A stretch of 64,000 nucleotides of DNA. Origin: a virus. Each line of letters opens with the position of its first letter. The stretch's first letter is position 1. Below are positions 1 to 64,000 of this stretch, piece after piece. Under the pieces are notes generated by a model. The model had not been told where the DNA came from. It ran no database searches and saw only the letters and a list, made by a program, of their open reading frames with translations. The DNA lies in the IMG/VR virus record IMGVR_UViG_3300009154_000033, positions 49,695 through 113,694 of that record. One strand, written 5' to 3'. Made by a program: the position numbers and the translations under genes.

Positions 1-3000
1 TACATAAGGTTCAATGCTTCTGTAGTAAGAGATCTAGGCATATTGCCCTTCTCGATAGCGTCAGCATCTTTTTGTGGGTTAGGCTTGAACCATGTTCCTG
101 AAAGTTTAACTTGTTTAGCTTCTAGTCCCTTGGCTCGGTGAGCAGTTAGAACTACGCTGTCGACATCTGCACCACTTAGAGCGTCTACAAGAGCGCTTAG
201 TTGCTCAGATCCATTTCCTTGAACAGGAGTGGTCCAGTCCCAAGTCTTACCTGTATCCCATGTGTATCCCATTGAAGATAGAGTGTCAGAGTTATTCTTA
301 GTTCCATTATTTGGATTCTTTAGCTCAGGTGTCCAAGGCTTTGCATCACCAGTATTGTAGAGACGGATAGCCCCATTTTCAATCTTGTAGCTAATGAAGT
401 TTCCAAGATCTCCTTCGTCGCCCCAGTTGCCATCCGAAGGCTTTTTGAATCCTTGAATACCAATGATTCTTGCACCATCTACTGTCCGCTTTAGTTCAGC
501 AAATACTGCCTTGCCATCGTTATCTCTTTCTTGCTCTTCTAGACGAGCTTGAGTCAGCTCCATAATGCCTAGCAATCTTCCTACTGCTGGATCAGAATCT
601 TCTTGGTGAAGTTCAAGCATTTGCTTCCAGCTGTCGTAGGAGTCTAAGTCCTCATGCGCATTTGATGGGCGATACTTAGGATTAGCACCAAAAAATAGCC
701 ACTTAGCTGTAGCCAAGAAACTATTCATTTCAGCTTTAAATTCCCTAATAACACCAGCACGTTGACCTCTACCAACCATAGTCATAATTTCTAGTAGAGC
801 ATCAGCGTTGGTTGTGGTAAGAATCATGTCTGCATCTGTCATACTTCCAGGAGTTGCAAGACTTGAAGTCTTATTTGGATTTCCGACTAGACGTTCGTCA
901 TCCTCGTCCTTAATCTCCAAAACCTGGTTAGCAAAATCAGCAACATCCTGTCCGGCACGGAACATCATGGTTAGAGGTAGGGTTACCATTCTTCTAAACA
1001 TATTTAGGCTGTTGACGGCTCCACGGAACTGATAGATAGATTGGTGAGGATCTCCAACAACAACAAGCTGTATGCCATTGTTGTGTAGAGTCTCTTGCTC
1101 ATCCATAAGTCTAAAGAATACTCCGTTAACGTCCTGAGCCTCATCAATCAGAATAATGTCTGGGATTGCACCAAGACCGTGGGCGCTTTCTCCCTTAGAG
1201 TTAACTTCTTTTAGATTAGGGTGGCTAAGAGCAAAGTTCTTCATCATATCGTTGAAAGTTACAGGAATCTGACGAACGCTGTCATCGTGCGGCTCTAGTT
1301 TTTCTTTCCATATTTTCTGAGCTAGCTCTAGGAAGAATGGGGTATAAGCCTCAGGGCCTCCTATTTTTTCTCCAATTGCATCGTCGAAGTGTTTTCTTTC
1401 AATCATGTCATCTGCACTAATAGTCCAGTTGTTTAGACCCTTAAGTGTAATTTTTACTGCTAAGAACTTAGAAATTCTTTTTCCATTACCTAGCTCTACT
1501 TCGTTTGGAATCTTGAAGTAATCAGCTATATCTAAAAAGCCATTGATCGGTCTATTTTTTGCATCCGACTGCTTCTTCATAGCAATAAACTTCTTAGAAA
1601 GTTTGCTATTTACAGGAGCTTTGAAAGATACAGAGTCCATAGTTCTAATTTCAGTATTTCCAGGGAACTTAAGTCTGTTCTCATCTGCAATAGCTTTGTT
1701 GAAAGCCATAGCAAGAATTCTCTTCTTAGGGAAGTAGTGAAGTATTGCCTTTGCAAGACCGATCAAGGTAGTAGTTTTACCTGTACCGGCTAGAGCCTTG
1801 ATAACAACTGACCATCCACGAATACCAGCTTCAATAGCGTCTTTCTGCTGATCGGTGTACTCTTTATCCAAGAATTCAATATCGTGTCTACCTGTAGCCA
1901 GCTCAGCCTTGTTCTTGGTATCTTCAGGACGTTCTCTATTTTGAGATGGGGCATCGATAACATCTTGAGCTGCTTGCTCTAGTTTCTTAATAGCAGAGTT
2001 GATAGCACGCTTTTCTGCTGGACTACTAGTAGAGCTTAAAGCATCTTGCAAATTAGTCATAGCATATGAGAGCCGAGACAAAGTACTCTGCTGATTCACG
2101 CCTTCGCGAAGTTGACTAGGGCCACTCTTTTTGTGACGGTCAGGATATTTCTCATCTAGGTAAGCATTTAACTTATCTAGGTCATATCCAGTAGGGACTC
2201 GTAAGCCATCAACGTCTAGGTTGTTAGCAATGGCGTAGTCAAGTTCTAGACCGTCCATTTCCTTAACTAGATCACCGATTTCGTTAGAGTTGACATTTGG
2301 AAGCAACTTCCAGATCTCTTCTCTACGTTCCGCAGATACTATGTCTCTAGGATCCAATAGACGTCTTTCAACGCTCTTCAACTGCTTAGGGCTTGGTTTT
2401 CTGATCTTATTTAGTGGATCATCAATAACGTTGCTTTCAGTAAGAGGTTGTTCACCATCGTCTGGCTTTGGAGGAAATAAGCTTGAGAAAGTAGGACGAT
2501 CGTTTGTAGGAGTTCCTTCTGGAGATGTAGAGTTAAGAGCATTTCTTGCTTCTTGCTCTAGATCCTTAGGATCTGGTTCGTCTCCTCTAGCAGCTCTTTC
2601 AACAGCTCTATCAGCTATAAATTTTAAAGCACGTTCGACAAATGCTTCGTATCCTGGAATATACTTAGCAAGTTTTGCATCATAGTCATTATCTGAAGCA
2701 TCGAGATCAAAGATATTGTCTTTAATCAAATCGGTTCCAGACTTAGCTCTCTTAAGCATCTGCCCTAGAAGTTTGACGTTAAGTTCTAGATCATTAGCTG
2801 CATTATGTAATGAATTACTAGGAATACCTTCGTATCTTCCTAAAGCTTCTAGAGCGGTAGAACCATGTATACCAAAGTCTCCTACCTTATATGGACCACC
2901 AAGGTTAGTTTTTTTGTTAAATACATTGTAAATGTGATCAGCTAGTCCAAGCGTGTCAATCATTCCAGCAGGAGAATATTCTGCTAGTCCAGCTTCTTTA

Positions 3001-6000
3001 AGAGTTCTATTTAGGACTTCTAAATCGTAATCAGCAACGTTGTGACCAGCTAAAACTGCGTCTGGTCCTAGAAATTCTAAAGCCTTAGCAATAACTTCAC
3101 TCTTGGTTGGGAGACTTGCAATCCACTCAGGAGTTACTCGATTGCCTTTGTCATCCTTTATATTTGCCATAGACCATGAACTTAAAGGAGATCCAGGATT
3201 CATGTAGCTTATAAACTTATCAACGATTTCTCCGTTTACAACTTTATATATAGCAATCTGAATTGGATCGTTTTTAACATGAGGCTGTAAAGGGTCAAAG
3301 ATACCGGTAGTTTCAAAATCAATAAAGTGTAGAACTTTATCTCTCAAAGCTTCAGTTACATCATCCCAGTTCTTTGCTCCAGCCATCCAGTCGCGAACAA
3401 CGCCCCAGAAAGCCTTAGGTTTAACTCTTGCAGGAGGTCTAGGCTTATTTGGGTGGTTAGAGTAGTCAATGATTCCAGGAACTGGATCGGTGTCAACTGG
3501 GATCTCTGGAGATTCAACAGGATTTGGCTCAAATACCTCTGCTGATGTGCTGTGGTCTACTTCATCTTCTAGAGATGGGTCGTAATCATTTTCGAATGGA
3601 CTATTGTGGTATCCATCTCTACCCATAACAGAGCCGACTTCAGCTGCAAGTTTTTCAAGAGTCTCTACGGTCTTAGGCTTTTTATTCTTAAGACGTCCGT
3701 AGGTGTGAGCATTATCTGAGTCAGTTAGACCCTTCTTAATAGTCTCTAGACGTTCCATAACCTTAGCAGGTTTGATTACGTACTTTCTACGTAGGTCAAG
3801 CATACGCTTAAGATCCCTGATGTCGTCGACTGCTCCGTCGATGATTCTTCTACCATCGGCATTTACAAGATCTCTGTGATTAGCAACAAAAGCTGCTAAA
3901 CGAGTCAGAGCGTAGCGAGATCTACGAGCAGCATTCTTACGAGCTTGTCTATTAACATATTGCTTTACTTCTTCTTGATCTTTTTCTTCAGCAAGAATCT
4001 CTTTACGAGCTTCATCGGTTGGCTTGTAGTCTTCCCAGCCTTCAGGGGCATTAGGTCTGCCAATAAGATCCATCAGGTTTAGGTCATTAATAGACGCTCC
4101 GCCTTCAATGGCTTTCTTTATTAGAATACTGTCGTGAGCATCTTCACGAGCTTTAAGTTCAGAGATGATTTGAGTACTTACCTCGTATACGTTCATCCTA
4201 GGAACGGCTTTGACAATTGCAGCAATTTCTCTGTCGCTTGCTAATCCCTTGTCAAAGATACGTTCGATGCTGGCAAGCATTCTGTCAGATGCACCGTCAA
4301 AATCTCTAGCAACTAGCCCGTACTTGTTCTTAGGCTTGTACTGCTCTTTGAATGGATGCTCCTTGAATGTGTAATACCATTCACGGATCTCGCGAGCATT
4401 CATGTCTTTGTAGTTGTCCATAAACTCTTGGACTAAATCTTGAGGAATATCTCTATCCTCTAAGAATCTTTCAATACCAACAAGTTGGCCATCGCTAGGG
4501 CCCATAGCTTCTTGAGGAACGTTGCTGCTAAGGTACTTAGGACTTTCAGTAGGCTGATCTGCTAGCCAGTAGTCAGGCTTACCGTTTACAGTGTTCTCGG
4601 CTGCTCTAAGTTTTTCTAATTCAGCTATTTCTTCTGGAGTAGGTTCTGGAGCCTGAGGTGGTTTAAAAGGTAGACTATAAGCTTTTTCGTGAAGTTGATC
4701 GTACTCTGCCCTGGTTAGGGTGTTGTCATCGATCTTTTTTCTGATCTCTTCTGCTTCTTGTTTACTCCAGTTTTTGTTATCTAAAGCCCAATTTAGGAAT
4801 GATTTTTGAAGCCATGAAGCCATGCCTTTTTCAGGTGAGGTAAGTTCACGGAAGTTCTTTTCAATATACGCTGCAAGATCATTTACTTCTTTTACAGTGT
4901 GCTCTTCAGGATTCTTTCTGATCGCTCTAACTTTATCCCAAAGCTCTGGCTCATCTTGAACGTATCTAGAGTTTAGGATTGCAACTAGACGACGGACCTG
5001 ACCCTCGTTAGGAATGAAGTCATCATTAACTCTGTTTTGAGAAGGACCTAAATCTGTATTCTTTGCTTCTTTAGAATTTACATATTTTGTTAAAGCTGAG
5101 TGCAGTCTAGATACATAGTAGGTGTCATCGTTAAACTTGTTTGGCTCATCTTCGGATGCAACATGCATCTCGTAGTATATTTCTGCAACAGCTTTTCGAG
5201 TTTTTTCTGCACTTCTACCGTTAGTAATATCGAAATCTTTAAACTCCGAGTACAAACTGAATCTATGTAGATTATCTGGAAGTTTAAACCAGTCTCTAAG
5301 AGCTTGAGTAAGAACCTCATTTTCATCTTCACCAGGATAGATAGGGTGTGTCTTTAGAGGACCCATGCGTTTATCTACAATTTGAACGCTTCTTAGGTTA
5401 TCTCCAGAATCAACAATTCTGGCAGAAATATCAGATCTTGAACCCTGTCCAGCCCAAAAACCATTGTCATTAAACTTTGGAGTGGTAAAGTCTCCAGGAT
5501 AAGTGTCCTGTAGGAACTGTGCAATGATTGCATCAGCTTTCTTGATCATGTCAGAACCTGGGCCGAAGTAATCGTACTGGAAACGTTCTGATGGGTCTAG
5601 CTTAGAATACATCTCTCTTTGGTAGTCCGGAACGTTGGCAATGTTAGGGTTAAACAGCGGGTCTAAAGCTTCTAGATATTTAATAGCATGGACCTGGTCT
5701 TCAACCTGCTCCCAGTTAAAGAATGGAACCTGAGTGTCCATAGTGAAGTCACTATTGCCGTCACGTTCGGTTAGGGTATACACACCGTCAGACATAATTG
5801 GTTGGAATGAAACGTCTCCAGTTCTTTGGTCATACACCAAAGCAACGTCTGATTGACCATATCCGTAAGTTACGCGGAATCTGCGATCTTTAGATAAGTA
5901 TGTGTTGTCTCCAATTTTGTTCCAGCCTTCTGGCATGGAACCATCTGGATCATTTTCGTTTTTGCCAGTAGATTCTGGCTTAGGCTCTTCTTCTGGAGTT

Positions 6001-7373
6001 TCTCGGTTTTGACTAGGAACAACTGCTTCTACAGCAGGTTTTTCTTCAGGAGTTAGATCCTGGTTATCTTTATCTCCGAAACGATCATCTTCATCTCCAG
6101 CAATCTTCTGTACGCCAGCCCAGTCTTGTGCAAAACCAATAGGGCTTTTATTTCCCTTAGCACGCTTTGAACCCCAAACAGTAATAACTGGCTTAGTCAT
6201 GTCTAGGTTTTCAGTACCATCGGTGCCTACTATTTCTAGGCTATCGCCATACGCTTCTTTAGCTTTTTCTACAAAACTTTCAGTAACTTTATTAGGCTTA
6301 TTTACCACAGAAGCGGTGTAGCCATCAGCTGAATCGTAGACTGCGTCAGAGTGAAGTTCATTACCGGTAAAAGTTGAACTAGTCGGAGTATACGGACTCT
6401 TTACCCAGCCTTCTGGCATATCAGCAACAACAAGATCTTTAATATCAACAATGTCGTTATCATTTGGAACCGCTTTTCCAACTGGAAGATCTTTAACTGC
6501 TTCGGCAGGTAGAATAGCTGCAACGGCTTCAAAAGCTGACGCTGGAATTTTGTAAAGTCCATTTTTTAAACCCGGAATATCTGTAATTTCAAAGTCTATG
6601 TAGCCACCATTTTCAGAGTAACCTGCAACTTTACCTGTAACGCTTCTAACGTCTCCTTTAGGAAAACGTACGTTTACTTTTCCACCGCCACCCATTTCGA
6701 TCCATCGACCCTTAGAGTCACGGAGCTGACGCTTGGCACGAAGTGAACGCCAGAAGCTCGAGTTCTTACCTTTGAAAACATTCATTGCTGAGTGGTAAGC
6801 ACTCTTTACTTTACTTAAGAGACCGGCTGTAAGAGGGCTAACAAGTACGTCAATTGGCAGACTTCCAGCTGGAAGAGCTAGTAGACGTGTGTATGCGTGT
6901 TGAAATTGTACGTCCATTGGGTGGGCACCGTAAACAGATGCAACTAGTGAACGAACTTCTTCATCTTCAATACGTGGATCTGCTGAGTACCAAGCACCAC
7001 GTCGAGTACGAAACGTAATTGGATCAAGTGACAACTCAGCTGTAGAACTTGGGTGGTATTCAGGTAGTAGATCGGTGTTACGGTCTTGACCGTTAGGACG
7101 TGGGCCTTCTGTAGCCAAACTAAGGAAATGCGAAAGCTCACGAAGAACGTTGAAGTAACGTACGTCGGTAGTAAGATTTTCTGCTGCAGAAGCAGTGAGT
7201 GATCTCAATGCAACAGTTTCTAATTGCTGTTCGGTGACTCTACGAATCTCTTCAACTCGAGCATTCTGCTCTAGCGTGAAGTTAAAGATCAGCTCGGATA
7301 CAGAGATATCCTCTGGCATCTCGACTGATAGCTGGTCATCAAACTGCTTAATTAGATTAATTTTCTTACTCAC
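1..7373 (-). CDS. Giant head-module protein with DEDDh exonuclease and UvrD-like helicase (3' end outside window)
   Basis: An uninterrupted frame of 2,457 codons starts at GTG 7373 and leaves the window still open. Around residues 55-110 it carries the motif NTDLLPEYHPSS shared with two other proteins here. Near residue 223 is KGRWIEMGGGG, a stretch I recall from actinophage head proteins. Residues about 1345-1530 form a DnaQ-type 3'-5' exonuclease: FIDFETTG (ExoI), GHNVADYDLE (ExoII), HNAANDLE (ExoIII). Residues about 1840 onward form a superfamily-1 helicase: LAGTGKTT (Walker A), ILIDEAQD (Walker B), GDPHQSIYQFRG and TAHRAKGLE. Four linker-like PSQNR or PSQLRE motifs lie near residues 451, 777, 1751 and 1809. 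It follows the portal and Dps-fusion genes directly, so it is probably made with the head. Whether it is packaged, cleaved into parts or acts in replication is not visible. The domain calls are firm; the overall role is unknown. Confidence 0.85.
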   Translation of the reverse strand, partial: MSKKINLIKQFDDQLSVEMPEDISVSELIFNFTLEQNARVEEIRRVTEQQLETVALRSLTASAAENLTTDVRYFNVLRELSHFLSLATEGPRPNGQDRNTDLLPEYHPSSTAELSLDPITFRTRRGAWYSADPRIEDEEVRSLVASVYGAHPMDVQFQHAYTRLLALPAGSLPIDVLVSPLTAGLLSKVKSAYHSAMNVFKGKNSSFWRSLRAKRQLRDSKGRWIEMGGGGKVNVRFPKGDVRSVTGKVAGYSENGGYIDFEITDIPGLKNGLYKIPASAFEAVAAILPAEAVKDLPVGKAVPNDNDIVDIKDLVVADMPEGWVKSPYTPTSSTFTGNELHSDAVYDSADGYTASVVNKPNKVTESFVEKAKEAYGDSLEIVGTDGTENLDMTKPVITVWGSKRAKGNKSPIGFAQDWAGVQKIAGDEDDRFGDKDNQDLTPEEKPAVEAVVPSQNRETPEEEPKPESTGKNENDPDGSMPEGWNKIGDNTYLSKDRRFRVTYGYGQSDVALVYDQRTGDVSFQPIMSDGVYTLTERDGNSDFTMDTQVPFFNWEQVEDQVHAIKYLEALDPLFNPNIANVPDYQREMYSKLDPSERFQYDYFGPGSDMIKKADAIIAQFLQDTYPGDFTTPKFNDNGFWAGQGSRSDISARIVDSGDNLRSVQIVDKRMGPLKTHPIYPGEDENEVLTQALRDWFKLPDNLHRFSLYSEFKDFDITNGRSAEKTRKAVAEIYYEMHVASEDEPNKFNDDTYYVSRLHSALTKYVNSKEAKNTDLGPSQNRVNDDFIPNEGQVRRLVAILNSRYVQDEPELWDKVRAIRKNPEEHTVKEVNDLAAYIEKNFRELTSPEKGMASWLQKSFLNWALDNKNWSKQEAEEIRKKIDDNTLTRAEYDQLHEKAYSLPFKPPQAPEPTPEEIAELEKLRAAENTVNGKPDYWLADQPTESPKYLSSNVPQEAMGPSDGQLVGIERFLEDRDIPQDLVQEFMDNYKDMNAREIREWYYTFKEHPFKEQYKPKNKYGLVARDFDGASDRMLASIERIFDKGLASDREIAAIVKAVPRMNVYEVSTQIISELKAREDAHDSILIKKAIEGGASINDLNLMDLIGRPNAPEGWEDYKPTDEARKEILAEEKDQEEVKQYVNRQARKNAARRSRYALTRLAAFVANHRDLVNADGRRIIDGAVDDIRDLKRMLDLRRKYVIKPAKVMERLETIKKGLTDSDNAHTYGRLKNKKPKTVETLEKLAAEVGSVMGRDGYHNSPFENDYDPSLEDEVDHSTSAEVFEPNPVESPEIPVDTDPVPGIIDYSNHPNKPRPPARVKPKAFWGVVRDWMAGAKNWDDVTEALRDKVLHFIDFETTGIFDPLQPHVKNDPIQIAIYKVVNGEIVDKFISYMNPGSPLSSWSMANIKDDKGNRVTPEWIASLPTKSEVIAKALEFLGPDAVLAGHNVADYDLEVLNRTLKEAGLAEYSPAGMIDTLGLADHIYNVFNKKTNLGGPYKVGDFGIHGSTALEALGRYEGIPSNSLHNAANDLELNVKLLGQMLKRAKSGTDLIKDNIFDLDASDNDYDAKLAKYIPGYEAFVERALKFIADRAVERAARGDEPDPKDLEQEARNALNSTSPEGTPTNDRPTFSSLFPPKPDDGEQPLTESNVIDDPLNKIRKPSPKQLKSVERRLLDPRDIVSAERREEIWKLLPNVNSNEIGDLVKEMDGLELDYAIANNLDVDGLRVPTGYDLDKLNAYLDEKYPDRHKKSGPSQLREGVNQQSTLSRLSYAMTNLQDALSSTSSPAEKRAINSAIKKLEQAAQDVIDAPSQNRERPEDTKNKAELATGRHDIEFLDKEYTDQQKDAIEAGIRGWSVVIKALAGTGKTTTLIGLAKAILHYFPKKRILAMAFNKAIADENRLKFPGNTEIRTMDSVSFKAPVNSKLSKKFIAMKKQSDAKNRPINGFLDIADYFKIPNEVELGNGKRISKFLAVKITLKGLNNWTISADDMIERKHFDDAIGEKIGGPEAYTPFFLELAQKIWKEKLEPHDDSVRQIPVTFNDMMKNFALSHPNLKEVNSKGESAHGLGAIPDIILIDEAQDVNGVFFRLMDEQETLHNNGIQLVVVGDPHQSIYQFRGAVNSLNMFRRMVTLPLTMMFRAGQDVADFANQVLEIKDEDDERLVGNPNKTSSLATPGSMTDADMILTTTNADALLEIMTMVGRGQRAGVIREFKAEMNSFLATAKWLFFGANPKYRPSNAHEDLDSYDSWKQMLELHQEDSDPAVGRLLGIMELTQARLEEQERDNDGKAVFAELKRTVDGARIIGIQGFKKPSDGNWGDEGDLGNFISYKIENGAIRLYNTGDAKPWTPELKNPNNGTKNNSDTLSSMGYTWDTGKTWDWTTPVQGNGSEQLSALVDALSGADVDSVVLTAHRAKGLEAKQVKLSGTWFKPNPQKDADAIEKGNMPRSLTTEALNLM

Positions 7374-7390
7374 CGGAAAAATCTTTCTTA

Positions 7391-8548
7391 CTACTTAGTT
7401 GGTAAAAGGTCTGCATCTTTGCTTTTATACAGATCGGTAACTAGCTTTACTGCACGATCGAAAGGAGGCTCAAACTCGTTGATTGCTCTCTTCCAGACAG
7501 CGCGTATTGCTGGAACTACTTCATACCCTAAACCTGAATATTCAGCTAGAGAGTAAATTGCATCTTCTGGACTGCTGTAGTCCATTTCAGATTTAATAGA
7601 GATGGCAAGATCTCTACTGGCAGCAATAGATGCAGTCAGGCCTTGACTAGTGTCTACTGTGCTGCAAGGGTGGCTAGTAGGTAGCAAATCATTGTCCTGC
7701 GTATAACGCGCATTTGATGGACGCTTATTTTCTACCAGAGATAGGAATGCTTGTACTCTAGCTTCTGCCCAAGTAGATAGTTCGGTGTCTGGCTTACCGC
7801 TAGCGGTGAAGGCACGAACACCTCGTCTATATACTGCACGCAAAGTCGCGATTGAGACAAGATCATCTAAATCTTTTCCAGCATTGTGCTCTTTGGTCCA
7901 ACGTGAAAGTTGTTTTTCAGTTTCATTTGAAAAGGTAACTTTTTTAGTTAGGTAAGCATTGTCATTCTTTGCAGCGGAAACGTAAACAGGAGTTGCAGGC
8001 TGATCTACCACATCTTGCGATGCTGTTATAGGTAGGTCAGCCTCAGATTTTCCCAAGTCGCCCTGAGCTGTTGAATCAGCTCCAATGATTGTGCCTAGCT
8101 GCCATGCCCACTTGTTGTGCTGGTCATCGCGTTCAGCTAGGAAGTTTGCAATACCCTGCTCGTTAAGAGCATTGGCAATATCAAAAGCAGCTCTGATTAC
8201 GCTGATAATGTAAGCATTTGCTTGGTAAAGAGATGCAGACATGTCAACTGGATCAGCTGAAACTGGAGTTGCTTGAATTCCTGTAAGAGATGCGTAGTCA
8301 GTTAGCAAGAATGGTGCATCAAATCCTAGTTTGCGAATGTTTTCTGCAAAAGGGTCGATTGCACCGTCTGCATCTTCATAGATTTCTGCAAACTTGTCGT
8401 GGAACTGTGGAAAGTTGATTCCACGTACGTTCCAGTGGTAGCCGTGTGATAGAAATTTGAAAGTTACTGTATCTGAGAGCAGAACAGCTAGCATCTGAGC
8501 AAGATCTTGCTTAGTAGCCGGGACTTCCTGAGTAATTGATAAATCCAT
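7391..8548 (-). CDS. Dps/ferritin-like domain fused to DLLP-motif phage domain
   Basis: Residues 12-165 match the Dps family: HWNVRG at 38-43, then FH at 49-50 and D65/E69, which correspond to the Dps ferroxidase ligands (two His, Asp, Glu). Residues about 200-300 carry a different domain with VYRRGVRAF, WAEARVQAFLSL and YTQDNDLLPTSHPCS, found again at 52979-54064. The protein sits between the portal and the giant head protein, 17 bases after the portal stop, with its own ribosome site (GGAGAAAATCC before ATG). Dps proteins bind DNA and oxidise iron. In a head operon this could mean a protein packaged with, or protecting, phage DNA. The ferroxidase residues are intact, so it is likely active. 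The fusion architecture is what makes it unusual. Confidence 0.8.
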   Translation of the reverse strand: MDLSITQEVPATKQDLAQMLAVLLSDTVTFKFLSHGYHWNVRGINFPQFHDKFAEIYEDADGAIDPFAENIRKLGFDAPFLLTDYASLTGIQATPVSADPVDMSASLYQANAYIISVIRAAFDIANALNEQGIANFLAERDDQHNKWAWQLGTIIGADSTAQGDLGKSEADLPITASQDVVDQPATPVYVSAAKNDNAYLTKKVTFSNETEKQLSRWTKEHNAGKDLDDLVSIATLRAVYRRGVRAFTASGKPDTELSTWAEARVQAFLSLVENKRPSNARYTQDNDLLPTSHPCSTVDTSQGLTASIAASRDLAISIKSEMDYSSPEDAIYSLAEYSGLGYEVVPAIRAVWKRAINEFEPPFDRAVKLVTDLYKSKDADLLPTK

Positions 8549-8565
8549 TGGATTTTCTCCTTAGT

Positions 8566-10371
8566 TTATTGTTGAGGGGTTGTTGTTGGTTCGGCTAGCT
8601 GAATCGGTGGGGCCGCTTCTGCTGGTTGAGCCGCTTCAGGAGCGGCAGGGGCTGCTTCAGGTGCCCCTGTAGGGGCTTCTGCGCCCGGTTGGACGCCTTG
8701 AAGCATTTGAGAGACATCCTGAGGCATTGGAGCAACGCTGGAGGCCTGTTGAGCCTCTCTAGCCTTTGCCATCATCTCTGGTGCCACTGCCGAAAGCAAA
8801 GCTTCCGTCAATTCTGGTGTAATTACACCCTTTTCGACCAAAAGACGTAGTCCGAGCTCCGTTGGGCCAGGTGCATCTTGGTCGGTGAAGCCGTGTGCAC
8901 GTCTCCATGTGTCGTAAGACACTGCCATCTTGTCAAAACCAGAGTCAGCATCCAATGCACGGTCATTACGGGTCGCTACAGCACTTGGATCGTACCAAAT
9001 TACTACTCTTTCAACGTCTGCAGGGTTATAGCCGTTGGCTAGAAGGTAAGGACGTAGGTAAACAACAGTAAAAGCGTCTGCCATAAGCAACATTAGAGGT
9101 TCAATGTGTGCTTTGTAAAGACTTTCGTCAATTTGTACCGCATTTGAGTACTTTACGTTGGCTAGACCGGTAACAATGTCCTTAGGGACGTCGATTCCCT
9201 GCAAAATACGCTCCAAAACGCGGTCAGAACGCTCTGCAAGGGCTGGATCGAAGCTACGCTCGAACTTGAACTGCTTGATCTTGTCACCAAGGTCTGCTGG
9301 GCCACGAATAATTAGTGGAACTACCGCGCTGGCTGAATCTTCATCGCGAATCGGGGTTGTCATCGCGTCAATTAGCTGATCCTCGAACTCATCTTGCAAT
9401 TCTTCGGGGGTTGGATCAGAATAAAGACCGTCAGCGTCCTCGTAAGGGTAGTTTGGGTCAGGTGTAGAGGCTACAGATAGGCCATCCGGTAGATAGAGCG
9501 CACCAGCGTTCAGACGGGAACGCGCCGTTGCACGGAATGTGCGGTTTAGAAGTAGCAATTCGGCACATAGATCAAGCATTCCCTTTAAACTGGAATCAGC
9601 TTCGTCAGAAAAACGTGGGTGAGCCCTCCAAATACGTCCAACGAACGCGTTTGGAGCAAGTTTGATAATATTTTTGTTGGTAGAAGACATTGGAGAGTTA
9701 CCTTGATTGTAATCTCTACGTCCAGCAATCAAATAATTGCCTTTTCCGTCAACGCTGAGCTCGTCTACAGATCGGATATCCCAGGACTCTGGAACGTTTG
9801 AGCCAACACGGGCAGGAGACTGGACCAAATAGCATTCTCCGGTAACTGCAAGATTCAAAGCACAATCACGAAGAAGACCGGCCTGGCCTCCGTATGCTGA
9901 GTCTAAACGTGCAAGGGCACGTTCTGCAGCGGAAGCTAGGTCTGCTGAAAGATTGTCTGCTAAACGTACAGGAACTGGAGCTTCAGCAGGGTCTTGAATA
10001 ACAGCTGCATAAAGACGGATACGAGAAACAACGCTAGAAACTAGGTTGAAAGCGTATTTGATCTCGCCAATTGCATCATAGTACTCCCAAGCGTCTGACT
10101 GCCAGCTAGAAGATGTTGAAGTTCTGCGACTACGGAAGCGTTCTGCTTCTCCACGGTCATTAAGTGGGACCTGAACTGCAGCTGCAGTAAGTGGACGTAT
10201 AGAAGAGTATGGAGCTGACTGAACAGGGGCATAGTTAGGGTTTAGAAAAACTGAGTTAGACGGGAGACCAGTTGGGTTGGTAGTTGCACGCTGGTTGGCA
10301 GAGGTTGCTCGAATGCCTGGACGTGACTGTTTAGGATTTTTATCATCCTGGTTACGGCTAAAGATGCCCAA
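8566..10371 (-). CDS. Portal protein
   Basis: This 601-aa protein has the size and layout of actinophage portals: a polar N-terminus, then WQSDAWEYYDAIGEIKYAFN and VSSVVSRIRLYAAV, a long alpha/beta core, the stem-like segment YSNAVQIDESLYKAHIEPLM, and a low-complexity tail rich in Ala, Pro and Glu. Portals form the dodecameric ring through which terminase pumps DNA. The position just upstream of two head proteins fits. The large terminase is not adjacent as usual; it lies about 3 kb away beyond an inverted gene island. The call rests on general resemblance and context rather than one diagnostic motif. Confidence 0.75.
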   Translation of the reverse strand: MGIFSRNQDDKNPKQSRPGIRATSANQRATTNPTGLPSNSVFLNPNYAPVQSAPYSSIRPLTAAAVQVPLNDRGEAERFRSRRTSTSSSWQSDAWEYYDAIGEIKYAFNLVSSVVSRIRLYAAVIQDPAEAPVPVRLADNLSADLASAAERALARLDSAYGGQAGLLRDCALNLAVTGECYLVQSPARVGSNVPESWDIRSVDELSVDGKGNYLIAGRRDYNQGNSPMSSTNKNIIKLAPNAFVGRIWRAHPRFSDEADSSLKGMLDLCAELLLLNRTFRATARSRLNAGALYLPDGLSVASTPDPNYPYEDADGLYSDPTPEELQDEFEDQLIDAMTTPIRDEDSASAVVPLIIRGPADLGDKIKQFKFERSFDPALAERSDRVLERILQGIDVPKDIVTGLANVKYSNAVQIDESLYKAHIEPLMLLMADAFTVVYLRPYLLANGYNPADVERVVIWYDPSAVATRNDRALDADSGFDKMAVSYDTWRRAHGFTDQDAPGPTELGLRLLVEKGVITPELTEALLSAVAPEMMAKAREAQQASSVAPMPQDVSQMLQGVQPGAEAPTGAPEAAPAAPEAAQPAEAAPPIQLAEPTTTPQQ

Positions 10372-10409
10372 AATTTTCTCCTGTCATTAAGAGCGGAACG
10401 TTGCTATGG

Positions 10410-10697
10410 TTAAGCACGTGCGGCCAAGATTCCGACAACTGCAGACAGGGCAAAAGGTAATGCTCCGATTAAAGTTATCGTTGGTACTATTGTATATGAA
10501 ATTGTGATTAGTGATGCAACCCAGACGCTTGTACACCAGTCGCAGGTAAAGAGGTAGCCTAGCCTTGTGGAAGGCGGAAATTTTTTCCAAATCCACTGTC
10601 TAGGAGCGTCAAAAATGACGTCGGTAGTAACTAGCCGAGTAAATCTAAAAGTGGCAAGGGCAAGAATGATGAACGTTAGGTATGGGTCATTAAGCAA
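10410..10697 (-). CDS. DUF1360 membrane protein
   Basis: A 95-aa protein with FRFTRLVTTDVIFDAPRQ, then LGYLFTCDWCTSVW and two hydrophobic segments. The FR.TRL...D pattern and the C.WC.S.W motif are those of DUF1360, a short membrane protein common in actinophages just upstream of portal genes. Function unknown. It overlaps the 3' end of the next upstream gene by 8 bases, which suggests translational coupling. A 69-aa frame in another register over the same bases is a shadow. Confidence 0.75.
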   Translation of the reverse strand: MLNDPYLTFIILALATFRFTRLVTTDVIFDAPRQWIWKKFPPSTRLGYLFTCDWCTSVWVASLITISYTIVPTITLIGALPFALSAVVGILAARA

Positions 10698-11058
10698 TTG
10701 GATCTCGATTCGAGGTTAGGGTTTTATATGGATTCCAAGAACGTAGACGTGATCCGCAACCGCAGTTAACGTCTTTCTTGTAGGCAAGCATTTTTCCAGA
10801 TTCGGTGATTACGTATGAGTCTGTTTCTGGAGTTGCTGCCTTCTCAAAGAACGTATAACGTTCGTTGAAAACTATTTGCGGTCCTTCAGGAGCATCGGCT
10901 GCAATGGTGATGTTGGTGTCGGTAACAATAACTCGGGCAGTTTGAATGTAGTAGGTTCCGAGGTTGTTTGGGTGGGATATGAGTTGGTGAACGTCGGTAA
11001 AAACGTTCGGAGCGGCAAGGGCAACGTGAGCAGGGAAAACGTCGTGAAGTATTTGCAT
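10690..11058 (-). CDS. Hypothetical head-module protein with CGCGSRLRSWNPY motif
   Basis: A 122-aa protein with no recognised domain. The N-terminal two thirds look like beta-strands (YYIQTARVIVTDTNITIAAD). The C-terminal part has a Cys-Gly-Cys-Gly cluster (CGCGSRLRSWNPY) that could bind a metal. Placement between the DNA-binding protein and DUF1360 in a tight operon suggests a head or packaging role, by context only. Confidence 0.6.
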   Translation of the reverse strand: MQILHDVFPAHVALAAPNVFTDVHQLISHPNNLGTYYIQTARVIVTDTNITIAADAPEGPQIVFNERYTFFEKAATPETDSYVITESGKMLAYKKDVNCGCGSRLRSWNPYKTLTSNRDPIA

Positions 11059-11059
11059 A

Positions 11060-11566
11060 TTACAATCCTAGCTTAGAGATACGTTTTGAAATTGCACGGT
11101 GAGTAACTCCGGCTGCACGAGCAATATCGGCAATAGAGACGTCGATGGAACGTAGATCACGGATGATCTGATTCATAAGGGCGTTTGCGATTGCAGGTTT
11201 AGAGCCGCTTGGAGTACGGGATCGATACTGTTGGGCAACGGGAGCTAGGTTCTTGAGTTGCTCAGCTGTGATCGCAGGAACTCCGGGAGAAACGGGAGTT
11301 AGACGTTGGTAGCCGTTTTTAGGGGTCTTGTGATCGGGATTTGGAATGGGGACGTCGATCTGGTTGAACGTGTCGTTCTGGTCTACCCAAGCCTTGACAG
11401 TCGATCGACCTTTTGGAGGCGTGAAGGCATTCCCAATGGATGAGAGAGTCCATCCAGCGTGATAGAGCTGGTGCACTCTGGAAAGTAGTCGACGTCGGTC
11501 CAGTTTATTGAGGAGGTCGACTTCGGATTGAGGGAGAGGGAGATCTCTTGCTAAACGTCTAGTCAT
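11060..11566 (-). CDS. DNA-binding protein with two helix-turn-helix segments
   Basis: 168 aa. The N-terminal region (LLSRVHQLYHAGWTLSSIGNAF) and the C-terminal region (SIADIARAAGVTHRAISKRI) each look like a helix-turn-helix. A regulator or terminase-associated protein is possible. It starts the portal operon. A -10 box TACACT lies exactly six bases before the ATG (11573-11578), so the mRNA is probably leaderless. A GGTATCATTTTT motif lies about 45 bases upstream and recurs near 40.68 kb and, degenerate, near 52.87 kb. Confidence 0.65.
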   Translation of the reverse strand: MTRRLARDLPLPQSEVDLLNKLDRRRLLSRVHQLYHAGWTLSSIGNAFTPPKGRSTVKAWVDQNDTFNQIDVPIPNPDHKTPKNGYQRLTPVSPGVPAITAEQLKNLAPVAQQYRSRTPSGSKPAIANALMNQIIRDLRSIDVSIADIARAAGVTHRAISKRISKLGL

Positions 11567-11765
11567 GGATCTAGTGTATCATCTTTTCGTCCTAAGTTTA
11601 CGTACTTTATTTAAAAATGATACCTTTACTTTTTTTGACTTTGGCCTGCGATCTGGCAGTAGGTATATTTCGTCTTGTCCAAAATTGTTTCCAGCTTCGA
11701 ACATCTGTTCGAAAAAAAGATCTTTTTTCGTTATCAAGTTGTTATCTAAATTAGGGGGTTCTAAT

Positions 11766-11817
11766 TTGCTATCTACCTAAAAACTGATACTCTTTTATTA
11801 GTTAGGTAATTGCCTAA
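11766..11817 (+). promoter_or_regulatory. Palindrome promoter cassette, copy 1
   Basis: A -35-like TTGCTA and -10 TACTCT (11788-11793) are followed seven bases later by GTTAGGTAATTGCCTAA. The same arrangement recurs nine more times in the window. The -35 here is weaker than in other copies. Confidence 0.6.
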
Positions 11818-11843
11818 TGTCCAAAAAAATGAAAGGCTCCAAA

Positions 11844-12107
11844 ATGTTCTCTACTAAGTCTAAGAACTCAGTTTCACCTATCACCTGCTCAGTTGCTAAC
11901 TGCCTAGACAACAGGTTCATCTCTGGCTTGTGTTTCGCTCACCACTCAGGCAACCTAACCCCTGCCAACTCTCAGTTCAAGTGTGGATTGTCTGCCTGTG
12001 AGCGTTCTAAAGTGTCTGCTGAAGCGTTCTGTGACAGACACTTGGAGCAGGGTGTTCCTGCCTGCTTCGATTGCTGTTCTGGCGCTGTGCCTTGTGCCTG
12101 TGATTAG
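11844..12107 (+). CDS. Small Cys/His-rich protein
   Basis: 87 aa from the ATG at 11844. An earlier in-frame ATG at 11817 lies inside the promoter palindrome and is unlikely. The chosen start has GAAAGG seven bases upstream, and the same leader is used by the next plus-strand gene. About ten Cys and three His in CSVANC, CFAHH, CGLSAC and CFDCCSG suggest zinc binding. First gene of the inverted island between terminase and portal. Function unknown. Confidence 0.6.
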   Translation: MFSTKSKNSVSPITCSVANCLDNRFISGLCFAHHSGNLTPANSQFKCGLSACERSKVSAEAFCDRHLEQGVPACFDCCSGAVPCACD

Positions 12108-12129
12108 GCAACAAGCCTAACCCTGACTA

Positions 12130-12160
12130 AGCCCCCCTAGCAATAGGGGGGTTTAGTTTT
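12130..12160 (+). terminator. Rho-independent terminator
   Basis: A CCCCCCTA/TAGGGGGG hairpin with loop GCAA, followed by TTTAGTTTT, 23 bases after the preceding stop codon. A near-identical hairpin follows the next gene. Confidence 0.85.
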
Positions 12161-12452
12161 GCCCTGTGCCTGTGAGCCTAAGCCTGTCTGCCTGTAAGCC
12201 TGTCCCTGTCCCTGTGAGCCTGTGAGCCTGTGAGCCTGTGAGCCTGTGCCTGTGCCTGTCCCTGTCCCTGTGAGCCTGTGAGCCTGTGAGCCTGTGAGCC
12301 TGTGAGCCTGTGAGCCTGTGAGCCTGTGAGCCTGTGCCTATCCGCATAAGCCCTAACCGCATAAGCCCTAGCCCTGTCTAGCCTGTGAGCCTGAGCCCTA
12401 GCCCTGTCTAAGCCTAAGCCTGAGCCTGAGCCTGAGCCTGTCTAATTCGGCA
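12161..12452 (+). repeat. GTGAGCCT tandem-repeat tract
   Basis: Nearly 300 bases of short repeats built on CCTGT, GAGCCTGT and CCTAAGCC. The core (about 12217-12332) contains runs of four and eight tandem GTGAGCCT units. There are no convincing genes; an antisense frame of 69 codons is repeat translation. It lies between a terminator and the next promoter. Confidence 0.85.
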
Positions 12453-12505
12453 TTAGGTTCGGCAGTTTTGATCAAAAAGCTTTACCAAAAAGTTATCAAA
12501 TAAAC

Positions 12506-12561
12506 TTGACATACTAACCGCATAAGACTAAGTTAGTAAGTAGTTAGGTAAGTTGCCTAAC
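12506..12561 (+). promoter_or_regulatory. Palindrome promoter cassette, copy 2
   Basis: TTGACA, 17-base spacer, TAAGTT, 8 bases, then GTTAGGTAAGTTGCCTAAC. It drives the 54-aa membrane gene at 12588. Confidence 0.8.
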
Positions 12562-12587
12562 TATCCAAAAATGAAAGGCTCCAAAAA

Positions 12588-12752
12588 ATGAAGGCTCTAC
12601 TAATTGTTGCTCTAACCCTAGTTCTCTCCATTGTAGTTGTAGCAATGCTACCTCTTGCCCCTGTTGCTCACCAAATTTTAGTTGCTATGCTAGGCGGTAA
12701 TGCTCTTATGGCTCTAGGGTTTGCCTTGCTAGTAAATAGCGAAAATAGATAA
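12588..12752 (+). CDS. Two-helix membrane micro-protein
   Basis: 54 aa, almost entirely hydrophobic (MKALLIVALTLVLSIVVVAM, then LVAMLGGNALMALGFALLV) with a charged tail NSENR: two predicted transmembrane helices. A six-codon mini-ORF starting at 12571 ends in TGA overlapping this ATG. That mini-ORF holds the GAAAGG ribosome site and may couple translation. It has its own promoter and terminator. Function unknown. Confidence 0.6.
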   Translation: MKALLIVALTLVLSIVVVAMLPLAPVAHQILVAMLGGNALMALGFALLVNSENR

Positions 12753-12764
12753 CTAAATAAAGAT

Positions 12765-12796
12765 AGCCCCCCTAGCAATAGGGGGGTTATTTTTTT
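12765..12796 (+). terminator. Rho-independent terminator
   Basis: A GCCCCCCTAGCAATAGGGGGG hairpin shortened to its essentials: six C, loop, six G, then TTATTTTTTT. Same stem and loop as the one at 12.13 kb. Confidence 0.85.
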
Positions 12797-12895
12797 GCCT
12801 TGCCTAGCCTTGCCTTGCCTTGCCTTGCCTTGCTTTGCCTTGCCCCCTGTCCTAGCCTTGCCTAAGCCCTACCCCCTGCCTTGCCTTAGTTGCTA
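12797..12895 (+). repeat. TTGCC pentamer repeat tract
   Basis: About 100 bases of CCTTG/TTGCC pentamers with interruptions (GCCCCCTGTCC, AAGCCCTACC). Non-coding spacer between terminator and promoter, like the GTGAGCCT tract upstream. Confidence 0.8.
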
Positions 12896-12937
12896 AAACT
12901 AGAATTTAGGTTGTTATCTAAATGTTATGAAACACAC

Positions 12938-12992
12938 TTGACAGGCTCACCGCATTAGATTAGTCTGGACTTAGTTAGGTAAAGTGCCTAAC
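12938..12992 (+). promoter_or_regulatory. Palindrome promoter cassette, copy 3
   Basis: TTGACA, 17 bases, TAGTCT, 7 bases, then GTTAGGTAAAGTGCCTAAC; drives the gene at 13017. Confidence 0.8.
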
Positions 12993-13016
12993 TAAATAAA
13001 TGATAAGGACTAAAAA

Positions 13017-13238
13017 ATGAGCAGAGAAGTTAGAACCTCAGTTGTAGTAGTAAGAAGATTACTAGCAGGGATAGTTATCACCCCTGCCATAGCAGGTGCC
13101 TATGTCTTAGGCTATGGGTTGCTAGTAGCCTATGGAGCAGGACAGTCATCAACTATGAATGAAATAATTAGCAACGGCTTGCTATTCGGTGGAATGTTTA
13201 GCCTAGTGTTTGCCTTAGCTCCAATACTAGACAAGTAA
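13017..13238 (+). CDS. Small membrane protein
   Basis: 73 aa with two hydrophobic segments (LLAGIVITPAIAGAYVLGYG and LLFGGMFSLVFALAPIL) and a basic N-terminus (SREVRTSVVVVRR), so probably inserted with the N-terminus inside. Third gene of the plus-strand island. Function unknown. Confidence 0.6.
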   Translation: MSREVRTSVVVVRRLLAGIVITPAIAGAYVLGYGLLVAYGAGQSSTMNEIISNGLLFGGMFSLVFALAPILDK

Positions 13239-13248
13239 GCGTTAGGTT

Positions 13249-13278
13249 AGTCCCCTTGCTCTAATAGGCAGGGGGACT
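13249..13278. terminator. Stem-loop terminator
   Basis: AGTCCCC ... GGGGACT with a loop of about 16 bases, eleven bases after the membrane-protein stop codon. No long U-run. Confidence 0.6.
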
Positions 13279-13329
13279 AATCTCTCCCCCAAAAGTCTAA
13301 GGTTTTACTTTCATTTATCCTTAGACACT

Positions 13330-13362
13330 AAGCCCCTTAGCCTTACTAGGCTAGGGGGTTTA
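13330..13362. terminator. Bidirectional terminator between convergent genes
   Basis: A long near-perfect hairpin, AAGCCCC.TAGCCT / AGGCTA.GGGGTTT, just beyond the terminase stop. It faces the plus-strand island from one side and terminase from the other. Confidence 0.7.
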
Positions 13363-13364
13363 GT

Positions 13365-14762
13365 TTATCTAAGCCTAAAGATTGATCGGCTACTCTTGCT
13401 GCCTACATCTATCTTTCGGCTGCCCATAGACTTAGCAGTTATCTTGCCCCCTGTAAAGCCTGAAGGTGGCTTGATAAGTAGAGCAGTCATAGCATGAACA
13501 AGAGCATCAACTCTGTCAGGGGACTTGCCCTCACCTGGAATCCAAGAATACATTTGACTCTCTAAGTCTGCCAAGAATCCAACATGGTGAACTCTGCCTT
13601 GCTCATAGGCAAGGGTAACTGGCTCAGCTCTAAGAGCCTTACCGTATTTGCTATGAACCTCAAGGACTACAATGTTAGGGTCAATAGTGTGAATAGCATT
13701 CTTCACTAAGGCTCCACCTTGATTCACCTCAGCGACAACAGGGCAGCCCCACTTGCGAGCCATCTCAACGACCTTCTGTGCCCAAACTGTAGGTGAGCCT
13801 AATACGCTTGCATCCTCAAGTACCCAAGCTTGACGCTTATAAAGATCTCTTTCAGAACTAGAAGCGCATACAACGATACCGCATTCATCTCTAGGGTTTT
13901 CAGCAACGCTAGGGTCAACTCCAATGATTCTTAGAGGAGTACCTAAAGGCATACCAGCTTGTCTACCTAAGTCGATAAGCTCTGATGTCCACAATGCTCC
14001 CTCAACGTCATCAAGCATCTCTCCATAGATTTCTTGCTGAGCTAAACGAGTACCCGCATAGACTCCTGTAATAGCATCAAGATAAGCACCGGATAGGTTA
14101 CCTGAGTTGTCAAGAGTAGATCCTTTAGTGATCACTACACGACCGGTCTTGCTCTCTTCAATTAGTTTATAGAGTAGAGGTACACGCTTAGGTGTAGTAG
14201 TTACTATGATCTTAGGCTGAGCTCCTAGACGAGTACCAACACGAAGGTTATCAAAAGCAGTCATACCTGCTGCATCAGGAGTCTGTCTCCAGGCAGCGAT
14301 CTCATCACCCCAGGCATGAGTAAACTGAGGACCACGCAAAGAGTCAGGTTCATCAGCAGTAAAGCAGGTAGCCGTATTACCATTAGGCCAAGTAAGTCTT
14401 CTCTTAGAGGGTTCATACAAAGGTCTCTCGCTAGGTGGAGTGACATTCATAATGCCAGACTCACCTTCAACGATTACATCTCGCACGTCAGCTGCAGTAC
14501 GAGCAACTAGAGCAAAGCGTCTTTGTCCTGTAGTTGTGTGCTTAGCTTCTTCACGAACCCACTCGGCTGCTGTCCTAGTCTTACCAGCACCACGACCGGC
14601 TATATAAGCCCAAATGTTCCAGTCACCTTCAGGTGCTTGCTGCTCTGGTCTACCCCAGACTGACCAGTCCCACATAAGTGAGTCTGCATCCATACCGGAT
14701 AGTACTTTAGCCTGTTCTTCAGGGGGAAGCATTGCGATCTGCTCCATGATACTTTTAGCCAT
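13365..14762 (-). CDS. terL: Terminase large subunit
   Basis: 465 aa. The N-terminal ATPase has Walker A GRGAGKTR (K61), a Walker B region ending HAWGDEIAAW, and the coupling motif VTTTPKRVPLL. The C-terminal RNase-H-like nuclease supplies acidic residues in IGVDPSV, VAEVNQGG and SPDRVDALVHA. All core motifs are present and the length is normal. It packages DNA through the portal. The portal operon is on the same strand but separated by the inverted plus-strand island at 11.8-13.3 kb, and the probable small subunit is about 22 kb away. Confidence 0.95.
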   Translation of the reverse strand: MAKSIMEQIAMLPPEEQAKVLSGMDADSLMWDWSVWGRPEQQAPEGDWNIWAYIAGRGAGKTRTAAEWVREEAKHTTTGQRRFALVARTAADVRDVIVEGESGIMNVTPPSERPLYEPSKRRLTWPNGNTATCFTADEPDSLRGPQFTHAWGDEIAAWRQTPDAAGMTAFDNLRVGTRLGAQPKIIVTTTPKRVPLLYKLIEESKTGRVVITKGSTLDNSGNLSGAYLDAITGVYAGTRLAQQEIYGEMLDDVEGALWTSELIDLGRQAGMPLGTPLRIIGVDPSVAENPRDECGIVVCASSSERDLYKRQAWVLEDASVLGSPTVWAQKVVEMARKWGCPVVAEVNQGGALVKNAIHTIDPNIVVLEVHSKYGKALRAEPVTLAYEQGRVHHVGFLADLESQMYSWIPGEGKSPDRVDALVHAMTALLIKPPSGFTGGKITAKSMGSRKIDVGSKSSRSIFRLR

Positions 14763-14792
14763 TTAGTCTCCTACCTCCATGATAGTAGAAAC

Positions 14793-14818
14793 GGCCCCGC
14801 ATTAGCAGGACCGCCTCT
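14793..14818 (-). terminator. Rho-independent terminator
   Basis: On the minus strand CGGTCCTGC-TAAT-GCGGGGCCG pairs fully with two G-U pairs and is followed by TTTCT, just after the PG-binding gene. Confidence 0.7.
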
Positions 14819-14830
14819 GAAATGTATAGC

Positions 14831-15358
14831 TTAACCAAGCACAATACGAACGTTCGGGTCACCCTCGAACAGTGCAGTGAAAGTATCTGCATTCATAAGG
14901 CCATCGCCAACAATGTTGTTATTAGCCTGGAATACAGCCACTGCTTGCTTAGTAAGATCACCATAGTAACCGGCTTTAACTAGGCCATCTTGCAACAGCT
15001 CTAGCTCAATGAGCCTACGCTGAACGTGATAGACAGTTAGTGATCTACGGTTAGCATCATTCTTGTATACGCAAGAGGATAGCACCACGTCATCTACTAC
15101 GCCTGTTCCAACTACAGCTGGGCCAGCAGGGGTAGGCAAGTAGTTCTCGATGTCTTCTCTAGTTACCGCAACTGGTGCAGCATACTTAGTATCCTCGACT
15201 ACAGCTACAGGTTCAACTACAGGTTCAACTACAGGTTCAACTGTAGGCTCAACCGCATCTTCTACTACTAGTTCTGCAACAATCTCTGGCTCTTCAACCA
15301 CTGCTGCTACTTCTTCAACTACGACTTCTTCAGCCGCATCTGTTTCTTTCTTTGCCAT
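14831..15358 (-). CDS. Acidic protein with C-terminal peptidoglycan-binding-like domain
   Basis: 175 aa. Residues 1-60 are an acidic Val/Glu repeat (EPTVEPVVEPVVEPV) like a spacer. Residues about 105-170 resemble a PG_binding_1 fold (VQRRLIELELL, YYGDLTKQAVAVFQANNNI, GLMNADTFTALF). A virion-linked or released wall-binding protein is plausible. Good ribosome site (AAAGGAGG). It heads a run of small membrane genes upstream of terminase. Confidence 0.65.
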   Translation of the reverse strand: MAKKETDAAEEVVVEEVAAVVEEPEIVAELVVEDAVEPTVEPVVEPVVEPVAVVEDTKYAAPVAVTREDIENYLPTPAGPAVVGTGVVDDVVLSSCVYKNDANRRSLTVYHVQRRLIELELLQDGLVKAGYYGDLTKQAVAVFQANNNIVGDGLMNADTFTALFEGDPNVRIVLG

Positions 15359-15387
15359 AAGGCCTCCTTTGTAAGATTAGATCTCTA

Positions 15388-15558
15388 TTATACCCGCTGA
15401 GCAAGCAGGGCCATCGAGATCGAAGTTAGTCCAAATACAACGGGAAGTACTGGTGATCCAATACTTGCTACCGCAAGCACGATAGCGACTACTGCAAGCA
15501 GTACAGATATGACTGAGACCCAAACAATATCTCTAAGTCTGATCAACCATCCTGGCAT
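15388..15558 (-). CDS. Small two-helix membrane protein
   Basis: 56 aa, starting at an ATG that overlaps the preceding stop as TAATG. Hydrophobic segments VWVSVISVLLAVVAIVLAVA and PVLPVVFGLTSISMALLA make two transmembrane helices. Last of three coupled small membrane genes next to cell-wall genes; a holin or other lysis role is possible but unproven. Confidence 0.6.
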   Translation of the reverse strand: MPGWLIRLRDIVWVSVISVLLAVVAIVLAVASIGSPVLPVVFGLTSISMALLAQRV

Positions 15559-15836
15559 TACTTGGCCGCCTTCTTCTTTTTAGGTGCTGCAACTATTGGA
15601 CCGTATGAGTCTTCTAGCTTAGGTGCAACTACTCCAAGCAGAGGCTGTACCTTCTTGCCTTTCGGCTTCTTGTTACCGCAAGCGCAGTTGCCACCGCAAG
15701 CACACTTGGGTGTCTCGATGACTATACTTACAGTTTTGGTCTTTTTGACCTGCTTACGACAAATAAAATTGTACAGTACAGCAGATACAAAGCCTACGGC
15801 TAGTGCCAGTAGAGCTAGGGTAATATATGTTTCCAT
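15558..15836 (-). CDS. Single-pass membrane protein with Cys cluster and Lys-rich tail
   Basis: 92 aa from METYITLALLALAVG; the GAGGAG ribosome site sits just before this ATG, so the longer frame starting 11 codons earlier is rejected. One N-terminal transmembrane helix, then CACGGNCACGNKKPKGKK and a Lys-rich end. The tandem CACG motif could bind metal. Middle gene of the three-gene membrane set. Confidence 0.6.
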   Translation of the reverse strand: METYITLALLALAVGFVSAVLYNFICRKQVKKTKTVSIVIETPKCACGGNCACGNKKPKGKKVQPLLGVVAPKLEDSYGPIVAAPKKKKAAK

Positions 15837-15837
15837 G

Positions 15838-15984
15838 TCACTCCTCGATATCAGATATAAAGCCGGCATTATCTACCGTCCTGTTAAGAACAAGACTAAC
15901 AGCGGCTAATACGAGTAGGGTGATCGAACCCACTACGGCTACAACAATAGTTGCAACAATAGCTAATGCATATATGGGATCCAT
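15838..15984 (-). CDS. Single-pass membrane micro-protein
   Basis: 48 aa: one long hydrophobic stretch (ALAIVATIVVAVVGSITLLV) followed by a polar tail ending DIEE. The AAAGGATGATTG-ATG ribosome site is good, and its stop lies one base from the next gene's start. The topology resembles small phage spanins or holins, but no family was recognised. Confidence 0.6.
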   Translation of the reverse strand: MDPIYALAIVATIVVAVVGSITLLVLAAVSLVLNRTVDNAGFISDIEE

Positions 15985-16032
15985 CAATCATCCTTTCGTA
16001 TGTACTAATTCTATACTGTGTTCAAAAATGTG

Positions 16033-16065
16033 AGAAGGCCCCCAGCATTACACTGGAGGCCTTCT
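16033..16065 (-). terminator. Stem-loop terminator
   Basis: AAGGCC(T)CCAG ... CTGG(GG)GGCCTT on the minus strand, about 30 bases after the NlpC/P60 gene. Confidence 0.65.
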
Positions 16066-16097
16066 TTAGAATCTAAGCAGCTTGTAGCCGTTCCACC

Positions 16098-16673
16098 TTA
16101 AATTTTCTTCTGCTTAAGAACACGAACGAAACGGATCTGACTTCCTTTGTAGTTAGTCAGTGGTTCAACAATAGTTGTACCTGATCCATAGTTAGCATTA
16201 ATGATCTTATTGCCACCAATATAAATAGCGGCATGATAGAAATTGGAGCTACCATTGTACGCAAATACAACGATATCTCCAACGTTAGGGATAGATACTC
16301 GGCTACCAAGATGACCTTGTTTATTAGCAGAGTGTGGAAGGGTTATACCGAACTGTCTATAAGTCCAGCGAACCATTCCGGAACAGTCCCATCCCCTGGT
16401 CGTATCGCCTGAGAAGACATATGATGTTCTTCCTACGCGGGACTTCAGGTACTTCACAAGCAGAGACATTCGTGCATAGTTTCTAACCTCTTTCGAGCTA
16501 GATGCTTTTTGCATGAAATGCAACTGCGAGCTAGTCAACGGATTTGTCTTTACAACAAATGTTGATGTTTCTGTTGGTTTCGCTACTTGATATTTGGATG
16601 CTATAGCTGCAGAAGCTGAGCATCCGGCAATGGTTAATACCACCGCTACTAGTAATGTTGCGAACTTTCTCAT
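16098..16673 (-). CDS. NlpC/P60 peptidase, predicted lipoprotein
   Basis: 191 aa. The signal peptide ends in a lipobox (IAGC, Cys18). An NlpC/P60 domain spans about 70-185 with catalytic Cys97 in GWDCSGMVRW and His147 in FYHAAIYIGG. This family cuts peptidoglycan stem peptides. Export and lipid anchoring suggest action on the host wall from outside the membrane, for lysis, superinfection exclusion or remodelling. It is separate from the M23 endolysin at 44.8 kb. Confidence 0.85.
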   Translation of the reverse strand: MRKFATLLVAVVLTIAGCSASAAIASKYQVAKPTETSTFVVKTNPLTSSQLHFMQKASSSKEVRNYARMSLLVKYLKSRVGRTSYVFSGDTTRGWDCSGMVRWTYRQFGITLPHSANKQGHLGSRVSIPNVGDIVVFAYNGSSNFYHAAIYIGGNKIINANYGSGTTIVEPLTNYKGSQIRFVRVLKQKKI

Positions 16674-16785
16674 TGGCGACCTACCTTTCCTGATTTTTGA
16701 GGTGAGTTAGTACTCGGTCGTTATTGTTGGGTTCTCCCATAACCGTTCATCTTTAAACGGTATTTTTAGATTGTAGCACTAAATG

Positions 16786-16992
16786 CTACTCTTCGGTGAC
16801 AGTTCCAGACTCGGAGGCTATCATCAGAAGCTTTACAAAATGTGTTACATCGGGATCCATGATCTCTTTCTGATGTAAAAAGTACTCATATTGAAGATCC
16901 AGGTTCTCTTCTACGGTTAGCTCTTTAGGATCAAGAGTTCCTTTTTTATATTCCTGGTAAGCGGTATCTAGTTTTTGACTCGGTATGTTCAT
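16786..16992 (-). CDS. Small acidic hypothetical protein
   Basis: 68 aa from MNIPSQKLDTAYQEY; GGAG lies seven bases before this ATG, so the longer TTG-started frame is rejected. Highly charged, helical, no membrane segment or cysteine. A small hairpin (ACCGTT/AACGGT) follows it near 16760. Confidence 0.55.
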   Translation of the reverse strand: MNIPSQKLDTAYQEYKKGTLDPKELTVEENLDLQYEYFLHQKEIMDPDVTHFVKLLMIASESGTVTEE

Positions 16993-17114
16993 GTGGGGCT
17001 CCAATCTTAGTATATTTTACCTTACTCCAGGTAAAGGTAATCCCCCGGAGCGAACACGCACCAGGGGGATAACTCAGATTTATATAATCTACCGCATTAG
17101 ACCAGGGTTAGTAC

Positions 17115-17336
17115 CTAATCTTTCCTGGTAGAAATGATGGACCAGGCCAGGGTAATCAAAGATAAACCGGCAAATACCCAGCTGGTAACTTCCCACCTGG
17201 CGTACATAGCAAGGGTGTTGGCATTGTCATCAAATAAAATGTACTGATCTAAATAGAGCCTGGATATCTGCACTGAAAGAAGTCCAGCAATAGCTAGAAG
17301 TAAAGCAATAGAAATTCTTGTAAGAAACTTTTTCAT
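17115..17336 (-). CDS. Two-helix membrane protein
   Basis: 73 aa. Hydrophobic segments at 8-28 (ISIALLLAIAGLLSVQI) and 50-67 (VTSWVFAGLSLITLAWSI) with a Lys/Arg start. The frame at 17230-17466 overlapping its start in another register is a shadow. Function unknown. Confidence 0.6.
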   Translation of the reverse strand: MKKFLTRISIALLLAIAGLLSVQISRLYLDQYILFDDNANTLAMYARWEVTSWVFAGLSLITLAWSIISTRKD

Positions 17337-17490
17337 TTTGTACCTTCCGTATAAGTAGAGAAAGTTCTCTAACTAAATCTAAGCATATAATAATCTCCCA
17401 GGTCAGTCGGTATCTAAATCCTGGTGTGTCTAGCTGTCCCTGGTTATTTATTTTAGATCCTGGCACCAGGTCGCACCTGGTAAAGATAAA

Positions 17491-17512
17491 CCCCCGGTAT
17501 CTCTACCAGGGG
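17491..17512. terminator. Stem-loop terminator
   Basis: CCCC(C)GGTA-TCTC-TACC(A)GGGG, 17 bases beyond the stop of the small zinc-finger gene on the minus strand. Confidence 0.6.
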
Positions 17513-17528
17513 ATTATCGGCAACCGGA

Positions 17529-17708
17529 TTACTCTAGTATTCCGGTATCCTGGTCGCTATGGTGGCAAGTCCAAGCCCAGTCGTTCCTGGTTATCTTGGT
17601 TCTGTCCCAGTGTTCGTTCTCATAACATCTACCGCAGATTTCACATTGAGTAAAAGTCTCTCCATTAGAAAGTCTTACTAGGGTTGATGTTGTCTGTAAG
17701 TAAAACAT
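17529..17708 (-). CDS. Small zinc-finger-like protein
   Basis: 59 aa, short enough to be missed by length cut-offs. CEICGRCYE and WTCHHSD supply Cys and His for a zinc site. The gene has a full palindrome promoter cassette 16-70 bases upstream and a terminator downstream. An out-of-frame ATG ten bases upstream stops soon. Function unknown. Confidence 0.6.
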   Translation of the reverse strand: MFYLQTTSTLVRLSNGETFTQCEICGRCYENEHWDRTKITRNDWAWTCHHSDQDTGILE

Positions 17709-17723
17709 TTTTTCTCATTTCCG

Positions 17724-17779
17724 CTAGGTGATTTTTCCTAACTAATAAAACTTTACCAGTTCCAGCTGGGAATAGTCAA
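17724..17779 (-). promoter_or_regulatory. Palindrome promoter cassette, copy 4
   Basis: TTGACT, 18 bases, TAAAGT, 7 bases, then GTTAGGAAAAATCACCTAG on the minus strand. Confidence 0.8.
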
Positions 17780-17797
17780 GTATGTAGCAAATAAAAA

Positions 17798-17825
17798 TAA
17801 GCAGTTTAGACACTTGCTCAGGTGT
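17798..17825 (-). ncRNA. Pseudoknot element a
   Basis: Minus strand: ACAC-C-TGAGCA-A-GTGT-CTAAAC-TGCTTA. ACAC pairs with the GTGT inside the loop closed by TGAGCA/TGCTTA, giving an H-type pseudoknot. It begins six bases after a stop codon and is followed by TTTTTATTT. Confidence 0.65.
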
Positions 17826-17831
17826 TTAGAA

Positions 17832-18026
17832 TTATTCGTGATCGTCATAATCAGGTTCAGGTGGCTCAAAGGTTATAGTGTTCTCGGCATCACACTCATC
17901 ACAGATTACAATTTTTTCACCATCTCCCCTAGAAACTGTTTGCTCGCTGTCCTCGTTCTCATACTCACACTTCTCACAAGTGAAAGATACTGATACTGAT
18001 ACTTCATCATCTCCGTATTCAAACAT
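17832..18026 (-). CDS. Acidic two-CxxC zinc ribbon
   Basis: 64 aa with CEKC and CDEC pairs about 23 residues apart: a classic zinc ribbon. Paralogous to the product at 20823-21035 (both have VSFxCxKCExEN...CxEC.xEN). The ribosome site GGAG is eight bases from ATG. Zinc ribbons this small often contact nucleic acid or RNA polymerase; here that is only a guess. Confidence 0.7.
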   Translation of the reverse strand: MFEYGDDEVSVSVSFTCEKCEYENEDSEQTVSRGDGEKIVICDECDAENTITFEPPEPDYDDHE

Positions 18027-18044
18027 TTTACATCTCCATTTTCC

Positions 18045-18100
18045 GTTAGGTCGTTTGCCTAACTAATCCAACTTTAGCATCTCCGTATAGAAATAGTCAA
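18045..18100 (-). promoter_or_regulatory. Palindrome promoter cassette, copy 5
   Basis: TTGACT, 18 bases, TAAAGT, 7 bases, GTTAGGCAAACGACCTAAC. Confidence 0.8.
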
Positions 18101-18127
18101 ATAAATAAATAATTTTTTTGCGTGTTT

Positions 18128-18292
18128 CTATTTTCTAAATCTTTTCCTGATCCAAAAAGTTCCGTGAGTTCGGCAGAATACTTTGTGCCTACAAGGAACT
18201 AAAACTAATATTCCGTAATCTTTTGGTTCTTGGATTAGTCCTAATGCGAACTGTTCCGCTTGTTCAGCGTCAGCTGGTTTCTCTATAAACAT
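18128..18292 (-). CDS. Small hypothetical protein
   Basis: 54 aa (starts MFIEKPADAEQAEQ; ends RKRFRK), nine bases after the preceding stop with an unusual all-G ribosome site (eight G). CRHKVFC and THG could be a metal site. Co-transcribed with the zinc-finger gene upstream. No family recognised. Confidence 0.5.
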   Translation of the reverse strand: MFIEKPADAEQAEQFALGLIQEPKDYGILVLVPCRHKVFCRTHGTFWIRKRFRK

Positions 18293-18301
18293 AACCCCCC
18301 C

Positions 18302-18499
18302 CTAATCTATCTTGGGATAGTAAGGGGTTGGGTCATAGCAACTCTCGCAATAACCAGTCTTGTCATTAGCCGTATAGCGTTCGGTATCTATCAGGGGATT
18401 AGTAGCCGTAATAAGTTCATCACAACTAGGGCAAACTTCGTTAGTTGCTGATAGTCCAACAATTTTAGCAACCTTGTTGATGTCTAGAAAGTTTTCCAT
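18302..18499 (-). CDS. Zinc-finger protein with NPLIDxERY...CYDPTP motif
   Basis: 65 aa from MENFLDINKVAKIVGL; an in-frame ATG nine bases earlier is an alternative start. CPSC and CESC pairs flank NPLIDTERYTANDKTGY. The same module recurs at 22988-23236, so these are paralogs. The N-terminal AKIVGL part could be a short DNA-binding helix pair. Function unknown. Confidence 0.6.
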   Translation of the reverse strand: MENFLDINKVAKIVGLSATNEVCPSCDELITATNPLIDTERYTANDKTGYCESCYDPTPYYPKID

Positions 18500-18512
18500 T
18501 TTTCTCATTTCT

Positions 18513-18568
18513 GTTCGGCAACTTGCCTAACTAATAAAACTCTATCACCGCAAGTTTTATTCCGTCAA
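18513..18568 (-). promoter_or_regulatory. Palindrome promoter cassette, copy 6 (degenerate arm)
   Basis: TTGACG, 18 bases, TAGAGT, 7 bases, GTTAGGCAAGTTGCCGAAC: one arm departs from the consensus. Confidence 0.7.
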
Positions 18569-18607
18569 GTATCTAAGTATTTTATTTTGGCGTGTCTAGG
18601 TAAAACT

Positions 18608-18637
18608 AAACCCCTGCCTGAGCTTCGGCAAGGGTTC
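18608..18637 (-). terminator. Rho-independent terminator
   Basis: CCCTTGCC-GAAGCTCA-GGCAGGGG then TTTAGTTTT on the minus strand, 14 bases after the 92-aa gene. Confidence 0.8.
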
Positions 18638-18650
18638 AGTTTCACGATCT

Positions 18651-18929
18651 CTATAAGGCTCGTAAGGCTTCTACAAGGCTAGGGTATTGTCCGTATTCAC
18701 TAATAGTTTCTATGCCTGTATCGGTGACTAGCCTGATAGTAAAAACCTTAGTGTCCTGCTGGTAGTTCCATTCGCTAGTTACAAACTTTAGACCCTGTTC
18801 AGTTTCTTTCAGGCTTGACCAAAAAATAGTTGATTTGAAAAACTCCAGTGTTGATTTAGAAAACCACTCTTTATTATCGGCAACAATTTTTTGCCAAACT
18901 GGACTTGACTTGGTGACTTGTAGTTTCAT
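18651..18929 (-). CDS. Hypothetical protein
   Basis: 92 aa, mixed alpha/beta, Trp-rich N-terminal half (VWQKIVADNKEWFSK, IFWSSL, SEWNYQ), ending EYGQYPSLVEALRAL. No domain recognised. Stand-alone cassette with its own palindrome promoter and terminator. Confidence 0.6.
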   Translation of the reverse strand: MKLQVTKSSPVWQKIVADNKEWFSKSTLEFFKSTIFWSSLKETEQGLKFVTSEWNYQQDTKVFTIRLVTDTGIETISEYGQYPSLVEALRAL

Positions 18930-18950
18930 TTTTCTACTTTCTTTATTTTG

Positions 18951-19005
18951 ATTAGGCGATTACCTAACTACTAAAATCCTAGATCACTTATCGGCATTTA
19001 GTCAA
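18951..19005 (-). promoter_or_regulatory. Palindrome promoter cassette, copy 7
   Basis: TTGACT, 18 bases, TAGGAT, 7 bases, GTTAGGTAATCGCCTAAT. Confidence 0.8.
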
Positions 19006-19032
19006 GATTATTCTGGCGTGTCCAAAAATAAA

Positions 19033-19060
19033 AAACCCCTAGCCTTTCGGCTAAGGGCTT
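19033..19060 (-). terminator. Rho-independent terminator
   Basis: GCCCTTAGCC-GAAA-GGCTAGGGG followed by TTTTTTATTTTT on the minus strand. Confidence 0.85.
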
Positions 19061-19074
19061 TCTACTCTCGGGGC

Positions 19075-19353
19075 TTAGTCCTGCTTAGTCAAGTCCAGAA
19101 CTAACTCGGCAGACATATCGCCAGTCCAAACTATCTCAATGTCATCGTGACTGTCTATGTAATCTTGGTCAGGGTATCCAGTAAAATCGTGTCCAATAAT
19201 CTCGTTATCTTCTCTAACCTGATCCATAGCATCATCTTCATCTTCGGCAAAAACAGTTCCCATTAGTTCAATGTTCCTGAGTTCGCAATCTCTGTCATAG
19301 CCGAAAGGGTAAATTTCAATCCACCAATAAACTCGATATTCTTTCTTTTCCAT
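19075..19353 (-). CDS. Acidic hypothetical protein
   Basis: 92 aa, strongly acidic (FAEDEDDAMDQVREDNEIIGHDF, shortened), starting MEKKEYRVYWWIEI. The pattern of an N-terminal strand followed by EDEDDAxDxVRE resembles small phage proteins with a ferredoxin-like fold. Good ACGGAG ribosome site; own promoter and terminator. Confidence 0.6.
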   Translation of the reverse strand: MEKKEYRVYWWIEIYPFGYDRDCELRNIELMGTVFAEDEDDAMDQVREDNEIIGHDFTGYPDQDYIDSHDDIEIVWTGDMSAELVLDLTKQD

Positions 19354-19370
19354 TTTTTACTCCGTAACTG

Positions 19371-19425
19371 CTAGGCACTTCACCTAACTACTTCAACTTT
19401 ATCAGTCCCGAATGGAAATAAGCAA
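19371..19425 (-). promoter_or_regulatory. Palindrome promoter cassette, copy 8
   Basis: TTGCTT, 18 bases, TAAAGT, 7 bases, GTTAGGTGAAGTGCCTAG. Confidence 0.75.
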
Positions 19426-19464
19426 GCGTGTCGGTATTTATTTTTTGGATCTCTAGAAATCTCT

Positions 19465-19623
19465 CTAAGACTTCTTTACCCTGACCATACGCTTTAGTCT
19501 TAGGTTCAGCTCAAAGGGAATTAGACCGGCAAGCATAGCCCTATAAAGTAAGTCATAGGTTCTAAACCTGTCTAGTCTGTCCAGCTCGGCAACTCGTTCT
19601 GGCGTGAATTTAGTTCTTCTCAT
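19465..19623 (-). CDS. Small basic protein
   Basis: 52 aa from MRRTKFTPERVAEL, chosen because AAAGGAGG precedes this ATG; a longer upstream frame lacks a ribosome site. Basic, helical, with RFRTYDLLYRAMLAGL. It may bind nucleic acid. Function unknown. Confidence 0.5.
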   Translation of the reverse strand: MRRTKFTPERVAELDRLDRFRTYDLLYRAMLAGLIPFELNLRLKRMVRVKKS

Positions 19624-19703
19624 TTTGCCTCCTTTGTAGTTAGTCATTACATAAATAATAACTTCTAATCGGCATAAAAAATTCCCGATCTCTAAAAAAT
19701 AAA

Positions 19704-19731
19704 TGAACCTTTTAGACACTTGTTCAGGTGT
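19704..19731 (-). ncRNA. Pseudoknot element b
   Basis: ACAC-C-TGAAC-AA-GTGT-CTAAAAG-GTTCA then TTTATTTTTT. The second stem (TGAAC/GTTCA) differs from other copies on both sides, keeping pairing. Confidence 0.65.
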
Positions 19732-19770
19732 GTTCGGCAGAGGGGAAATGAAAGAAACCCTCTCCCAAGT

Positions 19771-19962
19771 CTATTTACGCCTATTACGCTTTCTAATAAA
19801 TCTAGGAAGCTCGGCAACTGCTAGTAGCAACGCTACAAACAATAGCAGAAATGCCAAAGTAAATCCAATCTCAAATGCTCGCTGATTATTGTCGGCTATA
19901 AATCCATAATAGATACCGCAACCAGCAGACCATAAACCTAATACTGCCAAAAATGTTTTCAC
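19771..19962 (-). CDS. Two-helix membrane protein
   Basis: 63 aa from a GTG start (GTG AAA ACA). Hydrophobic FLAVLGLWSAGCGIYYGF and IGFTLAFLLLFVALLLAVA, ending in a basic RFIRKRNRRK tail. An inverted repeat GAGGG/CCCTC (19739-19765) follows. Function unknown. Confidence 0.5.
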   Translation of the reverse strand: MKTFLAVLGLWSAGCGIYYGFIADNNQRAFEIGFTLAFLLLFVALLLAVAELPRFIRKRNRRK

Positions 19963-19994
19963 AACTTCACCGCAACTTTCTATTAGTTTTTAGT

Positions 19995-20022
19995 TGAGCC
20001 TTTTTAGAACTTGCTCAGGTTC
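19995..20022 (-). ncRNA. Pseudoknot element c
   Basis: GAAC-C-TGAGC-AA-GTTC-TAAAAAG-GCTCA. The first stem is GAAC/GTTC instead of ACAC/GTGT: both sides changed together. It begins five bases after the stop codon of the HTH gene. Confidence 0.65.
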
Positions 20023-20027
20023 GGCAC

Positions 20028-20255
20028 TTACTTTACTTTCTCGCCAATTGCGATCAGTAATTCAGTTGGAGAAACTTCCAGCTCACGACATAGCACCGCC
20101 AAAGTATTTGACGGAATGTGTCGTTGATTATGAAAGTATCGGCTAAGGCTAGACTTCTGTAAGCCTGTTGCGATAGCGAATTGGTTTAGAGATTTGTATC
20201 CCTGTTGCTCGTAGCGAGCAATAAACCAAGTCCAAGTATCAACTTTTTTTCCCAT
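20028..20255 (-). CDS. Cro/C1-type (XRE) helix-turn-helix regulator
   Basis: 75 aa. SLNQFAIATGLQKSSLSRYFHNQRHIPSNTLAVLCRELEVS is a complete five-helix HTH_3 domain (abbreviated here to its outline), and the protein is little more than that. It lies inside the field of palindrome promoters and is a natural candidate to bind them, though nothing shows this directly. A second XRE protein lies at 27381. Confidence 0.8.
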   Translation of the reverse strand: MGKKVDTWTWFIARYEQQGYKSLNQFAIATGLQKSSLSRYFHNQRHIPSNTLAVLCRELEVSPTELLIAIGEKVK

Positions 20256-20328
20256 TTTTTCACCTCTTTTCGTCTTGATGTATTCAGTTTAGTTGCTGTT
20301 TGGAAACTTTGTCAAGTTTATCCGCATT

Positions 20329-20457
20329 TTATTTTTTGGCGTTTCTACGATCTCTTGACTTGGTATCAAGCTTGTTCGCATACCAACTAAGTCGGTGTCC
20401 TGTATTCATTAGCACTCCGCTAATACTTCTAAGACTTCTAGCAATTTTATTTAGCAT
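20329..20457 (-). CDS. Small basic peptide gene
   Basis: 42 aa (MLNKIARSLRSISGVLMNTG...KSRDRRNAKK), starting inside the last 11 bases of the upstream zinc-finger gene. Basic and possibly amphipathic. Low certainty. Confidence 0.4.
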   Translation of the reverse strand: MLNKIARSLRSISGVLMNTGHRLSWYANKLDTKSRDRRNAKK

Positions 20458-20623
20458 TATCTAATCTCTCTTTATCGGTGTTCCCCTGTAATACAGCATA
20501 GCGTTCTGCTCGCCACTCTTTACACTCTCGGCACTCTTGTTTATGTGTGTTCTCACCAATGTATTTTACTTCCGTAAGCTTGCCACAAGACCAGCAGGCG
20601 ATCTTAGATTTTCTATCTTTCAC
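20447..20623 (-). CDS. Small two-CxxC zinc finger
   Basis: 58 aa from GTG with ribosome site GGAAAGG. CWSCGK and CRECKEW make a plausible treble-clef zinc site, as in small HNH-like or recombination proteins. Too short for most gene finders. Confidence 0.55.
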   Translation of the reverse strand: MKDRKSKIACWSCGKLTEVKYIGENTHKQECRECKEWRAERYAVLQGNTDKERLDNAK

Positions 20624-20647
20624 TTTTGCCTTTCCAAAGATTTAGGT

Positions 20648-20675
20648 TGAGCCTTTTAGACACTTGCTCGGGTGT
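20648..20675 (-). ncRNA. Pseudoknot element d
   Basis: ACAC-C-CGAGC-AA-GTGT-CTAAAAG-GCTCA, nine bases after the stop of the 45-aa zinc protein. The second stem is one pair shorter. Confidence 0.6.
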
Positions 20676-20684
20676 TGTTGCTAG

Positions 20685-20822
20685 TTAGTGCTGTTCACAT
20701 CCACAGCAGTTATCGCAAGCGATAGGGTTGCTGTTTGCGCAAACACAGAATATATCCAGTTCTGTTTCGCATTTAGGGCAAAGTGCTATCTGTCCTGTTG
20801 TAGTTCTGATAAACTCGTCCAT
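20685..20822 (-). CDS. Cys-rich micro-protein
   Basis: 45 aa with CPKC, CVC and CDNCCGC; abuts the upstream zinc-ribbon stop (no spacer), so co-translated. Probably binds zinc. Function unknown. Confidence 0.5.
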   Translation of the reverse strand: MDEFIRTTTGQIALCPKCETELDIFCVCANSNPIACDNCCGCEQH

Positions 20823-21035
20823 TTAGTCATCACCAAAACTAACGCTGTTGTTCTCGCCACACTCGGCACACTCAACATCAACATCTCCCGACCTGCCACC
20901 AACTACAACTTCTACGCTGTCGTTCTCAACTTCACACTTGCCACACTCAAAGCTGACGCTAATCTCTCGTTCATTATCCCAAGGGGTAGCAGTTCTCCAA
21001 CCATCATAACCGCCACCAATGTCGTATCCACTCAT
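20823..21035 (-). CDS. Zinc ribbon, paralog of the 17832 product
   Basis: 70 aa. A Gly-rich N-terminus, then VSFECGKCEVEN and VECAECGENNSVSF. Same spacing as the other ribbon, so recent duplication is likely. Own palindrome promoter. Confidence 0.65.
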   Translation of the reverse strand: MSGYDIGGGYDGWRTATPWDNEREISVSFECGKCEVENDSVEVVVGGRSGDVDVECAECGENNSVSFGDD

Positions 21036-21051
21036 TTTTATCTCCGTATCT

Positions 21052-21107
21052 GTTAGGCGATTTACCTAACTACTCCAAGATTACTATCTCCGTATAGAAA
21101 TAGTCAA
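21052..21107 (-). promoter_or_regulatory. Palindrome promoter cassette, copy 9
   Basis: TTGACT, 18 bases, TAATCT, 7 bases, GTTAGGTAAATCGCCTAAC. Confidence 0.8.
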
Positions 21108-21175
21108 GTATTTAGATTATTTATTTTTCGGTGTGTCGCAAGTTTCACCAGATCGTCTTTTTTCGGGCAAAGCTA

Positions 21176-21205
21176 AACCCCCTAACCATTTAGGCTAAGG
21201 GGTTC
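21176..21205 (-). terminator. Stem-loop terminator
   Basis: AACCCCTTAGCC-TAAAT-GGTTAGGGGGTTT on the minus strand directly after the prepilin-peptidase gene. Confidence 0.75.
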
Positions 21206-21215
21206 GGCTTACTTC

Positions 21216-21689
21216 CTAGATACTCATAACTCCGTATGTTCCAATAACTAGGGATAGAACAATGGCGTAAGGTCCTAGTGGAACGCTAGTTCCAGCCTTA
21301 GCCTTACGAATAACCACCCGATAGAGCGTTGCGACAATGCCAGCAATAAGGCTTACAGCAACCAATACCACCGGCAACCACCAGACAAACCAGCCGATTA
21401 CTAGGGAACTACCAAAGAATAACTTGATGTCCCCCATACCTAATAAGTCATAGTAGTTAGCAAACATACCAGCAATACCGATACCAAACGCAACTGCCAA
21501 AGCTAATCCTAATCTCCACCACTCTCCACCAGCGAAACTAGCAACTAAGTCGGCAACCAAACTCATAACGATAAATGGCAGGATAATCTTGTTCGGTAGT
21601 CGGTGTTCTCTAATGTCTATGACGATTAGGGGAATAGCAACGATAGCCAGATAAACCAATGGCATTACAGCGATAAGTGTTGTGTTCAT
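21216..21689 (-). CDS. Type IV prepilin peptidase (A24 family)
   Basis: 157 aa, mostly transmembrane. The two catalytic Asp of A24 leader peptidases are present: VIDIREHRLPN (about residue 25) and LLGMGDIKLF, the GxGD motif (about residue 88). The C-terminus has the usual VPLGPY. The length matches the short TadV/archaeal-like forms that lack the N-methylase domain. It processes prepilins at the membrane. It stands alone as a single-gene cassette with its own palindrome promoter and terminator. I see no prepilin in the window, so the substrate is presumably a host Tad or type IV pilin. Confidence 0.85.
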   Translation of the reverse strand: MNTTLIAVMPLVYLAIVAIPLIVIDIREHRLPNKIILPFIVMSLVADLVASFAGGEWWRLGLALAVAFGIGIAGMFANYYDLLGMGDIKLFFGSSLVIGWFVWWLPVVLVAVSLIAGIVATLYRVVIRKAKAGTSVPLGPYAIVLSLVIGTYGVMSI

Positions 21690-21712
21690 TTGAGTTCCTT
21701 ACTCTCATTTAG

Positions 21713-21768
21713 GTTAGGCGATTACCTAACTACTCTCAACTTTACTAAACCTGTTCGGGAATAGTCAA
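21713..21768 (-). promoter_or_regulatory. Palindrome promoter cassette, copy 10
   Basis: TTGACT, 18 bases, TAAAGT, 8 bases, GTTAGGTAATCGCCTAAC; drives the prepilin peptidase. Confidence 0.8.
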
Positions 21769-21775
21769 GTTATTT

Positions 21776-22060
21776 TTAGGCGTGTTTTACTAAATAAACA
21801 ATGGCAATGTATTCATCAGCATAGGTCGCAACATTATCGGTAAATGTCCAGTTGCGAGCTTTATCTATGTCTAACCACGAAAGTTTGCCGGTGCTATCTT
21901 TTAGGGCAACGCTGTTAGTTTGTAGTTTCCCTATCGTTCTGACCTGATCTAGAAACTTATGAGGTTTTTCCTCACCTGTCTTTATGTCTAGGTATTTGAT
22001 AATCGTTAGGGTTGTATCAGGCTTGGCTAATACTCTTTTGAACTCGGCAAGTGTTTTCAT
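21776..22060 (-). CDS. Hypothetical protein
   Basis: 94 aa. Strand-rich with TLTIIKYLDIKTGE and the segment KFLDQVRTIGKLQTNSVAL. Good AAAGGAG ribosome site. Short intergenic distance to the coiled-coil gene upstream. No family recognised. Confidence 0.55.
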   Translation of the reverse strand: MKTLAEFKRVLAKPDTTLTIIKYLDIKTGEEKPHKFLDQVRTIGKLQTNSVALKDSTGKLSWLDIDKARNWTFTDNVATYADEYIAIVYLVKHA

Positions 22061-22102
22061 TAGTTCTCCTTTTTTAGTTGTGTTCTAACTTTACCAGCTT
22101 GG

Positions 22103-22351
22103 CTAGTCTAAGCCAAACTCTTTTCTAAACTTAACAATGTCTAATCTAGTTTCGGTAATCATCTCACCTAGTTCATTAGACTTTATTGTCGCCTGTTCTA
22201 GCTGTGATAATAGCCTGTCTAGAAACGCTAAGTCTTTATTCGGTGTTGTCTTTACCTGCTCGGTAATACCTTCCAATAGAGATAATAACCCTGCTCGTCT
22301 AGATTTTAGATCTAGTAATCTCTGTTGTAGTTGTTCTAGTTGCTCGTTCAT
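22103..22351 (-). CDS. Small coiled-coil protein
   Basis: 82 aa, nearly all helical heptads: LEQLQQRLLDLKSRRAGLLS, then LLSQLEQATIKSNELGEM. No Cys or membrane segment. Likely oligomeric. Function unknown. Confidence 0.55.
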   Translation of the reverse strand: MNEQLEQLQQRLLDLKSRRAGLLSLLEGITEQVKTTPNKDLAFLDRLLSQLEQATIKSNELGEMITETRLDIVKFRKEFGLD

Positions 22352-22418
22352 TTTTATTTTCCCTTGTTAGTGATAAAGGTGATAACCCTTTTGGATTACC
22401 ACCTTTATCGGTGTAGTT

Positions 22419-22775
22419 CTAACTTACCTTATCGGCATACGCTAACGCAAACTGCTCGGCAGTATAAGTTTCTCCGTCATACTGAACTGAACCTGTATCG
22501 GCATTTACAACAACGACAGGATTATCGTCAAAGGTGTCGCTAGGCTCTGCCTTTATTGCTCTAATGCCGAAACTCAACTCTCCGTTGTAGTTTCCTAACT
22601 TTGCGTATTCATAGAATAGCTGTGCTGTTAGATAAGACGGGTCGCCTATTCTGCCCGTTCTGTCCAATACATTACCAACTGCCTTAGCGTTGTCTGTGCC
22701 TGACCAATGCCCATAAAGTTCTATGGCTGTATCAAACTGCTCGCTTGTGATGTGGATAGTTGCTCTATCGCCCAT
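22419..22775 (-). CDS. Conserved phage protein, MGDRA family
   Basis: 118 aa starting MGDRATIHITSEQFDTAIEL with YGHWSG and FGIRAI. I recognise the MGDRA...YTHW...FGI outline from a widespread uncharacterised family in phages and bacteria. A TTGACT promoter without the palindrome lies upstream (near 22850), and ACCACCGA precedes the ribosome site. Confidence 0.65.
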   Translation of the reverse strand: MGDRATIHITSEQFDTAIELYGHWSGTDNAKAVGNVLDRTGRIGDPSYLTAQLFYEYAKLGNYNGELSFGIRAIKAEPSDTFDDNPVVVVNADTGSVQYDGETYTAEQFALAYADKVS

Positions 22776-22884
22776 TTTTGTTTCTCCTTTTTCGGTGGTT
22801 TATTTTTTTTGGTGCTAACTAATCTAACCACAACTACCTAAGATTAGTCAAGCTTATTTTCCGGTATGTTCCCTAAATAAAAAA

Positions 22885-22912
22885 TAAGCCTTTTATACAC
22901 TTGCTTAGGTGT
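22885..22912 (-). ncRNA. Pseudoknot element e
   Basis: ACAC-C-TAAGC-AA-GTGT-ATAAAAG-GCTTA then TTTTTTATTT. The second stem, TAAGC/GCTTA, covaries. Two inverted repeats (GAGCAAGGG/CCCTTGCTC and TTGGCAGT/ACTGCCAA) lie between it and the preceding stop. Confidence 0.65.
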
Positions 22913-22987
22913 GGAGCAAGGGAGAAATGAGAGAAACCCTTGCTCGTTGGCAGTAGTGTTAGGGGGGACTAACTGCCAAGCTTGTTT

Positions 22988-23236
22988 TTAGTCTGGTGTC
23001 GGGTCATAGCAATTATCGCAATAACCGATTTTGTCGCTTACAGCATAGCGTTCAGCGTCAATGAGTGGATTATTCTCGTCTATCTGTGCCTTACACAACG
23101 GACATCTCTCAACAACTTCATTATTGTTGATAAGCATTTCTAGATCGTGTAAAGCTTGTTCGGCACTAATCTCCTTGGAGTAGTAGTCGTTGTAAATAGC
23201 CTTTACTGCTTTCTGCTCAACTTCGTTCATTTCCAT
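22988..23236 (-). CDS. Zinc-finger protein, paralog of the 18302 product
   Basis: 82 aa from the ATG preceded by AAGGAG. A helical N-terminal half (EVEQKAVKAIYNDYYSKEIS), then CPLC, NPLIDAERYAVSDKIGY and CDNCYDPTPD. The C-terminal module is shared with the 18.3-kb protein. Confidence 0.6.
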   Translation of the reverse strand: MEMNEVEQKAVKAIYNDYYSKEISAEQALHDLEMLINNNEVVERCPLCKAQIDENNPLIDAERYAVSDKIGYCDNCYDPTPD

Positions 23237-23253
23237 TTTCTGCTCCTTGTTTT

Positions 23254-23297
23254 TCGGTGGTAGTTCCACTTTACTCGGCTTGATTACTTTTTGTCAA
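23254..23297 (-). promoter_or_regulatory. Promoter with GGAACTACCACCGA leader
   Basis: TTGACA, 18 bases, TAAAGT, then GGAACTACCACCGA. The promoter lies partly inside the 3' end of the upstream gene. Similar GAACTAC leaders follow the promoters near 29.1 and 33.4 kb. Confidence 0.7.
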
Positions 23298-23579
23298 GTT
23301 TTCTTTTAGATTAGAAATCTTGTCTGCTGTCCAAGGGCTATGATTACACTCGCAATGTGGTTTTACCCACTCCCTAGCAATACCGGCAGGGTCGTTGAAA
23401 CAAGTATCATCTATGTCATCTTGGAAACAACGGAGCATAAAGTCGGTGGTCTTTCCACACACTCCACAGCAATACTCAATAACTTCAAGCTTGTGTCCTA
23501 TGTGGTTGCTTAGGTAGTCATTGAAATAGAAACTTTTTGGATCACTAAAATCGCCTTTCGGCTTTCCCTGTTCGGTCAT
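23271..23579 (-). CDS. Cys-rich hypothetical protein
   Basis: 102 aa from MTEQGKPKGDFS; its ATG overlaps the upstream TGA (ATGA). CCGVCGKTTDFMLRC and HCECNHSPW supply a probable zinc site. Co-translated with the 60-aa gene. Confidence 0.6.
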   Translation of the reverse strand: MTEQGKPKGDFSDPKSFYFNDYLSNHIGHKLEVIEYCCGVCGKTTDFMLRCFQDDIDDTCFNDPAGIAREWVKPHCECNHSPWTADKISNLKENLTKSNQAE

Positions 23580-23758
23580 TTTTTCTTTGCTTTCTTGATA
23601 GTTAGTTTTACTTCTACGCTGTAAAAGCGTTCTACAACTTCCCTTGCTGTTTCCCAATAGCCTAAGTCTATGGCGGTTTCTCGGTGAGTTCTAACTAACT
23701 CGTCTGCTAGGCGTTCTAGTAGTTCATCATTGGTTAGGTGTTTTACATACTTGGTCAT
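23576..23758 (-). CDS. Small helical hypothetical protein
   Basis: 60 aa (MTKYVKHLTNDELLERLADE; ends KKAKKK). Helical, charged, Lys-rich tail. Leader carries ACCACCGA before the ribosome site. Confidence 0.55.
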   Translation of the reverse strand: MTKYVKHLTNDELLERLADELVRTHRETAIDLGYWETAREVVERFYSVEVKLTIKKAKKK

Positions 23759-23871
23759 TTTTCTACTTTCATTTTCGGTGGTATCTCTACCTTACCACTT
23801 TTCTCGGTAAAAAGTAAATCCCCTAATCCAAACTCTCGGTTCGGTTTATTAGGGGATCGCTTTTTTAGTTC

Positions 23872-24174
23872 TTAGACAAGCTTTATGTATTCGTATTCGG
23901 TTGTTCTTAGGCACTCGTCAAACGCAACAGGGAACTTCTCTTTCATCAAGGCACGATCAAAACTTGTGTTCTTTCCTGCCTGTAAAACATACGAACCCTG
24001 TCCAGCAACAACTCCACGCTTGGCACCATTTAGAGCCTGTGCCAAGATTTCGGTAGCCTGTGCCTTTTGTGTTTCTAGTTCTGCCATTTGGAGCTTGATA
24101 GTTTTTAGCAGGGCATAAGCTTCTTTTGCTTTTTTGCTTGTGATTTTTACTTCTTGTGGTTCTTGATTTTCCAT
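23872..24174 (-). CDS. Hypothetical protein with coiled-coil N-terminus
   Basis: 100 aa. Residues 12-50 form a helix (SKKAKEAYALLKTIKLQMAE, LETQKAQATEIL), then SYVLQAGKNTSFDRALMKEKFP. This layout (long helix, short beta hairpin, 'D..L....P..y') is common in small phage proteins next to SSB or recombination genes. Its leader contains the palindrome TTGGAAGTTCCAA. Confidence 0.55.
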   Translation of the reverse strand: MENQEPQEVKITSKKAKEAYALLKTIKLQMAELETQKAQATEILAQALNGAKRGVVAGQGSYVLQAGKNTSFDRALMKEKFPVAFDECLRTTEYEYIKLV

Positions 24175-24288
24175 TTATTTACTTCCTTAGTTCTGTGCCG
24201 ATTTCGGCTATTGGAACTTCCAATACTTCTAACTTAGTCTTTTCTCTAATCTAAGTCAAGTTTATTTTCATTTATTTTTTCGGTGTGT

Positions 24289-24558
24289 CTAACTATTTTC
24301 TAAATAGCTTTGATACTGCTCTGTTCTTTCTATTACCCTGATCAGTTTTTTATTGTTGGTTAGGGTAGCAAAATCCATTAGACACTCGGCTCGGTTGTAA
24401 TACTTTTTTGTTTTTATCCAAGCTCCGTTTAGTGTTCGGTAAGTCAGGCTTGCTCTAATCTCTGCTCCATACTCGGCAGAATAAGTAAGCTCTAACTTTG
24501 TCTTAGCGTTCTCTATTTTCCAGATCGCTATTCTTGATAGTTCGTAATCAACTTTCAC
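24289..24558 (-). CDS. Hypothetical protein
   Basis: 89 aa; IENAKTKLELTYSAEYGAE and TLTNNKKLIRVIERTEQYQS. It overlaps the upstream DUF3846 stop by four bases (ATGA). No domain recognised. Confidence 0.55.
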   Translation of the reverse strand: MKVDYELSRIAIWKIENAKTKLELTYSAEYGAEIRASLTYRTLNGAWIKTKKYYNRAECLMDFATLTNNKKLIRVIERTEQYQSYLENS

Positions 24559-24938
24559 TTGGTTTCCCCTTTTTTCATCTCGGCTTTTTCTAGTCTAGTA
24601 GCCGATACTAAAACCTGAATTTTGTTTCCGTCTGCCAAGCTTAGTCCTAAGCAGTTTCCGTTAGTATCAGTTCCACCTGTAAGGATTACATTACCAACGA
24701 TTATGTCCGTAGCTCCAAAATAATAATTCCAAATAGCAGTTGCTCTGTGGTTGTAAGGTAGTCCGTCTAGTTTGCCTTCCTCGTTTGTCCACATAGTCAT
24801 AGTTGGCGATAATCTAACGATCTCTAAATAACCGCCAACGACTTCCTTGATAACTTCGTATTCGGTTTCGGCAGTAAAGCTCACAACTTCTAGTTCCCCT
24901 GCTGTCTTGATAATTAGGGCTTGCTTTTGATTTTCCAT
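24555..24938 (-). CDS. DUF3846-like protein
   Basis: 127 aa. The outline matches DUF3846 as I know it: EVIKEVVGGYLEIVRL, then MWTNEEGKLDGLPYNHRAT, FGATDIIVGNVILTGGTD and GLS near the end. The family is common in actinophage early regions and uncharacterised. Confidence 0.7.
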   Translation of the reverse strand: MENQKQALIIKTAGELEVVSFTAETEYEVIKEVVGGYLEIVRLSPTMTMWTNEEGKLDGLPYNHRATAIWNYYFGATDIIVGNVILTGGTDTNGNCLGLSLADGNKIQVLVSATRLEKAEMKKGETK

Positions 24939-25052
24939 TTTTTTCCTTTTTGTCGGGATAGTTCCATTGTTCCAAATAGGTATCGGTAAGTCAAGTATTT
25001 CGGCAAAAAAAAATTCGCCAAGTTTTTAGCCTGACGAATTCTTTTCGGTTGC

Positions 25053-25460
25053 CTAATCTCTGGTCAAATCCTCAATAGTGTCGGCTGGTGGCTCTGTGTG
25101 GCTACTAGGTTTCGCTGTTCTGCTGAAAGTGCTGTTGCCATAGGTCAAGTCGTGTCCAATTGTTTCTGCTTCTATCTCAACGCTTGTTCCTGCTCGTTCG
25201 CCATTGTCCCAATCACGAACACGCAACTTACCTGAAACGATTACACGATCGCCTTTGCTAACACTTGTAGCAACATTTACCGCTAATGTTCTAAACGCAG
25301 TAATGGTGAACCAATTTGTGTCGCTATCAACCCAACGATTTTGTGTTCTATCCCAACGCCTGATACTACTTGCTAGACGGAAACTTGTAATCTCTAATCC
25401 GTCTTGCGTTACTATGTGGCGTGGTGTTGTTGCTACTAGCCCTGTTGTTATGTATTCCAT
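25053..25460 (-). CDS. ssb: Single-stranded DNA-binding protein
   Basis: 135 aa. OB-fold hallmarks: FRLASSIRRWDRTQNRWVD, NWFTITAFRTLAVNVATSVSKGDRVIVSGKLRVRDW (given in outline) and VEIEAETIGHDL. The WxD...TNW...F...A.N...S..KGDRV..G pattern is that of actinobacterial SSB. The short C-terminus ends DTIEDLTRD and lacks the usual acidic DDxPF tip, which normally recruits repair partners. Confidence 0.9.
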   Translation of the reverse strand: MEYITTGLVATTPRHIVTQDGLEITSFRLASSIRRWDRTQNRWVDSDTNWFTITAFRTLAVNVATSVSKGDRVIVSGKLRVRDWDNGERAGTSVEIEAETIGHDLTYGNSTFSRTAKPSSHTEPPADTIEDLTRD

Positions 25461-25491
25461 TTTATTCCTTTGTTATCGGTGGTTTTTTTGG

Positions 25492-25519
25492 TAAGCAGTT
25501 TAGATACTTGCTTAGGTAT
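25492..25519 (-). ncRNA. Pseudoknot element f
   Basis: ATAC-C-TAAGCA-A-GTAT-CTAAAC-TGCTTA: both stems carry paired substitutions relative to copy a. 37 bases after the stop of the 172-aa gene. Confidence 0.65.
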
Positions 25520-25556
25520 TTAGGCGTTTGCCTATGGTCTTAGTTTAGTGGTTTCA

Positions 25557-26075
25557 CTAACAAATCTCAAATCCACCACTATCGGTTAGAAACTCGGCAA
25601 ACTCTTTTATGTCATCAAGCTCCAAATCGTAGTTAGTTTCCCAACTATCTTTCTTGCCCTCGCCATTACAACCATTACACCAACCCTTTTCTCTACCTAA
25701 GAGAATAGCCAAATCCGGTGCTAATTCACGATCAGACATTTTGTTCTCAACGCCAACCTTGTCGGTTCTAATACCTGTGCCTTGACACCACTCGCAATTT
25801 TCTCTTGGCAAAAGTGATAAGTGTATGTTTCTTGCTTTTACATAAGTGCTTGCTGTTCCGTCAGACAAATCTTTTACAAGCAAGCGAGCAAGCTCCACGC
25901 TGTCGTTAGCGTCAAGTCCATCACCATCGTTAGTGTGTCCGTTCTTTACCTTGCCAGCAAGGTCTGTGTGTCGGTCTAGGCAGTAGTCCCATAGTGGTCG
26001 CCAGCCCCATACATTTCTACGGAAGTAAGTTCCCTTTTCGCTTTTTGGATTTTTTCCATAAACATCCATACCCAT
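25557..26075 (-). CDS. Conserved MGMDVYGKNP protein with two DnaJ-type zinc motifs
   Basis: 172 aa. It starts MGMDVYGKNPKSEKGTYFR with WGWRPLWDYC, an outline I recognise from an uncharacterised family in bacteria and phages. CEWCQGTG and CNGCNGEG are CxxCxGxG repeats as in the DnaJ zinc centre. A TTGACT/TAATTT promoter and a GAAAGG ribosome site precede it. Confidence 0.7.
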   Translation of the reverse strand: MGMDVYGKNPKSEKGTYFRRNVWGWRPLWDYCLDRHTDLAGKVKNGHTNDGDGLDANDSVELARLLVKDLSDGTASTYVKARNIHLSLLPRENCEWCQGTGIRTDKVGVENKMSDRELAPDLAILLGREKGWCNGCNGEGKKDSWETNYDLELDDIKEFAEFLTDSGGFEIC

Positions 26076-26132
26076 TTTTGATTTCCTTTCAGTCGGGTTA
26101 TGTTTCCAAATTACCAGCTAATCAGATACAAG

Positions 26133-26276
26133 TCAAGTTTCTTTACAAAACTTTTCGTGGATTTTCCAAAACAAGTTATCAACTCCACGCCACCACCAGA
26201 AGTAATACCACCGATTAGCGTGAGCATACATTTTACAAACTAGGGGTCTGCCCTTACAGATTTCGCAGTTGATCAC
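26133..26276 (-). CDS. Trp-rich micro-protein
   Basis: 47 aa from a GTG that overlaps the upstream TGA (GTGA). CEIC near the start and a block WYYFWWWRG. Its stop lies in the promoter of the next gene. Modest support. Confidence 0.4.
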   Translation of the reverse strand: MINCEICKGRPLVCKMYAHANRWYYFWWWRGVDNLFWKIHEKFCKET

Positions 26277-26572
26277 TTATCAAGCTTTATCTTGTAGTGG
26301 TTCGGCACTAGGTCATTTAGGTCAAACATAAACTCTAAGCTGTCGTATTGGTCTAGGTTCTCGTCAAGCCACTCCTCAAAATCCGGTGTGTATTTGATGT
26401 TGGTGATTAGCCAATAGCCCTCGTCAATTTCCATTTGACACCATTGTTCAGTTCCTCGCCACTCAAACCAAATCTGTCTGCCAGCGTTTTCTAGCCAAGC
26501 TCCCTCAACTTTTGTAATGACTACATCAGGGATAAAGTTGTTGTCCTCGTTGGCGTATAGATCGTATTTCAT
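26273..26572 (-). CDS. Acidic Trp-rich hypothetical protein
   Basis: 99 aa with MKYDLYANEDNNFIPDVVIT, WFEWRGTEQWCQME and FEEWLDENLDQYDSLEFM. Good AAAGGA ribosome site. Mixed alpha/beta. Function unknown. Confidence 0.6.
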   Translation of the reverse strand: MKYDLYANEDNNFIPDVVITKVEGAWLENAGRQIWFEWRGTEQWCQMEIDEGYWLITNIKYTPDFEEWLDENLDQYDSLEFMFDLNDLVPNHYKIKLDK

Positions 26573-26597
26573 AGATTTCCTTTTCTAAGAAGTTAGG

Positions 26598-26625
26598 TGA
26601 GCAGTTTATCAACTTACTCAGGTTT
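26598..26625 (-). ncRNA. Pseudoknot element g (most divergent)
   Basis: AAC-C-TGAGTA-A-GTT-GATAAAC-TGCTCA: first stem three pairs, second stem six pairs with one U-G. It lies just upstream of the 99-aa gene rather than directly after a stop. Confidence 0.5.
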
Positions 26626-26923
26626 AGCATTTTTTTCTTTTAGGGAGAGAGAATAAAATACAAAAAAAGAAAACCGGATAGTTATTACCATCAACTCCAA
26701 TAGGGCTACAATTTTTAGGTCTGGAAGTCAAGACCCTTAGTTTTTTCTCTTGCTAAGGAACAAGCGTAGTTTAGCGACATACATTGGTCGGATTTCACTA
26801 GGTTTTCAGGGTAGTAATCCCCATACCACCAACACTTGTTCCTGAACGGACACCTCTGGTTCTCCACCTAAAACTAAGACTTCTAGGTTTAGGTTTCGGT
26901 ATGCCTAGCAAAAGTTTATTTAG
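26626..26923. other. Gene-free stretch, possible structured RNA
   Basis: No credible ORF. It contains complementary blocks GGAACAAG (near 26758) and CTTGTTCC (near 26834), GGTCT/AGACC flanking TTGACT near 26720-26735, and several CTAGGTTT/AAACCTA-type pairs. A minus-strand promoter (TTGACT, 17 bases, TAGCCC) may start here for the gene at 26572. Confidence 0.35.
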
Positions 26924-27349
26924 TTATTCCTCATAAGGATTATAGTCCTGTTCGGGCGATAACTCAAATCTAAAACTAGCTCCGTATTCATCGTGGCTTG
27001 ATCGGGTAATTACCATTTCCTTTTCAGGCGTAATCTCAACCCTTAGCGTGTAATCGCCATTTATGGCAAGAGCTTTTAGTAAGTCCTTAGCAGGAACTTC
27101 TGTCCAACCACTCGTGTTGTCCCAATTCATTTTCTCGCCAACAACTCTGATGATCGTGTCCTCGTCCCAACCCTTACTGTTCAGGTATGGCATTAGAAAC
27201 TCGTCTGTGAAGTATTGCTTATCGTCCTCAAAACAACCGAAACACTCGTCACTCCAAGTCATTTCGCCTGTTGTTTCGTCCTCAACCTCGCAAGAGCAAG
27301 TGTTAGACATTTTCATTTCTGTTGCCTGTGGTTCAGTTTCTTTATCCAT
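26924..27349 (-). CDS. Acidic Cys-motif hypothetical protein
   Basis: 141 aa. CSCEVEDETTGEMTWSDECF has a CxC...C cluster; the rest (FTDEFLMPYLNSKGWDEDTI; LRVEITPEKEMVITRSSHDE) looks globular. Same ribosome leader AACTGAAAGGAAATC as neighbouring genes. No family recognised. Confidence 0.55.
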   Translation of the reverse strand: MDKETEPQATEMKMSNTCSCEVEDETTGEMTWSDECFGCFEDDKQYFTDEFLMPYLNSKGWDEDTIIRVVGEKMNWDNTSGWTEVPAKDLLKALAINGDYTLRVEITPEKEMVITRSSHDEYGASFRFELSPEQDYNPYEE

Positions 27350-27380
27350 TTTGATTTCCTTTCAGTTGGATAAGTTCAGT

Positions 27381-27665
27381 TTATAGACTTACAAGCTGTT
27401 CGTCAAGTTCTATCGGCAAGTAGTTTGGAACTCCACCACACATAACCATACCGATTTTGATTACCAGATCACTAGGCTCAATAGCCAAACATTGAGCAAC
27501 CTCTATCAGCATTTCACTACTGACTTCTTTGCGAGCTTTTTCTATTTCCCATAGGTAAGTAAGCGAGATACGCCCTGATCCTCTATTTACTGTTTGGCGT
27601 AGCGTGAGCTGTTTGTCTTGCCGGTATTCAGCGATTATGTGTCCTAGTGCTTGTCTAAATAGCAT
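27381..27665 (-). CDS. XRE-family helix-turn-helix regulator
   Basis: 94 aa. LGHIIAEYRQDKQLTLRQTV, then ISLTYLWEIEKARKEVSSEM and LAIEPSDLVI give an HTH_3 fold with a short C-terminal extension. Second such regulator in the cassette field. A TTGACA promoter lies directly upstream (near 27710). Confidence 0.75.
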   Translation of the reverse strand: MLFRQALGHIIAEYRQDKQLTLRQTVNRGSGRISLTYLWEIEKARKEVSSEMLIEVAQCLAIEPSDLVIKIGMVMCGGVPNYLPIELDEQLVSL

Positions 27666-27736
27666 TTCATTTTCCTATTCGTTTAGTGGTTTATTCAGCC
27701 TATACCCCTGTGTCAAGTTTTGTCAAGTTTTAGAGA

Positions 27737-27780
27737 GGGACTAGGTAAGAAAAAGAACCACCAAAAATTTACCTAGTCCC
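27737..27780. repeat. Perfect 12-bp inverted repeat
   Basis: GGGACTAGGTAA ... TTACCTAGTCCC with a 20-base spacer, between the ferredoxin-like gene and the regulator. Possible terminator without a U-run. Confidence 0.6.
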
Positions 27781-27854
27781 TGAACGGATAGTTAGAGAGG
27801 CATAGCGTCTATCCGTTATCGGTGAGAGAAAGCATAAACTCACCGAAGTTTGTT

Positions 27855-28742
27855 TTATTCTAGCGTAGGAACTTCACTATTCAGGGTCGGGTATTGTCTA
27901 ACTCCCTGATCGTCAAGAACCCAAGCTGTCGTTTCATCAAGAACTTCCATTTGCTCGTCAGGGTCGTTCCCCTGTTCCATAGCAAGCTCGTAAGCGTTCT
28001 CTGCTGTGTTAGTTCTTACTCGGTAAGACTTCTGAATAACAACAATGAACTCTTGTTCATCTCTCGGACAGTCCTTATACCACTCGTCCTCGTCGCTGTC
28101 GTTGGCACACCTACAACTGTCCTCTTGGTCGCTATCGACATAGTCCTTGTGGCTTTGTGGTATGTCCCACTCTTTGTCGATACCATAACTTCCACCTGAT
28201 CCTGAAAACTCTGCTCCCCAGCCTTGTTCCTCGGTTGAGTGTAAGTGGAAATGTAGTTCGGGGTGTTGCTGAACCATAGCCCTAAATACAGGTTCAGGGA
28301 TAGACCAAGCAGTAGAAAAAGTGTAGCTCAAACTTCTAGTGAGATCGTCTATCTCGTCAAGTTCGGGTGAAACACACTCATCACTAGCGTCCCACTTAGT
28401 TCCCCAGTTGCTACTGTTCCAGCTATACCAGTCATCAGAAGTTTCCTTACTCTCGCCAGTAAAACCTACTCCCTCAACAAAACCAGTAGTTCCGAAATAA
28501 TCGCCCAGGCTATCTGTCGGTGGTGCTATGAAGTTCCAAAAAGACATAGGACTTTCATCTGACATTACAGTCAAAATCTTTCGGTCTTTGTCCTCTACCT
28601 TAGTAGTAGTTTTGTCCTCGTTGCGTATCCAGCTTTCAGATAGCCAGCGAGTTTCGTGTTGTTGGCTTGCCTTAGTAGCAAACTTTTTCAGTTCAGCAGG
28701 TTCGCCTGAAACAGTTAGAGAGTTATAGACCCAGTTAGGCAT
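27855..28742 (-). CDS. YubB/DUF1281-like ferredoxin-fold protein
   Basis: 295 aa. MPNWVYNSLTVSGEPAEL, FWNFIAPP and NWGTKWDA are the signature of the Api92/YubB (DUF1281) family; the second half is acidic, with CRCANDSDEDEWYKDCPRDE. Family function unknown; common on plasmids and phages. It overlaps the upstream gene by one base. Confidence 0.75.
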   Translation of the reverse strand: MPNWVYNSLTVSGEPAELKKFATKASQQHETRWLSESWIRNEDKTTTKVEDKDRKILTVMSDESPMSFWNFIAPPTDSLGDYFGTTGFVEGVGFTGESKETSDDWYSWNSSNWGTKWDASDECVSPELDEIDDLTRSLSYTFSTAWSIPEPVFRAMVQQHPELHFHLHSTEEQGWGAEFSGSGGSYGIDKEWDIPQSHKDYVDSDQEDSCRCANDSDEDEWYKDCPRDEQEFIVVIQKSYRVRTNTAENAYELAMEQGNDPDEQMEVLDETTAWVLDDQGVRQYPTLNSEVPTLE

Positions 28743-29068
28743 TACTTACCCCATTTCTTTCTCTTACTAGCAGGGTGTCGCATTTGAGAAATCATTTTTG
28801 TAATGACTTCGTGGTGTTCCATTTCGCAAGTGATAACTATGTCGTTTAGTTCCTGATCACCTAACTTTTCAGCTAGAAGTTTCATAGGCTCAAATGCTCT
28901 GTAAATAGCAGGGTTAGGCATTTCAGCCTGAACTAATGCTGATGAAATCGCACAAAAAATTTGGATAGCAGTCGCAGCTACATCTTGTGGTTCGTTGATT
29001 TCATTTTGGATAACAGACAATAAGCTCTCGTCCTCGTTATTGTGATCGTGTGTCGGGTTATCGCACAT
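28742..29068 (-). CDS. Hypothetical helical protein
   Basis: 108 aa. His/Asn/Asp-rich start (MCDNPTHDHNNEDES), then helices ATAIQIFCAISSALVQAEM and FEPMKLLAEKLGDQEL, ending in a Lys/Arg tail. The N-terminal Cys/His could bind metal. A TTGACA/TAAATT promoter with a GAACTACAACCGA leader precedes it. Confidence 0.6.
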   Translation of the reverse strand: MCDNPTHDHNNEDESLLSVIQNEINEPQDVAATAIQIFCAISSALVQAEMPNPAIYRAFEPMKLLAEKLGDQELNDIVITCEMEHHEVITKMISQMRHPASKRKKWGK

Positions 29069-29089
29069 TTGGCAGTTCCTTTCATTTCT

Positions 29090-29132
29090 CGGTTGTAGTT
29101 CTAATTTACTTTGCTTTATACAACTTTGTCAA
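29090..29132 (-). promoter_or_regulatory. Promoter with GAACTACAACCGA leader
   Basis: TTGACA, 18 bases, TAAATT, then AGAACTACAACCGA. Confidence 0.7.
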
Positions 29133-29152
29133 GTTCCTTTTTTATTTTTTTA

Positions 29153-29203
29153 TTCCGAACAAGTCAAGAGAAAGGAAATGAAAACTTGACCTGCTCGGAA
29201 CTT
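29153..29203. repeat. Long imperfect inverted repeat
   Basis: TTCCGA.CA.GTCAAG and CTTGAC.TG.TCGGAA flank a purine-rich 16-base spacer just after the VWA gene stop. Possible terminator or processing hairpin. Confidence 0.55.
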
Positions 29204-29207
29204 TATG

Positions 29208-31052
29208 CTATCGCCCTATTCGCATACCTGCTTTGGTAAGAGCCTCTGCCCCTGCCTTACCAACAATTTCAGCAACTTCGGTAATCGCACCCTTGACTTT
29301 TACAAGCTGTGTGTCCGAACCCTCAATAACAGCACTAGCATAAACACCCTGATCGTAAGTTATCCATAGGACACCCACCCCTGCTTGCTTACATCTTTGT
29401 AGCCAAGACTTACACGCTTTGATTTCCTCGTTGGTGTAGCAAGCGTCAGAAACGATTACTAGCAACCTCGCACTTGTTCCACCAAGTAAATCAAGTTGTC
29501 CGTTTAGTGCCTGAAATCCTAAGTCAAACTTTTCAGTTCCGTCTGGTGCTGTATAGACATTTACATCTTCCAAGTGTTGTCCTACACGCAAGGTTGGAAA
29601 CACGCCTGAACCGAAATAGACCATAGCAGTCTTAGCCTGAACACGCCTACCTGCCTCACTCAAAATCCAAGCTGTGCTTGCCATAGGTTTCATAGCAGAA
29701 CCCATAGAACCTGAAACATCTACCATAATCCCAATAGACAAGTTAGGTGTTTCGGTGTGCTTGCGAGTTTTGTGTCGCCAAGTTTCCACCTGCGACATAA
29801 TGCCCTTAGACCTAAGAGCCTCACGCTGAACCATAGCCCTAGAACGCAACCTGCCCTGTGGCATAACCGAGTTGATTTTAGTTTCAGTTCTGTTTCTGTA
29901 TTTAGCTTTCATAAACAACTTAGCAATTAGAACAGCACTTGCTCTTTCAGCAGAAGTAGGCTTGCGAGTTTCCTCTAAGCGAGAACCTGAACCACCCGAA
30001 CCAATAGTTTCTTTCTCACCAAATACACGCTGACCAACTGCCTTGTGCTTGTTCTTTTCCTCTGTGGCGTTGCTCTTGCTCTTGGCTTTTTCTTTTGAGT
30101 GTTCGCCCTCTTGCTGATCGGCTAATTTGTCGTTAGCAGTCATTTCAGCGTTTTCTTTGGCGTTCTCAACTTCTTTCAGCATTTCCTCAATGGTCTTACT
30201 GCGACCCTTGCTTTTGCCCTCGCCCTCACCCTCGCCCTCACTTTCGCCCTCGCCCTCACCACTAGGGAACTCGCAACCACCTTGCGTATCGTCCTCGCCC
30301 TTTTCTTTGGCTCGTTCAGATACAAGTCTGTCCCACTCAATAGCAAGAGGGTAAAGGTCAGTAGCGTTGTGGTGATTATCGTGAGCTTGTGCTTTTAGCC
30401 ATAGTTCTCTCAACTTCTCAATAAAGTCAATGCCTAGTTTTGTTTCTAACATTTCAGCAATACCCTCAACATCACTTCTGTAAAGAATACCGGCATCTAT
30501 TCTTGCCAAGACTAATCCTGCCAAGTGAGCCAATGCCCTAGTTTCAGACATTAGGGAAAGCGTATCAACATCACACTCGGCTAACACGATCTCTAAGGCA
30601 CAAGAGGTTAGAAAATAACGATTAGTTGGAATAGCCATAGCACCAAATCCCTCAATGCGACTTTCCTCTAACAAGTGGAGAGCTTTGTTTTGTCTAGGGG
30701 TCAAGTCCTTAGAACTTTGTTCCAATGACCAACGAGAGAACTTAGCGTGGCAAGCCTCGTGGTAGATAGCACCGATAGCCTTTGGAAACTCATACTGATT
30801 ATTTTTGTCTGCCAAGTTAGGAATAAAACTTGGTGGAATAGTCCCAAAAGCAATTTCCGTATTTACTTCTATCTCTGACGAAATAGGGTTGTATAGAGCA
30901 GGAACGGGTGCGTTTAGTTTTGTTCCAACATAAGCGATCAAGTCAGTTCTGCCTGACCAAGTATTAGCAAGTTCGCCAATAGTTTTTCCAATAGGTAGCC
31001 ACTCTTTCGGTGTAGCCTTTACACCATTTGAGTTAGTTCCGAAGTGCGACAT
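29208..31052 (-). CDS. HExxH metallopeptidase-like / VWA protein (CobT/DUF2201-like)
   Basis: 614 aa. N-terminal YHEACHAKFSRW contains HExxH, and a downstream Glu in LLEESRIEG could be the third ligand as in gluzincins. A charged low-complexity middle (GEGEGESEGEGEGEGKSKG) is followed by a von Willebrand A domain from about residue 440 with MIDAS motif DVSGSMGS and later TSAR and SDACYT. This matches CobT/DUF2201-type VWA proteins that work with MoxR ATPases. The AAA+ partner is encoded immediately upstream. A metal-dependent chaperone or remodelling role on phage or host complexes is likely; the target is unknown. Confidence 0.85.
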   Translation of the reverse strand: MSHFGTNSNGVKATPKEWLPIGKTIGELANTWSGRTDLIAYVGTKLNAPVPALYNPISSEIEVNTEIAFGTIPPSFIPNLADKNNQYEFPKAIGAIYHEACHAKFSRWSLEQSSKDLTPRQNKALHLLEESRIEGFGAMAIPTNRYFLTSCALEIVLAECDVDTLSLMSETRALAHLAGLVLARIDAGILYRSDVEGIAEMLETKLGIDFIEKLRELWLKAQAHDNHHNATDLYPLAIEWDRLVSERAKEKGEDDTQGGCEFPSGEGEGESEGEGEGEGKSKGRSKTIEEMLKEVENAKENAEMTANDKLADQQEGEHSKEKAKSKSNATEEKNKHKAVGQRVFGEKETIGSGGSGSRLEETRKPTSAERASAVLIAKLFMKAKYRNRTETKINSVMPQGRLRSRAMVQREALRSKGIMSQVETWRHKTRKHTETPNLSIGIMVDVSGSMGSAMKPMASTAWILSEAGRRVQAKTAMVYFGSGVFPTLRVGQHLEDVNVYTAPDGTEKFDLGFQALNGQLDLLGGTSARLLVIVSDACYTNEEIKACKSWLQRCKQAGVGVLWITYDQGVYASAVIEGSDTQLVKVKGAITEVAEIVGKAGAEALTKAGMRIGR

Positions 31053-31120
31053 AAGATTTCCTTTCAGTTGTCGTATCTTGATTTTATAGAGTTGATCTTG
31101 TTTTTGTCAAGTTTTGATTT

Positions 31121-31154
31121 GAGGGTAGGTAGCCAACTATAACTACCTACCCTC
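31121..31154 (-). terminator. Perfect 12-bp hairpin between MoxR and VWA genes
   Basis: GAGGGTAGGTAG ... CTACCTACCCTC with a 10-base loop, 26 bases after the MoxR stop; a fresh TTGACA promoter for the VWA gene follows at once. Confidence 0.75.
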
Positions 31155-31179
31155 GCCAAAAAGCTAGGGGACACAATGC

Positions 31180-32217
31180 CTAGATTTTGGCAGTCTTTAC
31201 TTCCTCGCCATAAACCCTAGACAGAACTTCGGCAACGATAGGTCTATCCAATTCGGGTGCTGACGAGATTAGGTTGCTAACAGCCCACTTAGTTCCGAAC
31301 ACCTTTTCCAAATCCCTAAACGCAAGTAGTTCTCGCATTTGAGGACACCAAGAAACTTCGCCAGACATAAACTTCTTAGCTAGATTTTGACTTGCTGTTG
31401 TGATAATGGCAGGGACACCCAACTTCTTAGCAAGAACCCAGTCAGTAGTGATTTCCACTTGTGCTGTAAATCGTGAGAGCAACGCCTCTGATAGAACAAC
31501 ACCGACAGCATTAGGGTTAGTAGCCCCGACAACATAAAATCCGTCTTTGGCTTTGATAGTGCCTCTTTCGGGATTTTGAGTAATTGGCAATTCTCGTCTG
31601 CCGTCCATTAGACCATAGACAACTGATAGAACTTTCGGGTCAATAAGTCCGATCTCGTCAATAAATAAGACCTCACCTCGTTCAGCAGACTTGACTAATG
31701 CCCCGTCTATCCAGTCAAAAGAGCCACTAGGAGTTTGGACATAGCCACCTACCAAGTCAGAAACTTCGGTATCGCCAGAACCTAGAATTGTGTGAAGTTC
31801 CTCACCAAAAGTAGCCTCAACGAGAGCAGTTTTTCCTGTTCCCGGACTGCCATAAAATAGTGCGAATTGGTTGATAGAACGGAGTTGTTTTAGAACAGCA
31901 GTATCTTTGTGTTCGCCCCAATTACGAGTGTAGTAAAGCTCACCATTAGGTCTTGCTAGTGCCTCGTCAGCAGATAGAGTTTCAGCCACTTTTTCTTTTA
32001 CTTTCTTTTTAGTTGTTTCAGCAGACCCACGCATAGTAAGCCCACCAGATTTGGATAGGTTGTTTTTCATAGTTGTTGCGAAGTCAGCATTTACAGCTTG
32101 CGAGCCGACAGCGATCAGTAATTCAGGCAACTTAGAGGATAGACCCTCTAAATCGTTTATCCTTGTTAGTGCTGTTGTTTCTTGTTCGGATAATGTAGCA
32201 CTTATGTTTATAGTCAT
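31180..32217 (-). CDS. MoxR/CobS-type AAA+ ATPase
   Basis: 345 aa. Walker A YGSPGTGKTALVEA, Walker B VLFIDEIGLID, sensor 1 VVGATNPN, and LSRFTAQVEI with the arginine finger. The insert DLVGGYVQTPSGSFDWIDGAL is typical of MoxR/CobS. It acts with the VWA protein encoded next. Upstream residues 1-110 are a helical extension without a known fold. Confidence 0.9.
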   Translation of the reverse strand: MTINISATLSEQETTALTRINDLEGLSSKLPELLIAVGSQAVNADFATTMKNNLSKSGGLTMRGSAETTKKKVKEKVAETLSADEALARPNGELYYTRNWGEHKDTAVLKQLRSINQFALFYGSPGTGKTALVEATFGEELHTILGSGDTEVSDLVGGYVQTPSGSFDWIDGALVKSAERGEVLFIDEIGLIDPKVLSVVYGLMDGRRELPITQNPERGTIKAKDGFYVVGATNPNAVGVVLSEALLSRFTAQVEITTDWVLAKKLGVPAIITTASQNLAKKFMSGEVSWCPQMRELLAFRDLEKVFGTKWAVSNLISSAPELDRPIVAEVLSRVYGEEVKTAKI

Positions 32218-32249
32218 TTGTTTTGTGTCCTTTCGGGGTTGTAATAAGA

Positions 32250-32777
32250 CTATACAGCAGGGGTAGGGGTTAGGTCAAATAATTCGTCAGGAAATCCGAG
32301 AGCTTTACGAGAACGCATAATTCTACGAATAAGAGCATTAGGAGTGTTCCAGTCCCTAGTGTCCTCTAAGTCCTCTTGTGAGAACTCAATGACAATAGGT
32401 TCTTTGTAAAGTTCCCATTTCTGATCAACGAGGCTATGGAAAGTTCTGTCCATAAATACAAGACCACCGACAGCATACTTCTTTGCTAAATCGTGATCTA
32501 GCGTTTCAGCAGAACCACCATTAGCAGTTCTAGTTTCTTTTCTCTCATTTACAACTTTCCACTCTTGCGAGTAAGCTCGCCAAGGTCTGCGAGGTGAGTA
32601 TGCCGATACTTGCCTACGCCAGATAGTAGAGGGAACATAAATAGGGGTAGTGCTGTCGTTCTTATCTACCGACATACTTTCAGGCGTGTAGATAACTTGT
32701 AGTGTGTGTCCGTCTTTGCGAAACTCTGTGTATAGGGCATAACCTACCGAGATGTTTGCTTTGTTTGTTTCAGCCAT
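32250..32777 (-). CDS. Hypothetical protein next to the MoxR-VWA pair
   Basis: 175 aa, beta-rich with IWRRQVSAYSPRRPWRAYSQ, ending in a helical part (WNTPNALIRRIMRSRKALGF). Same GGACACAAA ribosome leader as the MoxR gene, so likely co-regulated. Could be an accessory or substrate of that pair; unrecognised. Confidence 0.6.
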   Translation of the reverse strand: MAETNKANISVGYALYTEFRKDGHTLQVIYTPESMSVDKNDSTTPIYVPSTIWRRQVSAYSPRRPWRAYSQEWKVVNERKETRTANGGSAETLDHDLAKKYAVGGLVFMDRTFHSLVDQKWELYKEPIVIEFSQEDLEDTRDWNTPNALIRRIMRSRKALGFPDELFDLTPTPAV

Positions 32778-32864
32778 TTTTTGTGTCCTTTCAGGGTTGA
32801 TTTCGGCTTACTTAGAAAGTCTAAGTCTTTTGTTAGAAGTTTGTCAAGTTTCTATAAAAGTTTT

Positions 32865-33380
32865 TTAGAAGTGGAAATCCACTAAAACTAGGAACTGATT
32901 TTCAGGGTTAGCGTCTATACGCTTACGGAACTCCGACAAGTTGGTATCCCACATTTCCAGATCGTAAATAGCACTATCAGATACCCACTCACCATTTAGA
33001 AGTTCAGATAGTTTCTTAGCGTAATAGAGAGGCATACTTTCAGGAACAGACCAGTCTGCCTCGTGGTCGTAGTTGTGGCTGAACAAGATGTCCTGCTTGC
33101 CCTCGTTATAGAGCTTTTGTCTGTAATTGTCTATGTCTGCGTATCTGTGTTTTAGATAGATAGCAATAGCTTTTTCAGCAGTTTCAGGATCATCTGAATA
33201 CCGGAGTGTGTCAAGCTCGGCTTTTTCGCCAAATACATTTTCACTTTCCCAGCGACCAGCGAAAGATACCTCTGAATTAGATGAAACTTCGTTCCAGTCA
33301 GACCACTTTGGTTCTCCGTCGCTGAACTTGTCGGCTACTATTCCTCTTGCCTGTTCGTGAGTGTCTGCCACAACTAGCAT
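32865..33380 (-). CDS. Hypothetical protein
   Basis: 171 aa starting MLVVADTHEQARGIVADKF, with WSDWNEVSSNSEVSFAGRWE and a C-terminal EFRKRIDANPENQFLVLVDF. The first strand-helix resembles the small ferredoxin-like 'AxxxAxxxV' domains of phage proteins. Promoter TTGACG/TACAAT near 33427-33456 with a GAACTAC leader. Confidence 0.6.
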   Translation of the reverse strand: MLVVADTHEQARGIVADKFSDGEPKWSDWNEVSSNSEVSFAGRWESENVFGEKAELDTLRYSDDPETAEKAIAIYLKHRYADIDNYRQKLYNEGKQDILFSHNYDHEADWSVPESMPLYYAKKLSELLNGEWVSDSAIYDLEMWDTNLSEFRKRIDANPENQFLVLVDFHF

Positions 33381-33444
33381 TATTTGTGAAGTGTGAATTT
33401 TAGTGTCCTTCCGTCTTTGTAGTTCTATTGTATAACTTTTATTT

Positions 33445-33678
33445 CTATTCCGTCAAGCTGTGGAGTGTATTTCCTTGATCCTCTAAGTATTGTCTCAGAC
33501 TGACCCCTGCTGACCACCCCCTAGATGTCGGTTCAATAAAAACTATGTCGTTGGCAAATCCATTTTTGCCCCAACGCCACTCACCATTTATGTATTGTAG
33601 CTGTCCAGCATAGATGTATCCGTTTAGTAGGTCTAGGTCTAGGATTAGTTGCGCTCTTTTTATTCCTGTTATAGCCAT
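33445..33678 (-). CDS. Small GFxNGxW-type protein
   Basis: 77 aa from the ATG overlapping the upstream stop (TAATG). Contains YINGEWRWGKNGFANDIVF. Shares with the next two genes a short strand pattern around N-G-x-W; likely divergent paralogs. Confidence 0.5.
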   Translation of the reverse strand: MAITGIKRAQLILDLDLLNGYIYAGQLQYINGEWRWGKNGFANDIVFIEPTSRGWSAGVSLRQYLEDQGNTLHSLTE

Positions 33679-33893
33679 TAGCCCCACCACTCGGCTAACG
33701 GATTATGAGTTCTCAATGCCTCTAAATACATCTCGTCGGTTTCAGGTGAAATGTAAAGTTGTATCTCTACCGGAAAAGTTGGTTTTCCTTGTATAAGCAT
33801 TTGCCATTTACCATTTACAAATCCGTATTCCCTATGACGAATTCTGTATTCCAGTTCTATCTCGGTTTCTTTTCTTATGGTTGGTCGCATCAT
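33678..33893 (-). CDS. Small GFVNGKW protein
   Basis: 71 aa. YGFVNGKWQMLIQGKPTFPVEI aligns with FGFVNGKWHYIHKRRPLFGIEI in the gene upstream: tandem duplicates. Ends ARxHNPLAEWWG. Function unknown. Confidence 0.55.
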   Translation of the reverse strand: MMRPTIRKETEIELEYRIRHREYGFVNGKWQMLIQGKPTFPVEIQLYISPETDEMYLEALRTHNPLAEWWG

Positions 33894-33894
33894 T

Positions 33895-34107
33895 TTAGAA
33901 ATCTTCCGATAGAGGTCGGCAGTGCTTGTCTAGCCAATTTCTATAACGCACTTCATCAGCAGGATCCTCAACGATAGTAATTTCTATCCCAAAAAGAGGT
34001 CTGCGCTTGTGTATGTAGTGCCACTTACCATTTACAAATCCAAAGTTTGCTACGAGTGTGTGATACTCCAAGCTAGACGGTGTTTCATTTCTATTTCTTA
34101 TATCCAT
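33895..34107 (-). CDS. Small GFVNGKW protein, leaderless
   Basis: 70 aa from MDIRNRNETPSS. A -10 TACCAT (34114-34119) sits exactly six bases upstream of ATG, with TTGATT as -35, so the transcript probably starts at the ATG; the longer upstream frame is rejected. Paralog of the next gene. Confidence 0.55.
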   Translation of the reverse strand: MDIRNRNETPSSLEYHTLVANFGFVNGKWHYIHKRRPLFGIEITIVEDPADEVRYRNWLDKHCRPLSEDF

Positions 34108-34138
34108 ACCTAAATGGTACAGGTTATATAAAAGAAAA

Positions 34139-34384
34139 TCAAGCCACAAAGCCGGGTGAAAGAACCGGTGAAACGCAACCGTCGCACAGCAGGAACTCAA
34201 TGTCCTCGTCGCTGTCGTCGGTTGATAAAACGATCACGCAAGGATAGAAACCGTTAGGTGTATAGGCGATCGGTTCGTCGCAGTTTTCGCAGACCTCGAA
34301 TACGCCGAACGTAGTTAGCCCAAACTCCTCGGCTTGGACAGCGTCGTGTTCGTTGTTCATAACGTGTAGCTCTATGTGTTGCAT
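34139..34384 (-). CDS. Acidic zinc-binding-like protein
   Basis: 81 aa with CENC and CDGC pairs 40 residues apart and an acidic STDDSDEDIEF segment. Probable zinc ribbon. Good ribosome site (GGAGAC before CAAATG). Confidence 0.55.
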   Translation of the reverse strand: MQHIELHVMNNEHDAVQAEEFGLTTFGVFEVCENCDEPIAYTPNGFYPCVIVLSTDDSDEDIEFLLCDGCVSPVLSPGFVA

Positions 34385-34442
34385 TTGGTCTCCGTTTCAG
34401 GTCTAATGCCATTTTACGGGACGTTCTTAATAGGTGATTTGG

Positions 34443-34676
34443 CTACTCCCAGTGTTCGAGACACTGCCTTTGTTCTTCCTCACTTTCGAAGATACGGATT
34501 ACGTGAATACAAGGGTCTCCACCCTCGTCAAACTCGTTCTGTTCGGTTGCAGTCATAGGTGTTCCGTCGTGTGTGTTGCACACAACTTGTGGAATAATCC
34601 AGCCTTGTTTCTTTCCATAGTCCAGCCACTCGGCTAGGTCGGAGTTGCGTTCAGGGTCTTTTATAAAATCAGTCAT
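34443..34676 (-). CDS. Conserved phage hypothetical (HDGxP...GGDPCxHVIRI)
   Basis: 77 aa. EWLDYGKKQGW, CNTHDGTPMTATE and DEGGDPCIHVIRIF follow a pattern I recall from many actinophage and marine phage small proteins. Function unknown. Confidence 0.6.
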   Translation of the reverse strand: MTDFIKDPERNSDLAEWLDYGKKQGWIIPQVVCNTHDGTPMTATEQNEFDEGGDPCIHVIRIFESEEEQRQCLEHWE

Positions 34677-34680
34677 AGCT

Positions 34681-34875
34681 TTACTTTACTTTCTCTAAAC
34701 AGACAGTGCAAATTTTTTCTAGACAAAAACCCTCGTTGTCGGTGTTGCACTCATAGTTGCACTCAAGGCTTGATTTATGTAGATATCTTTTGAATTGATG
34801 TAGGCAGTCCAAGTCTCTGGTCAAGTCAAACTTGAACCCCATTGAACTTGCTCTAATGATGTCGGGAGTATTCAT
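34681..34875 (-). CDS. Small Cys-rich protein, leaderless
   Basis: 64 aa. CNYECNTDNEGFCLEKICTV is the Cys cluster. TACGAT (34882-34887) is six bases from ATG, with TTGACT 16-17 bases further up. Confidence 0.55.
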   Translation of the reverse strand: MNTPDIIRASSMGFKFDLTRDLDCLHQFKRYLHKSSLECNYECNTDNEGFCLEKICTVCLEKVK

Positions 34876-34917
34876 ATGTATATCGTATCGGTTTAATTGA
34901 AAAAGTCAAGAAGAATT

Positions 34918-35065
34918 TTTGCCATCGGCTGTGGAGCTAACTTCTGATGAGTTTCGTTGGAAGTTTGAGGATGCGAAAGCTTCCAGGCGGCGGGAACTTC
35001 AAATGAGGTTCGTTGGAAGTTTTTGCCTGGAAAGCTACTTTCAGATTTATTCCCGGTTTGGCAAA
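34918..35065. repeat. Non-coding site with two 13-bp repeats inside an inverted repeat
   Basis: Two copies of GTTCGTTGGAAGTTT-type repeat (34953-34966, 35009-35023) in intergenic DNA. The second is enclosed by AGCTTCCAGGC / GCCTGGAAAGCT (34978-35037, one bulged A) and by GAACTTC/GAAGTTT. A candidate cis-acting site. Confidence 0.6.
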
Positions 35066-35067
35066 AA

Positions 35068-35097
35068 AAAATCCCCGCTGTTTAGGCGGGGAATTTT
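35068..35097 (-). terminator. Rho-independent terminator
   Basis: TCCCCGCC-TAAAC-GGCGGGGA (as CCCCGCCTAAACAGCGGGG) then nine T on the minus strand after the 89-aa gene. Confidence 0.85.
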
Positions 35098-35366
35098 TAG
35101 TCGAGTTCTGTCATATACCAATGTCGAAAAGCTATTGCTGTTCTTCTGTCTGCAGACGTCCATCGGTTTCTTATCCACTCGTCGTCAAACAACTCTGATG
35201 GTTTGTGAGGTTGTCTGACTCTAGTGTTTGCGTCTTTTAGATAGTCAATGCAATAGTATGGCGATTTGTGTTGGAATGCTATCCACTCGCCCAAATGTTC
35301 AATGATGAAATATTGGCATGTGTCGCAAACTTTTAGTTCCCACTGTTTGTCATTGCCTATACGCAT
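35097..35366 (-). CDS. Hypothetical Cys-pair protein
   Basis: 89 aa from MRIGNDKQWELKVCDTCQYF, start overlapping the upstream stop (TAATG) with AGAGGA before it. CDTC near the start and a Trp/Arg-rich end (DEWIRNRWTSADRRTAIAFR). Last gene of a three-gene Cys-rich operon. Confidence 0.55.
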   Translation of the reverse strand: MRIGNDKQWELKVCDTCQYFIIEHLGEWIAFQHKSPYYCIDYLKDANTRVRQPHKPSELFDDEWIRNRWTSADRRTAIAFRHWYMTELD

Positions 35367-35641
35367 TAGTTTTCCTCTTTGAAAATCCAATTGTTTTCAA
35401 AATCATGTCTGACATTTTCGTGGTCTTCGGCGCAACTAATGCACCACCACTCTCTATATCCGTTAGACACATAATCAACGCATTCGCTGGCTAGTCCGTC
35501 TCCACACCCCTCGCAAGTGAAGCAGTTTGACCCGTTCATACAGTCAGAACATTGATAATACTGTTTGTCTCCGGTTATAAACATTGAGGCTGCCCCGATG
35601 TTGGAGATTAGTTCGGGACAGGAGTAGCATTGCTTACTCAT
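35366..35641 (-). CDS. Multi-CxxC zinc protein
   Basis: 91 aa with CYSC, CSDC, CFTC, CGDG and CISC: several zinc knuckles in a row, like treble-clef or LIM-style small proteins. Overlaps both neighbours by a few bases, so translationally coupled. Confidence 0.6.
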   Translation of the reverse strand: MSKQCYSCPELISNIGAASMFITGDKQYYQCSDCMNGSNCFTCEGCGDGLASECVDYVSNGYREWWCISCAEDHENVRHDFENNWIFKEEN

Positions 35642-35852
35642 CGTAGTAGCCTTCCTCGTCAGCCTCTTCGTCGAGGTCTTGACAACAACTCATACACAAT
35701 CCGTGTTCGAGCATTTCTTCTGGGGTTTCAGTAGAGCAGTCTCTGCATGTGTTCTCGCAGTTTGTGCAGGCGGTTAGCTCGCCTAGTTCAGTAAAGATCA
35801 TAGACGTCGGTTGCCATATCAGGCACCTCGTGCATTTTAGATTTTCTTCCAT
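35634..35852 (-). CDS. Multi-CxxC zinc protein, leaderless
   Basis: 72 aa with CTRC, CTNC, CRDC and CMSC, and an acidic tail. -10 TAACTT (35859-35864) is six bases from the ATG, with TTGCAT 17 bases further; probably leaderless. Confidence 0.6.
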   Translation of the reverse strand: MEENLKCTRCLIWQPTSMIFTELGELTACTNCENTCRDCSTETPEEMLEHGLCMSCCQDLDEEADEEGYYDE

Positions 35853-35893
35853 ATAAGTAAGTTATCACCTTATATAAAAGAATGCAAGTTTAT

Positions 35894-36676
35894 TTATGGA
35901 ATTACTGTAAAAAAGTTTCCGGTCTCTAAAGCGAGACGTTCGAGGCTTGGAAAGTCTGGAATGCCGGTTACGCTGCTTCCGATGTATCCGATTCTTCGTT
36001 GGAAGTTTGCGAAGGCTGCAGTCGTTTTGTGGTCCCACTCTCCTCGCTTAGCTCCGCGCAAACCAACGGTCATACCGAGTGCAAGTTGGATAGTTGTTAC
36101 GTACGGGTGCTTGAGTCCTGGAATGATGACTGAACTTTTAACGAACGGCTTCGTTGGAAGTTTACCTGGGTCCGGATCGCTCCTCTCCTCCTGCTTCGAA
36201 AATGTTCGTGAGAAGTTTGGCCGCGCGAAGGCAAGCACGTCGTAAACATATCGGTTTCGTCTGTAGACGCCATCATTGGCCTGGCTGCCTTTTGGAGTTC
36301 CGTTGGAGGTTTGAGCTTCGATCGTCTGAAACATCCCGTGCTTTAAAAAGTGCTCGACGTCAGTGACGATTCCTACGTGAGGCATACCCAGATCTCCTCC
36401 GTTGGAAAAGCTGAAGAAGACAATGTCGCCTGTTTTTGGTCGAACGTGCGTCATCCCTCGTTGGAAGTAGTAGCTCAGAGCTGCAGCTGTGTGCACATGG
36501 GATGGCAAGTTCAAACGAACGGTTCGTGCGATCACGTCGATGAAGCTGCCGTTCCAATCCTTGTCTGGGTACCCAACCAGTTCTCCGTACGTTGAACCTT
36601 TGTTCATACGTGCTTGATACCCAACGTGGTTACCAGCTTCCCTAAGGAATGCTTCGCGGTTCGCTCTCGTCATCAA
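35894..36676 (-). CDS. CHAP/NlpC-like endolysin homologue lacking the catalytic Cys, with PG-binding domain
   Basis: 260 aa. The domain follows the phage CHAP-like amidase outline: GYPDKDWNGSFIDVIA, TGDIVFFSF, GMPHVGIVTDV, TIEAQTSNG, GVYRRNRYVYDVLAFARP. Family members have W-C-G at the first motif; here the codon is AAC (DWNGSF), so the nucleophile is missing, although the His (PHVGIV) and Glu remain. Residues about 195-250 look like a peptidoglycan-binding domain (LALGMTVGL, TTAAFANFQRRIG). It may bind wall without cutting, or use another mechanism. Overlaps the upstream gene by 35 bases. Confidence 0.7.
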   Translation of the reverse strand: MMTRANREAFLREAGNHVGYQARMNKGSTYGELVGYPDKDWNGSFIDVIARTVRLNLPSHVHTAAALSYYFQRGMTHVRPKTGDIVFFSFSNGGDLGMPHVGIVTDVEHFLKHGMFQTIEAQTSNGTPKGSQANDGVYRRNRYVYDVLAFARPNFSRTFSKQEERSDPDPGKLPTKPFVKSSVIIPGLKHPYVTTIQLALGMTVGLRGAKRGEWDHKTTAAFANFQRRIGYIGSSVTGIPDFPSLERLALETGNFFTVIP

Positions 36677-36848
36677 TCTCTCCGGTCGTTAGAAGTTTCT
36701 CCAGGGCCTGCAGCAGCAAAGCTGCTTCGTTGGCTCTGGCTGTAAGTCTTATATGTTCTAGTCTAGTGGACGCCTGGTTAACGTCTGCAGCAAGCTGGGA
36801 TGCGAGTTCACGTGCGTTCGTTAGAAGTTGCGGATCCGAGCTATGCAT
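36642..36848 (-). CDS. Small helical protein
   Basis: 68 aa, almost all alpha-helix with heptads (LLTNARELASQLAADVNQAS; ALLLQALEKLLTTGEI). Between the probable small terminase and the endolysin-like gene. Could be a packaging accessory; unrecognised. Confidence 0.5.
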   Translation of the reverse strand: MHSSDPQLLTNARELASQLAADVNQASTRLEHIRLTARANEAALLLQALEKLLTTGEIDDESEPRSIP

Positions 36849-36853
36849 GTCGG

Positions 36854-37879
36854 TTAGTCCTCCTGGATTTCTGCGTCGATGACGTCTTCGTTGGAAGTTG
36901 TAGATCCGGCAGCGGGTGCAGCTGCAGCTTCCTGGTTCGGATCAACTTCGTTGGAAGTTACCAGGATGCCTGCCTCACTGAGCTTAGACGCAGCTTCAAT
37001 TGCGTTCGTTGCAAGTCGGTTCAGACGTTCAGCAATGATGCTTGCGGCCGGACGAACATCTAATGAGATGTTGGTATCAATTTCCATTCCTCCACGTACT
37101 CCGGCTCGGTCAAGAATTTCGGTGGCGGCTTTAAGCTTTACCGGTTCACTCTCAGCGAACTCCATCATTTGTTCTAGAACGTCGACGGCGTAAGGAGCTG
37201 CCTGGAATAACTTCTGACGAGCTCGTTCGATGTCATCGCCTGGACGATGCTTCACTGACCTGAGGTGGATGCGGCAAAGTCCGTCATCTTGTAGACGTCC
37301 TGAAGACCAGAGCTGGCAGCGGATCCCATCATCCTTTACGTTGGAACATCTCGTTGGAAGTGCGGCCGGCTTTCTCTTTCCAGACGTAGGCGGGCTGGAT
37401 TGTTCTTTTATATAAGCACGGGTTGCGCCGATGACCCAAGGTGGGCAGATGTAGTCGGAAGCTTCTTCAGCGATGAGATCGAGGCCCGTTAGATAATCTG
37501 AGTTTTTGTTCGTTGGATCTGACAGGATGGGTTTCTTTTCAGCAAGAGAGAGGATACGTTTCTCGGTTGCCATTTCTGATGAGATAGCTTGGATCAATCC
37601 CGTTGGAACTCCGTTGGATGCGTAGACCGGTATCCAGTTGAACTTCGCACGACGTAGGAGTTGTCGGTTTTCAAACGTATCTTCGCAGACGCCGCGGTCG
37701 CTCTCTTCAATGCCGAGGAGTGAAAGGTCTGGACGTAGGTTTAAAGGTTCATTGATTTCTATAATAGGAGCTTCGAGCTCTGGAGTTTCGAAAGGATCTG
37801 AAGGGATGGCCTTAACTTCCAATGGACGTTCATTAGAAGTTGAGGATCCGGATCCTAGATCCGAGCTATCGTCTGTCAT
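36854..37879 (-). CDS. Probable terminase small subunit
   Basis: 341 aa. The middle has a Cys/His module (RCSNVKDDGIRCQLWSSG; LCRIHL) and then AAPYAVDVLEQMMEFAESEP and LKAATEILDRAG, the helical pattern typical of actinophage small terminases (helix, then AA..ILDRaG). Both ends are low-complexity and contain TSNE three times, encoded by copies of the 13-bp repeat. Small terminases bind the packaging site, often inside or near their own gene. The distance from terL (about 22 kb) is unusual. Moderate confidence. Confidence 0.6.
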   Translation of the reverse strand: MTDDSSDLGSGSSTSNERPLEVKAIPSDPFETPELEAPIIEINEPLNLRPDLSLLGIEESDRGVCEDTFENRQLLRRAKFNWIPVYASNGVPTGLIQAISSEMATEKRILSLAEKKPILSDPTNKNSDYLTGLDLIAEEASDYICPPWVIGATRAYIKEQSSPPTSGKRKPAALPTRCSNVKDDGIRCQLWSSGRLQDDGLCRIHLRSVKHRPGDDIERARQKLFQAAPYAVDVLEQMMEFAESEPVKLKAATEILDRAGVRGGMEIDTNISLDVRPAASIIAERLNRLATNAIEAASKLSEAGILVTSNEVDPNQEAAAAPAAGSTTSNEDVIDAEIQED

Positions 37880-38171
37880 ATGTTCCTTCGTTCGAAGTTT
37901 GGATCGGATGGAGTCAACCGGGGAGAGGCTCGTGACTCCACCCGACCTCTTTTGCGTTTGTTTTTGTAAACGCTAGTAAGGGGAGCCTCTTCCGCAACCT
38001 CTTTTATATAAGGTTGATAGTTCTCATTATGGGGGTAGTTTGAAAAGTTTTTTAGGCGTGAGGTGTGAGAACGCTACTCTTTCTGGTTTAGAAACAAAAA
38101 AATCCCCCCGAAACCATAAGGCTTGTAGGGGGGACTAAGTAAAGTTTTGAAGTTTTACTTTTTAAAATAAA
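37880..38171. other. Intergenic region with terminator and possible promoter
   Basis: Holds a C6/G6 hairpin (about 38103-38137), an AT-rich TTTTATATAAGG box (about 38004) seen also near 34.1 and 35.87 kb, and one degenerate 13-bp repeat (37883). No ORF seen. Confidence 0.5.
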
Positions 38172-38642
38172 CTACTTGGCAAATTTGCCTCTGCTGTCTT
38201 TTTTCTGTACCAAGGCTCTTTCACGAAGTTTTTGGTTTCTTTCTTCGTTTTTGTAGAAAGGCTCACGATATGAAAGCTCGGCCACTTCATCTCTGTGAAC
38301 TAAATAGTATTTATCATTACCTAGAACATAATACTTTTGTAGTCGTCCTTGATTGATGTGGTAATTTAATGCTCTTCGATTTAGGTAAAGCATTTCAGCA
38401 GCTTCATCCAAAGTAACCAAATCAGGGTGAACTTCTAAAACACGGTCTAGCCATTTAGACGCTAGCCGAGCTTCATTGAGATCGACCAGAAAGTTCCAAC
38501 CATTTGGGTTTTGATATCTTTTTAGTCTGCCTTTTTTAATCCAGTAGTGAACCATACCGACAGTAACGTAAAGAGCTTTACCTGCTTCTTTTGCAGTTAC
38601 CAACTCTACTTCTTTTTCTTGCAATTGCATATCTCCCAGCAT
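38172..38642 (-). CDS. Protein with two MerR/excisionase-like winged HTH units
   Basis: 156 aa. Two tandem units: VTAKEAGKALYVTVGMVHYW-IKKGRLKRYQ and VTLDEAAEMLYLNRRALNYH-INQGRLQKYY. Each looks like the HTH_17/excisionase family, which binds DNA in recombination or as a regulator. The C-terminus is basic (RERALVQKKDSRGKFAK). The start is uncertain (ATG 38642 or 38630). Confidence 0.7.
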   Translation of the reverse strand: MLGDMQLQEKEVELVTAKEAGKALYVTVGMVHYWIKKGRLKRYQNPNGWNFLVDLNEARLASKWLDRVLEVHPDLVTLDEAAEMLYLNRRALNYHINQGRLQKYYVLGNDKYYLVHRDEVAELSYREPFYKNEERNQKLRERALVQKKDSRGKFAK

Positions 38643-38812
38643 TCTTGAGTTTTTTCTAGCCTAGCATTTCTGTCTGACAAAACTCTAATTCTGCGTTGTT
38701 CTTTTAAATCATCATCTAGTCCCCAAATAGTAGGGGGCCAAGTTTTAGGAGGTTCAGGTGGATCGATTATAAACCTTCCAACAGAATTTCTAAGCGGTTC
38801 ACTAATGCTCAT
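38606..38812 (-). CDS. Small protein, tandem paralog A
   Basis: 68 aa: NSVGRFIIDPPEPPKTWPPT, then a helix and ECWEICNCKKKK. It shares SVGRFI, ERNAxLEKTQECW and CNCK with the upstream gene, so the two are tandem duplicates. They overlap by four bases. Confidence 0.55.
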   Translation of the reverse strand: MSISEPLRNSVGRFIIDPPEPPKTWPPTIWGLDDDLKEQRRIRVLSDRNARLEKTQECWEICNCKKKK

Positions 38813-39090
38813 TGGGTTCCTTTACTTTTTTCCTTGCAATTGCATTCTCCCCAACATTCTTGAGTTTTCTCCAATTCGGCGTTTCTCTCTAATAAATTTT
38901 GTATTTTATATCGTTCTCTTAAGGAATCGTTATGTTGAAAAATTACATCTAATGTTTCATCATCCATGCTTAAGGTGTAAGGCAGCGGTAGTCCTAATTC
39001 TGGGTCGGAAGGATATATAAACCTTCCAACAGAATCTCTAATCGGTTCACCATTTGCTTTTTTCAAAGGTTCATTGTTCTTTGGATTCAT
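38809..39090 (-). CDS. Small protein, tandem paralog B
   Basis: 93 aa: DSVGRFIYPSDPELGLPLPY, then IQNLLERNAELEKTQECWGE-CNCKEK. Longer copy of the downstream gene. The Cys cluster may bind metal. Function unknown. Confidence 0.55.
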   Translation of the reverse strand: MNPKNNEPLKKANGEPIRDSVGRFIYPSDPELGLPLPYTLSMDDETLDVIFQHNDSLRERYKIQNLLERNAELEKTQECWGECNCKEKSKGTQ

Positions 39091-39220
39091 CTACTTCTTC
39101 TTCTTCTTCTTCTTTCTTGCTGGGATGACATTTGGTGCAATCACAATACCAAATCTTGTCGTAATATTTAATTTCTGTTTTGCAGTTTTCGTGATGACCC
39201 GTGGCACAAAAACCGCACAT
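39071..39220 (-). CDS. Cys/His-rich micro-protein
   Basis: 49 aa: MCGFCATGHHENC, then YCDCTKCH and a run of six Glu. Zinc-finger-like. Overlaps the start of the next gene by 20 bases. Too short for common length cut-offs. Confidence 0.5.
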   Translation of the reverse strand: MCGFCATGHHENCKTEIKYYDKIWYCDCTKCHPSKKEEEEEEVDESKEQ

Positions 39221-39224
39221 TGGT

Positions 39225-39707
39225 CTACTCGGGTTCTTCGCCCTCATTAAAATCCTCTGGTGTCGGGGGTTCTGGATATTCTTCTAGGTAGGATACAAAT
39301 GCTTCGTAAAGCATATCCGGAGTTAATTCTGGAGTATCTTCGTCAATTTCTTCTTCGTACTCTTCCATAGCTGTTCGTTCGAACTCTAGATCATCTTCAA
39401 ACTCTTTCTCTTCTCTAGAAAGTTCATTGTAGTAGTCATCTTCTTCGGCTTGACGATTTGACTCTTCTTGACTTTTTTCCATCCACTGATCAATAACTTT
39501 AATTAGCTCGCCCATTGTTAAATATTTTATAACCCCATTCCAATCTTCAGAGTTGCGTAAAGCTAGTCTAAGCAAGTCCACTGACATTTTCAATCGTTGC
39601 ATATCAGCTGGCATACTTAACACTCTCAAAACTTTAAGTCCGGGGAGTTCGTGCATTGGCATAACTTCCAATTCGATATCGGAAATCTCTAAAACTATAT
39701 ATTCCAT
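39225..39707 (-). CDS. Highly acidic hypothetical protein
   Basis: 160 aa; about one third Glu/Asp, especially in the second half. It begins MEYIVLEISDIELEV, nearly repeating MEKIVELEISDIELES inside the upstream gene: a small internal duplication. Start overlaps the upstream stop (TAATG). An acidic mimic or chaperone is possible, unsupported. Confidence 0.55.
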   Translation of the reverse strand: MEYIVLEISDIELEVMPMHELPGLKVLRVLSMPADMQRLKMSVDLLRLALRNSEDWNGVIKYLTMGELIKVIDQWMEKSQEESNRQAEEDDYYNELSREEKEFEDDLEFERTAMEEYEEEIDEDTPELTPDMLYEAFVSYLEEYPEPPTPEDFNEGEEPE

Positions 39708-40192
39708 TACAGACCTTTCGAAACAAGAGGGGTGATTTTAAGTTTTGGATCATTGGAGAAGGTTATACCCCAACCCTCGCATTGAGGGCAGTCTTCCGTA
39801 TTCACCCTATGAACTATTCCGGTGCCTGTGCATTTAGGGCAAGTGATAAGTATCTCACCATTTAGATTTTCATATTCATAAACGCTTTCCAGCTCTATAT
39901 CAGAAATCTCTAATTCAACTATTTTTTCCATAATTTTCTGGATAACTTCATTGGCATTGAACTCGCTAATGGTATTCATGTATTGCTCAATCCAGACTTT
40001 AACAATTGTGCCTTTGGCACTAATTGAATAAGTTGCTCTGCCAGTAACATCTTCTCTAACGCCGATGCTTTTGTAGATTACATCTCGAGCGATCTGAACT
40101 GCTTCATCTAGGTATTTAACTTCTAAGTATTGACCTTGCTTTGTGTATCTGAACTCGGCGTAGGTCTGAACTATTGGTCTATCTATTGTCAT
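39707..40192 (-). CDS. Protein with DnaJ-type zinc motif
   Basis: 161 aa. C-terminal CPKCTGTGIVHRV and CPQCEGWGITF are CxxCxGxG units. N-terminal part is alpha/beta (FRYTKQGQYLEVKYLDEAVQ). Operon with the acidic protein. Confidence 0.6.
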   Translation of the reverse strand: MTIDRPIVQTYAEFRYTKQGQYLEVKYLDEAVQIARDVIYKSIGVREDVTGRATYSISAKGTIVKVWIEQYMNTISEFNANEVIQKIMEKIVELEISDIELESVYEYENLNGEILITCPKCTGTGIVHRVNTEDCPQCEGWGITFSNDPKLKITPLVSKGL

Positions 40193-40216
40193 TATGTATT
40201 TATCCTATCGGTTATC

Positions 40217-40633
40217 TTATCGGCAGTCAACACAAAGAAATGCGTTGTACCCGTGTTTACCATTTTGAGAGATCGCTACTGGACTAATTGGCTTTTCCAC
40301 ATCACATCTATCGCATTTAGGATCAATCAGCCACTTAATCTCTACTCCAAGAGATTTTGCCTTAGACATAGATTTACTCAAAGCGTGTGAAGTTCCTGAT
40401 CCATTAGTTTTTCTCAAAAACAGTCTTGTATCAGATACTTCCAAAACTAGACGAATCTGCTTACAATCGCAAGCCATCCTGGTTGGGTTACAAGCTACAA
40501 CATCAGCATAAGTTGAATGTCTTGTATTTGGGTGTCCGCAGATACAGATCCGTCCATCACGTTCTCTAGTTCGAATAACTTCTTCTTCTGCAACTTGTAA
40601 AGCTTCTTCTTCCGAGAAATCGAAAAAGCTCAT
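40217..40633 (-). CDS. Cys-rich hypothetical protein
   Basis: 138 aa from MSFFDFSEEEALQV (AAGGATGCA before ATG; the longer TTG frame is less likely). CICGHPNTRHS, CNPTRMACDC and CDRC...CVDC make two or three zinc sites. First gene of the 38-40.6 kb minus operon. Confidence 0.6.
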   Translation of the reverse strand: MSFFDFSEEEALQVAEEEVIRTRERDGRICICGHPNTRHSTYADVVACNPTRMACDCKQIRLVLEVSDTRLFLRKTNGSGTSHALSKSMSKAKSLGVEIKWLIDPKCDRCDVEKPISPVAISQNGKHGYNAFLCVDCR

Positions 40634-40781
40634 TGCATCCTTATTTTCTTCCAATTTTATCTCCAATCGATAATTAAAAATGATACCTTACGAAACAACT
40701 ATAACACAACTAAAAACCCATTTATTGGTTTATTTCAACCTTTTTTTACTACGCGTATAGAGAAAAAATTCCGCATTAAGG

Positions 40782-40956
40782 GAAAATATAGTTGCAATAA
40801 ACCATAAAGTGTATATTGGATTAGTTATACTATCAACTTTTTTACAAAAACTTTTGTTTTTTCCGATAGTATCTCTACCATAGATACTATTCACTTTTTG
40901 CAATAACTTTTCAAAATATCTGATAGTATCTTTTATAGTTGTACACAAGATCCCTC
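40782..40956. promoter_or_regulatory. Divergent control region with four GATAGTATC boxes
   Basis: GATAGTAT-type boxes near 40826, 40863, 40884 and 40920 in alternating orientation, in AT-rich DNA ahead of the 40971 gene. Probable operator region. Confidence 0.5.
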
Positions 40957-40970
40957 GAAAGGACCCCCCG

Positions 40971-41381
40971 ATGAGTTGTCGTGAAACACCAGATTTTGAC
41001 GAATCCGAGGTCCTTATGTACAAAAAATTACACAAAAAAGCTTCTGGAAACCCTTGGATATTCTCCACGTTTAAGGGTGACGAATATCCTCCAGACATCA
41101 TTCTTTCGATAGTTTTAAGTGCGGCAGCTTGGCCGGTAATGATCTGGTATTGGACAAAATCATACATTTGGCCTATTTTCTCAATTCTTCTATCTACGGC
41201 ACTTTTGGCAATTTGCTTCAATTTAGGCTCTTTCTATCTTTATGTCTTAATTGGCTATTTCAGCGCATTATTCGGAATTACAAGCTGGCTCCTAATTGGC
41301 TTTGCTCACGGAACTACCCCAAAACACAGAGAAATGACCATAAAAGAGTGGTCAGACCATATTACTAAAGATTTAGATTAA
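40971..41381 (+). CDS. Multi-pass membrane protein
   Basis: 136 aa with AAAGGA before ATG. Three hydrophobic segments (IILSIVLSAAAWPVMIWYW; WPIFSILLSTALLAICF; LYVLIGYFSALFGITSWLLI, each within 20 residues) and charged ends. The minus-strand frame at 40730-41221 overlapping it is a shadow. First gene of the plus-strand block. Function unknown. Confidence 0.65.
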   Translation: MSCRETPDFDESEVLMYKKLHKKASGNPWIFSTFKGDEYPPDIILSIVLSAAAWPVMIWYWTKSYIWPIFSILLSTALLAICFNLGSFYLYVLIGYFSALFGITSWLLIGFAHGTTPKHREMTIKEWSDHITKDLD

Positions 41382-41390
41382 AAGGTCATA

Positions 41391-41420
41391 AACCCGATTC
41401 TGCGGTAAAATAGATTCGGG
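41391..41420 (+). terminator. Stem-loop terminator or leader hairpin
   Basis: CCCGATTCT ... AGATTCGGG with a 10-base loop, shortly after the membrane gene; no U-run. Confidence 0.5.
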
Positions 41421-41451
41421 AGAGATACACCTCTATAGAGAGATATCTCAT

Positions 41452-44337
41452 ATGAAACGCAACAAATCAAAAAAAGTGCCACAAATCATTATTGTGACAC
41501 TTCTTTCGGGATTACCGATCTGCTATGCAGAATCAGCTTTAGCTACTTCTTCTTTCGGTTTATTAGAACAGAAGCAATCGAGCTCACAACAATCAGTGAA
41601 ACCCAACCAACTACTAAACCAACCCAAAAACTATCTAAATTCACGGTTACAATCATCTCTAACTCCTTCAGTTGAGGATCTTAATACTCTAAAGTCTACA
41701 CTAGCTGACTACAACACGCAACTTGACACACTAATCAGCAAACAGCCTACAAACGACTCCCCAGAACTTCAAACAGCCATTAAAAAAGCTCAAACAGCTA
41801 TCCAGACTCTAAAAACTGACGTTTCTGACCTTGAATTGGCCTTAACTACCTATAACAATGCCAAAACTGCTCTTACCTATGCTCTAAAAGCACAAACTCT
41901 TGCGGACAAAGACGCACAGGATAAGAGAAAGATCCTCAGCTCATCGCAAACTTCCCACGAAGCCACGAAACAACAATTAGAAGTTCAGAAGACCGCCGTA
42001 GCTCAAGCTCAAACTCAAGCCACAGAAGCAGATGCAAGTGCGCTCCAGGCACAGGAACTTCTAATGAAGACGACGGAAGCACTGACGCAGCAGAAAGCCA
42101 TCACAGCTCAGGCACTACAAACTTTAAACGAACGTCAAACTGACGCCATCGCAGCATCGTCAACATATACCCAAGCACAACAAACACTTACAAATGCAGA
42201 AGAACAGAAAGCACAAGCAGAAAGAAATCTTTCAGCTGCAACTTCCAACAAAGCACAAGCACAGAAAAACTTAGCTGCAGCTACCGTCCAACTTCAAACG
42301 AAGCAATCAGAAGTTAACTCATCCAGGGAGATCTACAATTCCGCCGTTGCCCACTACAACCAAACTTTAGATGAGTACAACCAAGCTTATGACTGGTATC
42401 TATATACACAACAGAACGTCAACTTAACACGCACTAATCTTCAAGCAGGACAACAAAACCTAGACCAAGCACAGTGGAACTATGACAATAACCTCATCCC
42501 AGATCCAACGTGGACACCAGCAACTTACCAACAAGAGCACACCAGGCAAGTTCCAACGACCACTCTTGTTCCAGTAACAACTACCACCCTTACTGGTGGA
42601 CTAACCGCTGATTCATTCAACAGGCAGAATTACTCATCCCGCCCTCCTCTTCCAACTTCTAACGAAACTCCTATTGCAACTCTTAACGTTCCAAATATTA
42701 ACTACCAATGGGGCGGAGGTAGTGTTCTAAACTCAGGTAGGTATGACCGAGTCCTCGTTCGCTTCACCGGCCAGCTCTCGGCCCCGGTCACCGGCGACTA
42801 CCAGTTCTACGCCCCCGCGGACGACGGCGTCATGCTCTACCTCAACGGTCAGCTTCTGGTCAACGACTGGCGCGACAAGGGCGGCGGCGGGTCCACCTCG
42901 GTCCCCGTCCACCTCGAGGCCGACACCCCCCAACAGCTGACCCTCTACTTCTACGAGAACGGCGGCGGGGCAAACGTCTGGCTTTACTACGCAACTCCAA
43001 CCACAGGCTTCCAGATTGTTCCAGCAGCCTACTTAGGCACAACTGCTACCACTACAACCACCTACGTCGAACAAACCACATACATCACCGAAACCTATTA
43101 CACAACTGAAGTAATTCCTAACCAAATAGCCCCACTTATTCACGACCCCGCTCTACTTCCTGACCTAAAGAACGCACAGATCTACTACGACGCAACTGTT
43201 CTATCAAACCAGCAAGCAGAAGAAGACTGGCAGTTAGCACAAGCAGATCAACAACAAGCAGCTCAGAACTCTACAACTGCTTACAACCAAGTTATAGATA
43301 CTGCCACCACTCTGAACGCCCTTTCTTCAGATCTGGACGTCGAACAAAACGCATTCAACCAAGCCCAGGCAACTTCTAACGAAGCAGATTCAAATTTCCA
43401 GAAAGCACAAAGCGTGCGATTAGAATCCCAGCAAAATTTGGCATCAGCTGAACAAACTGCAAACGAAGCAACCCAGTATTTAGCTGGATCTAATGCACAA
43501 TTACAGGCAGCTCAACTTGCTTATAACATAGAAGAACAAAAAAACCAAGAGACTAAAACTTCCAACGAACAAGCAAAGACATCATTGGAAGCAGCATCCT
43601 CAGCTCAATCTCAAGCCCAAGCAAATCTAGAAACACAAACAAGCTTGCTAAGCTCTGCAACTTCTAACGAAGCTCAAGCTCAAGTTGACGCAGATCTAGC
43701 TGCAGCAAACTCAACCCAAGCTGACACCACATCAAACGAAGCATCAAGTACAGCACAGCAAGCTCAGATCACCACCGACAACTCATCAACCTCATTCCAG
43801 TCTTCATTGGAAGTTGCCCAGGCTACCATTCTCACAATCCCAAACCTCATCAAAGAAGCCACCGACATCTTCAGCACACCACAGGGCTCAGCAGATATTC
43901 CAACAAATCTAGATGCAAGCAACTTACAGGACATTGATTTAGCTCAAATTGACCCAACAGAACTTAGCCCAGAACAAGCCACACTACTTGTAGCAGCTGC
44001 TCTAGAAACCTTCAATACAGCCACAGAAGGCTCTCCAGAGTACAATCAAGCCCTAGACGCCCTTTACCTAGCTGCACAGCAAGATGACATTGTTGTTGAC
44101 GAGTCCCTAGCCAATATCCCGGGTGTTGGACAGGCTGCAGTAGCCATTGCTAACGTTTTGAACTTAGTTGGCAACGTTGGAGCCGATATTTCACCTAAAG
44201 CCCGTAAAAAAGCTCAAAACCTTGTTGTAACCACCCTTGTTGTTGGACAAATTGCCCAAGCAGCAGCTCTAGCTACCGCCAGTTCAGGCGGTTCATCTAA
44301 CAAAACAAACAGAATAAACAGGAAGACAGGAAAGTAA
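41452..44337 (+). CDS. Large secreted coiled-coil protein with PA14 domain
   Basis: 961 aa. Residues 1-32 form a Sec signal peptide (IIIVTLLSGLPICYAESALA). Residues 60-350 and 580-790 are long Ala/Gln-rich coiled coils. Between them a PA14 domain (about 385-535: YQWGGG, FTGQLSAPVTGDYQFYAPAD, DGVMLYLNGQLLVNDW, LTLYFYENGGGANVWLYY) resembles carbohydrate-binding PA14/GLEYA modules. Pro/Thr linkers flank it. The C-terminus has Gly/Val/Ala-rich, possibly membrane-active segments. TSNE-type motifs recur at least five times. Codons at about 42745-42980 are strikingly GC-rich. Export by a phage is unusual; a surface-displayed adhesin, exclusion factor or lysis-related protein are options. Confidence 0.8.
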   Translation: MKRNKSKKVPQIIIVTLLSGLPICYAESALATSSFGLLEQKQSSSQQSVKPNQLLNQPKNYLNSRLQSSLTPSVEDLNTLKSTLADYNTQLDTLISKQPTNDSPELQTAIKKAQTAIQTLKTDVSDLELALTTYNNAKTALTYALKAQTLADKDAQDKRKILSSSQTSHEATKQQLEVQKTAVAQAQTQATEADASALQAQELLMKTTEALTQQKAITAQALQTLNERQTDAIAASSTYTQAQQTLTNAEEQKAQAERNLSAATSNKAQAQKNLAAATVQLQTKQSEVNSSREIYNSAVAHYNQTLDEYNQAYDWYLYTQQNVNLTRTNLQAGQQNLDQAQWNYDNNLIPDPTWTPATYQQEHTRQVPTTTLVPVTTTTLTGGLTADSFNRQNYSSRPPLPTSNETPIATLNVPNINYQWGGGSVLNSGRYDRVLVRFTGQLSAPVTGDYQFYAPADDGVMLYLNGQLLVNDWRDKGGGGSTSVPVHLEADTPQQLTLYFYENGGGANVWLYYATPTTGFQIVPAAYLGTTATTTTTYVEQTTYITETYYTTEVIPNQIAPLIHDPALLPDLKNAQIYYDATVLSNQQAEEDWQLAQADQQQAAQNSTTAYNQVIDTATTLNALSSDLDVEQNAFNQAQATSNEADSNFQKAQSVRLESQQNLASAEQTANEATQYLAGSNAQLQAAQLAYNIEEQKNQETKTSNEQAKTSLEAASSAQSQAQANLETQTSLLSSATSNEAQAQVDADLAAANSTQADTTSNEASSTAQQAQITTDNSSTSFQSSLEVAQATILTIPNLIKEATDIFSTPQGSADIPTNLDASNLQDIDLAQIDPTELSPEQATLLVAAALETFNTATEGSPEYNQALDALYLAAQQDDIVVDESLANIPGVGQAAVAIANVLNLVGNVGADISPKARKKAQNLVVTTLVVGQIAQAAALATASSGGSSNKTNRINRKTGK
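42745..42980 (+). other. GC-rich patch inside the PA14 domain
   Basis: Third codon positions are nearly all G or C (for example CTCAACGGTCAGCTTCTGG), in contrast to A/T-ending codons on both sides. The patch is entirely within the reading frame and covers only the middle of the PA14 domain. Confidence 0.85.
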
Positions 44338-44537
44338 TGAAAAAACTAGGAAAGTTCCTATCAGACCTACTAAAAGACCTACTTGACCAAGCTTGGACCC
44401 TACTAGGTTTAGCTTTAGGTTGGGTACTTCTAGAAGGCTCAGCAAGAGATATCGTAGGAAAACTAATTGGAGTCACACTTCTAATCTGGGTACTCACATT
44501 CCCTATTAGACGTGAAAAAGACGAGGATGACGAGTAA
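44337..44537 (+). CDS. Holin-like small membrane protein
   Basis: 66 aa: a charged amphipathic start (KKLGKFLSDLLKDLLDQAW), hydrophobic LLGLALGWVLLEG and IGVTLLIWVLTF, charged tail RREKDEDDE. Starts and ends in ATGA overlaps. Size, topology and closeness to the M23 endolysin suggest a holin; no family match seen. Confidence 0.55.
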   Translation: MKKLGKFLSDLLKDLLDQAWTLLGLALGWVLLEGSARDIVGKLIGVTLLIWVLTFPIRREKDEDDE

Positions 44538-44737
44538 TGTTTGCTTATTTAAAGCACTACTACTTTATAAAACACAAAGATGTCTCTCTGCTTGCATTAG
44601 AAGCTTGGAGAGAGTACATCAAAGGTAAACCACGTATCTACAATATGGATATTTGTCACAATTTTCAAAAAGGGTTTATTAACACTTACCGTCACAATTA
44701 TGCTAAGGCTCAACTAGCCTTAAATAAAGCGTTGTAA
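44537..44737 (+). CDS. Small basic hypothetical protein
   Basis: 66 aa (MFAYLKHYYFIKHKDVSLLA ...), aromatic and basic, no membrane segment. Overlaps the upstream stop. Function unknown. Confidence 0.5.
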   Translation: MFAYLKHYYFIKHKDVSLLALEAWREYIKGKPRIYNMDICHNFQKGFINTYRHNYAKAQLALNKAL

Positions 44738-44778
44738 AATTAACTGTAACACCCAATCACTATTAAGGAGACAAAATT

Positions 44779-45312
44779 ATGGCCGTTGAAGTGACATACT
44801 TCGAACCATTTGATCCAAAGCTTCGCGGAGACGAGCTTGGAAACTTAGCACCATATCGTAACGGACGTCCACATCGTGGACAGGACTGGCATCCAAAGGA
44901 GAAGAGCCCAATCAAGGCTATCTGCGATGGCACAGTTGGTCTTGTTGCTTGGACCGATGTACTAGGACACATCCTTGTTCACTCTTCAGCAGATGGCAAG
45001 CACTGGGTTCTATACGCACACCTCGCAGTAGCACCTACCCTAAAGAAGGGTGACAAAGTTGTTGGCGGTCAAACCGTTCTAGGTCTAGTTGGTGGCGGTA
45101 AGAACACACCAAGCGGATCCGCAAGTACCGGGGCCCACCTTCACATGACTGTTGCCACAATGGGAAAGAACTTTGCAGGAGTTGAAGCACACTTGCTTCC
45201 ATTCGAGCGTCTAGTTGACCCACTAAAGCTTTTCACAGCAGCTCCTAAGAAGTCTGTTGCAGCAAAGGTTGTATCCGCCGTCAAGAAGGTAGTTCCTACC
45301 AAGAAGGCGTAA
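44779..45312 (+). CDS. M23 (LytM) endopeptidase, endolysin candidate
   Basis: 177 aa. Zinc ligands of the family are visible: H32 and D36 in PHRGQDW, and HLH in STGAHLHMTV, plus YAHL. The domain fills residues 25-150; the tail is Lys/Ala/Val-rich (KKSVAAKVVSAVKKVVPTKK), possibly a wall- or membrane-contacting segment. No signal peptide, so export would need a holin. It cuts peptidoglycan cross-bridges or stem peptides. Ribosome site AAGGAG. Confidence 0.9.
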   Translation: MAVEVTYFEPFDPKLRGDELGNLAPYRNGRPHRGQDWHPKEKSPIKAICDGTVGLVAWTDVLGHILVHSSADGKHWVLYAHLAVAPTLKKGDKVVGGQTVLGLVGGGKNTPSGSASTGAHLHMTVATMGKNFAGVEAHLLPFERLVDPLKLFTAAPKKSVAAKVVSAVKKVVPTKKA

Positions 45313-45375
45313 TAAGCTAGCCCGGAGATAAAGGTGTAATTAAAACACGTAATAAACCTGACCGGTAGAAAGAAG

Positions 45376-45405
45376 CCCCCACCTGACGAGGATGGGGGTT
45401 TTCTT
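45376..45405 (+). terminator. Rho-independent terminator
   Basis: CCCCCACC-TGACGAG-GATGGGGG then TTTTCTTTT, closing the plus-strand block. Confidence 0.85.
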
Positions 45406-45615
45406 TTACTTCTTTTTTAATTTACTAATTAATTTTCTTATTGGCCACAGAAGAATCCAAAAGCATTTAAATATTGTATGTAGTACCCAAATAAATAAAA
45501 CTAACGAAGTTAACATAAATAAAGTTAGTGGGAACTGACTTCTTTTAGGAAGTTTAGATCTTGTTTTTACAGTAGCTCTATAGCTAAACGGTTGATTCCT
45601 ACTATTTCTCGGCAT
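45406..45615 (-). CDS. Basic single-pass membrane protein
   Basis: 69 aa with a strongly basic start (RATVKTRSKLPKRSQ), one or two hydrophobic stretches (LTLFMLTSLVLFIWVLHTIF) and a Lys-rich end. Overlaps the upstream gene by 14 bases. Function unknown. Confidence 0.5.
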   Translation of the reverse strand: MPRNSRNQPFSYRATVKTRSKLPKRSQFPLTLFMLTSLVLFIWVLHTIFKCFWILLWPIRKLISKLKKK

Positions 45616-46081
45616 GAGTCACCCAGTAGTAATTACAACCCTCACAACAGGGTTTATTATCTGGATCACTTACAGAATCAAAGAACTGAAAGTAGTACAC
45701 AGGATCTTTCTTATAAAGATTTGCCTTGTGTGTAGCCAAAACTCTATGGCTTTTATCAGAGTCATGGAACCAGTTAGGTAGTCCATTACCCCAATTATCA
45801 TAATTTGCTAAGAACAAATTCTTGATATTGATTACGTTATTTATAGTTTTTATGCCACGTTTGTCAGCTTCTTTAACGCAACACATAATGTAAGCCAACA
45901 ATGATTTTTCGTGCCCACGCCACATCTTTACTGCAGGGTGATTACGCCATCCGGCTTTAGGGTCGTCACTCGATAGAACTTTAAGAATCTGATAACCCTC
46001 TAGAATCTGCTTGTTCAATCGCTTATTGTCTAGCACTTGCGCGGACTGATCAAAGTCCTTATATGGTAGAAATGTTTGCAT
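45602..46081 (-). CDS. Pyrimidine-dimer glycosylase-like (Pyr_excise) protein
   Basis: 159 aa from MQTFLPYKDFDQSAQVLDNK. RLNKQILEGYQILKVL, WRNHPAVKMWRG and YIMCCVKEADKRG match the actinobacterial branch of the T4 endonuclease V (Pyr_excise) family, which repairs UV dimers. Promoter TTGACA, 17 bases, TATGGT, then exactly six bases to ATG: leaderless. UV-repair fits a sunlit freshwater habitat (inference). Starts the 45-46 kb transcript. Confidence 0.8.
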   Translation of the reverse strand: MQTFLPYKDFDQSAQVLDNKRLNKQILEGYQILKVLSSDDPKAGWRNHPAVKMWRGHEKSLLAYIMCCVKEADKRGIKTINNVINIKNLFLANYDNWGNGLPNWFHDSDKSHRVLATHKANLYKKDPVYYFQFFDSVSDPDNKPCCEGCNYYWVTHAEK

Positions 46082-46087
46082 ACTCAA

Positions 46088-46116
46088 ACCATACTGACGT
46101 TTAGCATATCTGTCAA
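46088..46116 (-). promoter_or_regulatory. Leaderless promoter
   Basis: TTGACA (46111-46116), 17-base spacer, TATGGT (46088-46093), six bases, ATG. The best-formed example of the leaderless class. Confidence 0.85.
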
Positions 46117-46126
46117 GATATATTTA

Positions 46127-47320
46127 CTATTTTCTGCCTAATTTAATTACATTACTGTAAGTGACATATCCAAAAGGATCTATTACAATTGATCCCTCAG
46201 GGTAGCCATCAGCATACCTTTCATGGGCAGTAGCAACAAAATAGACTCCAACCCCTTCAATTTCAGTGACATGCTTATGAGGGTAATCAATTAGATTAGA
46301 TACTAAAATAGCCGGACTTCCAGTTTCAATATTTGTTTCAGGTTTAAATGCCTTACCTAGAATGTAAAGATCTAAACCATTCTCTTCAGCTACAGACGCA
46401 GCAAACTCTCCATGCCACTTCTCATAATCTTCTCTAGATTTCATAAGATCTTCAAATATGTTGTGGCTTAGCCCAACACTTTCAGCTAACCAGCTTAGAG
46501 CAATATTATCTCTAGGGTGACAACCACCACCATCACTCATACCAGCCCTCATATATTTAGGAGAGATAAGTCTTTTAGTTGAGACAGACCATGCTTTAAA
46601 AATGTCATCAAAGTTCATACCAATCTTATGAGCAAGCTCTCCCCAAGTATTTGCGATAACAGTCTTTGCAGTAATCCAGGTATTGTATGAAACTTTAATA
46701 CCTTCTGCAGTTGTTATATCAGTAACAATATGAGGCTTTTCAAACAGAGTCTCATAGAACTCTTGAAGTTTAGAGCTAGCACGATCACTTTCTACCCCAA
46801 TTAGAGCAAATTCTGGATCTAGATAGTCTTCAATGGCAGTACCCATAGCAATAAACTGCGGAGTATAAACATACTCAATGTAATCATTCAATAGAGGCTT
46901 TATTCTATTTTCGTACGTTGTAGGTAGGCAAGTGGAGATAACTGCAACAATTGTTTTCTTTTTTCCCTCTTTAGCAATCCTAGCAATACTTTCAATGCCA
47001 TCTATTAGGTATGAATAGTCAAAGTCCTTCCTAAGTTCCGGAAGAGAGGTAGAGCCTTCATACTGAGGGTCGTGAGGAGTTTGGATCGGAACAAAGATAA
47101 TGTCTGATCTGGCTACTATGTACTCAAGACTTTTTAGCTTAAGCTTTGTAGAGTTTAGAAGAGGCTCCATACCTTTTTCAATAAAAGGTGTTGATTTAGT
47201 ATCTAAATACTTTTGAATATCTGGGTTTATATCGTATCCAAAGATCTCATGTCCTTTAGATTCAATAGCCAAAGCTACAGGAAATCCAAGCTTTCCCAGT
47301 CCAACAAAACCTATTTTCAA
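46127..47320 (-). CDS. UDP-glucose/GDP-mannose dehydrogenase family protein
   Basis: 397 aa. Rossmann start KIGFVGLGKLGFPVALAIES, D-loop YDIN, STCLP, central EGIKVSYNTWITAKTVIANT and catalytic Cys in GGGCHPRDN, then a C-terminal NAD domain with GKAFKPETN. These are the signatures of enzymes oxidising UDP-glucose or related sugars to uronic acids, precursors of acidic glycans. It lies with glycosyltransferases in one minus-strand operon, so it probably supplies a sugar for glycosylating phage or host structures. Confidence 0.9.
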   Translation of the reverse strand: MKIGFVGLGKLGFPVALAIESKGHEIFGYDINPDIQKYLDTKSTPFIEKGMEPLLNSTKLKLKSLEYIVARSDIIFVPIQTPHDPQYEGSTSLPELRKDFDYSYLIDGIESIARIAKEGKKKTIVAVISTCLPTTYENRIKPLLNDYIEYVYTPQFIAMGTAIEDYLDPEFALIGVESDRASSKLQEFYETLFEKPHIVTDITTAEGIKVSYNTWITAKTVIANTWGELAHKIGMNFDDIFKAWSVSTKRLISPKYMRAGMSDGGGCHPRDNIALSWLAESVGLSHNIFEDLMKSREDYEKWHGEFAASVAEENGLDLYILGKAFKPETNIETGSPAILVSNLIDYPHKHVTEIEGVGVYFVATAHERYADGYPEGSIVIDPFGYVTYSNVIKLGRK

Positions 47321-47321
47321 C

Positions 47322-48011
47322 TTACTCTCCTACGTTCTTTAGCATTTTTTCTTTTAGTTTTTCAGCGTCATTAAGCCGCTTTTTTTGCATTTCCAAGCTA
47401 CTGTACAAAGACGCAACTCCACCATTCTGATTATGTCTATCCAATCTATCAAGCGTGTTCCTATCAATCACAGCTTTTCCAAATAGGTAGTGCATATGCT
47501 CAGTAAGAATGTCGACATGTATATGACGACCTATCATCTTAGCTACGTCATTTAACCAAGTGTCGTTGTAGTCACTAACAAAATACGGAGGAACAAAGTA
47601 CCCTACAGCCTCAACCCAATCTCTATGAATAAATCCATGAGTACCAAAAACCCCATTAAAATGGCTACCATCATTCCCATATACAAAAGCAATATTGTCA
47701 GGGTACTCTTTAAATTTATTAGAAACTATAGTGTCCCACCCTTTAGTTCTAAAAATAATGTCATCCCCACAATGCATAAGAATATCTCCAGAAGCTTTTT
47801 CATAGCACTTGTTCCACATCTCACTTAAAATAATTCTCTCACCAGACACTTTTGTAAAAGGAACTTCTAAGTTATCGTAGCTGTGGTCATCTTCATCAAT
47901 ATAAAGAATCATTTCTATGTTTGAAACATCATCTGCAGTCTCTAAAACAGATTGCCATAGTCTAAAAACATTTAAAGGTCTTTGTCTAGTTGGCATTAAA
48001 ATACTGATCAT
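47322..48011 (-). CDS. GT-A glycosyltransferase
   Basis: 229 aa. ISILMPTRQRPLNVFRLWQS, LYIDEDDHSYDN, ASGDILMHCGDDIIF (DxD-like) and GTHGFIHRDW follow the GT2-like GT-A fold. No membrane segment. One base from the dehydrogenase gene. Substrate unknown. Confidence 0.8.
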   Translation of the reverse strand: MISILMPTRQRPLNVFRLWQSVLETADDVSNIEMILYIDEDDHSYDNLEVPFTKVSGERIILSEMWNKCYEKASGDILMHCGDDIIFRTKGWDTIVSNKFKEYPDNIAFVYGNDGSHFNGVFGTHGFIHRDWVEAVGYFVPPYFVSDYNDTWLNDVAKMIGRHIHVDILTEHMHYLFGKAVIDRNTLDRLDRHNQNGGVASLYSSLEMQKKRLNDAEKLKEKMLKNVGE

Positions 48012-48524
48012 TTAGCTCTCCTTGATTAATCTTTTTTGTTTTGCTAAAAATATTCTTTCGTGGATAGTTCTAACGGAAGAAACTCCTTCAATACTAGCAA
48101 TTGTCTGAGCTACATTAGAGATCCCAAACTGCTTTAAAAACAAATATTCCTCAGCTGTTCGTTCTAATACAGTTAAACCAATGCTCATATCTTTCCAATG
48201 ACCAGCAAGATGCATCATAGCTAATGCAGTCCTCTTTTTAGAGTCCGGAATGATATTACCTACTACACCATCTCCCCCATAGAACGTCTTGGCAATATAA
48301 AGAACGTCTTCCAGTAGAAATCCTGCACGTTGACGAGCTTCTATCTCATTATTTCCATAGATCGGGAAGTTCATAACTGCCATAACCTGTAAACTTCCCA
48401 TGAAGTTACCTGATACCCACCACTCACATGCGTATCCGTCACCCTCCTTACGGACGTCGGCGGTAACAACCCGACCATCACTGACCCACATCAGTAGGTT
48501 GTCCGTATCAATTGCAGTCTTCAT
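48012..48524 (-). CDS. Hypothetical protein in glycan operon
   Basis: 170 aa. An N-terminal beta-region (LLMWVSDGRVVTADVRKEGD) and a helical C-terminus (FLKQFGISNVAQTIASIEGV; IHERIFLAKQKR) with an HTH-like look. -10 TAAGAT (48531-48536) is six bases before ATG: leaderless. Confidence 0.6.
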   Translation of the reverse strand: MKTAIDTDNLLMWVSDGRVVTADVRKEGDGYACEWWVSGNFMGSLQVMAVMNFPIYGNNEIEARQRAGFLLEDVLYIAKTFYGGDGVVGNIIPDSKKRTALAMMHLAGHWKDMSIGLTVLERTAEEYLFLKQFGISNVAQTIASIEGVSSVRTIHERIFLAKQKRLIKES

Positions 48525-48555
48525 ATAGTAATCTTACCAATACTTTACTTACCCT

Positions 48556-48592
48556 ATAAAAAACCCCCCGGGTCATAACTCTCGAGGGGCTT
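48556..48592 (-). terminator. Rho-independent terminator
   Basis: GCCCCTCGAGAG ... CCGGGGGG then TTTTTTATA on the minus strand, between thioredoxin and the 170-aa gene. Confidence 0.7.
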
Positions 48593-48624
48593 CCTTTGAC
48601 AGGCACTATGGTCGATTTAATATA

Positions 48625-48951
48625 TTATTCCGTACCCAGATATTCTGCCAAATCTTTTAGAATGCCAGGCTTAGGTCTAGCACCAATAATAGTCTTAACT
48701 ATTTCCCCGTTGTTGTACACCAGTATAGTAGGAATAGAGCTAATACCATAGCGATCCAATAACTCAGGCTCTTCATCTGCATTTACCTTTACAATCTTTA
48801 GCTGTTCAGAATATTCTTCAGCAAGCTGATCAAGGATAGGAGCAACCATCCTACAAGGGCCACACCAAGTAGCCCAGAAATCGACAAGTACCAACCCGCC
48901 ACCATCAACCACTTCTTGATCATATTCATCAGTTTTAATATCCTTAATCAT
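48625..48951 (-). CDS. trxA: Thioredoxin
   Basis: 108 aa, complete: VDFWATWCGPCRMVAPILDQ with the WCGPC active site, KVNADEEPELLDRYGISSIP with the cis-Pro, and a final helix. It donates electrons, for instance to the phage class II ribonucleotide reductase at 57.4 kb. A U-rich terminator follows. Confidence 0.95.
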   Translation of the reverse strand: MIKDIKTDEYDQEVVDGGGLVLVDFWATWCGPCRMVAPILDQLAEEYSEQLKIVKVNADEEPELLDRYGISSIPTILVYNNGEIVKTIIGARPKPGILKDLAEYLGTE

Positions 48952-48968
48952 TTTGCTGCAACTTTCTT

Positions 48969-49667
48969 CTAGTTTACTATATAAACAGTCTCTTTGTGAT
49001 GCTTAAGTTTTACTGTAGGGTCTATGTATATTTTATACCCATTTCTTCTAGCATTCATACACCAAGAGTAATCTTCTCCTACATAAGTTTCAAGTTCAGA
49101 GTTGTCCCAGCTCAAGTACTCAACTCTAAACCAAGGACGATCCATACTTTCAAAAACTCCACTTTTCATAGTAATAAATCCGAATCCAACCCCAAAGACT
49201 TCAATTGGATCTACTTTACCAAAAAAAGCAAACTCATGTAAATTTGTAGTAGGTCTTTCAATCCCACGAGAATAGTAGTCTTGATTGAAATTTGAAACAT
49301 TAACAATGCCATCACCGGTCAGTGCAGTGATTCCAGAGATTACATCAAAATCCGATTCATATAGCTTTTTAAAATTTTCAACTTCCCACTCGATATCAGA
49401 GTCAATCCAGAAGATTTTGTCGTAAGTATATTGTTTAGATCCAACAACTCCGTATTCCGAACTTAAAGCACTGTTTTTATCAAAATCAGGCCCCCTATCC
49501 AAAGCCGTTACTTCTCTAGTTAAAGGAATAAAAGATCCACTCATTGTTAAAAACCTGTATGTCAATCCAACAGACTCTAACCATGTAATAGTTTTAATCA
49601 AGCTTTTAACATAAGAAGCGTGCATCTGCTTTCCAGGAGTTGCAATCAAAACGTTGTAGTGCTCCAT
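48969..49667 (-). CDS. GT-A glycosyltransferase
   Basis: 232 aa. VLIATPGKQMHASYVKSLIK, YDKIFWIDSDIEWEVENFKK (DSD metal motif), VFGVGFGFITMKSGVF and GEDYSWCMNARRNGYKI mark a GT-A transferase of the Anp1-like or phage type. Cytoplasmic. Strong AAGGAG ribosome site. Confidence 0.8.
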   Translation of the reverse strand: MEHYNVLIATPGKQMHASYVKSLIKTITWLESVGLTYRFLTMSGSFIPLTREVTALDRGPDFDKNSALSSEYGVVGSKQYTYDKIFWIDSDIEWEVENFKKLYESDFDVISGITALTGDGIVNVSNFNQDYYSRGIERPTTNLHEFAFFGKVDPIEVFGVGFGFITMKSGVFESMDRPWFRVEYLSWDNSELETYVGEDYSWCMNARRNGYKIYIDPTVKLKHHKETVYIVN

Positions 49668-49679
49668 CAGATCTTCTCC

Positions 49680-49889
49680 TTACCTGTCTTCATACCATTC
49701 CGTATCCATTTTTGTTTGGCTACCAAATGACACTGCAAACATAAGTAAGGTTACAAACACAACAAACGGTTGAAAGTACCACCAGTTCCATCCAGTACCA
49801 AATGACACAATACTTGAGATTGTCTCGTGGTATCCAAACCAGAACAAAAAGGCAATCAAAGCATCTTTATTTATTTTTCCCATGTACAT
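49680..49889 (-). CDS. Small membrane protein
   Basis: 69 aa with two hydrophobic segments (ALIAFLFWFGYHETISSIVS; WYFQPFVVFVTLLMFAVSFG). Its start lies inside the 3' end of the upstream micro-gene. Function unknown. Confidence 0.6.
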   Translation of the reverse strand: MYMGKINKDALIAFLFWFGYHETISSIVSFGTGWNWWYFQPFVVFVTLLMFAVSFGSQTKMDTEWYEDR

Positions 49890-50008
49890 ACGCTTCCTGA
49901 GTGAGGCCCACTCAAATCTTGATACTCAACAACACTACATTTATAGTGCTGAAACGTGTATAGTAATCCCATAATACCTATAAACACTGCCAAGGTAGTT
50001 AACATCAT
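49871..50008 (-). CDS. Single-pass membrane micro-protein
   Basis: 45 aa: MMLTTLAVFIGIMGLLYTFQ, then a short outside-type tail with two Cys. Overlaps the next gene by 19 bases. Moderate support. Confidence 0.45.
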   Translation of the reverse strand: MMLTTLAVFIGIMGLLYTFQHYKCSVVEYQDLSGPHSGSVCTWEK

Positions 50009-50018
50009 CTTAGCTTCA

Positions 50019-50213
50019 CTACTCACCGTCATGCACCTCACACATTCTTATTGCAACATCTTCCCCAGCATCTTGATACTGCTCCCAGCATGACATAGGG
50101 GCGGGCACGTTTTCCTTTTTGATTAGGAAATAGCCGTAAACTAGAGAACCAAGCATTGCAGCAAAAATTAGCATAAAGGCAGTAATTTCTTTTTTAGTTA
50201 GCTTTTCATTCAT
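50019..50213 (-). CDS. Single-pass membrane protein
   Basis: 64 aa from MNEKLTKKEITAFMLIFAAM; its ribosome site GAGGAG lies inside the last codons (RGESNE) of the upstream gene. One transmembrane helix, then a Cys-containing tail. Confidence 0.55.
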   Translation of the reverse strand: MNEKLTKKEITAFMLIFAAMLGSLVYGYFLIKKENVPAPMSCWEQYQDAGEDVAIRMCEVHDGE

Positions 50214-50409
50214 TAGATTCTCCTCTAATAAGTTCAACAGCCTCGCAAAAACAATAGCCAAGTTTATTATGTCCACCATCCAGAGCGCATTCACTGTTCT
50301 CTATTAGCAGGTTTATGATGCGTGCTTCAGCATCTTCAAACCCCCAGTCATAACACTGGCGTTCAAGCTTACTCATGGTATTACGAGCAGCACTATTTGG
50401 TTTACTCAT
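50206..50409 (-). CDS. Small helical paralog 1 (ends RGESNE)
   Basis: 67 aa from MSKPNSAARNTMSKLERQCY. Shares with its neighbours the helical core ARIINLLIEN, the pattern EAVELIRGESNE and the coupled-start arrangement. Function unknown. Confidence 0.55.
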   Translation of the reverse strand: MSKPNSAARNTMSKLERQCYDWGFEDAEARIINLLIENSECALDGGHNKLGYCFCEAVELIRGESNE

Positions 50410-50599
50410 TCGTTTCCCCCTTAATAAGAGCAATTGCTTCATCTACATTAATCATTGTTGCTTCGCCATATTCAAGAGTCATTTTTTCTGACCAAAACTC
50501 TTTGAGTTCCTCTAGCAATTTGATAATGCGTTCTTGCTCACGCTCTACAGCACGGGCTCTACCTCTTAGGGATTCATCTAATGTAATCCATTTACTCAT
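50402..50599 (-). CDS. Small helical paralog 2 (ends KGETNE)
   Basis: 65 aa: AVEREQERIIKLLEELKEFW, then VDEAIALIKGETNE. The last six codons contain the next gene's ribosome site and start. Confidence 0.55.
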   Translation of the reverse strand: MSKWITLDESLRGRARAVEREQERIIKLLEELKEFWSEKMTLEYGEATMINVDEAIALIKGETNE

Positions 50600-50774
50600 T
50601 CGTTTCTCCTTTGATCAGAGCAATAAGCTCTTCCATTTCCATGATTCCATCAATGTAGTGCTTAGCAGTGTAAGCCTTGTGGCGATCCTTTAGCAAGTTA
50701 ATAATACGCTCTTGCTCCGCAGCTTCACCTGCCTCAAAGCCAAGAGCTAATGCTCTAGCGTTGTCTTCATTCAT
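50592..50774 (-). CDS. Small helical paralog 3 (ends KGETNE)
   Basis: 60 aa from MNEDNARALALGFEAGEAAE; AEQERIINLLKDRHK and MEELIALIKGETNE. The longer frame upstream overlaps the HNH gene and is rejected because AAAGGA marks this ATG. Confidence 0.55.
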   Translation of the reverse strand: MNEDNARALALGFEAGEAAEQERIINLLKDRHKAYTAKHYIDGIMEMEELIALIKGETNE

Positions 50775-51162
50775 TCGTAGATCCTTTACGTCTAGCTCTA
50801 GCAATTCTTGAACGTTCAGCATTGGCAGCACGGCAGTCTGTACATCTACAGCCCTCTTTATATTTTGCATAAATTCCATGAGCATTATCTATACGTCGTT
50901 CGTCACTAGTTTTTTTCTTGTGGCAACCATAGCACAATACCTGGCAATTAGCCAACTCTTTTTCTTGTATCTCAGAGGTACGGGACCATATGCTAGTCGG
51001 GTTCATAGTCTTTAGACTTCTGTCTATATGATCGACTTCTAAAGAATTGACTGACCCACACTTCTCACAGCGCCCGCCACGAGAAACTATGAATGCATTT
51101 CGGTTAGCTTTAAGCCACTCAACCTGATACTTACGTTGTCTATCTTTATCTTTATAAGGCAT
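50767..51162 (-). CDS. HNH endonuclease
   Basis: 131 aa from MPYKDKDRQRKYQVEWLKAN. CEKCGSVNSLEVDHID, then NCQVLCYGCHKKKTS form the ββα-metal HNH site with two CxxC pairs. The C-terminal CRCTDCRAANAERSRIARAR is a basic Cys extension seen in actinophage HNH proteins. It ends in KGSTNE like the paralogs downstream. Could be a free-standing homing or packaging-related nuclease. Confidence 0.8.
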   Translation of the reverse strand: MPYKDKDRQRKYQVEWLKANRNAFIVSRGGRCEKCGSVNSLEVDHIDRSLKTMNPTSIWSRTSEIQEKELANCQVLCYGCHKKKTSDERRIDNAHGIYAKYKEGCRCTDCRAANAERSRIARARRKGSTNE

Positions 51163-51379
51163 CTTTCTCAATCAGTTCTATATGTTGACGAACAGCCCTG
51201 CAATTTGCATGGGTTCGCATTATCTTTGCTTCCCTACAGTATGCATGATTACATGTAAGGCTGTCAAGTAGTTCAATTATTCTGACACGTTCCTCACGTC
51301 GACCAACTTCTTCTCCGGCCATCCAAATGATTCTAGCTTCTTCATCATCCATTAGAGGTTCTTTTCTAAATCTTTCCAA
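51152..51379 (-). CDS. Small helical Cys-containing protein
   Basis: About 67-75 aa (the first ATG-type start with support is MDDEEARIIWMAGEEV, residue 10). EERVRIIELLDSL is the same core as the paralogs downstream; CNHAYC and CRAV may bind metal. Confidence 0.5.
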   Translation of the reverse strand: MERFRKEPLMDDEEARIIWMAGEEVGRREERVRIIELLDSLTCNHAYCREAKIMRTHANCRAVRQHIELIEKDAL

Positions 51380-52269
51380 TTCTCTACAAAAACATCCCAG
51401 GAGTATTTCTCATTGACAGTGGTGCTCTGATCACCAAAACTATGTTGACCATTCTTAATTGTAAGAATAGCCTCAGTTAGAGCTTTAGCATAAGAAGTAG
51501 CACTTAAAACATTATAAGGAACCTCAACACCATACCCTAAAGAGACTTCAGATAAAGCACCATAGCCAGAATACACAGACAGTAATCCTGCAGACATAGC
51601 TTCTACTTGAACTAGACAAAAAGCTTCTTCTACTGTAGATGGATAAGCATGGATATGGGACTCACTCATAATCTTATGGACAGTTTTCCTAGGAGTTTTC
51701 CCCCAAAAAGTGACTCTAGGATCATCTGGATAATCATCAAACATGTGCTCTAGATCTTCTGGATAGTAGTCATTAAAGATGTTCAACTCAAAGTCTTCAT
51801 CTACATACTTCAAAGATTTCAATAAGAGGCCCATACCTCTAGAACTATGAGAGGCGTGTACTATTTTTACCTTCTGGACGTCGACGAACTTTTGCGGATT
51901 AAAAGCTATAGGATCAAACGCATTAGGGATAACCACAAACCTATCCTCCGGAACCTTATTAAAGTCTTGCATCAGAGTTTTTTTATGGAATTCGGAAATA
52001 CCTATAATACGCACAATATTCTTAGATATTTCAGGGCTATTAAAAGTCTCAAGAGCCCACTTTTTTATGCTAGTAGTGTACATAGCATTATGAGCCCATA
52101 TGATTATTTTCTTGTCTAGATAGAAGTCTTTATCCCAACTTAGAACTTTCCCGGGGATAATAATGCATACATGATCCTGTAGCTTGGGAACGTTAAATGC
52201 CACCCTTTCGTGGAAATTCAGAGCCATATATTCAGTACCACCGGTAAACTGGAGGTTATACTCAAACAT
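51352..52269 (-). CDS. GT-B (GT4) glycosyltransferase
   Basis: 305 aa from MFEYNLQFTGGTEYMALNFH. Donor-binding half: VVIPNAFDPIAF, KIVHASHSSRGMGLLLKSLK, VTFWGKTPRKTVHKIM, HIHAYPSTVEEAFCLVQVEA (the EAFxLxxxEA signature), MSAGLLSVYSGYGALSEV. These define GT4. The acceptor half is short. Joins the dehydrogenase and two GT-A enzymes in the glycan locus. Confidence 0.85.
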   Translation of the reverse strand: MFEYNLQFTGGTEYMALNFHERVAFNVPKLQDHVCIIIPGKVLSWDKDFYLDKKIIIWAHNAMYTTSIKKWALETFNSPEISKNIVRIIGISEFHKKTLMQDFNKVPEDRFVVIPNAFDPIAFNPQKFVDVQKVKIVHASHSSRGMGLLLKSLKYVDEDFELNIFNDYYPEDLEHMFDDYPDDPRVTFWGKTPRKTVHKIMSESHIHAYPSTVEEAFCLVQVEAMSAGLLSVYSGYGALSEVSLGYGVEVPYNVLSATSYAKALTEAILTIKNGQHSFGDQSTTVNEKYSWDVFVENWKDLEKNL

Positions 52270-52387
52270 TATCTTTTTTCTTTTCTTTTGCATTGGCTCT
52301 CTTAGCCTGTTCATGTAGTCTTTTTTTCTGCATTTGACGATCAAATCTGATCTCTTTTATAAGCTTTTTGTATTCTTTGTTTGTCAT
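52262..52387 (-). CDS. Small Lys-rich protein
   Basis: 41 aa (MTNKEYKKLIKEIRFDRQMQ ...), strongly basic helix. Its end overlaps the glycosyltransferase start by eight bases. A longer frame in the same register overlaps the metallopeptidase gene and is less likely. Confidence 0.35.
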   Translation of the reverse strand: MTNKEYKKLIKEIRFDRQMQKKRLHEQAKRANAKEKKKDNV

Positions 52388-52425
52388 ATTTGTCTTCTTT
52401 TCTTCTGGACGTCGACGCTTTTTAA

Positions 52426-52773
52426 TCACTCTTCCGATACAAGCCATTGTATTAGCTCCGGGTTGTCTCGCATAACCATGATCAATGAGTTCTCCCAAAC
52501 ACCAATAAAGTAATGCTCCCAAGTTTCAAAATCATCTGACTTCTTAGGTTTGACAGAGTTATCAAAAACCATTCTAGCAGCATGAAGTACCTCATGCATA
52601 ACAGTTACTTTCTTTTTAGTCAGGTGCATCCCGGACTCTATTACGATTAAGTTCTGAGTCTCAAGTGTGTAGCCATAGCTACCATCACTCAGCATCCCAT
52701 CTTCCTTCTGAGTACGCTCAATAATCTCGAAGACTTGTACTCCGATCTTCACTGACTTAAGGACGTCGACCAT
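52426..52773 (-). CDS. Small HExxH zinc metallopeptidase-like protein
   Basis: 115 aa. KKVTVMHEVLHAARMVF holds the HExxH zinc motif; the rest (VKIGVQVFEIIERTQKEDGM; TWEHYFIGVWENSLIMVMRD) fits small phage metallopeptidases of the ImmA/SprT-like kind. Target unknown. Ribosome site GGAGG. Confidence 0.7.
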   Translation of the reverse strand: MVDVLKSVKIGVQVFEIIERTQKEDGMLSDGSYGYTLETQNLIVIESGMHLTKKKVTVMHEVLHAARMVFDNSVKPKKSDDFETWEHYFIGVWENSLIMVMRDNPELIQWLVSEE

Positions 52774-52978
52774 TTTTTACCTCCAGGTCTAGTATACAAC
52801 AGGCCCTAAAATTAACTTCCCACCAAACTTCGAACAGATGTACGAATATCTATAATATAGAAGTTATATAATATAAGGTATCACTTTTGTACAGAGGCTT
52901 TTTAAACCTTGCCATGTAAACTTAAACTTAAGTTTATACAGCTAAATCGCTTGTATCTAGAGGGTTTACACTATATCT

Positions 52979-54064
52979 ATGGAAGAAAACCTTGTACCCG
53001 AAGAACGCGATCTAGCTAACGCTTTGCGCGTCATTGTCAAGAAGCATGGCAAGTTTAATGCTGATAACACCGGCGTTTGGGCTGGCTATGACTCTGCCGA
53101 GAAGAATGCAGAGAACGCTTCCATAGGAGTAAAGTGCGGAAACTGCGTATTCTGGAACGCTCCAAATGGTTGCGAGATCATTGCTGCTGAGACTGAAGAA
53201 GGCGGCCTATGTCGCTTCGCGGTTCTTCCAGACGGTGCTGTAACAGCAACAGCTGGATCTAAGCCAGCTCCAAAGAAAGATCAAATTAAGGGCTCAGATA
53301 AGAACAAAGAGGGCTCTGCCTCAGATGGCAAGGGCGTAACCTTTACAGCCGAGATCACTAAAGCTCTTGAAAAGAAGGTTTCTGAACATAATGAGAAGGC
53401 ACCTAATGGCCGAAAGGTTACACTAGGCAAACTTAAAGCTGTTTACAGACGAGGAGCTGGAGCTTTCTCAACTTCCCACAGAGCAGATCAAAATCGCAAC
53501 TCATGGGCGATGGCTCGCGTTAACGCATTTCTAAAGCTAGTTAAGTCAGGTAAGCCTAACAACCCTAAGTACGTTCAAGACAACGATCTTCTTCCAAAGA
53601 TGCATCCAAGAAGCAATGAAGCCTCTACCATTCAACCTCTACTTGCTTCTCTAGTTGCAGCTTTAGATGATAACTCTTGCCCCCCAGCTACACAGGATAT
53701 TGGAGTTAATCTTGCTAACCGAGAGAAAGCTATTGAAACTGCTGGCTATGGTCCACTAAATCCTAAAGAACCAAACAACGAGTTCTGGAAAGAGAAGGCA
53801 GATCGTTGGTCAGTTACAGTTGATGAAGCCAAAAAGAGCCGTTGCGGAACTTGCGTAATGTTTATTCGCACACCAAAGATGTTGGACTGTATTGAAGGTG
53901 GTATTGCTGCTGGAGATTCAGGATCGCAAAACGCATGGGATGCTATCGATCAAGCAGAGCTAGGTTACTGTGAGGCATTTGACTTTAAGTGTGCAGCTAG
54001 TAGAACTTGCAACGCATGGGTTGTTGGTGGACCTATTACTGAAGAAAAGTCTACTCCTCAGTAG
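52979..54064 (+). CDS. DLLP-domain protein with two Cys clusters
   Basis: 361 aa. Residues 50-85 have CGNCVFWNAPNGCEII and GGLCRF; residues 120-215 carry the DLLP domain (LKAVYRRGAGAF, WAMARVNAFLKLVKSGKPNN, YVQDNDLLPKMHPRS), the same as in the Dps fusion; residues 285-350 have CGTCVMFIRTPKMLDC, GYCEAF and CAASRTC. The flanking C..C...C...C spacing resembles HiPIP-type iron-sulphur modules. Alone on the plus strand, leaderless: TACACT (52967-52972) is six bases before ATG. Possibly a virion protein, by link to the head module. Confidence 0.65.
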   Translation: MEENLVPEERDLANALRVIVKKHGKFNADNTGVWAGYDSAEKNAENASIGVKCGNCVFWNAPNGCEIIAAETEEGGLCRFAVLPDGAVTATAGSKPAPKKDQIKGSDKNKEGSASDGKGVTFTAEITKALEKKVSEHNEKAPNGRKVTLGKLKAVYRRGAGAFSTSHRADQNRNSWAMARVNAFLKLVKSGKPNNPKYVQDNDLLPKMHPRSNEASTIQPLLASLVAALDDNSCPPATQDIGVNLANREKAIETAGYGPLNPKEPNNEFWKEKADRWSVTVDEAKKSRCGTCVMFIRTPKMLDCIEGGIAAGDSGSQNAWDAIDQAELGYCEAFDFKCAASRTCNAWVVGGPITEEKSTPQ

Positions 54065-54239
54065 GGTCTAAAGACTTAATAAATTCAATTATGTGCTCAC
54101 TTCTAAAATGATCTCTGTACATAGTAAAGTCATCATCGAACTCTACGCCAGTTCGATTTTCTTCGATCCAGTCTAGAATCTTTTTACAGGTTTCATTGAT
54201 ACCATCTTTTTTACCGTAGTCATAAGCTTCAATGCCCAT
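54051..54239 (-). CDS. Small hypothetical protein
   Basis: 62 aa from MGIEAYDYGKKDGINETCKK, GGAGG just upstream. Ends convergently, overlapping the DLLP gene by 14 bases. The pattern KKILDWIEEN ... EHIIEFIKSL resembles the small paralogs at 50-51 kb. Confidence 0.55.
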   Translation of the reverse strand: MGIEAYDYGKKDGINETCKKILDWIEENRTGVEFDDDFTMYRDHFRSEHIIEFIKSLDPTEE

Positions 54240-54349
54240 ACAGACCTCCAAGATCTTTACTAGTACTTTCGCAGACTGCGCTGGTCTCGAACCAACCACC
54301 ATCCGAACTTCTATCATCGATAGAAGGACATACTCCCGAAGGAGATTAG

Positions 54350-54445
54350 ATGGGCATCCCCATTCAGCCTCACTGGAACCTCATACACCAACCATCCAGC
54401 GCGATCAAGTTTCAGTCAAAGATCCGTTTGCAACCAAATCAATAA
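54350..54445 (+). CDS. Possible micro-gene behind a hairpin
   Basis: 31 aa (MGIPIQPHWNLIHQPSSAIK ...) with a strong GAAGGAGATTAG-ATG site. The GGAG is in a CTCC-CGAA-GGAG hairpin, and an 8-bp hairpin CTTCTATC/GATAGAAG lies just upstream. Weakly supported. Confidence 0.25.
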   Translation: MGIPIQPHWNLIHQPSSAIKFQSKIRLQPNQ

Positions 54446-54491
54446 CCTCTGCTACTGCCTATTAGATTTTACCTAATATCAGGGTAGTTCT

Positions 54492-54833
54492 TTATACTAT
54501 ATCAAAACTCGATTGAGGTTCAAGTTTTTTCCATATTAAATTATCAATTTCTTCATTCTTAAAAAGAAGATCTAAAGCTTCCTTTTCAGGATGCGAAGCT
54601 ATCAAACTATAATATTCTTTTTTAAAATCATCTGATTGATTTGCAGAAGACCTAACTGTATTGTAGGTATGATGAAAATGAAGCTGAAGATCATTAAACT
54701 TCATCCAAAGTTCTAGAGCATACCTAACAGCATCACGCTGCGCATCAATAGATTCTGTTGAAAACTCTTTTTCTAAGAGATCTTCATCCGTAGAAATAAT
54801 CTCCCAAACTCTGTGCTCAATACTTTTACTCAT
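54492..54833 (-). CDS. Helical hypothetical protein, leaderless
   Basis: 113 aa, all helical: EHRVWEIISTDEDLLEKEFS, ALELWMKFNDLQLHFHHTYN, DDFKKEYYSLIASHPEKEAL. TAGTAT lies six bases before ATG. Function unknown. Confidence 0.6.
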   Translation of the reverse strand: MSKSIEHRVWEIISTDEDLLEKEFSTESIDAQRDAVRYALELWMKFNDLQLHFHHTYNTVRSSANQSDDFKKEYYSLIASHPEKEALDLLFKNEEIDNLIWKKLEPQSSFDIV

Positions 54834-54986
54834 AGAAAAATACTAACATAAAAGTTTGGCGGACCTAGTACTGACTTTCCACAAGTTTGGACCTTGCTTC
54901 CAGATGTTCCCACTCTTTCGAGTCGTCTCAAGTTTTCACTCTGCTGGTTGGTCTTGTGGACTCAGCAGTAAAGAGCCTATAGTTAT

Positions 54987-55184
54987 TTAAGAGTATAAGT
55001 AGTTTACCAGAACCACTGTCCCAACTACTATCAAGCCAAAAAGAGTAAGCCCAACTACTAGAAGTAAACAACTCTTCCATTCATTTTTCCAGCCAAGCCA
55101 ACCAGTCGAATACTTCAACTTCTCCCTATGATGTGAATCGTCTGGAATGGGGTCTGGGTAAGGATTTATGAAGCCACCAGCCAC
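54987..55184 (-). CDS. Single-pass membrane protein
   Basis: 65 aa from GTG with AA-GGAG. A polar Pro-rich N-terminus (INPYPDPIPDDSHHREKLKY), then one helix SCLLLVVGLTLFGLIVVGTV to the end. Looks like a C-tail-anchored protein. Function unknown. Confidence 0.55.
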   Translation of the reverse strand: MAGGFINPYPDPIPDDSHHREKLKYSTGWLGWKNEWKSCLLLVVGLTLFGLIVVGTVVLVNYLYS

Positions 55185-55336
55185 TACTTACTCCTTATCT
55201 AATCCGTGGACTGTGTAGATTTGCACTACCGACTACTACTTATCGAATCGACTCGTAGCACCTTGGCTACGCCAGTCCTTGGAGATTCCGTTGCCTAGGA
55301 CGGGTAGACCGCTTTACGCTCCTTTGTCTACAAGCG

Positions 55337-55637
55337 TGGAGATGCGGGGAATCGAACCCCGGTCCAATTGACATTCAGTTATTCTTCTACAAGCTTAGGT
55401 TTTACCAACCACGGTATTACAGGGCACTACGAGAGGATTTGTTCTACTTATTTAAAACCTGACTGCCCACCTAGAACTAGTGCTTTGTCAGGGGCCTAAG
55501 CGTTGCGATTAAATCACGCGGCTAGAGCGAATGCGGAAGTACGTTCAGCATTTATTGTTTTACCACACTTTAAGAATGCGTGGCCGTTTCTGCTTGCTTC
55601 ACTAACATCAAGACAACTGTCGAAACCAGTCATCCCC
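55337..55637 (-). ncRNA. ssrA: tmRNA
   Basis: The 5' end GGGGATGACTGGTTTCGACA is the canonical tmRNA start, and the 3' end has the T-arm CGGGGTTCGATTCCCCG followed by CATCTCC, which pairs with GGGGATG (one G-U). CCA is not encoded. The tag frame ends NAERTSAFALAA-stop (55514-55558 on the minus strand); the -ALAA end is the usual degradation tag. The resume codon is not certain. It rescues stalled ribosomes and tags the nascent chain. Confidence 0.92.
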
Positions 55638-55644
55638 TTGTTCA

Positions 55645-55779
55645 CTATTTAGTTATATTTACTAGCTTACGTTTAATCTTATCAAAGATCTTAGGACGCT
55701 TTTTAAATGCCTTACCGTTCTGTCTTCCAGAACTTTTTACTTCTGGTACCGGCTTTCCACCAGGTTTACCTTTTGCCAT
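55645..55779 (-). CDS. Small Lys-rich protein between tmRNA and tRNA
   Basis: 44 aa (MAKGKPGGKPVPEVKSSGRQ ... KRKLVNITK), 15 basic residues or so, ribosome site GGAGAATGAC. Could bind RNA; pure context guess. It ends eight bases before the tmRNA. Confidence 0.5.
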   Translation of the reverse strand: MAKGKPGGKPVPEVKSSGRQNGKAFKKRPKIFDKIKRKLVNITK

Positions 55780-55805
55780 GTCATTCTCCTATTGTCGTTA
55801 CTGCG

Positions 55806-55879
55806 TTGCGGGGGCAGGATTTGAACCTACGACCTCTAGCTTATGACGCTAGCGAGCTTCCGAGCTGCTCTACCCCGCG
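55806..55879 (-). tRNA. tRNA-Met (CAT), initiator-like
   Basis: 74 bases. Acceptor CGCGGGG/CCCCGCA pairs except C1xA72; D stem GAGC/GCTC; anticodon arm CTAGC-GTCATAA-GCTAG (CAT); T arm GTAGG-TTCAAAT-CCTGC. The C1xA72 mismatch and A11-T24 are bacterial initiator features; the three G-C pairs usual next to the initiator anticodon loop are not all present (AGC/GCT). CCA not encoded. Confidence 0.88.
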
Positions 55880-55907
55880 GTGTATAAAAATAATAACACA
55901 TTTTAAC

Positions 55908-55937
55908 TTGACATGTCAACCAACACGTGTATATAAT
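55908..55937 (+). promoter_or_regulatory. Strong consensus promoter
   Basis: TTGACA, 18 bases, TATAAT. The -35 is part of the palindrome TTGACATGTCAA, which may be an operator. Reads away from the tRNA toward the HTH gene. Confidence 0.85.
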
Positions 55938-55975
55938 AATTTTATTCGATAATGAATATAAACTAAGGAAGACAA

Positions 55976-56437
55976 ATGACAGAAGAATACGCAGATCTAA
56001 TGCGTCCACTATTACCCCTTGCCCGTAAAGCTTACGGATCAAGAGATACAGTTTCAGTTCAACACGATGCAAGCCGGGAATATACCCGCCTAGCTATTGA
56101 ATACTATTCAAAAGGTGGAAGCCTATTGAAACTAGCAGATGCCCTAGGAGTTACATATGCTGGCCTTCGTAGAAGAATTTTAACCGACGAGATCAGACCA
56201 AAAGACAAAAGAACTCGCAGTAAAGCTACTGCAGAAGAGATTAGCTCAGCAGTCACATCTATTCTTTTTGCTAAAGGATCAGGAGATGTTGAAAACTACC
56301 ACGAAACTATTAGGGTTCAGTATGAAGATAGAGGAATCTCCCTAAGTAAAATTGCTAAAGCCATGGGCCTAAGCTCTGCTAATCCACTTTATTATGCAGT
56401 AGCTAAAACAAAAATAAAACAAAAAGAAATTATCTAA
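55976..56437 (+). CDS. DNA-binding protein with two HTH-like units
   Basis: 153 aa. SKGGSLLKLADALGVTYAGL-RRRI and EDRGISLSKIAKAMGLSSAN each look like a helix-turn-helix; the linker is basic (RPKDKRTRSKATAEE). A regulator driven by the strongest promoter in the window; it could control early or late transcription. Confidence 0.7.
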   Translation: MTEEYADLMRPLLPLARKAYGSRDTVSVQHDASREYTRLAIEYYSKGGSLLKLADALGVTYAGLRRRILTDEIRPKDKRTRSKATAEEISSAVTSILFAKGSGDVENYHETIRVQYEDRGISLSKIAKAMGLSSANPLYYAVAKTKIKQKEII

Positions 56438-56440
56438 CAA

Positions 56441-56471
56441 AAAACCCCCGGCTAAACACCGGGGGCTTTTT
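56441..56471. terminator. Bidirectional Rho-independent terminator
   Basis: AAAAAACCCCCGG-CTAAACA-CCGGGGGCTTTTT between convergent genes. Confidence 0.9.
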
Positions 56472-56477
56472 ATTTAA

Positions 56478-56741
56478 TTATTCGCCAGACTTTTTAGTCT
56501 CAGCAAGCTTAGCTTCAGCAGAGCTGGCAAAAGCGGTATTGATTTCATCATGGTCTAGAACGCCATCTACGACGTAAGCACGAGCCAAAGACTCAGCTAC
56601 TTCTGCAACTCCAACAAATGAAGCAACAAGTGCAGACTTCCAAAGTTCAATACCAGCAATGCTACCAGCAGCTAGAACGCTGCTCACCTTTAAGATGACG
56701 AGAGCAATTGTTCTCTTCAAGATAGTTAAAGCAATTTTCAT
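56478..56741 (-). CDS. Holin-like membrane protein (r1t-like)
   Basis: 87 aa. Two hydrophobic stretches (TIALVILKVSSVLAAGSIAG; ALVASFVGVAEVAESLARAY), then DGVLDHDEINTAFA. The layout resembles the r1t-type holins of actinophages. Not next to an endolysin gene, so the call stays moderate; competes with the 44.3-kb holin candidate. Confidence 0.55.
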   Translation of the reverse strand: MKIALTILKRTIALVILKVSSVLAAGSIAGIELWKSALVASFVGVAEVAESLARAYVVDGVLDHDEINTAFASSAEAKLAETKKSGE

Positions 56742-56797
56742 GGGATCTCCCGGGATAGTAGGGGTAAATTAACCTCTCTCCCAGGCCTATATCTAGT

Positions 56798-57109
56798 TTA
56801 CCTGTTTATTCGAACTGTTATTTCTGTAATAAATTTTCCAGATCTTAAACTTTTACGGATCTCTTTTCGTTCACCCTCGGTAGTTCCACCCCAAATACCT
56901 ATTTCGCTGTTTTTAACAGCATAGGTTAGACATTCAATCATGTAAGGGCAAGTTTTACAGACAGCTTTTGCCCCAGACTCATTGTAGTAACTAGCTTGTC
57001 TCCCACCCTCCCTATCCTGAGGGAAAAAAGCTTCAGGATCGGTGCTAGCGCAAGGAGGATCTCCTTCTTTAAAAAAGTTAGGATAGTCCTTAGGTATGAT
57101 GTCTTCCAT
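56798..57109 (-). CDS. WhiB-family iron-sulphur transcription factor
   Basis: 103 aa. Four Cys (20, 51, 54, 60) in the WhiB pattern C...CxxCxxxxxC, then IGIWGGTTEGERKEIRK, the GIWGG turn and basic helix. WhiB proteins bind a 4Fe-4S cluster and sigma factor region 4 and occur only in actinobacteria and their phages. It may redirect host transcription. Confidence 0.93.
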   Translation of the reverse strand: MEDIIPKDYPNFFKEGDPPCASTDPEAFFPQDREGGRQASYYNESGAKAVCKTCPYMIECLTYAVKNSEIGIWGGTTEGERKEIRKSLRSGKFITEITVRINR

Positions 57110-57131
57110 ATATGTCTTTTATCTTTCTGGC

Positions 57132-57335
57132 TTATCGCCAAGGTTTAGAGGTGTTATATCCACCTCCTTTAAACTGAATTGGAGGGGCGGTGAATATACG
57201 TATTAGTTTAGCATCGCACCCCTCAAATTTGCAAATCAAGTCCTGAGGGGACGGATCATTCATACTCCGATCTTCAGAGTATCTGTGTTCTTTATTTTCT
57301 GGGTGCTCCGAGCACTTGTAGTCATAAGTAGCCAT
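57132..57335 (-). CDS. FmdB-like zinc ribbon protein, leaderless
   Basis: 67 aa. MATYDYKCSEHPENKEHRYS, CKFEGC and FTAPPIQFKGGGYNTSKPW follow the FmdB-like family (start YxYxC, end xFKGxGWY). -10 TAGAAT (57342-57347) is six bases before ATG. Adjacent to WhiB; possibly regulatory. Confidence 0.75.
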   Translation of the reverse strand: MATYDYKCSEHPENKEHRYSEDRSMNDPSPQDLICKFEGCDAKLIRIFTAPPIQFKGGGYNTSKPWR

Positions 57336-57361
57336 AAAATAATTCTATAGCATAATAAAAA

Positions 57362-57383
57362 AGCCGTCCCGAAGGACGGCCTC
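57362..57383 (-). terminator. Rho-independent terminator
   Basis: GCCGTCC-TTCG-GGACGGC then TTTTTTATT on the minus strand, directly after the RNR gene. Confidence 0.95.
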
Positions 57384-57394
57384 TCTATTTAAGA

Positions 57395-59437
57395 CTATTT
57401 ATCTTTTAGGTTTTCAGTAATTAACTTGACCTCACAGGCATCTGTAGTGCAGTAGGCATCGCCAATAGCTTCCAGACCCATGCCCTGATATATACCGTCA
57501 AGAGAGATAGGGAATAGCTTTTCAGTTGCAGCTAGGTACTCTTCTTCGGTAATCTGGGTGTAAGGCATCTGAGGGTAGGTCATGTTGCCTGAAGGCAAGA
57601 ATGACACAGTCTTTAGCTGACCGTCGTACATGTGGAGTACAGACTCAACGTGCTTAGCTTCTGTCTCAGGGTCAAACGAGATAGTTACAGATACAGAGTT
57701 ATCTGACCAGTAACGCTGAGCAGTTGCGGCTAATGCCATCTTCTCAAAGATAGTTACATCGCGTTCTGCACGTTCCGCCTCTGACTTGATCGGGAAGTAG
57801 ACAACAGTCGTGTGATCTGGATTAGATACGTCCGGCTCAACTGTGTAGTTAGCCATCTTGAACAACGCCAACATAGGATCATCATTTCCAAAACGGATTG
57901 CACGGTTGAAGAATTTACCACCCGGAGTCCAGTGGACACCCGGGCTCTCACCAGCAAGAATTGACACGGTACCTGATGGCTTGACAGTTGTGGTCTTGAT
58001 TGACTCACGAATACCTAACCACTCCGAGTATGTAATGTCATACTTCTTGACTACCGCATAGCCCTCGTCCATCCAAGTACGTAGTTCTGGAAGACCCTTG
58101 CGGTCAGCAAAGTTAGCAATACCAGACATCGAGGTTCCGATACGACGGTTTCTCTGCATGATTGCGTTTGTCTCTTCCCAGTGAGTAGGTAGAAGAGTTA
58201 CAGTCTTAGCGTATAGGTAGGCAAACTTCAAAGTACGAAGGTAGTCTTCCTTACTCTCGTGACGGTTTAGGTAGGTCTCAACAAGAGTACACATTTCGTA
58301 GCTCTCCAAAGACTGTTCAGCACAAGGGTTGTAGCCCATGATCCGATGGTCCTTGTTGTTGATTGGATCACCTAGACGACCGTACGCCTTAGATACATCT
58401 TCCCAAATAACTCCAGGCTCACCATTAAGGATGATTCCATCAATAATCTTTGAGAAGTCAGTTCCAACGTTTACCATAACTGAGTTGTTAGACATCCAAC
58501 CCCAACCAGGGTTTTCAGAGTCGTAAGAGTTACGAGCAGGAAACTTCTCAACGTTCTTTAGGTTTAGGAAGTTGTCGTCGTCAATACGGCCGATCAAAAG
58601 CTCAGCTGAACGGCGAACGTTACCTGACACAACACAGCGACCAATGAGGTTACCGATATCAGCAATATCAACTGTAGTTAGAAGCTCACCGGCACGACCG
58701 TTAAAGATCCCACGGATCTTTTCATGCAGTGCAATCAACGGATCTGGACCAGATGCTGTACCACCAAAGGTAGCAATAGGAGCACCGTACAGACGGATCT
58801 CGCTATAGTCAAACTCTACACTTGATTGCTCAGGCTTTAGGTATGAGTTGATCAAAGCAACAGTGCTCTCCTGCCAACCTTCACGGGTATCCGGAATAAC
58901 ATAAGCACCCTGAGCCTCACCGGGAGTGTAGATCTCAAAGTTTTTATCAGCACCCTTGTCATCAAAGCCAACACCCACCCCTAGCATCGATGCTTCCATA
59001 AGGAAAGCAAATGGCTTACCTGGGTTTGCTTTGGTCATTTCCAAAGTAGATACAAAAGCACAGTTCTGCAGAGCAGCCGAGTTCTTTTGAACGTTTACGA
59101 TGTTAGTTCCCATGACCCAAAGGCCACGACCTGGAGGAGACCACTTGAGACGGAATAAAGAGTCAAAAAACTCTTTAGCTGAGGCAGCAGCCTTAGCATC
59201 GGACCATGGCAAGCGGTTCTGCTTTGCATGATCCTTTTGGATCGAGTATGTACCATTAGTAACACGCTCACAAACTTCGGCCCAAGTTTCCTTAGTGCCA
59301 TCTTCTTTTTTGCGAGAGTACGTACGCAAGAATGTAATTTCGCCTACAGAGTTGCCAGCAGCATCTTTGTAACCGAAAGGGGATTCTTTTTGCTTGTACT
59401 CCGCTACGAACTCTTCATTTAATTTAAATGAGAACAT
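57395..59437 (-). CDS. nrdJ: Adenosylcobalamin-dependent (class II) ribonucleotide reductase
   Basis: 680 aa. It has the RTPR outline: YSRKKEDGTKETWAEVCERV, GRGLWVMGT, NCAFVSTLEM, the radical-site motif NPCAEQSLESYEMCTLVE, TTTVKPSGTVSILAGESPGVH and VSFLPSG, ending with a YCTTDACEVKL tail whose Cys may relay electrons. Converts ribonucleotides to deoxyribonucleotides without oxygen, using vitamin B12 that the host must supply or import. Thioredoxin at 48.6 kb is the likely reductant. Own terminator; the start ATG 59437 lies 26 bases inside AT-rich leader DNA. Confidence 0.93.
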   Translation of the reverse strand: MFSFKLNEEFVAEYKQKESPFGYKDAAGNSVGEITFLRTYSRKKEDGTKETWAEVCERVTNGTYSIQKDHAKQNRLPWSDAKAAASAKEFFDSLFRLKWSPPGRGLWVMGTNIVNVQKNSAALQNCAFVSTLEMTKANPGKPFAFLMEASMLGVGVGFDDKGADKNFEIYTPGEAQGAYVIPDTREGWQESTVALINSYLKPEQSSVEFDYSEIRLYGAPIATFGGTASGPDPLIALHEKIRGIFNGRAGELLTTVDIADIGNLIGRCVVSGNVRRSAELLIGRIDDDNFLNLKNVEKFPARNSYDSENPGWGWMSNNSVMVNVGTDFSKIIDGIILNGEPGVIWEDVSKAYGRLGDPINNKDHRIMGYNPCAEQSLESYEMCTLVETYLNRHESKEDYLRTLKFAYLYAKTVTLLPTHWEETNAIMQRNRRIGTSMSGIANFADRKGLPELRTWMDEGYAVVKKYDITYSEWLGIRESIKTTTVKPSGTVSILAGESPGVHWTPGGKFFNRAIRFGNDDPMLALFKMANYTVEPDVSNPDHTTVVYFPIKSEAERAERDVTIFEKMALAATAQRYWSDNSVSVTISFDPETEAKHVESVLHMYDGQLKTVSFLPSGNMTYPQMPYTQITEEEYLAATEKLFPISLDGIYQGMGLEAIGDAYCTTDACEVKLITENLKDK

Positions 59438-59511
59438 ATGTAGTTATACCTTCTTCTAGGGGGGAGTATTTGATGTTTTACTAGTATACCCCATAAATAA
59501 AAAAGGGAGTA

Positions 59512-59739
59512 TTAGTCGTGATTTAAATATAGTGCGTCTACGATTTGTTTGCAAATCGGACATACCCTCAGTTTTAAAGGGTCTCTGTGAGGCACAAACT
59601 CTATTCCGCATAGAGCTATTACGGTAGTTCCCATAACATACCCCTCTGTTACCTTGGCAGCTTCCGCATAATGTGCAAAATCTTCTGAATCATCTGTATC
59701 AGAAATATCAGTTCGTTCAAGCAGATTTGTACTAGACAT
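59512..59739 (-). CDS. DUF3039-like protein
   Basis: 75 aa. HYAEAAKVTEGYVMGTTVIA, LCGIEFVPHRDPLKL and CPICKQIVDAL match the DUF3039 outline (HYV...G..V.ALCG..wvP..dP....vCP.C), an actinobacterial zinc protein. Function unknown. Confidence 0.75.
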   Translation of the reverse strand: MSSTNLLERTDISDTDDSEDFAHYAEAAKVTEGYVMGTTVIALCGIEFVPHRDPLKLRVCPICKQIVDALYLNHD

Positions 59740-59836
59740 ATCTAATTATCTCCAAAATTTAAGGTAAGTAATAAATTAATAGTACCAGATTAAATAAGGT
59801 AAAATTATAGAATAACTCACACTTTAAGGACTTCCA

Positions 59837-60199
59837 ATGAGCCAATACGGATCTTCCGACGTTTACAACATTACAGTCACACAAGGTGACACCCTATCTA
59901 GAGTCCTAACTTGGACTACTAATGCAAAAGTTCCTTATAACCTTACTGGTTACACAGCAAAGATGCAAGTCAGATCTTCAGCCGATTCAACTACTGTAGT
60001 GCTTGAACTGAGCACTGTCAATGGGTATATAGTTTTAGGGGGCATAGCCGGGACAATAACTTTAACGGTTCCAGCAGCTAATATGTCAATAGTTAATGCC
60101 GGACAGTATGTTTATGATCTTGAGCTAATTTCTGGAGGAGGACAGAAGACTACCATTGTAGAGGGGAATTTTAAAGTAAAAGCTCAGGTGACTAGATAA
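59837..60199 (+). CDS. Tail or baseplate protein, BppU-N-like
   Basis: 120 aa. VTQGDTLSRVLTWTTNAKVP, YNLTGYTAKMQVRSS, LGGIAGTITLTVPAANMSI, YVYDLELISGG and GNFKVKAQVTR follow a common beta-sandwich phage domain found ahead of fibres (as in BppU N-terminal domains). First gene of the fibre region. Confidence 0.7.
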   Translation: MSQYGSSDVYNITVTQGDTLSRVLTWTTNAKVPYNLTGYTAKMQVRSSADSTTVVLELSTVNGYIVLGGIAGTITLTVPAANMSIVNAGQYVYDLELISGGGQKTTIVEGNFKVKAQVTR

Positions 60200-60960
60200 T
60201 GTCTCCAATATATGAAGATCTCCCAAATAAAGTAATAATCAGCTCTTCAGATGTAAATAACATAATTATTCAAGATGAAGAAAATAAAGTAATTGTTTCC
60301 ACTGTCGGATCGCAAGGTGCTACTGGATTACAAGGTATTCAGGGTGTACAAGGTACACAAGGAACCCAAGGACTACAAGGTTTTGGATATGCCCAACTTC
60401 AGGGTACTCAGGGTACTCAGGGTACTCAAGGTGTAACCGGATTACAAGGTATACAAGGTATACAAGGTATACAAGGTATTCAGGGTGTACAGGGTACACA
60501 AGGAATTCAAGGATCAACAGGGATTCAAGGAATTACTGGTACACAAGGTACTCAGGGCATTCAAGGAACGCAAGGTACTCAGGGTACTCAGGGTACTCAG
60601 GGTACTCAGGGTACTCAAGGATTACAAGGTTTACAAGGGTTACAAGGTATACAGGGGCTATTAAACAAATACACTGTATCGGAAACTGCTCCTACTATTG
60701 GAGTACAGAGTGGAGACCTTTGGTTCCGTTCCTCAACTGCACAGCTCTATATCTATTATGATAGCTATTGGATAGAAACATCTTCAAGCTATGTAGGTCC
60801 AACAGGTGTTATCACAGCAACTGCTCCAATTACATATAATTCTGGAACTCAAACAGTCGGAATTGATCAAGCATCACTATCTATTTCTACAGCAACACAA
60901 AATGCTCTTAATCTAAAAGCGGATACAAATCTAGCAATTGCATATGCACTTGCACTATAA
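60199..60960 (+). CDS. Collagen-like fibre protein
   Basis: 253 aa. Residues 30-155 are Gly-X-Y repeats, mostly GTQ, GLQ and GIQ (for example GTQGTQGLQG), predicted to form a triple helix. The N-terminal domain attaches to the particle, and the C-terminal domain contains the SGDLWFRSSTAQLYIYY module common after such collagens. It overlaps the upstream stop by one base (TAATG). Repeats are encoded by near-identical nine-base units, so length may vary. Confidence 0.85.
   Translation: MSPIYEDLPNKVIISSSDVNNIIIQDEENKVIVSTVGSQGATGLQGIQGVQGTQGTQGLQGFGYAQLQGTQGTQGTQGVTGLQGIQGIQGIQGIQGVQGTQGIQGSTGIQGITGTQGTQGIQGTQGTQGTQGTQGTQGTQGLQGLQGLQGIQGLLNKYTVSETAPTIGVQSGDLWFRSSTAQLYIYYDSYWIETSSSYVGPTGVITATAPITYNSGTQTVGIDQASLSISTATQNALNLKADTNLAIAYALAL
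60310..60665 (+). repeat. Nine-base GGTACTCAG-type tandem repeats
   Basis: DNA repeats encoding the collagen-like segment; runs such as five consecutive GGTACTCAG units invite slippage. Confidence 0.9.
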
Positions 60961-60969
60961 GGAAAAATA

Positions 60970-63531
60970 ATGAAGCAAATTATACAAACATATACATTTT
61001 CAGCATCAGCTAAAACAGTAACTTTTACTGAACTTGATTCAATTGCTCTTGAGCGTATTCTTCTTATTACAAATACAACTAGAAACATAATTATCTATAA
61101 CTTTGCTGACCCAACTAAGGGCGGAACAATTGAAACAAATGTGCTGACTTTAGCAACAAGCACAGCTGGTATGGCAGATACAGATAAGCTAAATATTGTT
61201 TATGATGAAGCACCTAGGGATATAACATATGAACGAAATGTTGTTGGGACACAGAGGAGCTTCTTCAAAGATGGAATTAATACTTCTATTGCACAACCAG
61301 ATTCATCTATTTGGGATATGACTCGTGATAGTAGTACCCACATTGTTAATACCGGTGGAGGAAGCAACGGCTCTGCGTATATTCGTATATCGTTAGACCC
61401 GTTTCTACAAGATAGTGGTGTAACCCTAACTGCTAAAAAACAATTTACCATGCCAGTTAGAGCATCATTTGGTGTATCTTCATCAATACGCTCAAGTCAA
61501 ACAGAAACATTTTTTGGCATGGTCGGCTGTGATGTAAATGGAACAATTGCATATAACTCAACAGTATCTGATCAGACTTTAGCTGCTCAAACAGTAACAA
61601 TTGCATCCAACATTGCTACATTTACACTAGTAAATCATGGTTTTGTTGCCGGTGATGTAATATCTATTTTTAATATTACAGCTTCTTCAGGAACACCAAC
61701 ATTCTTAAACATTCCGGTAGCTGTAGTTACTATTGGTAGCAAGGATACATTTACAGTTGGAACTGGTATTGGTACAGCATCCGTACCTATCACTGGTGGA
61801 ACAGTAAGACTTTTAGACCCACTTTACTACGCTAAAAATGGTGTTGGCTTTAACTTCAACTCAGCAACAGCAACTTCTTCAAACATTATTGGTAGAAGAG
61901 ACGGAGTTAAGTCAAGAAGACTATCTGCTCAGACAGTCGGAACTATTACTTCTGCTCAGACACTCACTGATTCTTTTTCTGATGCATGGGACTCAACAAC
62001 TAATTATGAATTGGTTCTAACTAATGATGAAACAACTTTTAGAAGTTATCCTGCTGCTTCTACTGCTGGAGTCAGCAGCACGCATAAATTAACTCAACAA
62101 ACTCCAGATGATTCTATCTACTATAAGCCTTACATTAGAGCTAGAAATCTCCCATCAATGTCTAAGCCATTTGCTAGAATTACTTCAATTTCAAAATCTG
62201 GAACTACTACAGCAACTATTACTTTTGATGCCGCACATGGGCTATTACAAAATGACACATTCGGTATATATGGTGTTTTGAATGGAACTGATTTTCCATC
62301 AGCATCAACTTATGCTGTTGCTTCTGTAACTAGTTCTACAGTGATTACGGCAGTCATTGGCACAACAACTCCAACAACTACATCTACTGGTGGTTTTGGT
62401 TATGTAATAAATAACAATGCTACTAACAGTTCGCCAATAGTAAACTCTATTCAATCAATTACTAGAACAAGCAATGTTCTTTCTGTTGTTGGTGTGAATA
62501 CTTGGTCTGGAGTATCAGTTGGAGATTATGTAAATCTTTATGGAATGACTGGAACTGGTGCATCAGCTTATGAGGGTGCATATAAGGTTCTTCGATTAAA
62601 TACAACTACCCTTGAACTTCAGTCAACGGGATCAGATTTTACAATTATTGCTACTGGTGGTGGTGTTTTAAGAAGAACTGATGTGAGAATTCACTTTGTA
62701 AGAGTGACTGACTTTACTAAAAATATTACTGAAATCTATGGTGGCAAGGGAAGCACAGTTGATGCTAATAACGCTGTTTCAGTCGTGGTAGCTTCTAGTA
62801 TTACTCAATCTAGCGGAAGCAATGCAACTACATGGTCAGCTGCTGGATGGGGTGGCTTCCTTGTAAATGATGTTACATCAGCAGCTATTACTACTACTAC
62901 TAATTCATCTACTATTACGCCTGGTTCTCTAAATAACGTTGGAACCTATGCGCATTCATTTAGCGTATCTGTTACTGCAGTATCTGGAACAACTCCAACT
63001 ATGGATGTAGGTGTAGAAGAATCCCCTGATGCTGGAACAACATGGGTTCGTATATATGATTTCCCACGCAATACTGCAACTGGTGTCTATTACTCACCTC
63101 AAATTCTTGCTACTTGGGGAACTAGATATAGATATGTAAGAACTGTATCTGGAACTACACCTTCATTCACACACGCAATCAACCGCATCCAGTTTTCCAC
63201 TAACCCTCAATTTTTTCGTGAATTTCACGATAGAACAATTATCCCAACAACACTAAGTTCAACTACACCAACATATTTTGTAGATGGTTGTTTTAATATT
63301 TCGCTTGTAGTTTATGCCGGAACAGTCACCACAACTGCCGCTGGTTACCAGTTGGAAGGTTCTGAAAACAACACTGATTGGTACTCAATTGGCTCTGCTG
63401 TAACTCCCGCTTCAACAGTCACTTCTGTGACTTTCAACGCCAATACAACGCCAAAGTTTATTCGCGTAAGAATATCCTCCGCAGGTGTAGCAATCACTGG
63501 TCACTATGTTGTAATTAAGGCTCTAGGTTAA
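60970..63531 (+). CDS. Large tail-fibre/adhesin-like protein
   Basis: 853 aa, Thr/Ser/Gly-rich, beta-strand throughout. Several repeats of an 'ARITSISKSGTTTATITF ... HGLLQNDTFGIYG' type domain also appear as 'TIASNIATFTLVNHGFVAGD' and 'ITRTSNVLSVVGVNTWSGVS', the latter with 'VGDYVNLYG'. Ends with a sandwich-like domain (YQLEGSENNTDWYSIGSAV; ATTPKFIRVRISSAG-like). Likely host-recognition or virion surface protein. Ribosome site AAGGAAAA. Confidence 0.7.
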   Translation: MKQIIQTYTFSASAKTVTFTELDSIALERILLITNTTRNIIIYNFADPTKGGTIETNVLTLATSTAGMADTDKLNIVYDEAPRDITYERNVVGTQRSFFKDGINTSIAQPDSSIWDMTRDSSTHIVNTGGGSNGSAYIRISLDPFLQDSGVTLTAKKQFTMPVRASFGVSSSIRSSQTETFFGMVGCDVNGTIAYNSTVSDQTLAAQTVTIASNIATFTLVNHGFVAGDVISIFNITASSGTPTFLNIPVAVVTIGSKDTFTVGTGIGTASVPITGGTVRLLDPLYYAKNGVGFNFNSATATSSNIIGRRDGVKSRRLSAQTVGTITSAQTLTDSFSDAWDSTTNYELVLTNDETTFRSYPAASTAGVSSTHKLTQQTPDDSIYYKPYIRARNLPSMSKPFARITSISKSGTTTATITFDAAHGLLQNDTFGIYGVLNGTDFPSASTYAVASVTSSTVITAVIGTTTPTTTSTGGFGYVINNNATNSSPIVNSIQSITRTSNVLSVVGVNTWSGVSVGDYVNLYGMTGTGASAYEGAYKVLRLNTTTLELQSTGSDFTIIATGGGVLRRTDVRIHFVRVTDFTKNITEIYGGKGSTVDANNAVSVVVASSITQSSGSNATTWSAAGWGGFLVNDVTSAAITTTTNSSTITPGSLNNVGTYAHSFSVSVTAVSGTTPTMDVGVEESPDAGTTWVRIYDFPRNTATGVYYSPQILATWGTRYRYVRTVSGTTPSFTHAINRIQFSTNPQFFREFHDRTIIPTTLSSTTPTYFVDGCFNISLVVYAGTVTTTAAGYQLEGSENNTDWYSIGSAVTPASTVTSVTFNANTTPKFIRVRISSAGVAITGHYVVIKALG

Positions 63532-63536
63532 ACAAG

Positions 63537-64000
63537 ATGACAGCAATTGATTTTCCAAACTCCCCATCCGTAAATGAAACATTTACGGTAGGCGATCGTA
63601 CCTGGAAATGGACAGGGTCTACTTGGGATATTGTTGTTACAACTCGAGTCACTGGTGCACAAGGTACAATTGGTGCTCAAGGCACACAAGGCACACAGGG
63701 ACTAACTGGAATTCAAGGTACTCAAGGTACTCAAGGTGTTCAGGGTCTACAAGGTACTACAGGTACTCAAGGTGCCACTGGCTTACAAGGTACTACAGGT
63801 ACTCAAGGTACTCAAGGTGTACAAGGTACTACAGGTACTCAAGGTGCCACTGGCTTACAAGGTACTACAGGTACTCAAGGTACTCAAGGTGTTCAGGGTC
63901 TACAAGGTACTACAGGTACTCAAGGTGTTCAGGGTCTACAAGGTACTACAGGTACTCAAGGTGTTCAGGGTCTACAAGGTACTACAGGTACTCAAGGTGT
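63537..64000 (+). CDS. Collagen-like fibre protein, 5' part
   Basis: Starts MTAIDFPNSPSVNETFTVGD, then RTWKWTGSTWDIV, a well-known phage tail-fibre N-terminal module, followed from residue 40 by GTQ, GLQ and GTT collagen repeats to the window end, still open. The DNA repeats are long (27- and 36-base blocks repeated almost exactly). Confidence 0.85.
   Translation, partial: MTAIDFPNSPSVNETFTVGDRTWKWTGSTWDIVVTTRVTGAQGTIGAQGTQGTQGLTGIQGTQGTQGVQGLQGTTGTQGATGLQGTTGTQGTQGVQGTTGTQGATGLQGTTGTQGTQGVQGLQGTTGTQGVQGLQGTTGTQGVQGLQGTTGTQG

Follow-up and report, generated by a model that had tools for sequence, protein, structure and literature searches.

A 28-nt RNA pseudoknot of phages, found after stop codons and ahead of tRNAs, with a possible role at mRNA 3' boundaries

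Phages of many bacterial phyla carry a 28-nt RNA pseudoknot with covarying stems, a family that is apparently undescribed so far. It is most commonly found 5–7 nt behind a stop codon and also directly before tRNAs, and from this context we infer, tentatively and with a little less than even confidence, that it is an mRNA 3'-boundary element ending or capping the upstream transcript. Few phage RNA families would be as small or as widely distributed as this one, which shows near-perfect covariation and has no counterpart in Rfam or the papers searched. Its fixed site would make it a testable case for transcript ends without classical terminator hairpins; for annotators it would be a marker of phage transcription-unit structure, and for engineers a very small 3'-end part.

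Pseudoknot copies in the window

The window (the whole stretch of DNA analyzed) comprises 64,000 nt of a 113.7-kb virus record. All seven 28-nt copies claimed by the first-pass annotation are present, and the remaining ~50 kb of the record holds no further ones. The pseudoknots, tails, and stem-loops described here are all on the minus strand, and dots set off stems and loops.

Copy a (17798..17825, ACAC.C.UGAGCA.A.GUGU.CUAAAC.UGCUUA) starts 6 nt behind the stop of ORF 17832-18026 and runs into a U-rich tail (17786..17797, UUUUUAUUUGCU), after which comes a promoter-like TTGACT-18-TAAAGT of the next gene (17779-17750). Copy c (19995..20022, GAAC.C.UGAGC.AA.GUUC.UAAAAAG.GCUCA) lies 5 nt behind the stop of ORF 20028-20255, an HTH regulator, and copy d (20648..20675, ACAC.C.CGAGC.AA.GUGU.CUAAAAG.GCUCA) 9 nt behind that of ORF 20685-20822, which bears out the claim of three copies placed 5–9 nt behind stops. 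Equally correct was the claim of three copies with a U-run behind them, namely a, b, and e. Copy b (19704..19731, ACAC.C.UGAAC.AA.GUGU.CUAAAAG.GUUCA), whose upstream stop codon is 39 nt away, has its U-rich tail at 19690..19703 (UUUAUUUUUUAGAG). Read from the sequence, a stem-loop (AGAGGG...CCCUCU, loop UUUCUUUCAUUUC) stands just 5' of copy b at 19739..19763, and copy e (22885..22912, ACAC.C.UAAGC.AA.GUGU.AUAAAAG.GCUUA) has a U-rich tail (22873..22884, UUUUUUAUUUAG) with a TTGACT-type promoter of the next gene downstream of it. A 9-bp stem-loop (GAGCAAGGG...CCCUUGCUC, 22914..22945) lies 1 nt 5' of copy e, and its loop is similar to that of the stem-loop 5' of copy b. By the same kind of reading, copies a, b, and e occupy the place held by hairpins at other gene ends of the window.

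Copy f (25492..25519, AUAC.C.UAAGCA.A.GUAU.CUAAAC.UGCUUA) precedes the ssb gene (25053-25460) by 31 nt, and copy g (26598..26625, AAC.C.UGAGUA.A.GUU.GAUAAAC.UGCUCA) lies 25 nt upstream of ORF 26273-26572. The stems are as first described, except that S1 of copy g has 3 bp only and the outermost S2 position of copy d is mismatched, C facing A (CGAGC/GCUCA); in the relative L371 the corresponding pair is intact (UGAGC/GCUCA).

Fold and covariation

The 28-nt consensus, NNNC-C-URRRY-AN-GNNN-NNAAA(CU/AG)-RYYYA, describes an H-type fold with an S1 of 3–4 bp, an S2 of 5–6 bp, a loop 1 consisting of a single C, and a loop 3 rich in A. The loop-1 C and the AAA of loop 3 are invariant, and the sequence of S2 is near-fixed. 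A pattern with a paired S1 swap (A-U to U-A) matches at least 120 IMG/VR contigs and each single swap 0, and the third S1 pair, left free in the search, is Watson-Crick in 124 of 124 copies, with four pair types. This covariation is decisive. Mutant-pattern scans and pair statistics give strong support to the covarying H-type pseudoknot on minus-strand RNA that had been proposed; the RNA strand is indeed set by G-U pairs, and 113 of 115 multi-copy loci have their copies on one strand.

Geometry alone is no proof, since it is common in 64 kb: a bare geometry scan gives 18 matches on the minus and 22 on the plus strand. It is the shared sequence, together with the homologues, that settles the reality of the family. 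Reversing the sequence is uninformative for the unconstrained geometry, as base pairing looks the same in either direction once both strands are pooled; the controls relied on were sequence-constrained reversed sequence and mutant-pattern scans.

Family size, spread, and novelty

Speaking of a seven-copy family was an understatement, as 556 copies in 345 loci are detected under relaxed criteria, against 0 in reversed sequence. A degenerate motif pattern matches at least 120 IMG/VR contigs, while the pattern read backwards matches 13 in the whole collection. Phages and prophages make up most of the 345 loci, and the hosts span about 11 bacterial phyla, including Bacillota, Actinomycetota, Bacteroidota, Cyanobacteriota, Pseudomonadota, Campylobacterota, and Patescibacteria; the first-pass annotation was right about a real pseudoknot family but missed this spread. 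Among isolates, the pseudoknot is carried by Bacillus megaterium phage Page/Pony, Arthrobacter phage Amigo, Roseophage SIO1, and Lentibacter phage ICBM1. The family is seemingly rare in gammaproteobacterial phages, and the annotated actinophage relative DSL-LC01 is without any copy.

Run against the window at the gathering cut-off, the Rfam 15 covariance models return only tmRNA and tRNA. A search of the region with copies a–d to E=10 gives nothing over any copy, and 16 loci with copies yield tRNAs only. The earlier statement that the element is no known riboswitch is supported, in that no Rfam family matches it. Literature and sequence-string searches found no paper describing the pseudoknot.

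Position relative to genes

The start of S1a lies 5–7 nt behind the upstream stop in 74 of 193 independent loci (5, 6, and 7 nt in 31, 29, and 14 loci, respectively, with 8 nt in 5 further loci), and only one of the 193 has it at 0–4 nt. In a first set, 37 such spacings were observed versus 4.9 expected under uniform placement. No locus shows the 5–7 nt stop spike in the opposite-strand control, and ordinary 3' hairpins of the same loci lack it as well (18/168). As the spacing to the next start is loose, it is the upstream gene to which the element belongs. Stop spacing, strand consistency, and tRNA junctions place it at the 3' end of a cistron, co-directional with the gene before it. In about a third of the loci, any detected stop is >30 nt away or no stop is detected at all; small-ORF stops are only slightly enriched here. 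Copies away from stops have a 5' hairpin in 20% of cases versus about 11%, an enrichment too weak for the knot to require a hairpin on its 5' side.

The 8 nt behind the pseudoknot are AU-rich, T-enriched, and G-poor (G 0.52 versus 1.65). A U-run of 5 or more follows in 26 of 148 loci versus 4 at a control offset; roughly one locus in five has a U-run directly behind the pseudoknot, and most have none. Three loci (L249, L252, and L255) hold 8–12 modules each of gene, stop, pseudoknot, UUUUUU, and promoter. TATAAT occurs 10–70 nt behind U-run copies at 0.14 versus about 0.03, and a general downstream promoter is rejected, as the signal is confined to the U-run class.

A tRNA starts 2–12 nt behind the pseudoknot in 60 of 465 copies (0.3 expected), in the order CDS, stop, pseudoknot, tRNA; the tRNA comes after the pseudoknot and almost never before. 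Examples are Arthrobacter phage Amigo (ssb-pseudoknot-tRNA-Gly), the crAss-like cr124_1 (2 nt before tRNA-Val), and Sinorhizobium phage ort11 (at tRNA-Gln). In Firmicutes phages, the pseudoknot sits between portal/minor-head genes and the scaffold gene. The knot is not in general an RNase P substrate ending in 3' RCC(A), as 20% of copies have RCC behind the knot and 10% have ACCA.

A 3'-boundary element and its alternatives

As a 3'-boundary element, the pseudoknot would resist 3'-to-5' exonucleases, promote termination, or do both. The earlier suggestion of unusual terminators or 3' stabilisers names the type of function that the context best supports, but a terminator alone misfits the majority without a U-run. 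The commonest site would be the closest to the stop at which the knot can still fold beside a terminating ribosome (5–7 nt), and the knot would mark and cap the upstream mRNA at its 3' end, whatever makes that end. Before a U-run, which in some phages has the next promoter behind it, it would supply the structure of a terminator; immediately ahead of a tRNA, it would cap the end left by RNase P; and inside operons, it would cap an end cut within the AU-rich, G-poor nucleotides that follow it, whereby the cistrons on either side may decay at different rates. Because an upstream 3' end must arise at tRNA junctions, the copies found there count in favor of this model, as do the covarying fold, the stop-codon spike, the modules with U-run and promoter, the U-run and G depletion behind the pseudoknot, the site ahead of the scaffold gene in Firmicutes phages, and the hairpin-like placement of copies a, b, and e. 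Against it count that most copies are without a U-run and that so many loci (the third described above) are far from a detected stop or without one. On paper, a pair of helices with 4+5 bp makes a poor barrier, and the rarity in gammaproteobacterial phages is left unexplained by any 3'-cap model.

That hairpins do not follow the 5–7 nt rule also counts against the model and hints at a role more specific to the ribosome than a passive cap. The knot could act on the ribosome, its first pair standing at the mRNA entry while the A site holds the stop codon, and block post-termination sliding or cause a pause, thereby insulating the next cistron or tRNA. The sharp spacing, with almost nothing below 5 nt and not shared by the hairpins, speaks for such an action, all the more as 5–7 nt is the A-site-to-knot distance of frameshift pseudoknots. 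We nonetheless consider it rather unlikely: many copies are far from any detected stop, there is nothing to insulate at transcription-unit ends, and the spacings of 5, 6, 7, and 8 nt fall in all three frames. No conserved recoding product is thus possible, and a frameshift or readthrough pseudoknot is rejected for lack of a constant frame. Doubtful, though conceivable, is a phage-wide 28-nt module locked against the terminating ribosome at the stop, defining the end of each cistron and common to phages of very different bacteria; if true, phages would have a general device for marking gene boundaries, one that escaped notice because the best-studied enterobacterial phages rarely or never carry it.

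A plain intrinsic terminator with a pseudoknot in place of the hairpin would accommodate the modules with U-run and promoter, the three window copies with U-rich tails (a, b, and e), the T enrichment and G depletion over 8 nt, a span close to that of the RNA-DNA hybrid, and the TATAAT enrichment behind U-run copies. It is improbable in view of the many loci without a U-run, the copies so close to a following tRNA or ribosome-binding site that no promoter would fit, and those inside the head operon of Firmicutes phages, upstream of scaffold and capsid genes. The invariant loop bases and near-fixed S2, as well as the position of copy f ahead of ssb, would suit a site at which a protein or small molecule regulates the downstream gene (riboswitch-like or T4 gene 32-like). 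No downstream gene is common to the copies, however (scaffold, glutaredoxin, primase, tRNA, and many unknowns), and the distance to the start codon is loose, making such a site distinctly improbable; an ssb/gene 32-type autoregulatory knot is not general either, as only 2 of 38 relatives of the window's ssb, both close, have a pseudoknot ≤60 nt upstream. A barrier to the 5'-to-3' exonuclease RNase J, protecting the downstream mRNA like viral xrRNAs, would agree with the pseudoknot fold, with the presence of RNase J in many hosts, and with the rarity of the family in phages of gammaproteobacteria, which mostly are without the enzyme. It is nevertheless very unlikely and was rejected, for copies occur with hosts among Bacteroidota and relatives (Chryseobacterium, Capnocytophaga, Flavobacterium, and Ignavibacteria) that have no RNase J above the family cut-off, and the 5–7 nt between stop and knot are all that is left for an entry site. 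Scarcely credible, finally, is a self-cleaving ribozyme separating cistrons: the intergenic, phage-borne setting and strongly conserved loop bases would fit, but the element is far smaller than, and unlike, known classes and has no Rfam match.

Comparison with known RNA elements

Luteovirus frameshift knots such as that of BWYV, with about 28 nt, a short C-containing loop 1, an A-rich loop 3, and 5–7 nt to the A-site codon, resemble the present family in size, loops, and spacing; here, however, the A-site codon is a stop, and there is neither a constant frame nor an extended product. With intrinsic terminators and 3' stabilising hairpins, including the RNase III-made 3' ends of T7, the family shares the site at cistron or transcript ends and, in some cases, the U-run, whereas the pseudoknot replaces the hairpin, the stop spacing is fixed, and the U-run is often absent. 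The ToxI type III antitoxin RNAs are likewise small phage-related pseudoknots, but they form tandem repeats beside a toxin gene, an arrangement not seen here. STAXI RNA (RF01728) comprises pseudoknots of mobile elements near DNA-metabolism genes, which is its likeness to the present family (PMC2864571). It is tandem, has UUCG loops, and occurs in Enterobacteria, whereas our copies are single and without UUCG, and it was rejected as its covariance model has no match in the virus at E≤10. The T2 gene 32 knot, also part of a phage mRNA, is an H-type pseudoknot whose loop 1 has one base and whose loop 3 has about seven, features in which the T2/T4 knots are like ours. Gene 32, on the other hand, has a single leader site serving gp32 autoregulation, whereas the present family occupies hundreds of sites behind many genes and has another sequence.

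Copies in the Window and Their Host Genome

The virus record spans 113.7 kb, of which the right-hand 64 kb form the window. The genome is freshwater actinophage-like: phages of Gordonia, of Microbacterium, and of lake Actinomycetia encode relatives of one of its proteins. All seven pseudoknot copies reported in the first-pass annotation (a to g, at 17798, 19704, 19995, 20648, 22885, 25492, and 26598) are indeed present on the minus strand and read in the same direction as the surrounding genes. Its stop codon spacing of 5 to 9 bases and its three U-runs were likewise recovered, the former at copies a, c, and d (6, 5, and 9 nt, respectively) and the latter behind copies a, b, and e. Copy d carries a C.A mismatch in the outer pair of S2 (the longer helix), and S1 (the shorter one) has only 3 bp in copy g. 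The close relative L371 spans part of the window and keeps, at the same places, all six copies that lie there; its counterpart of copy d has an intact S2 pair where copy d is mismatched. The stem-loops immediately 5' of copies b and e, at 19739-19763 and 22914-22945 on the minus strand, have the loop UUUCUYUCAUUUC in common.

Fold and Covariation

Within the window, the bare pseudoknot geometry is uninformative as evidence beyond chance. A degenerate pattern demanding no pairing at S1 pairs 3 and 4 was scanned against 2.9 million IMG/VR contigs: at least 120 contigs match, versus 13 matches to the reversed pattern in the entire collection, and GTDB genomes hold 79 matches in all. The third S1 pair, not required by the search, is Watson-Crick in 124 of 124 IMG/VR copies (GC 69, CG 29, AU 24, UA 2) and in 76 of 80 GTDB copies. 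In a whole-collection mutant scan, an S1 A-U pair swapped on both sides to U-A is found in at least 120 contigs and either side swapped alone in 0 and 0, while an S2 A-U pair changed to G-C occurs 25 times versus 5 for the A.C mismatch. Flips are also seen at the innermost S1 pair (CG 549, GC 3, UA 2). Among 135 distinct sequences, 95.8% of cells are paired, two-sided changes occur at seven of nine pairs, and the covariation score reaches 0.38, whereas shuffles score 0.15 and slid partners no more than 0.13; since this set was chosen partly for pairing, the independent tests weigh more than its score. The claim of two covarying stems thus holds, as does the assignment of the RNA strand by G-U pairs (25 U-G and 14 G-U cells in S2 of the same 135 sequences).

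Loop 1 is C by construction in the relaxed detector, and it is also C in all family-like copies of a scan that left it free. In loop 2, one position takes any of the four bases and its neighbour is always A, and loop 3 ends in AAA followed by either CU or AG. Where it is CU, S2 gains a sixth pair, formed between that U and the constant A.

Family Size and Distribution

The relaxed detector yields 556 copies at 345 loci and none in reversed sequence, and when a stricter set is clustered by its flanking DNA, 216 independent loci remain. The knot is present in public records of, among others, Bacillus phages Page and Pony, Anoxybacillus phage A403, Lactobacillus phig1e and phiEF-1.1, Arthrobacter phage Amigo, Roseobacter phages SIO1 and CRP-6, Lentibacter phages ICBM1-3, Sinorhizobium phage ort11, crAss-like phages cr7_1 and cr124_1, and, in degenerate form, Staphylococcus phiETA-type phages. 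Genomes of Cyanobacteria, Patescibacteria, Campylobacterota, Chloroflexota, and Ignavibacteria carry copies at loci among L136-L214. The upstream genes tested there mostly lack a match in Pfam or PHROGs, so some of these copies may sit in non-phage elements. Gammaproteobacterial phages gave essentially no matches in short-query searches, which have limited sensitivity.

Position and Junction Types

Flanking coding lies on the same strand as the knot at 122 loci and on the opposite one at 10, with the remaining 16 giving no clear call; in 113 of 115 multi-copy loci, every copy is on one strand. The first paired base follows the upstream stop codon by 5, 6, or 7 nt in 31, 29, and 14 of 193 loci, respectively, and by 0-4 nt in just one. 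The opposite-strand control has none, and in the first set the stop spacing was observed 37 times versus 4.9 expected under uniform placement. Ordinary 3' hairpins past stop codons of the same loci are dispersed (18 of 168 at 5-7 nt, 17 of 168 at 0-4). Spacing to the next start codon varies widely, and the 8 nt right behind the knot are AU-rich and G-poor.

Three arrangements recur. In the first, stop codon, knot, and tRNA follow one another: 60 of 465 copies lie 2-12 nt from a tRNA, versus 0.3 expected, although these are not 60 independent events, as tRNA-Asp accounts for 51. Eight isotypes (Asp, Leu, Arg, Met, Ser, Val, Gly, and Gln) are represented when annotated phages are included. A large freshwater phage group (L049, L050, L053, L063, L078, and many more) conserves the order ~340-aa gene, stop, 5-9 nt, knot, 2-12 nt, tRNA-Asp(GTC). 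In the second, gene, stop, knot, U-run, promoter, and gene form modules, with 12, 9, and 8 copies in the related loci L252, L249, and L255; copy a is of this type. Nearly every gene in the small-gene arrays of these loci reads promoter (TATAAT), gene, stop, knot, U-run, and they are the most suitable natural system in which to test the knot. In the third, the knot lies within an operon, ahead of a ribosome-binding site, as at the minor-head/scaffold junction of Firmicutes phages, between ribonucleotide reductase and glutaredoxin in Zobellviridae, and at copies c, d, f, and g.

Proposed Role

Because upstream stop spacing is tight and next-start spacing loose, the knot appears to serve the upstream cistron. 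The simplest common denominator would be a 3'-boundary element capping the mRNA 3' end. At the tRNA junction, the clearest case, RNase P would have to leave a fresh mRNA 3' end a few bases past the knot; in modules with a promoter, knot and U-run would take the terminator's place and together probably make the proposed 3' end. The earlier suggestion of unusual terminators or 3' stabilisers is the type of function that context favours most, though termination by itself would not account for most copies, which have no U-run. The 5-nt lower limit of stop spacing fits a knot staying folded while the ribosome occupies the stop codon, judging from known ribosome geometry; it also leaves room for a direct effect on the ribosome. 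Blocking of RNase J is not general across the family, and recoding and ssb autoregulation are unsupported.

Novelty

No Rfam family matches the knot, and known riboswitches are unsupported, as first proposed. Open-licence papers searched by topic and sequence string include none describing it, and the family appears to be an undescribed one among RNAs; the H-type fold and the probable 3'-end role are of known kinds. The near-lack of matches in the short-query searches of gammaproteobacterial phages, which account for most classical phage work, may be why the knot was overlooked.

Other Features of the Window

Between 17740 and 21740 (minus strand), many small genes have repeated leaders, in which a TTGACT-18-TAAAGT promoter precedes a short GUUAGG-loop-CCUAAC-type hairpin ahead of the ribosome-binding site; these look like a second repeated RNA element, on the 5' side. 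The window also encodes a ferritin-like domain fused to DUF5824 in a phage protein (7391-8548), a protein with relatives annotated as cobalamin biosynthesis protein or AAA-ATPase (29208-31052), a B12-dependent ribonucleotide reductase (57395-59437), and a complete tmRNA with the tag AERTSAFALAA, adjoining tRNA-Met (55334-55637, minus strand).
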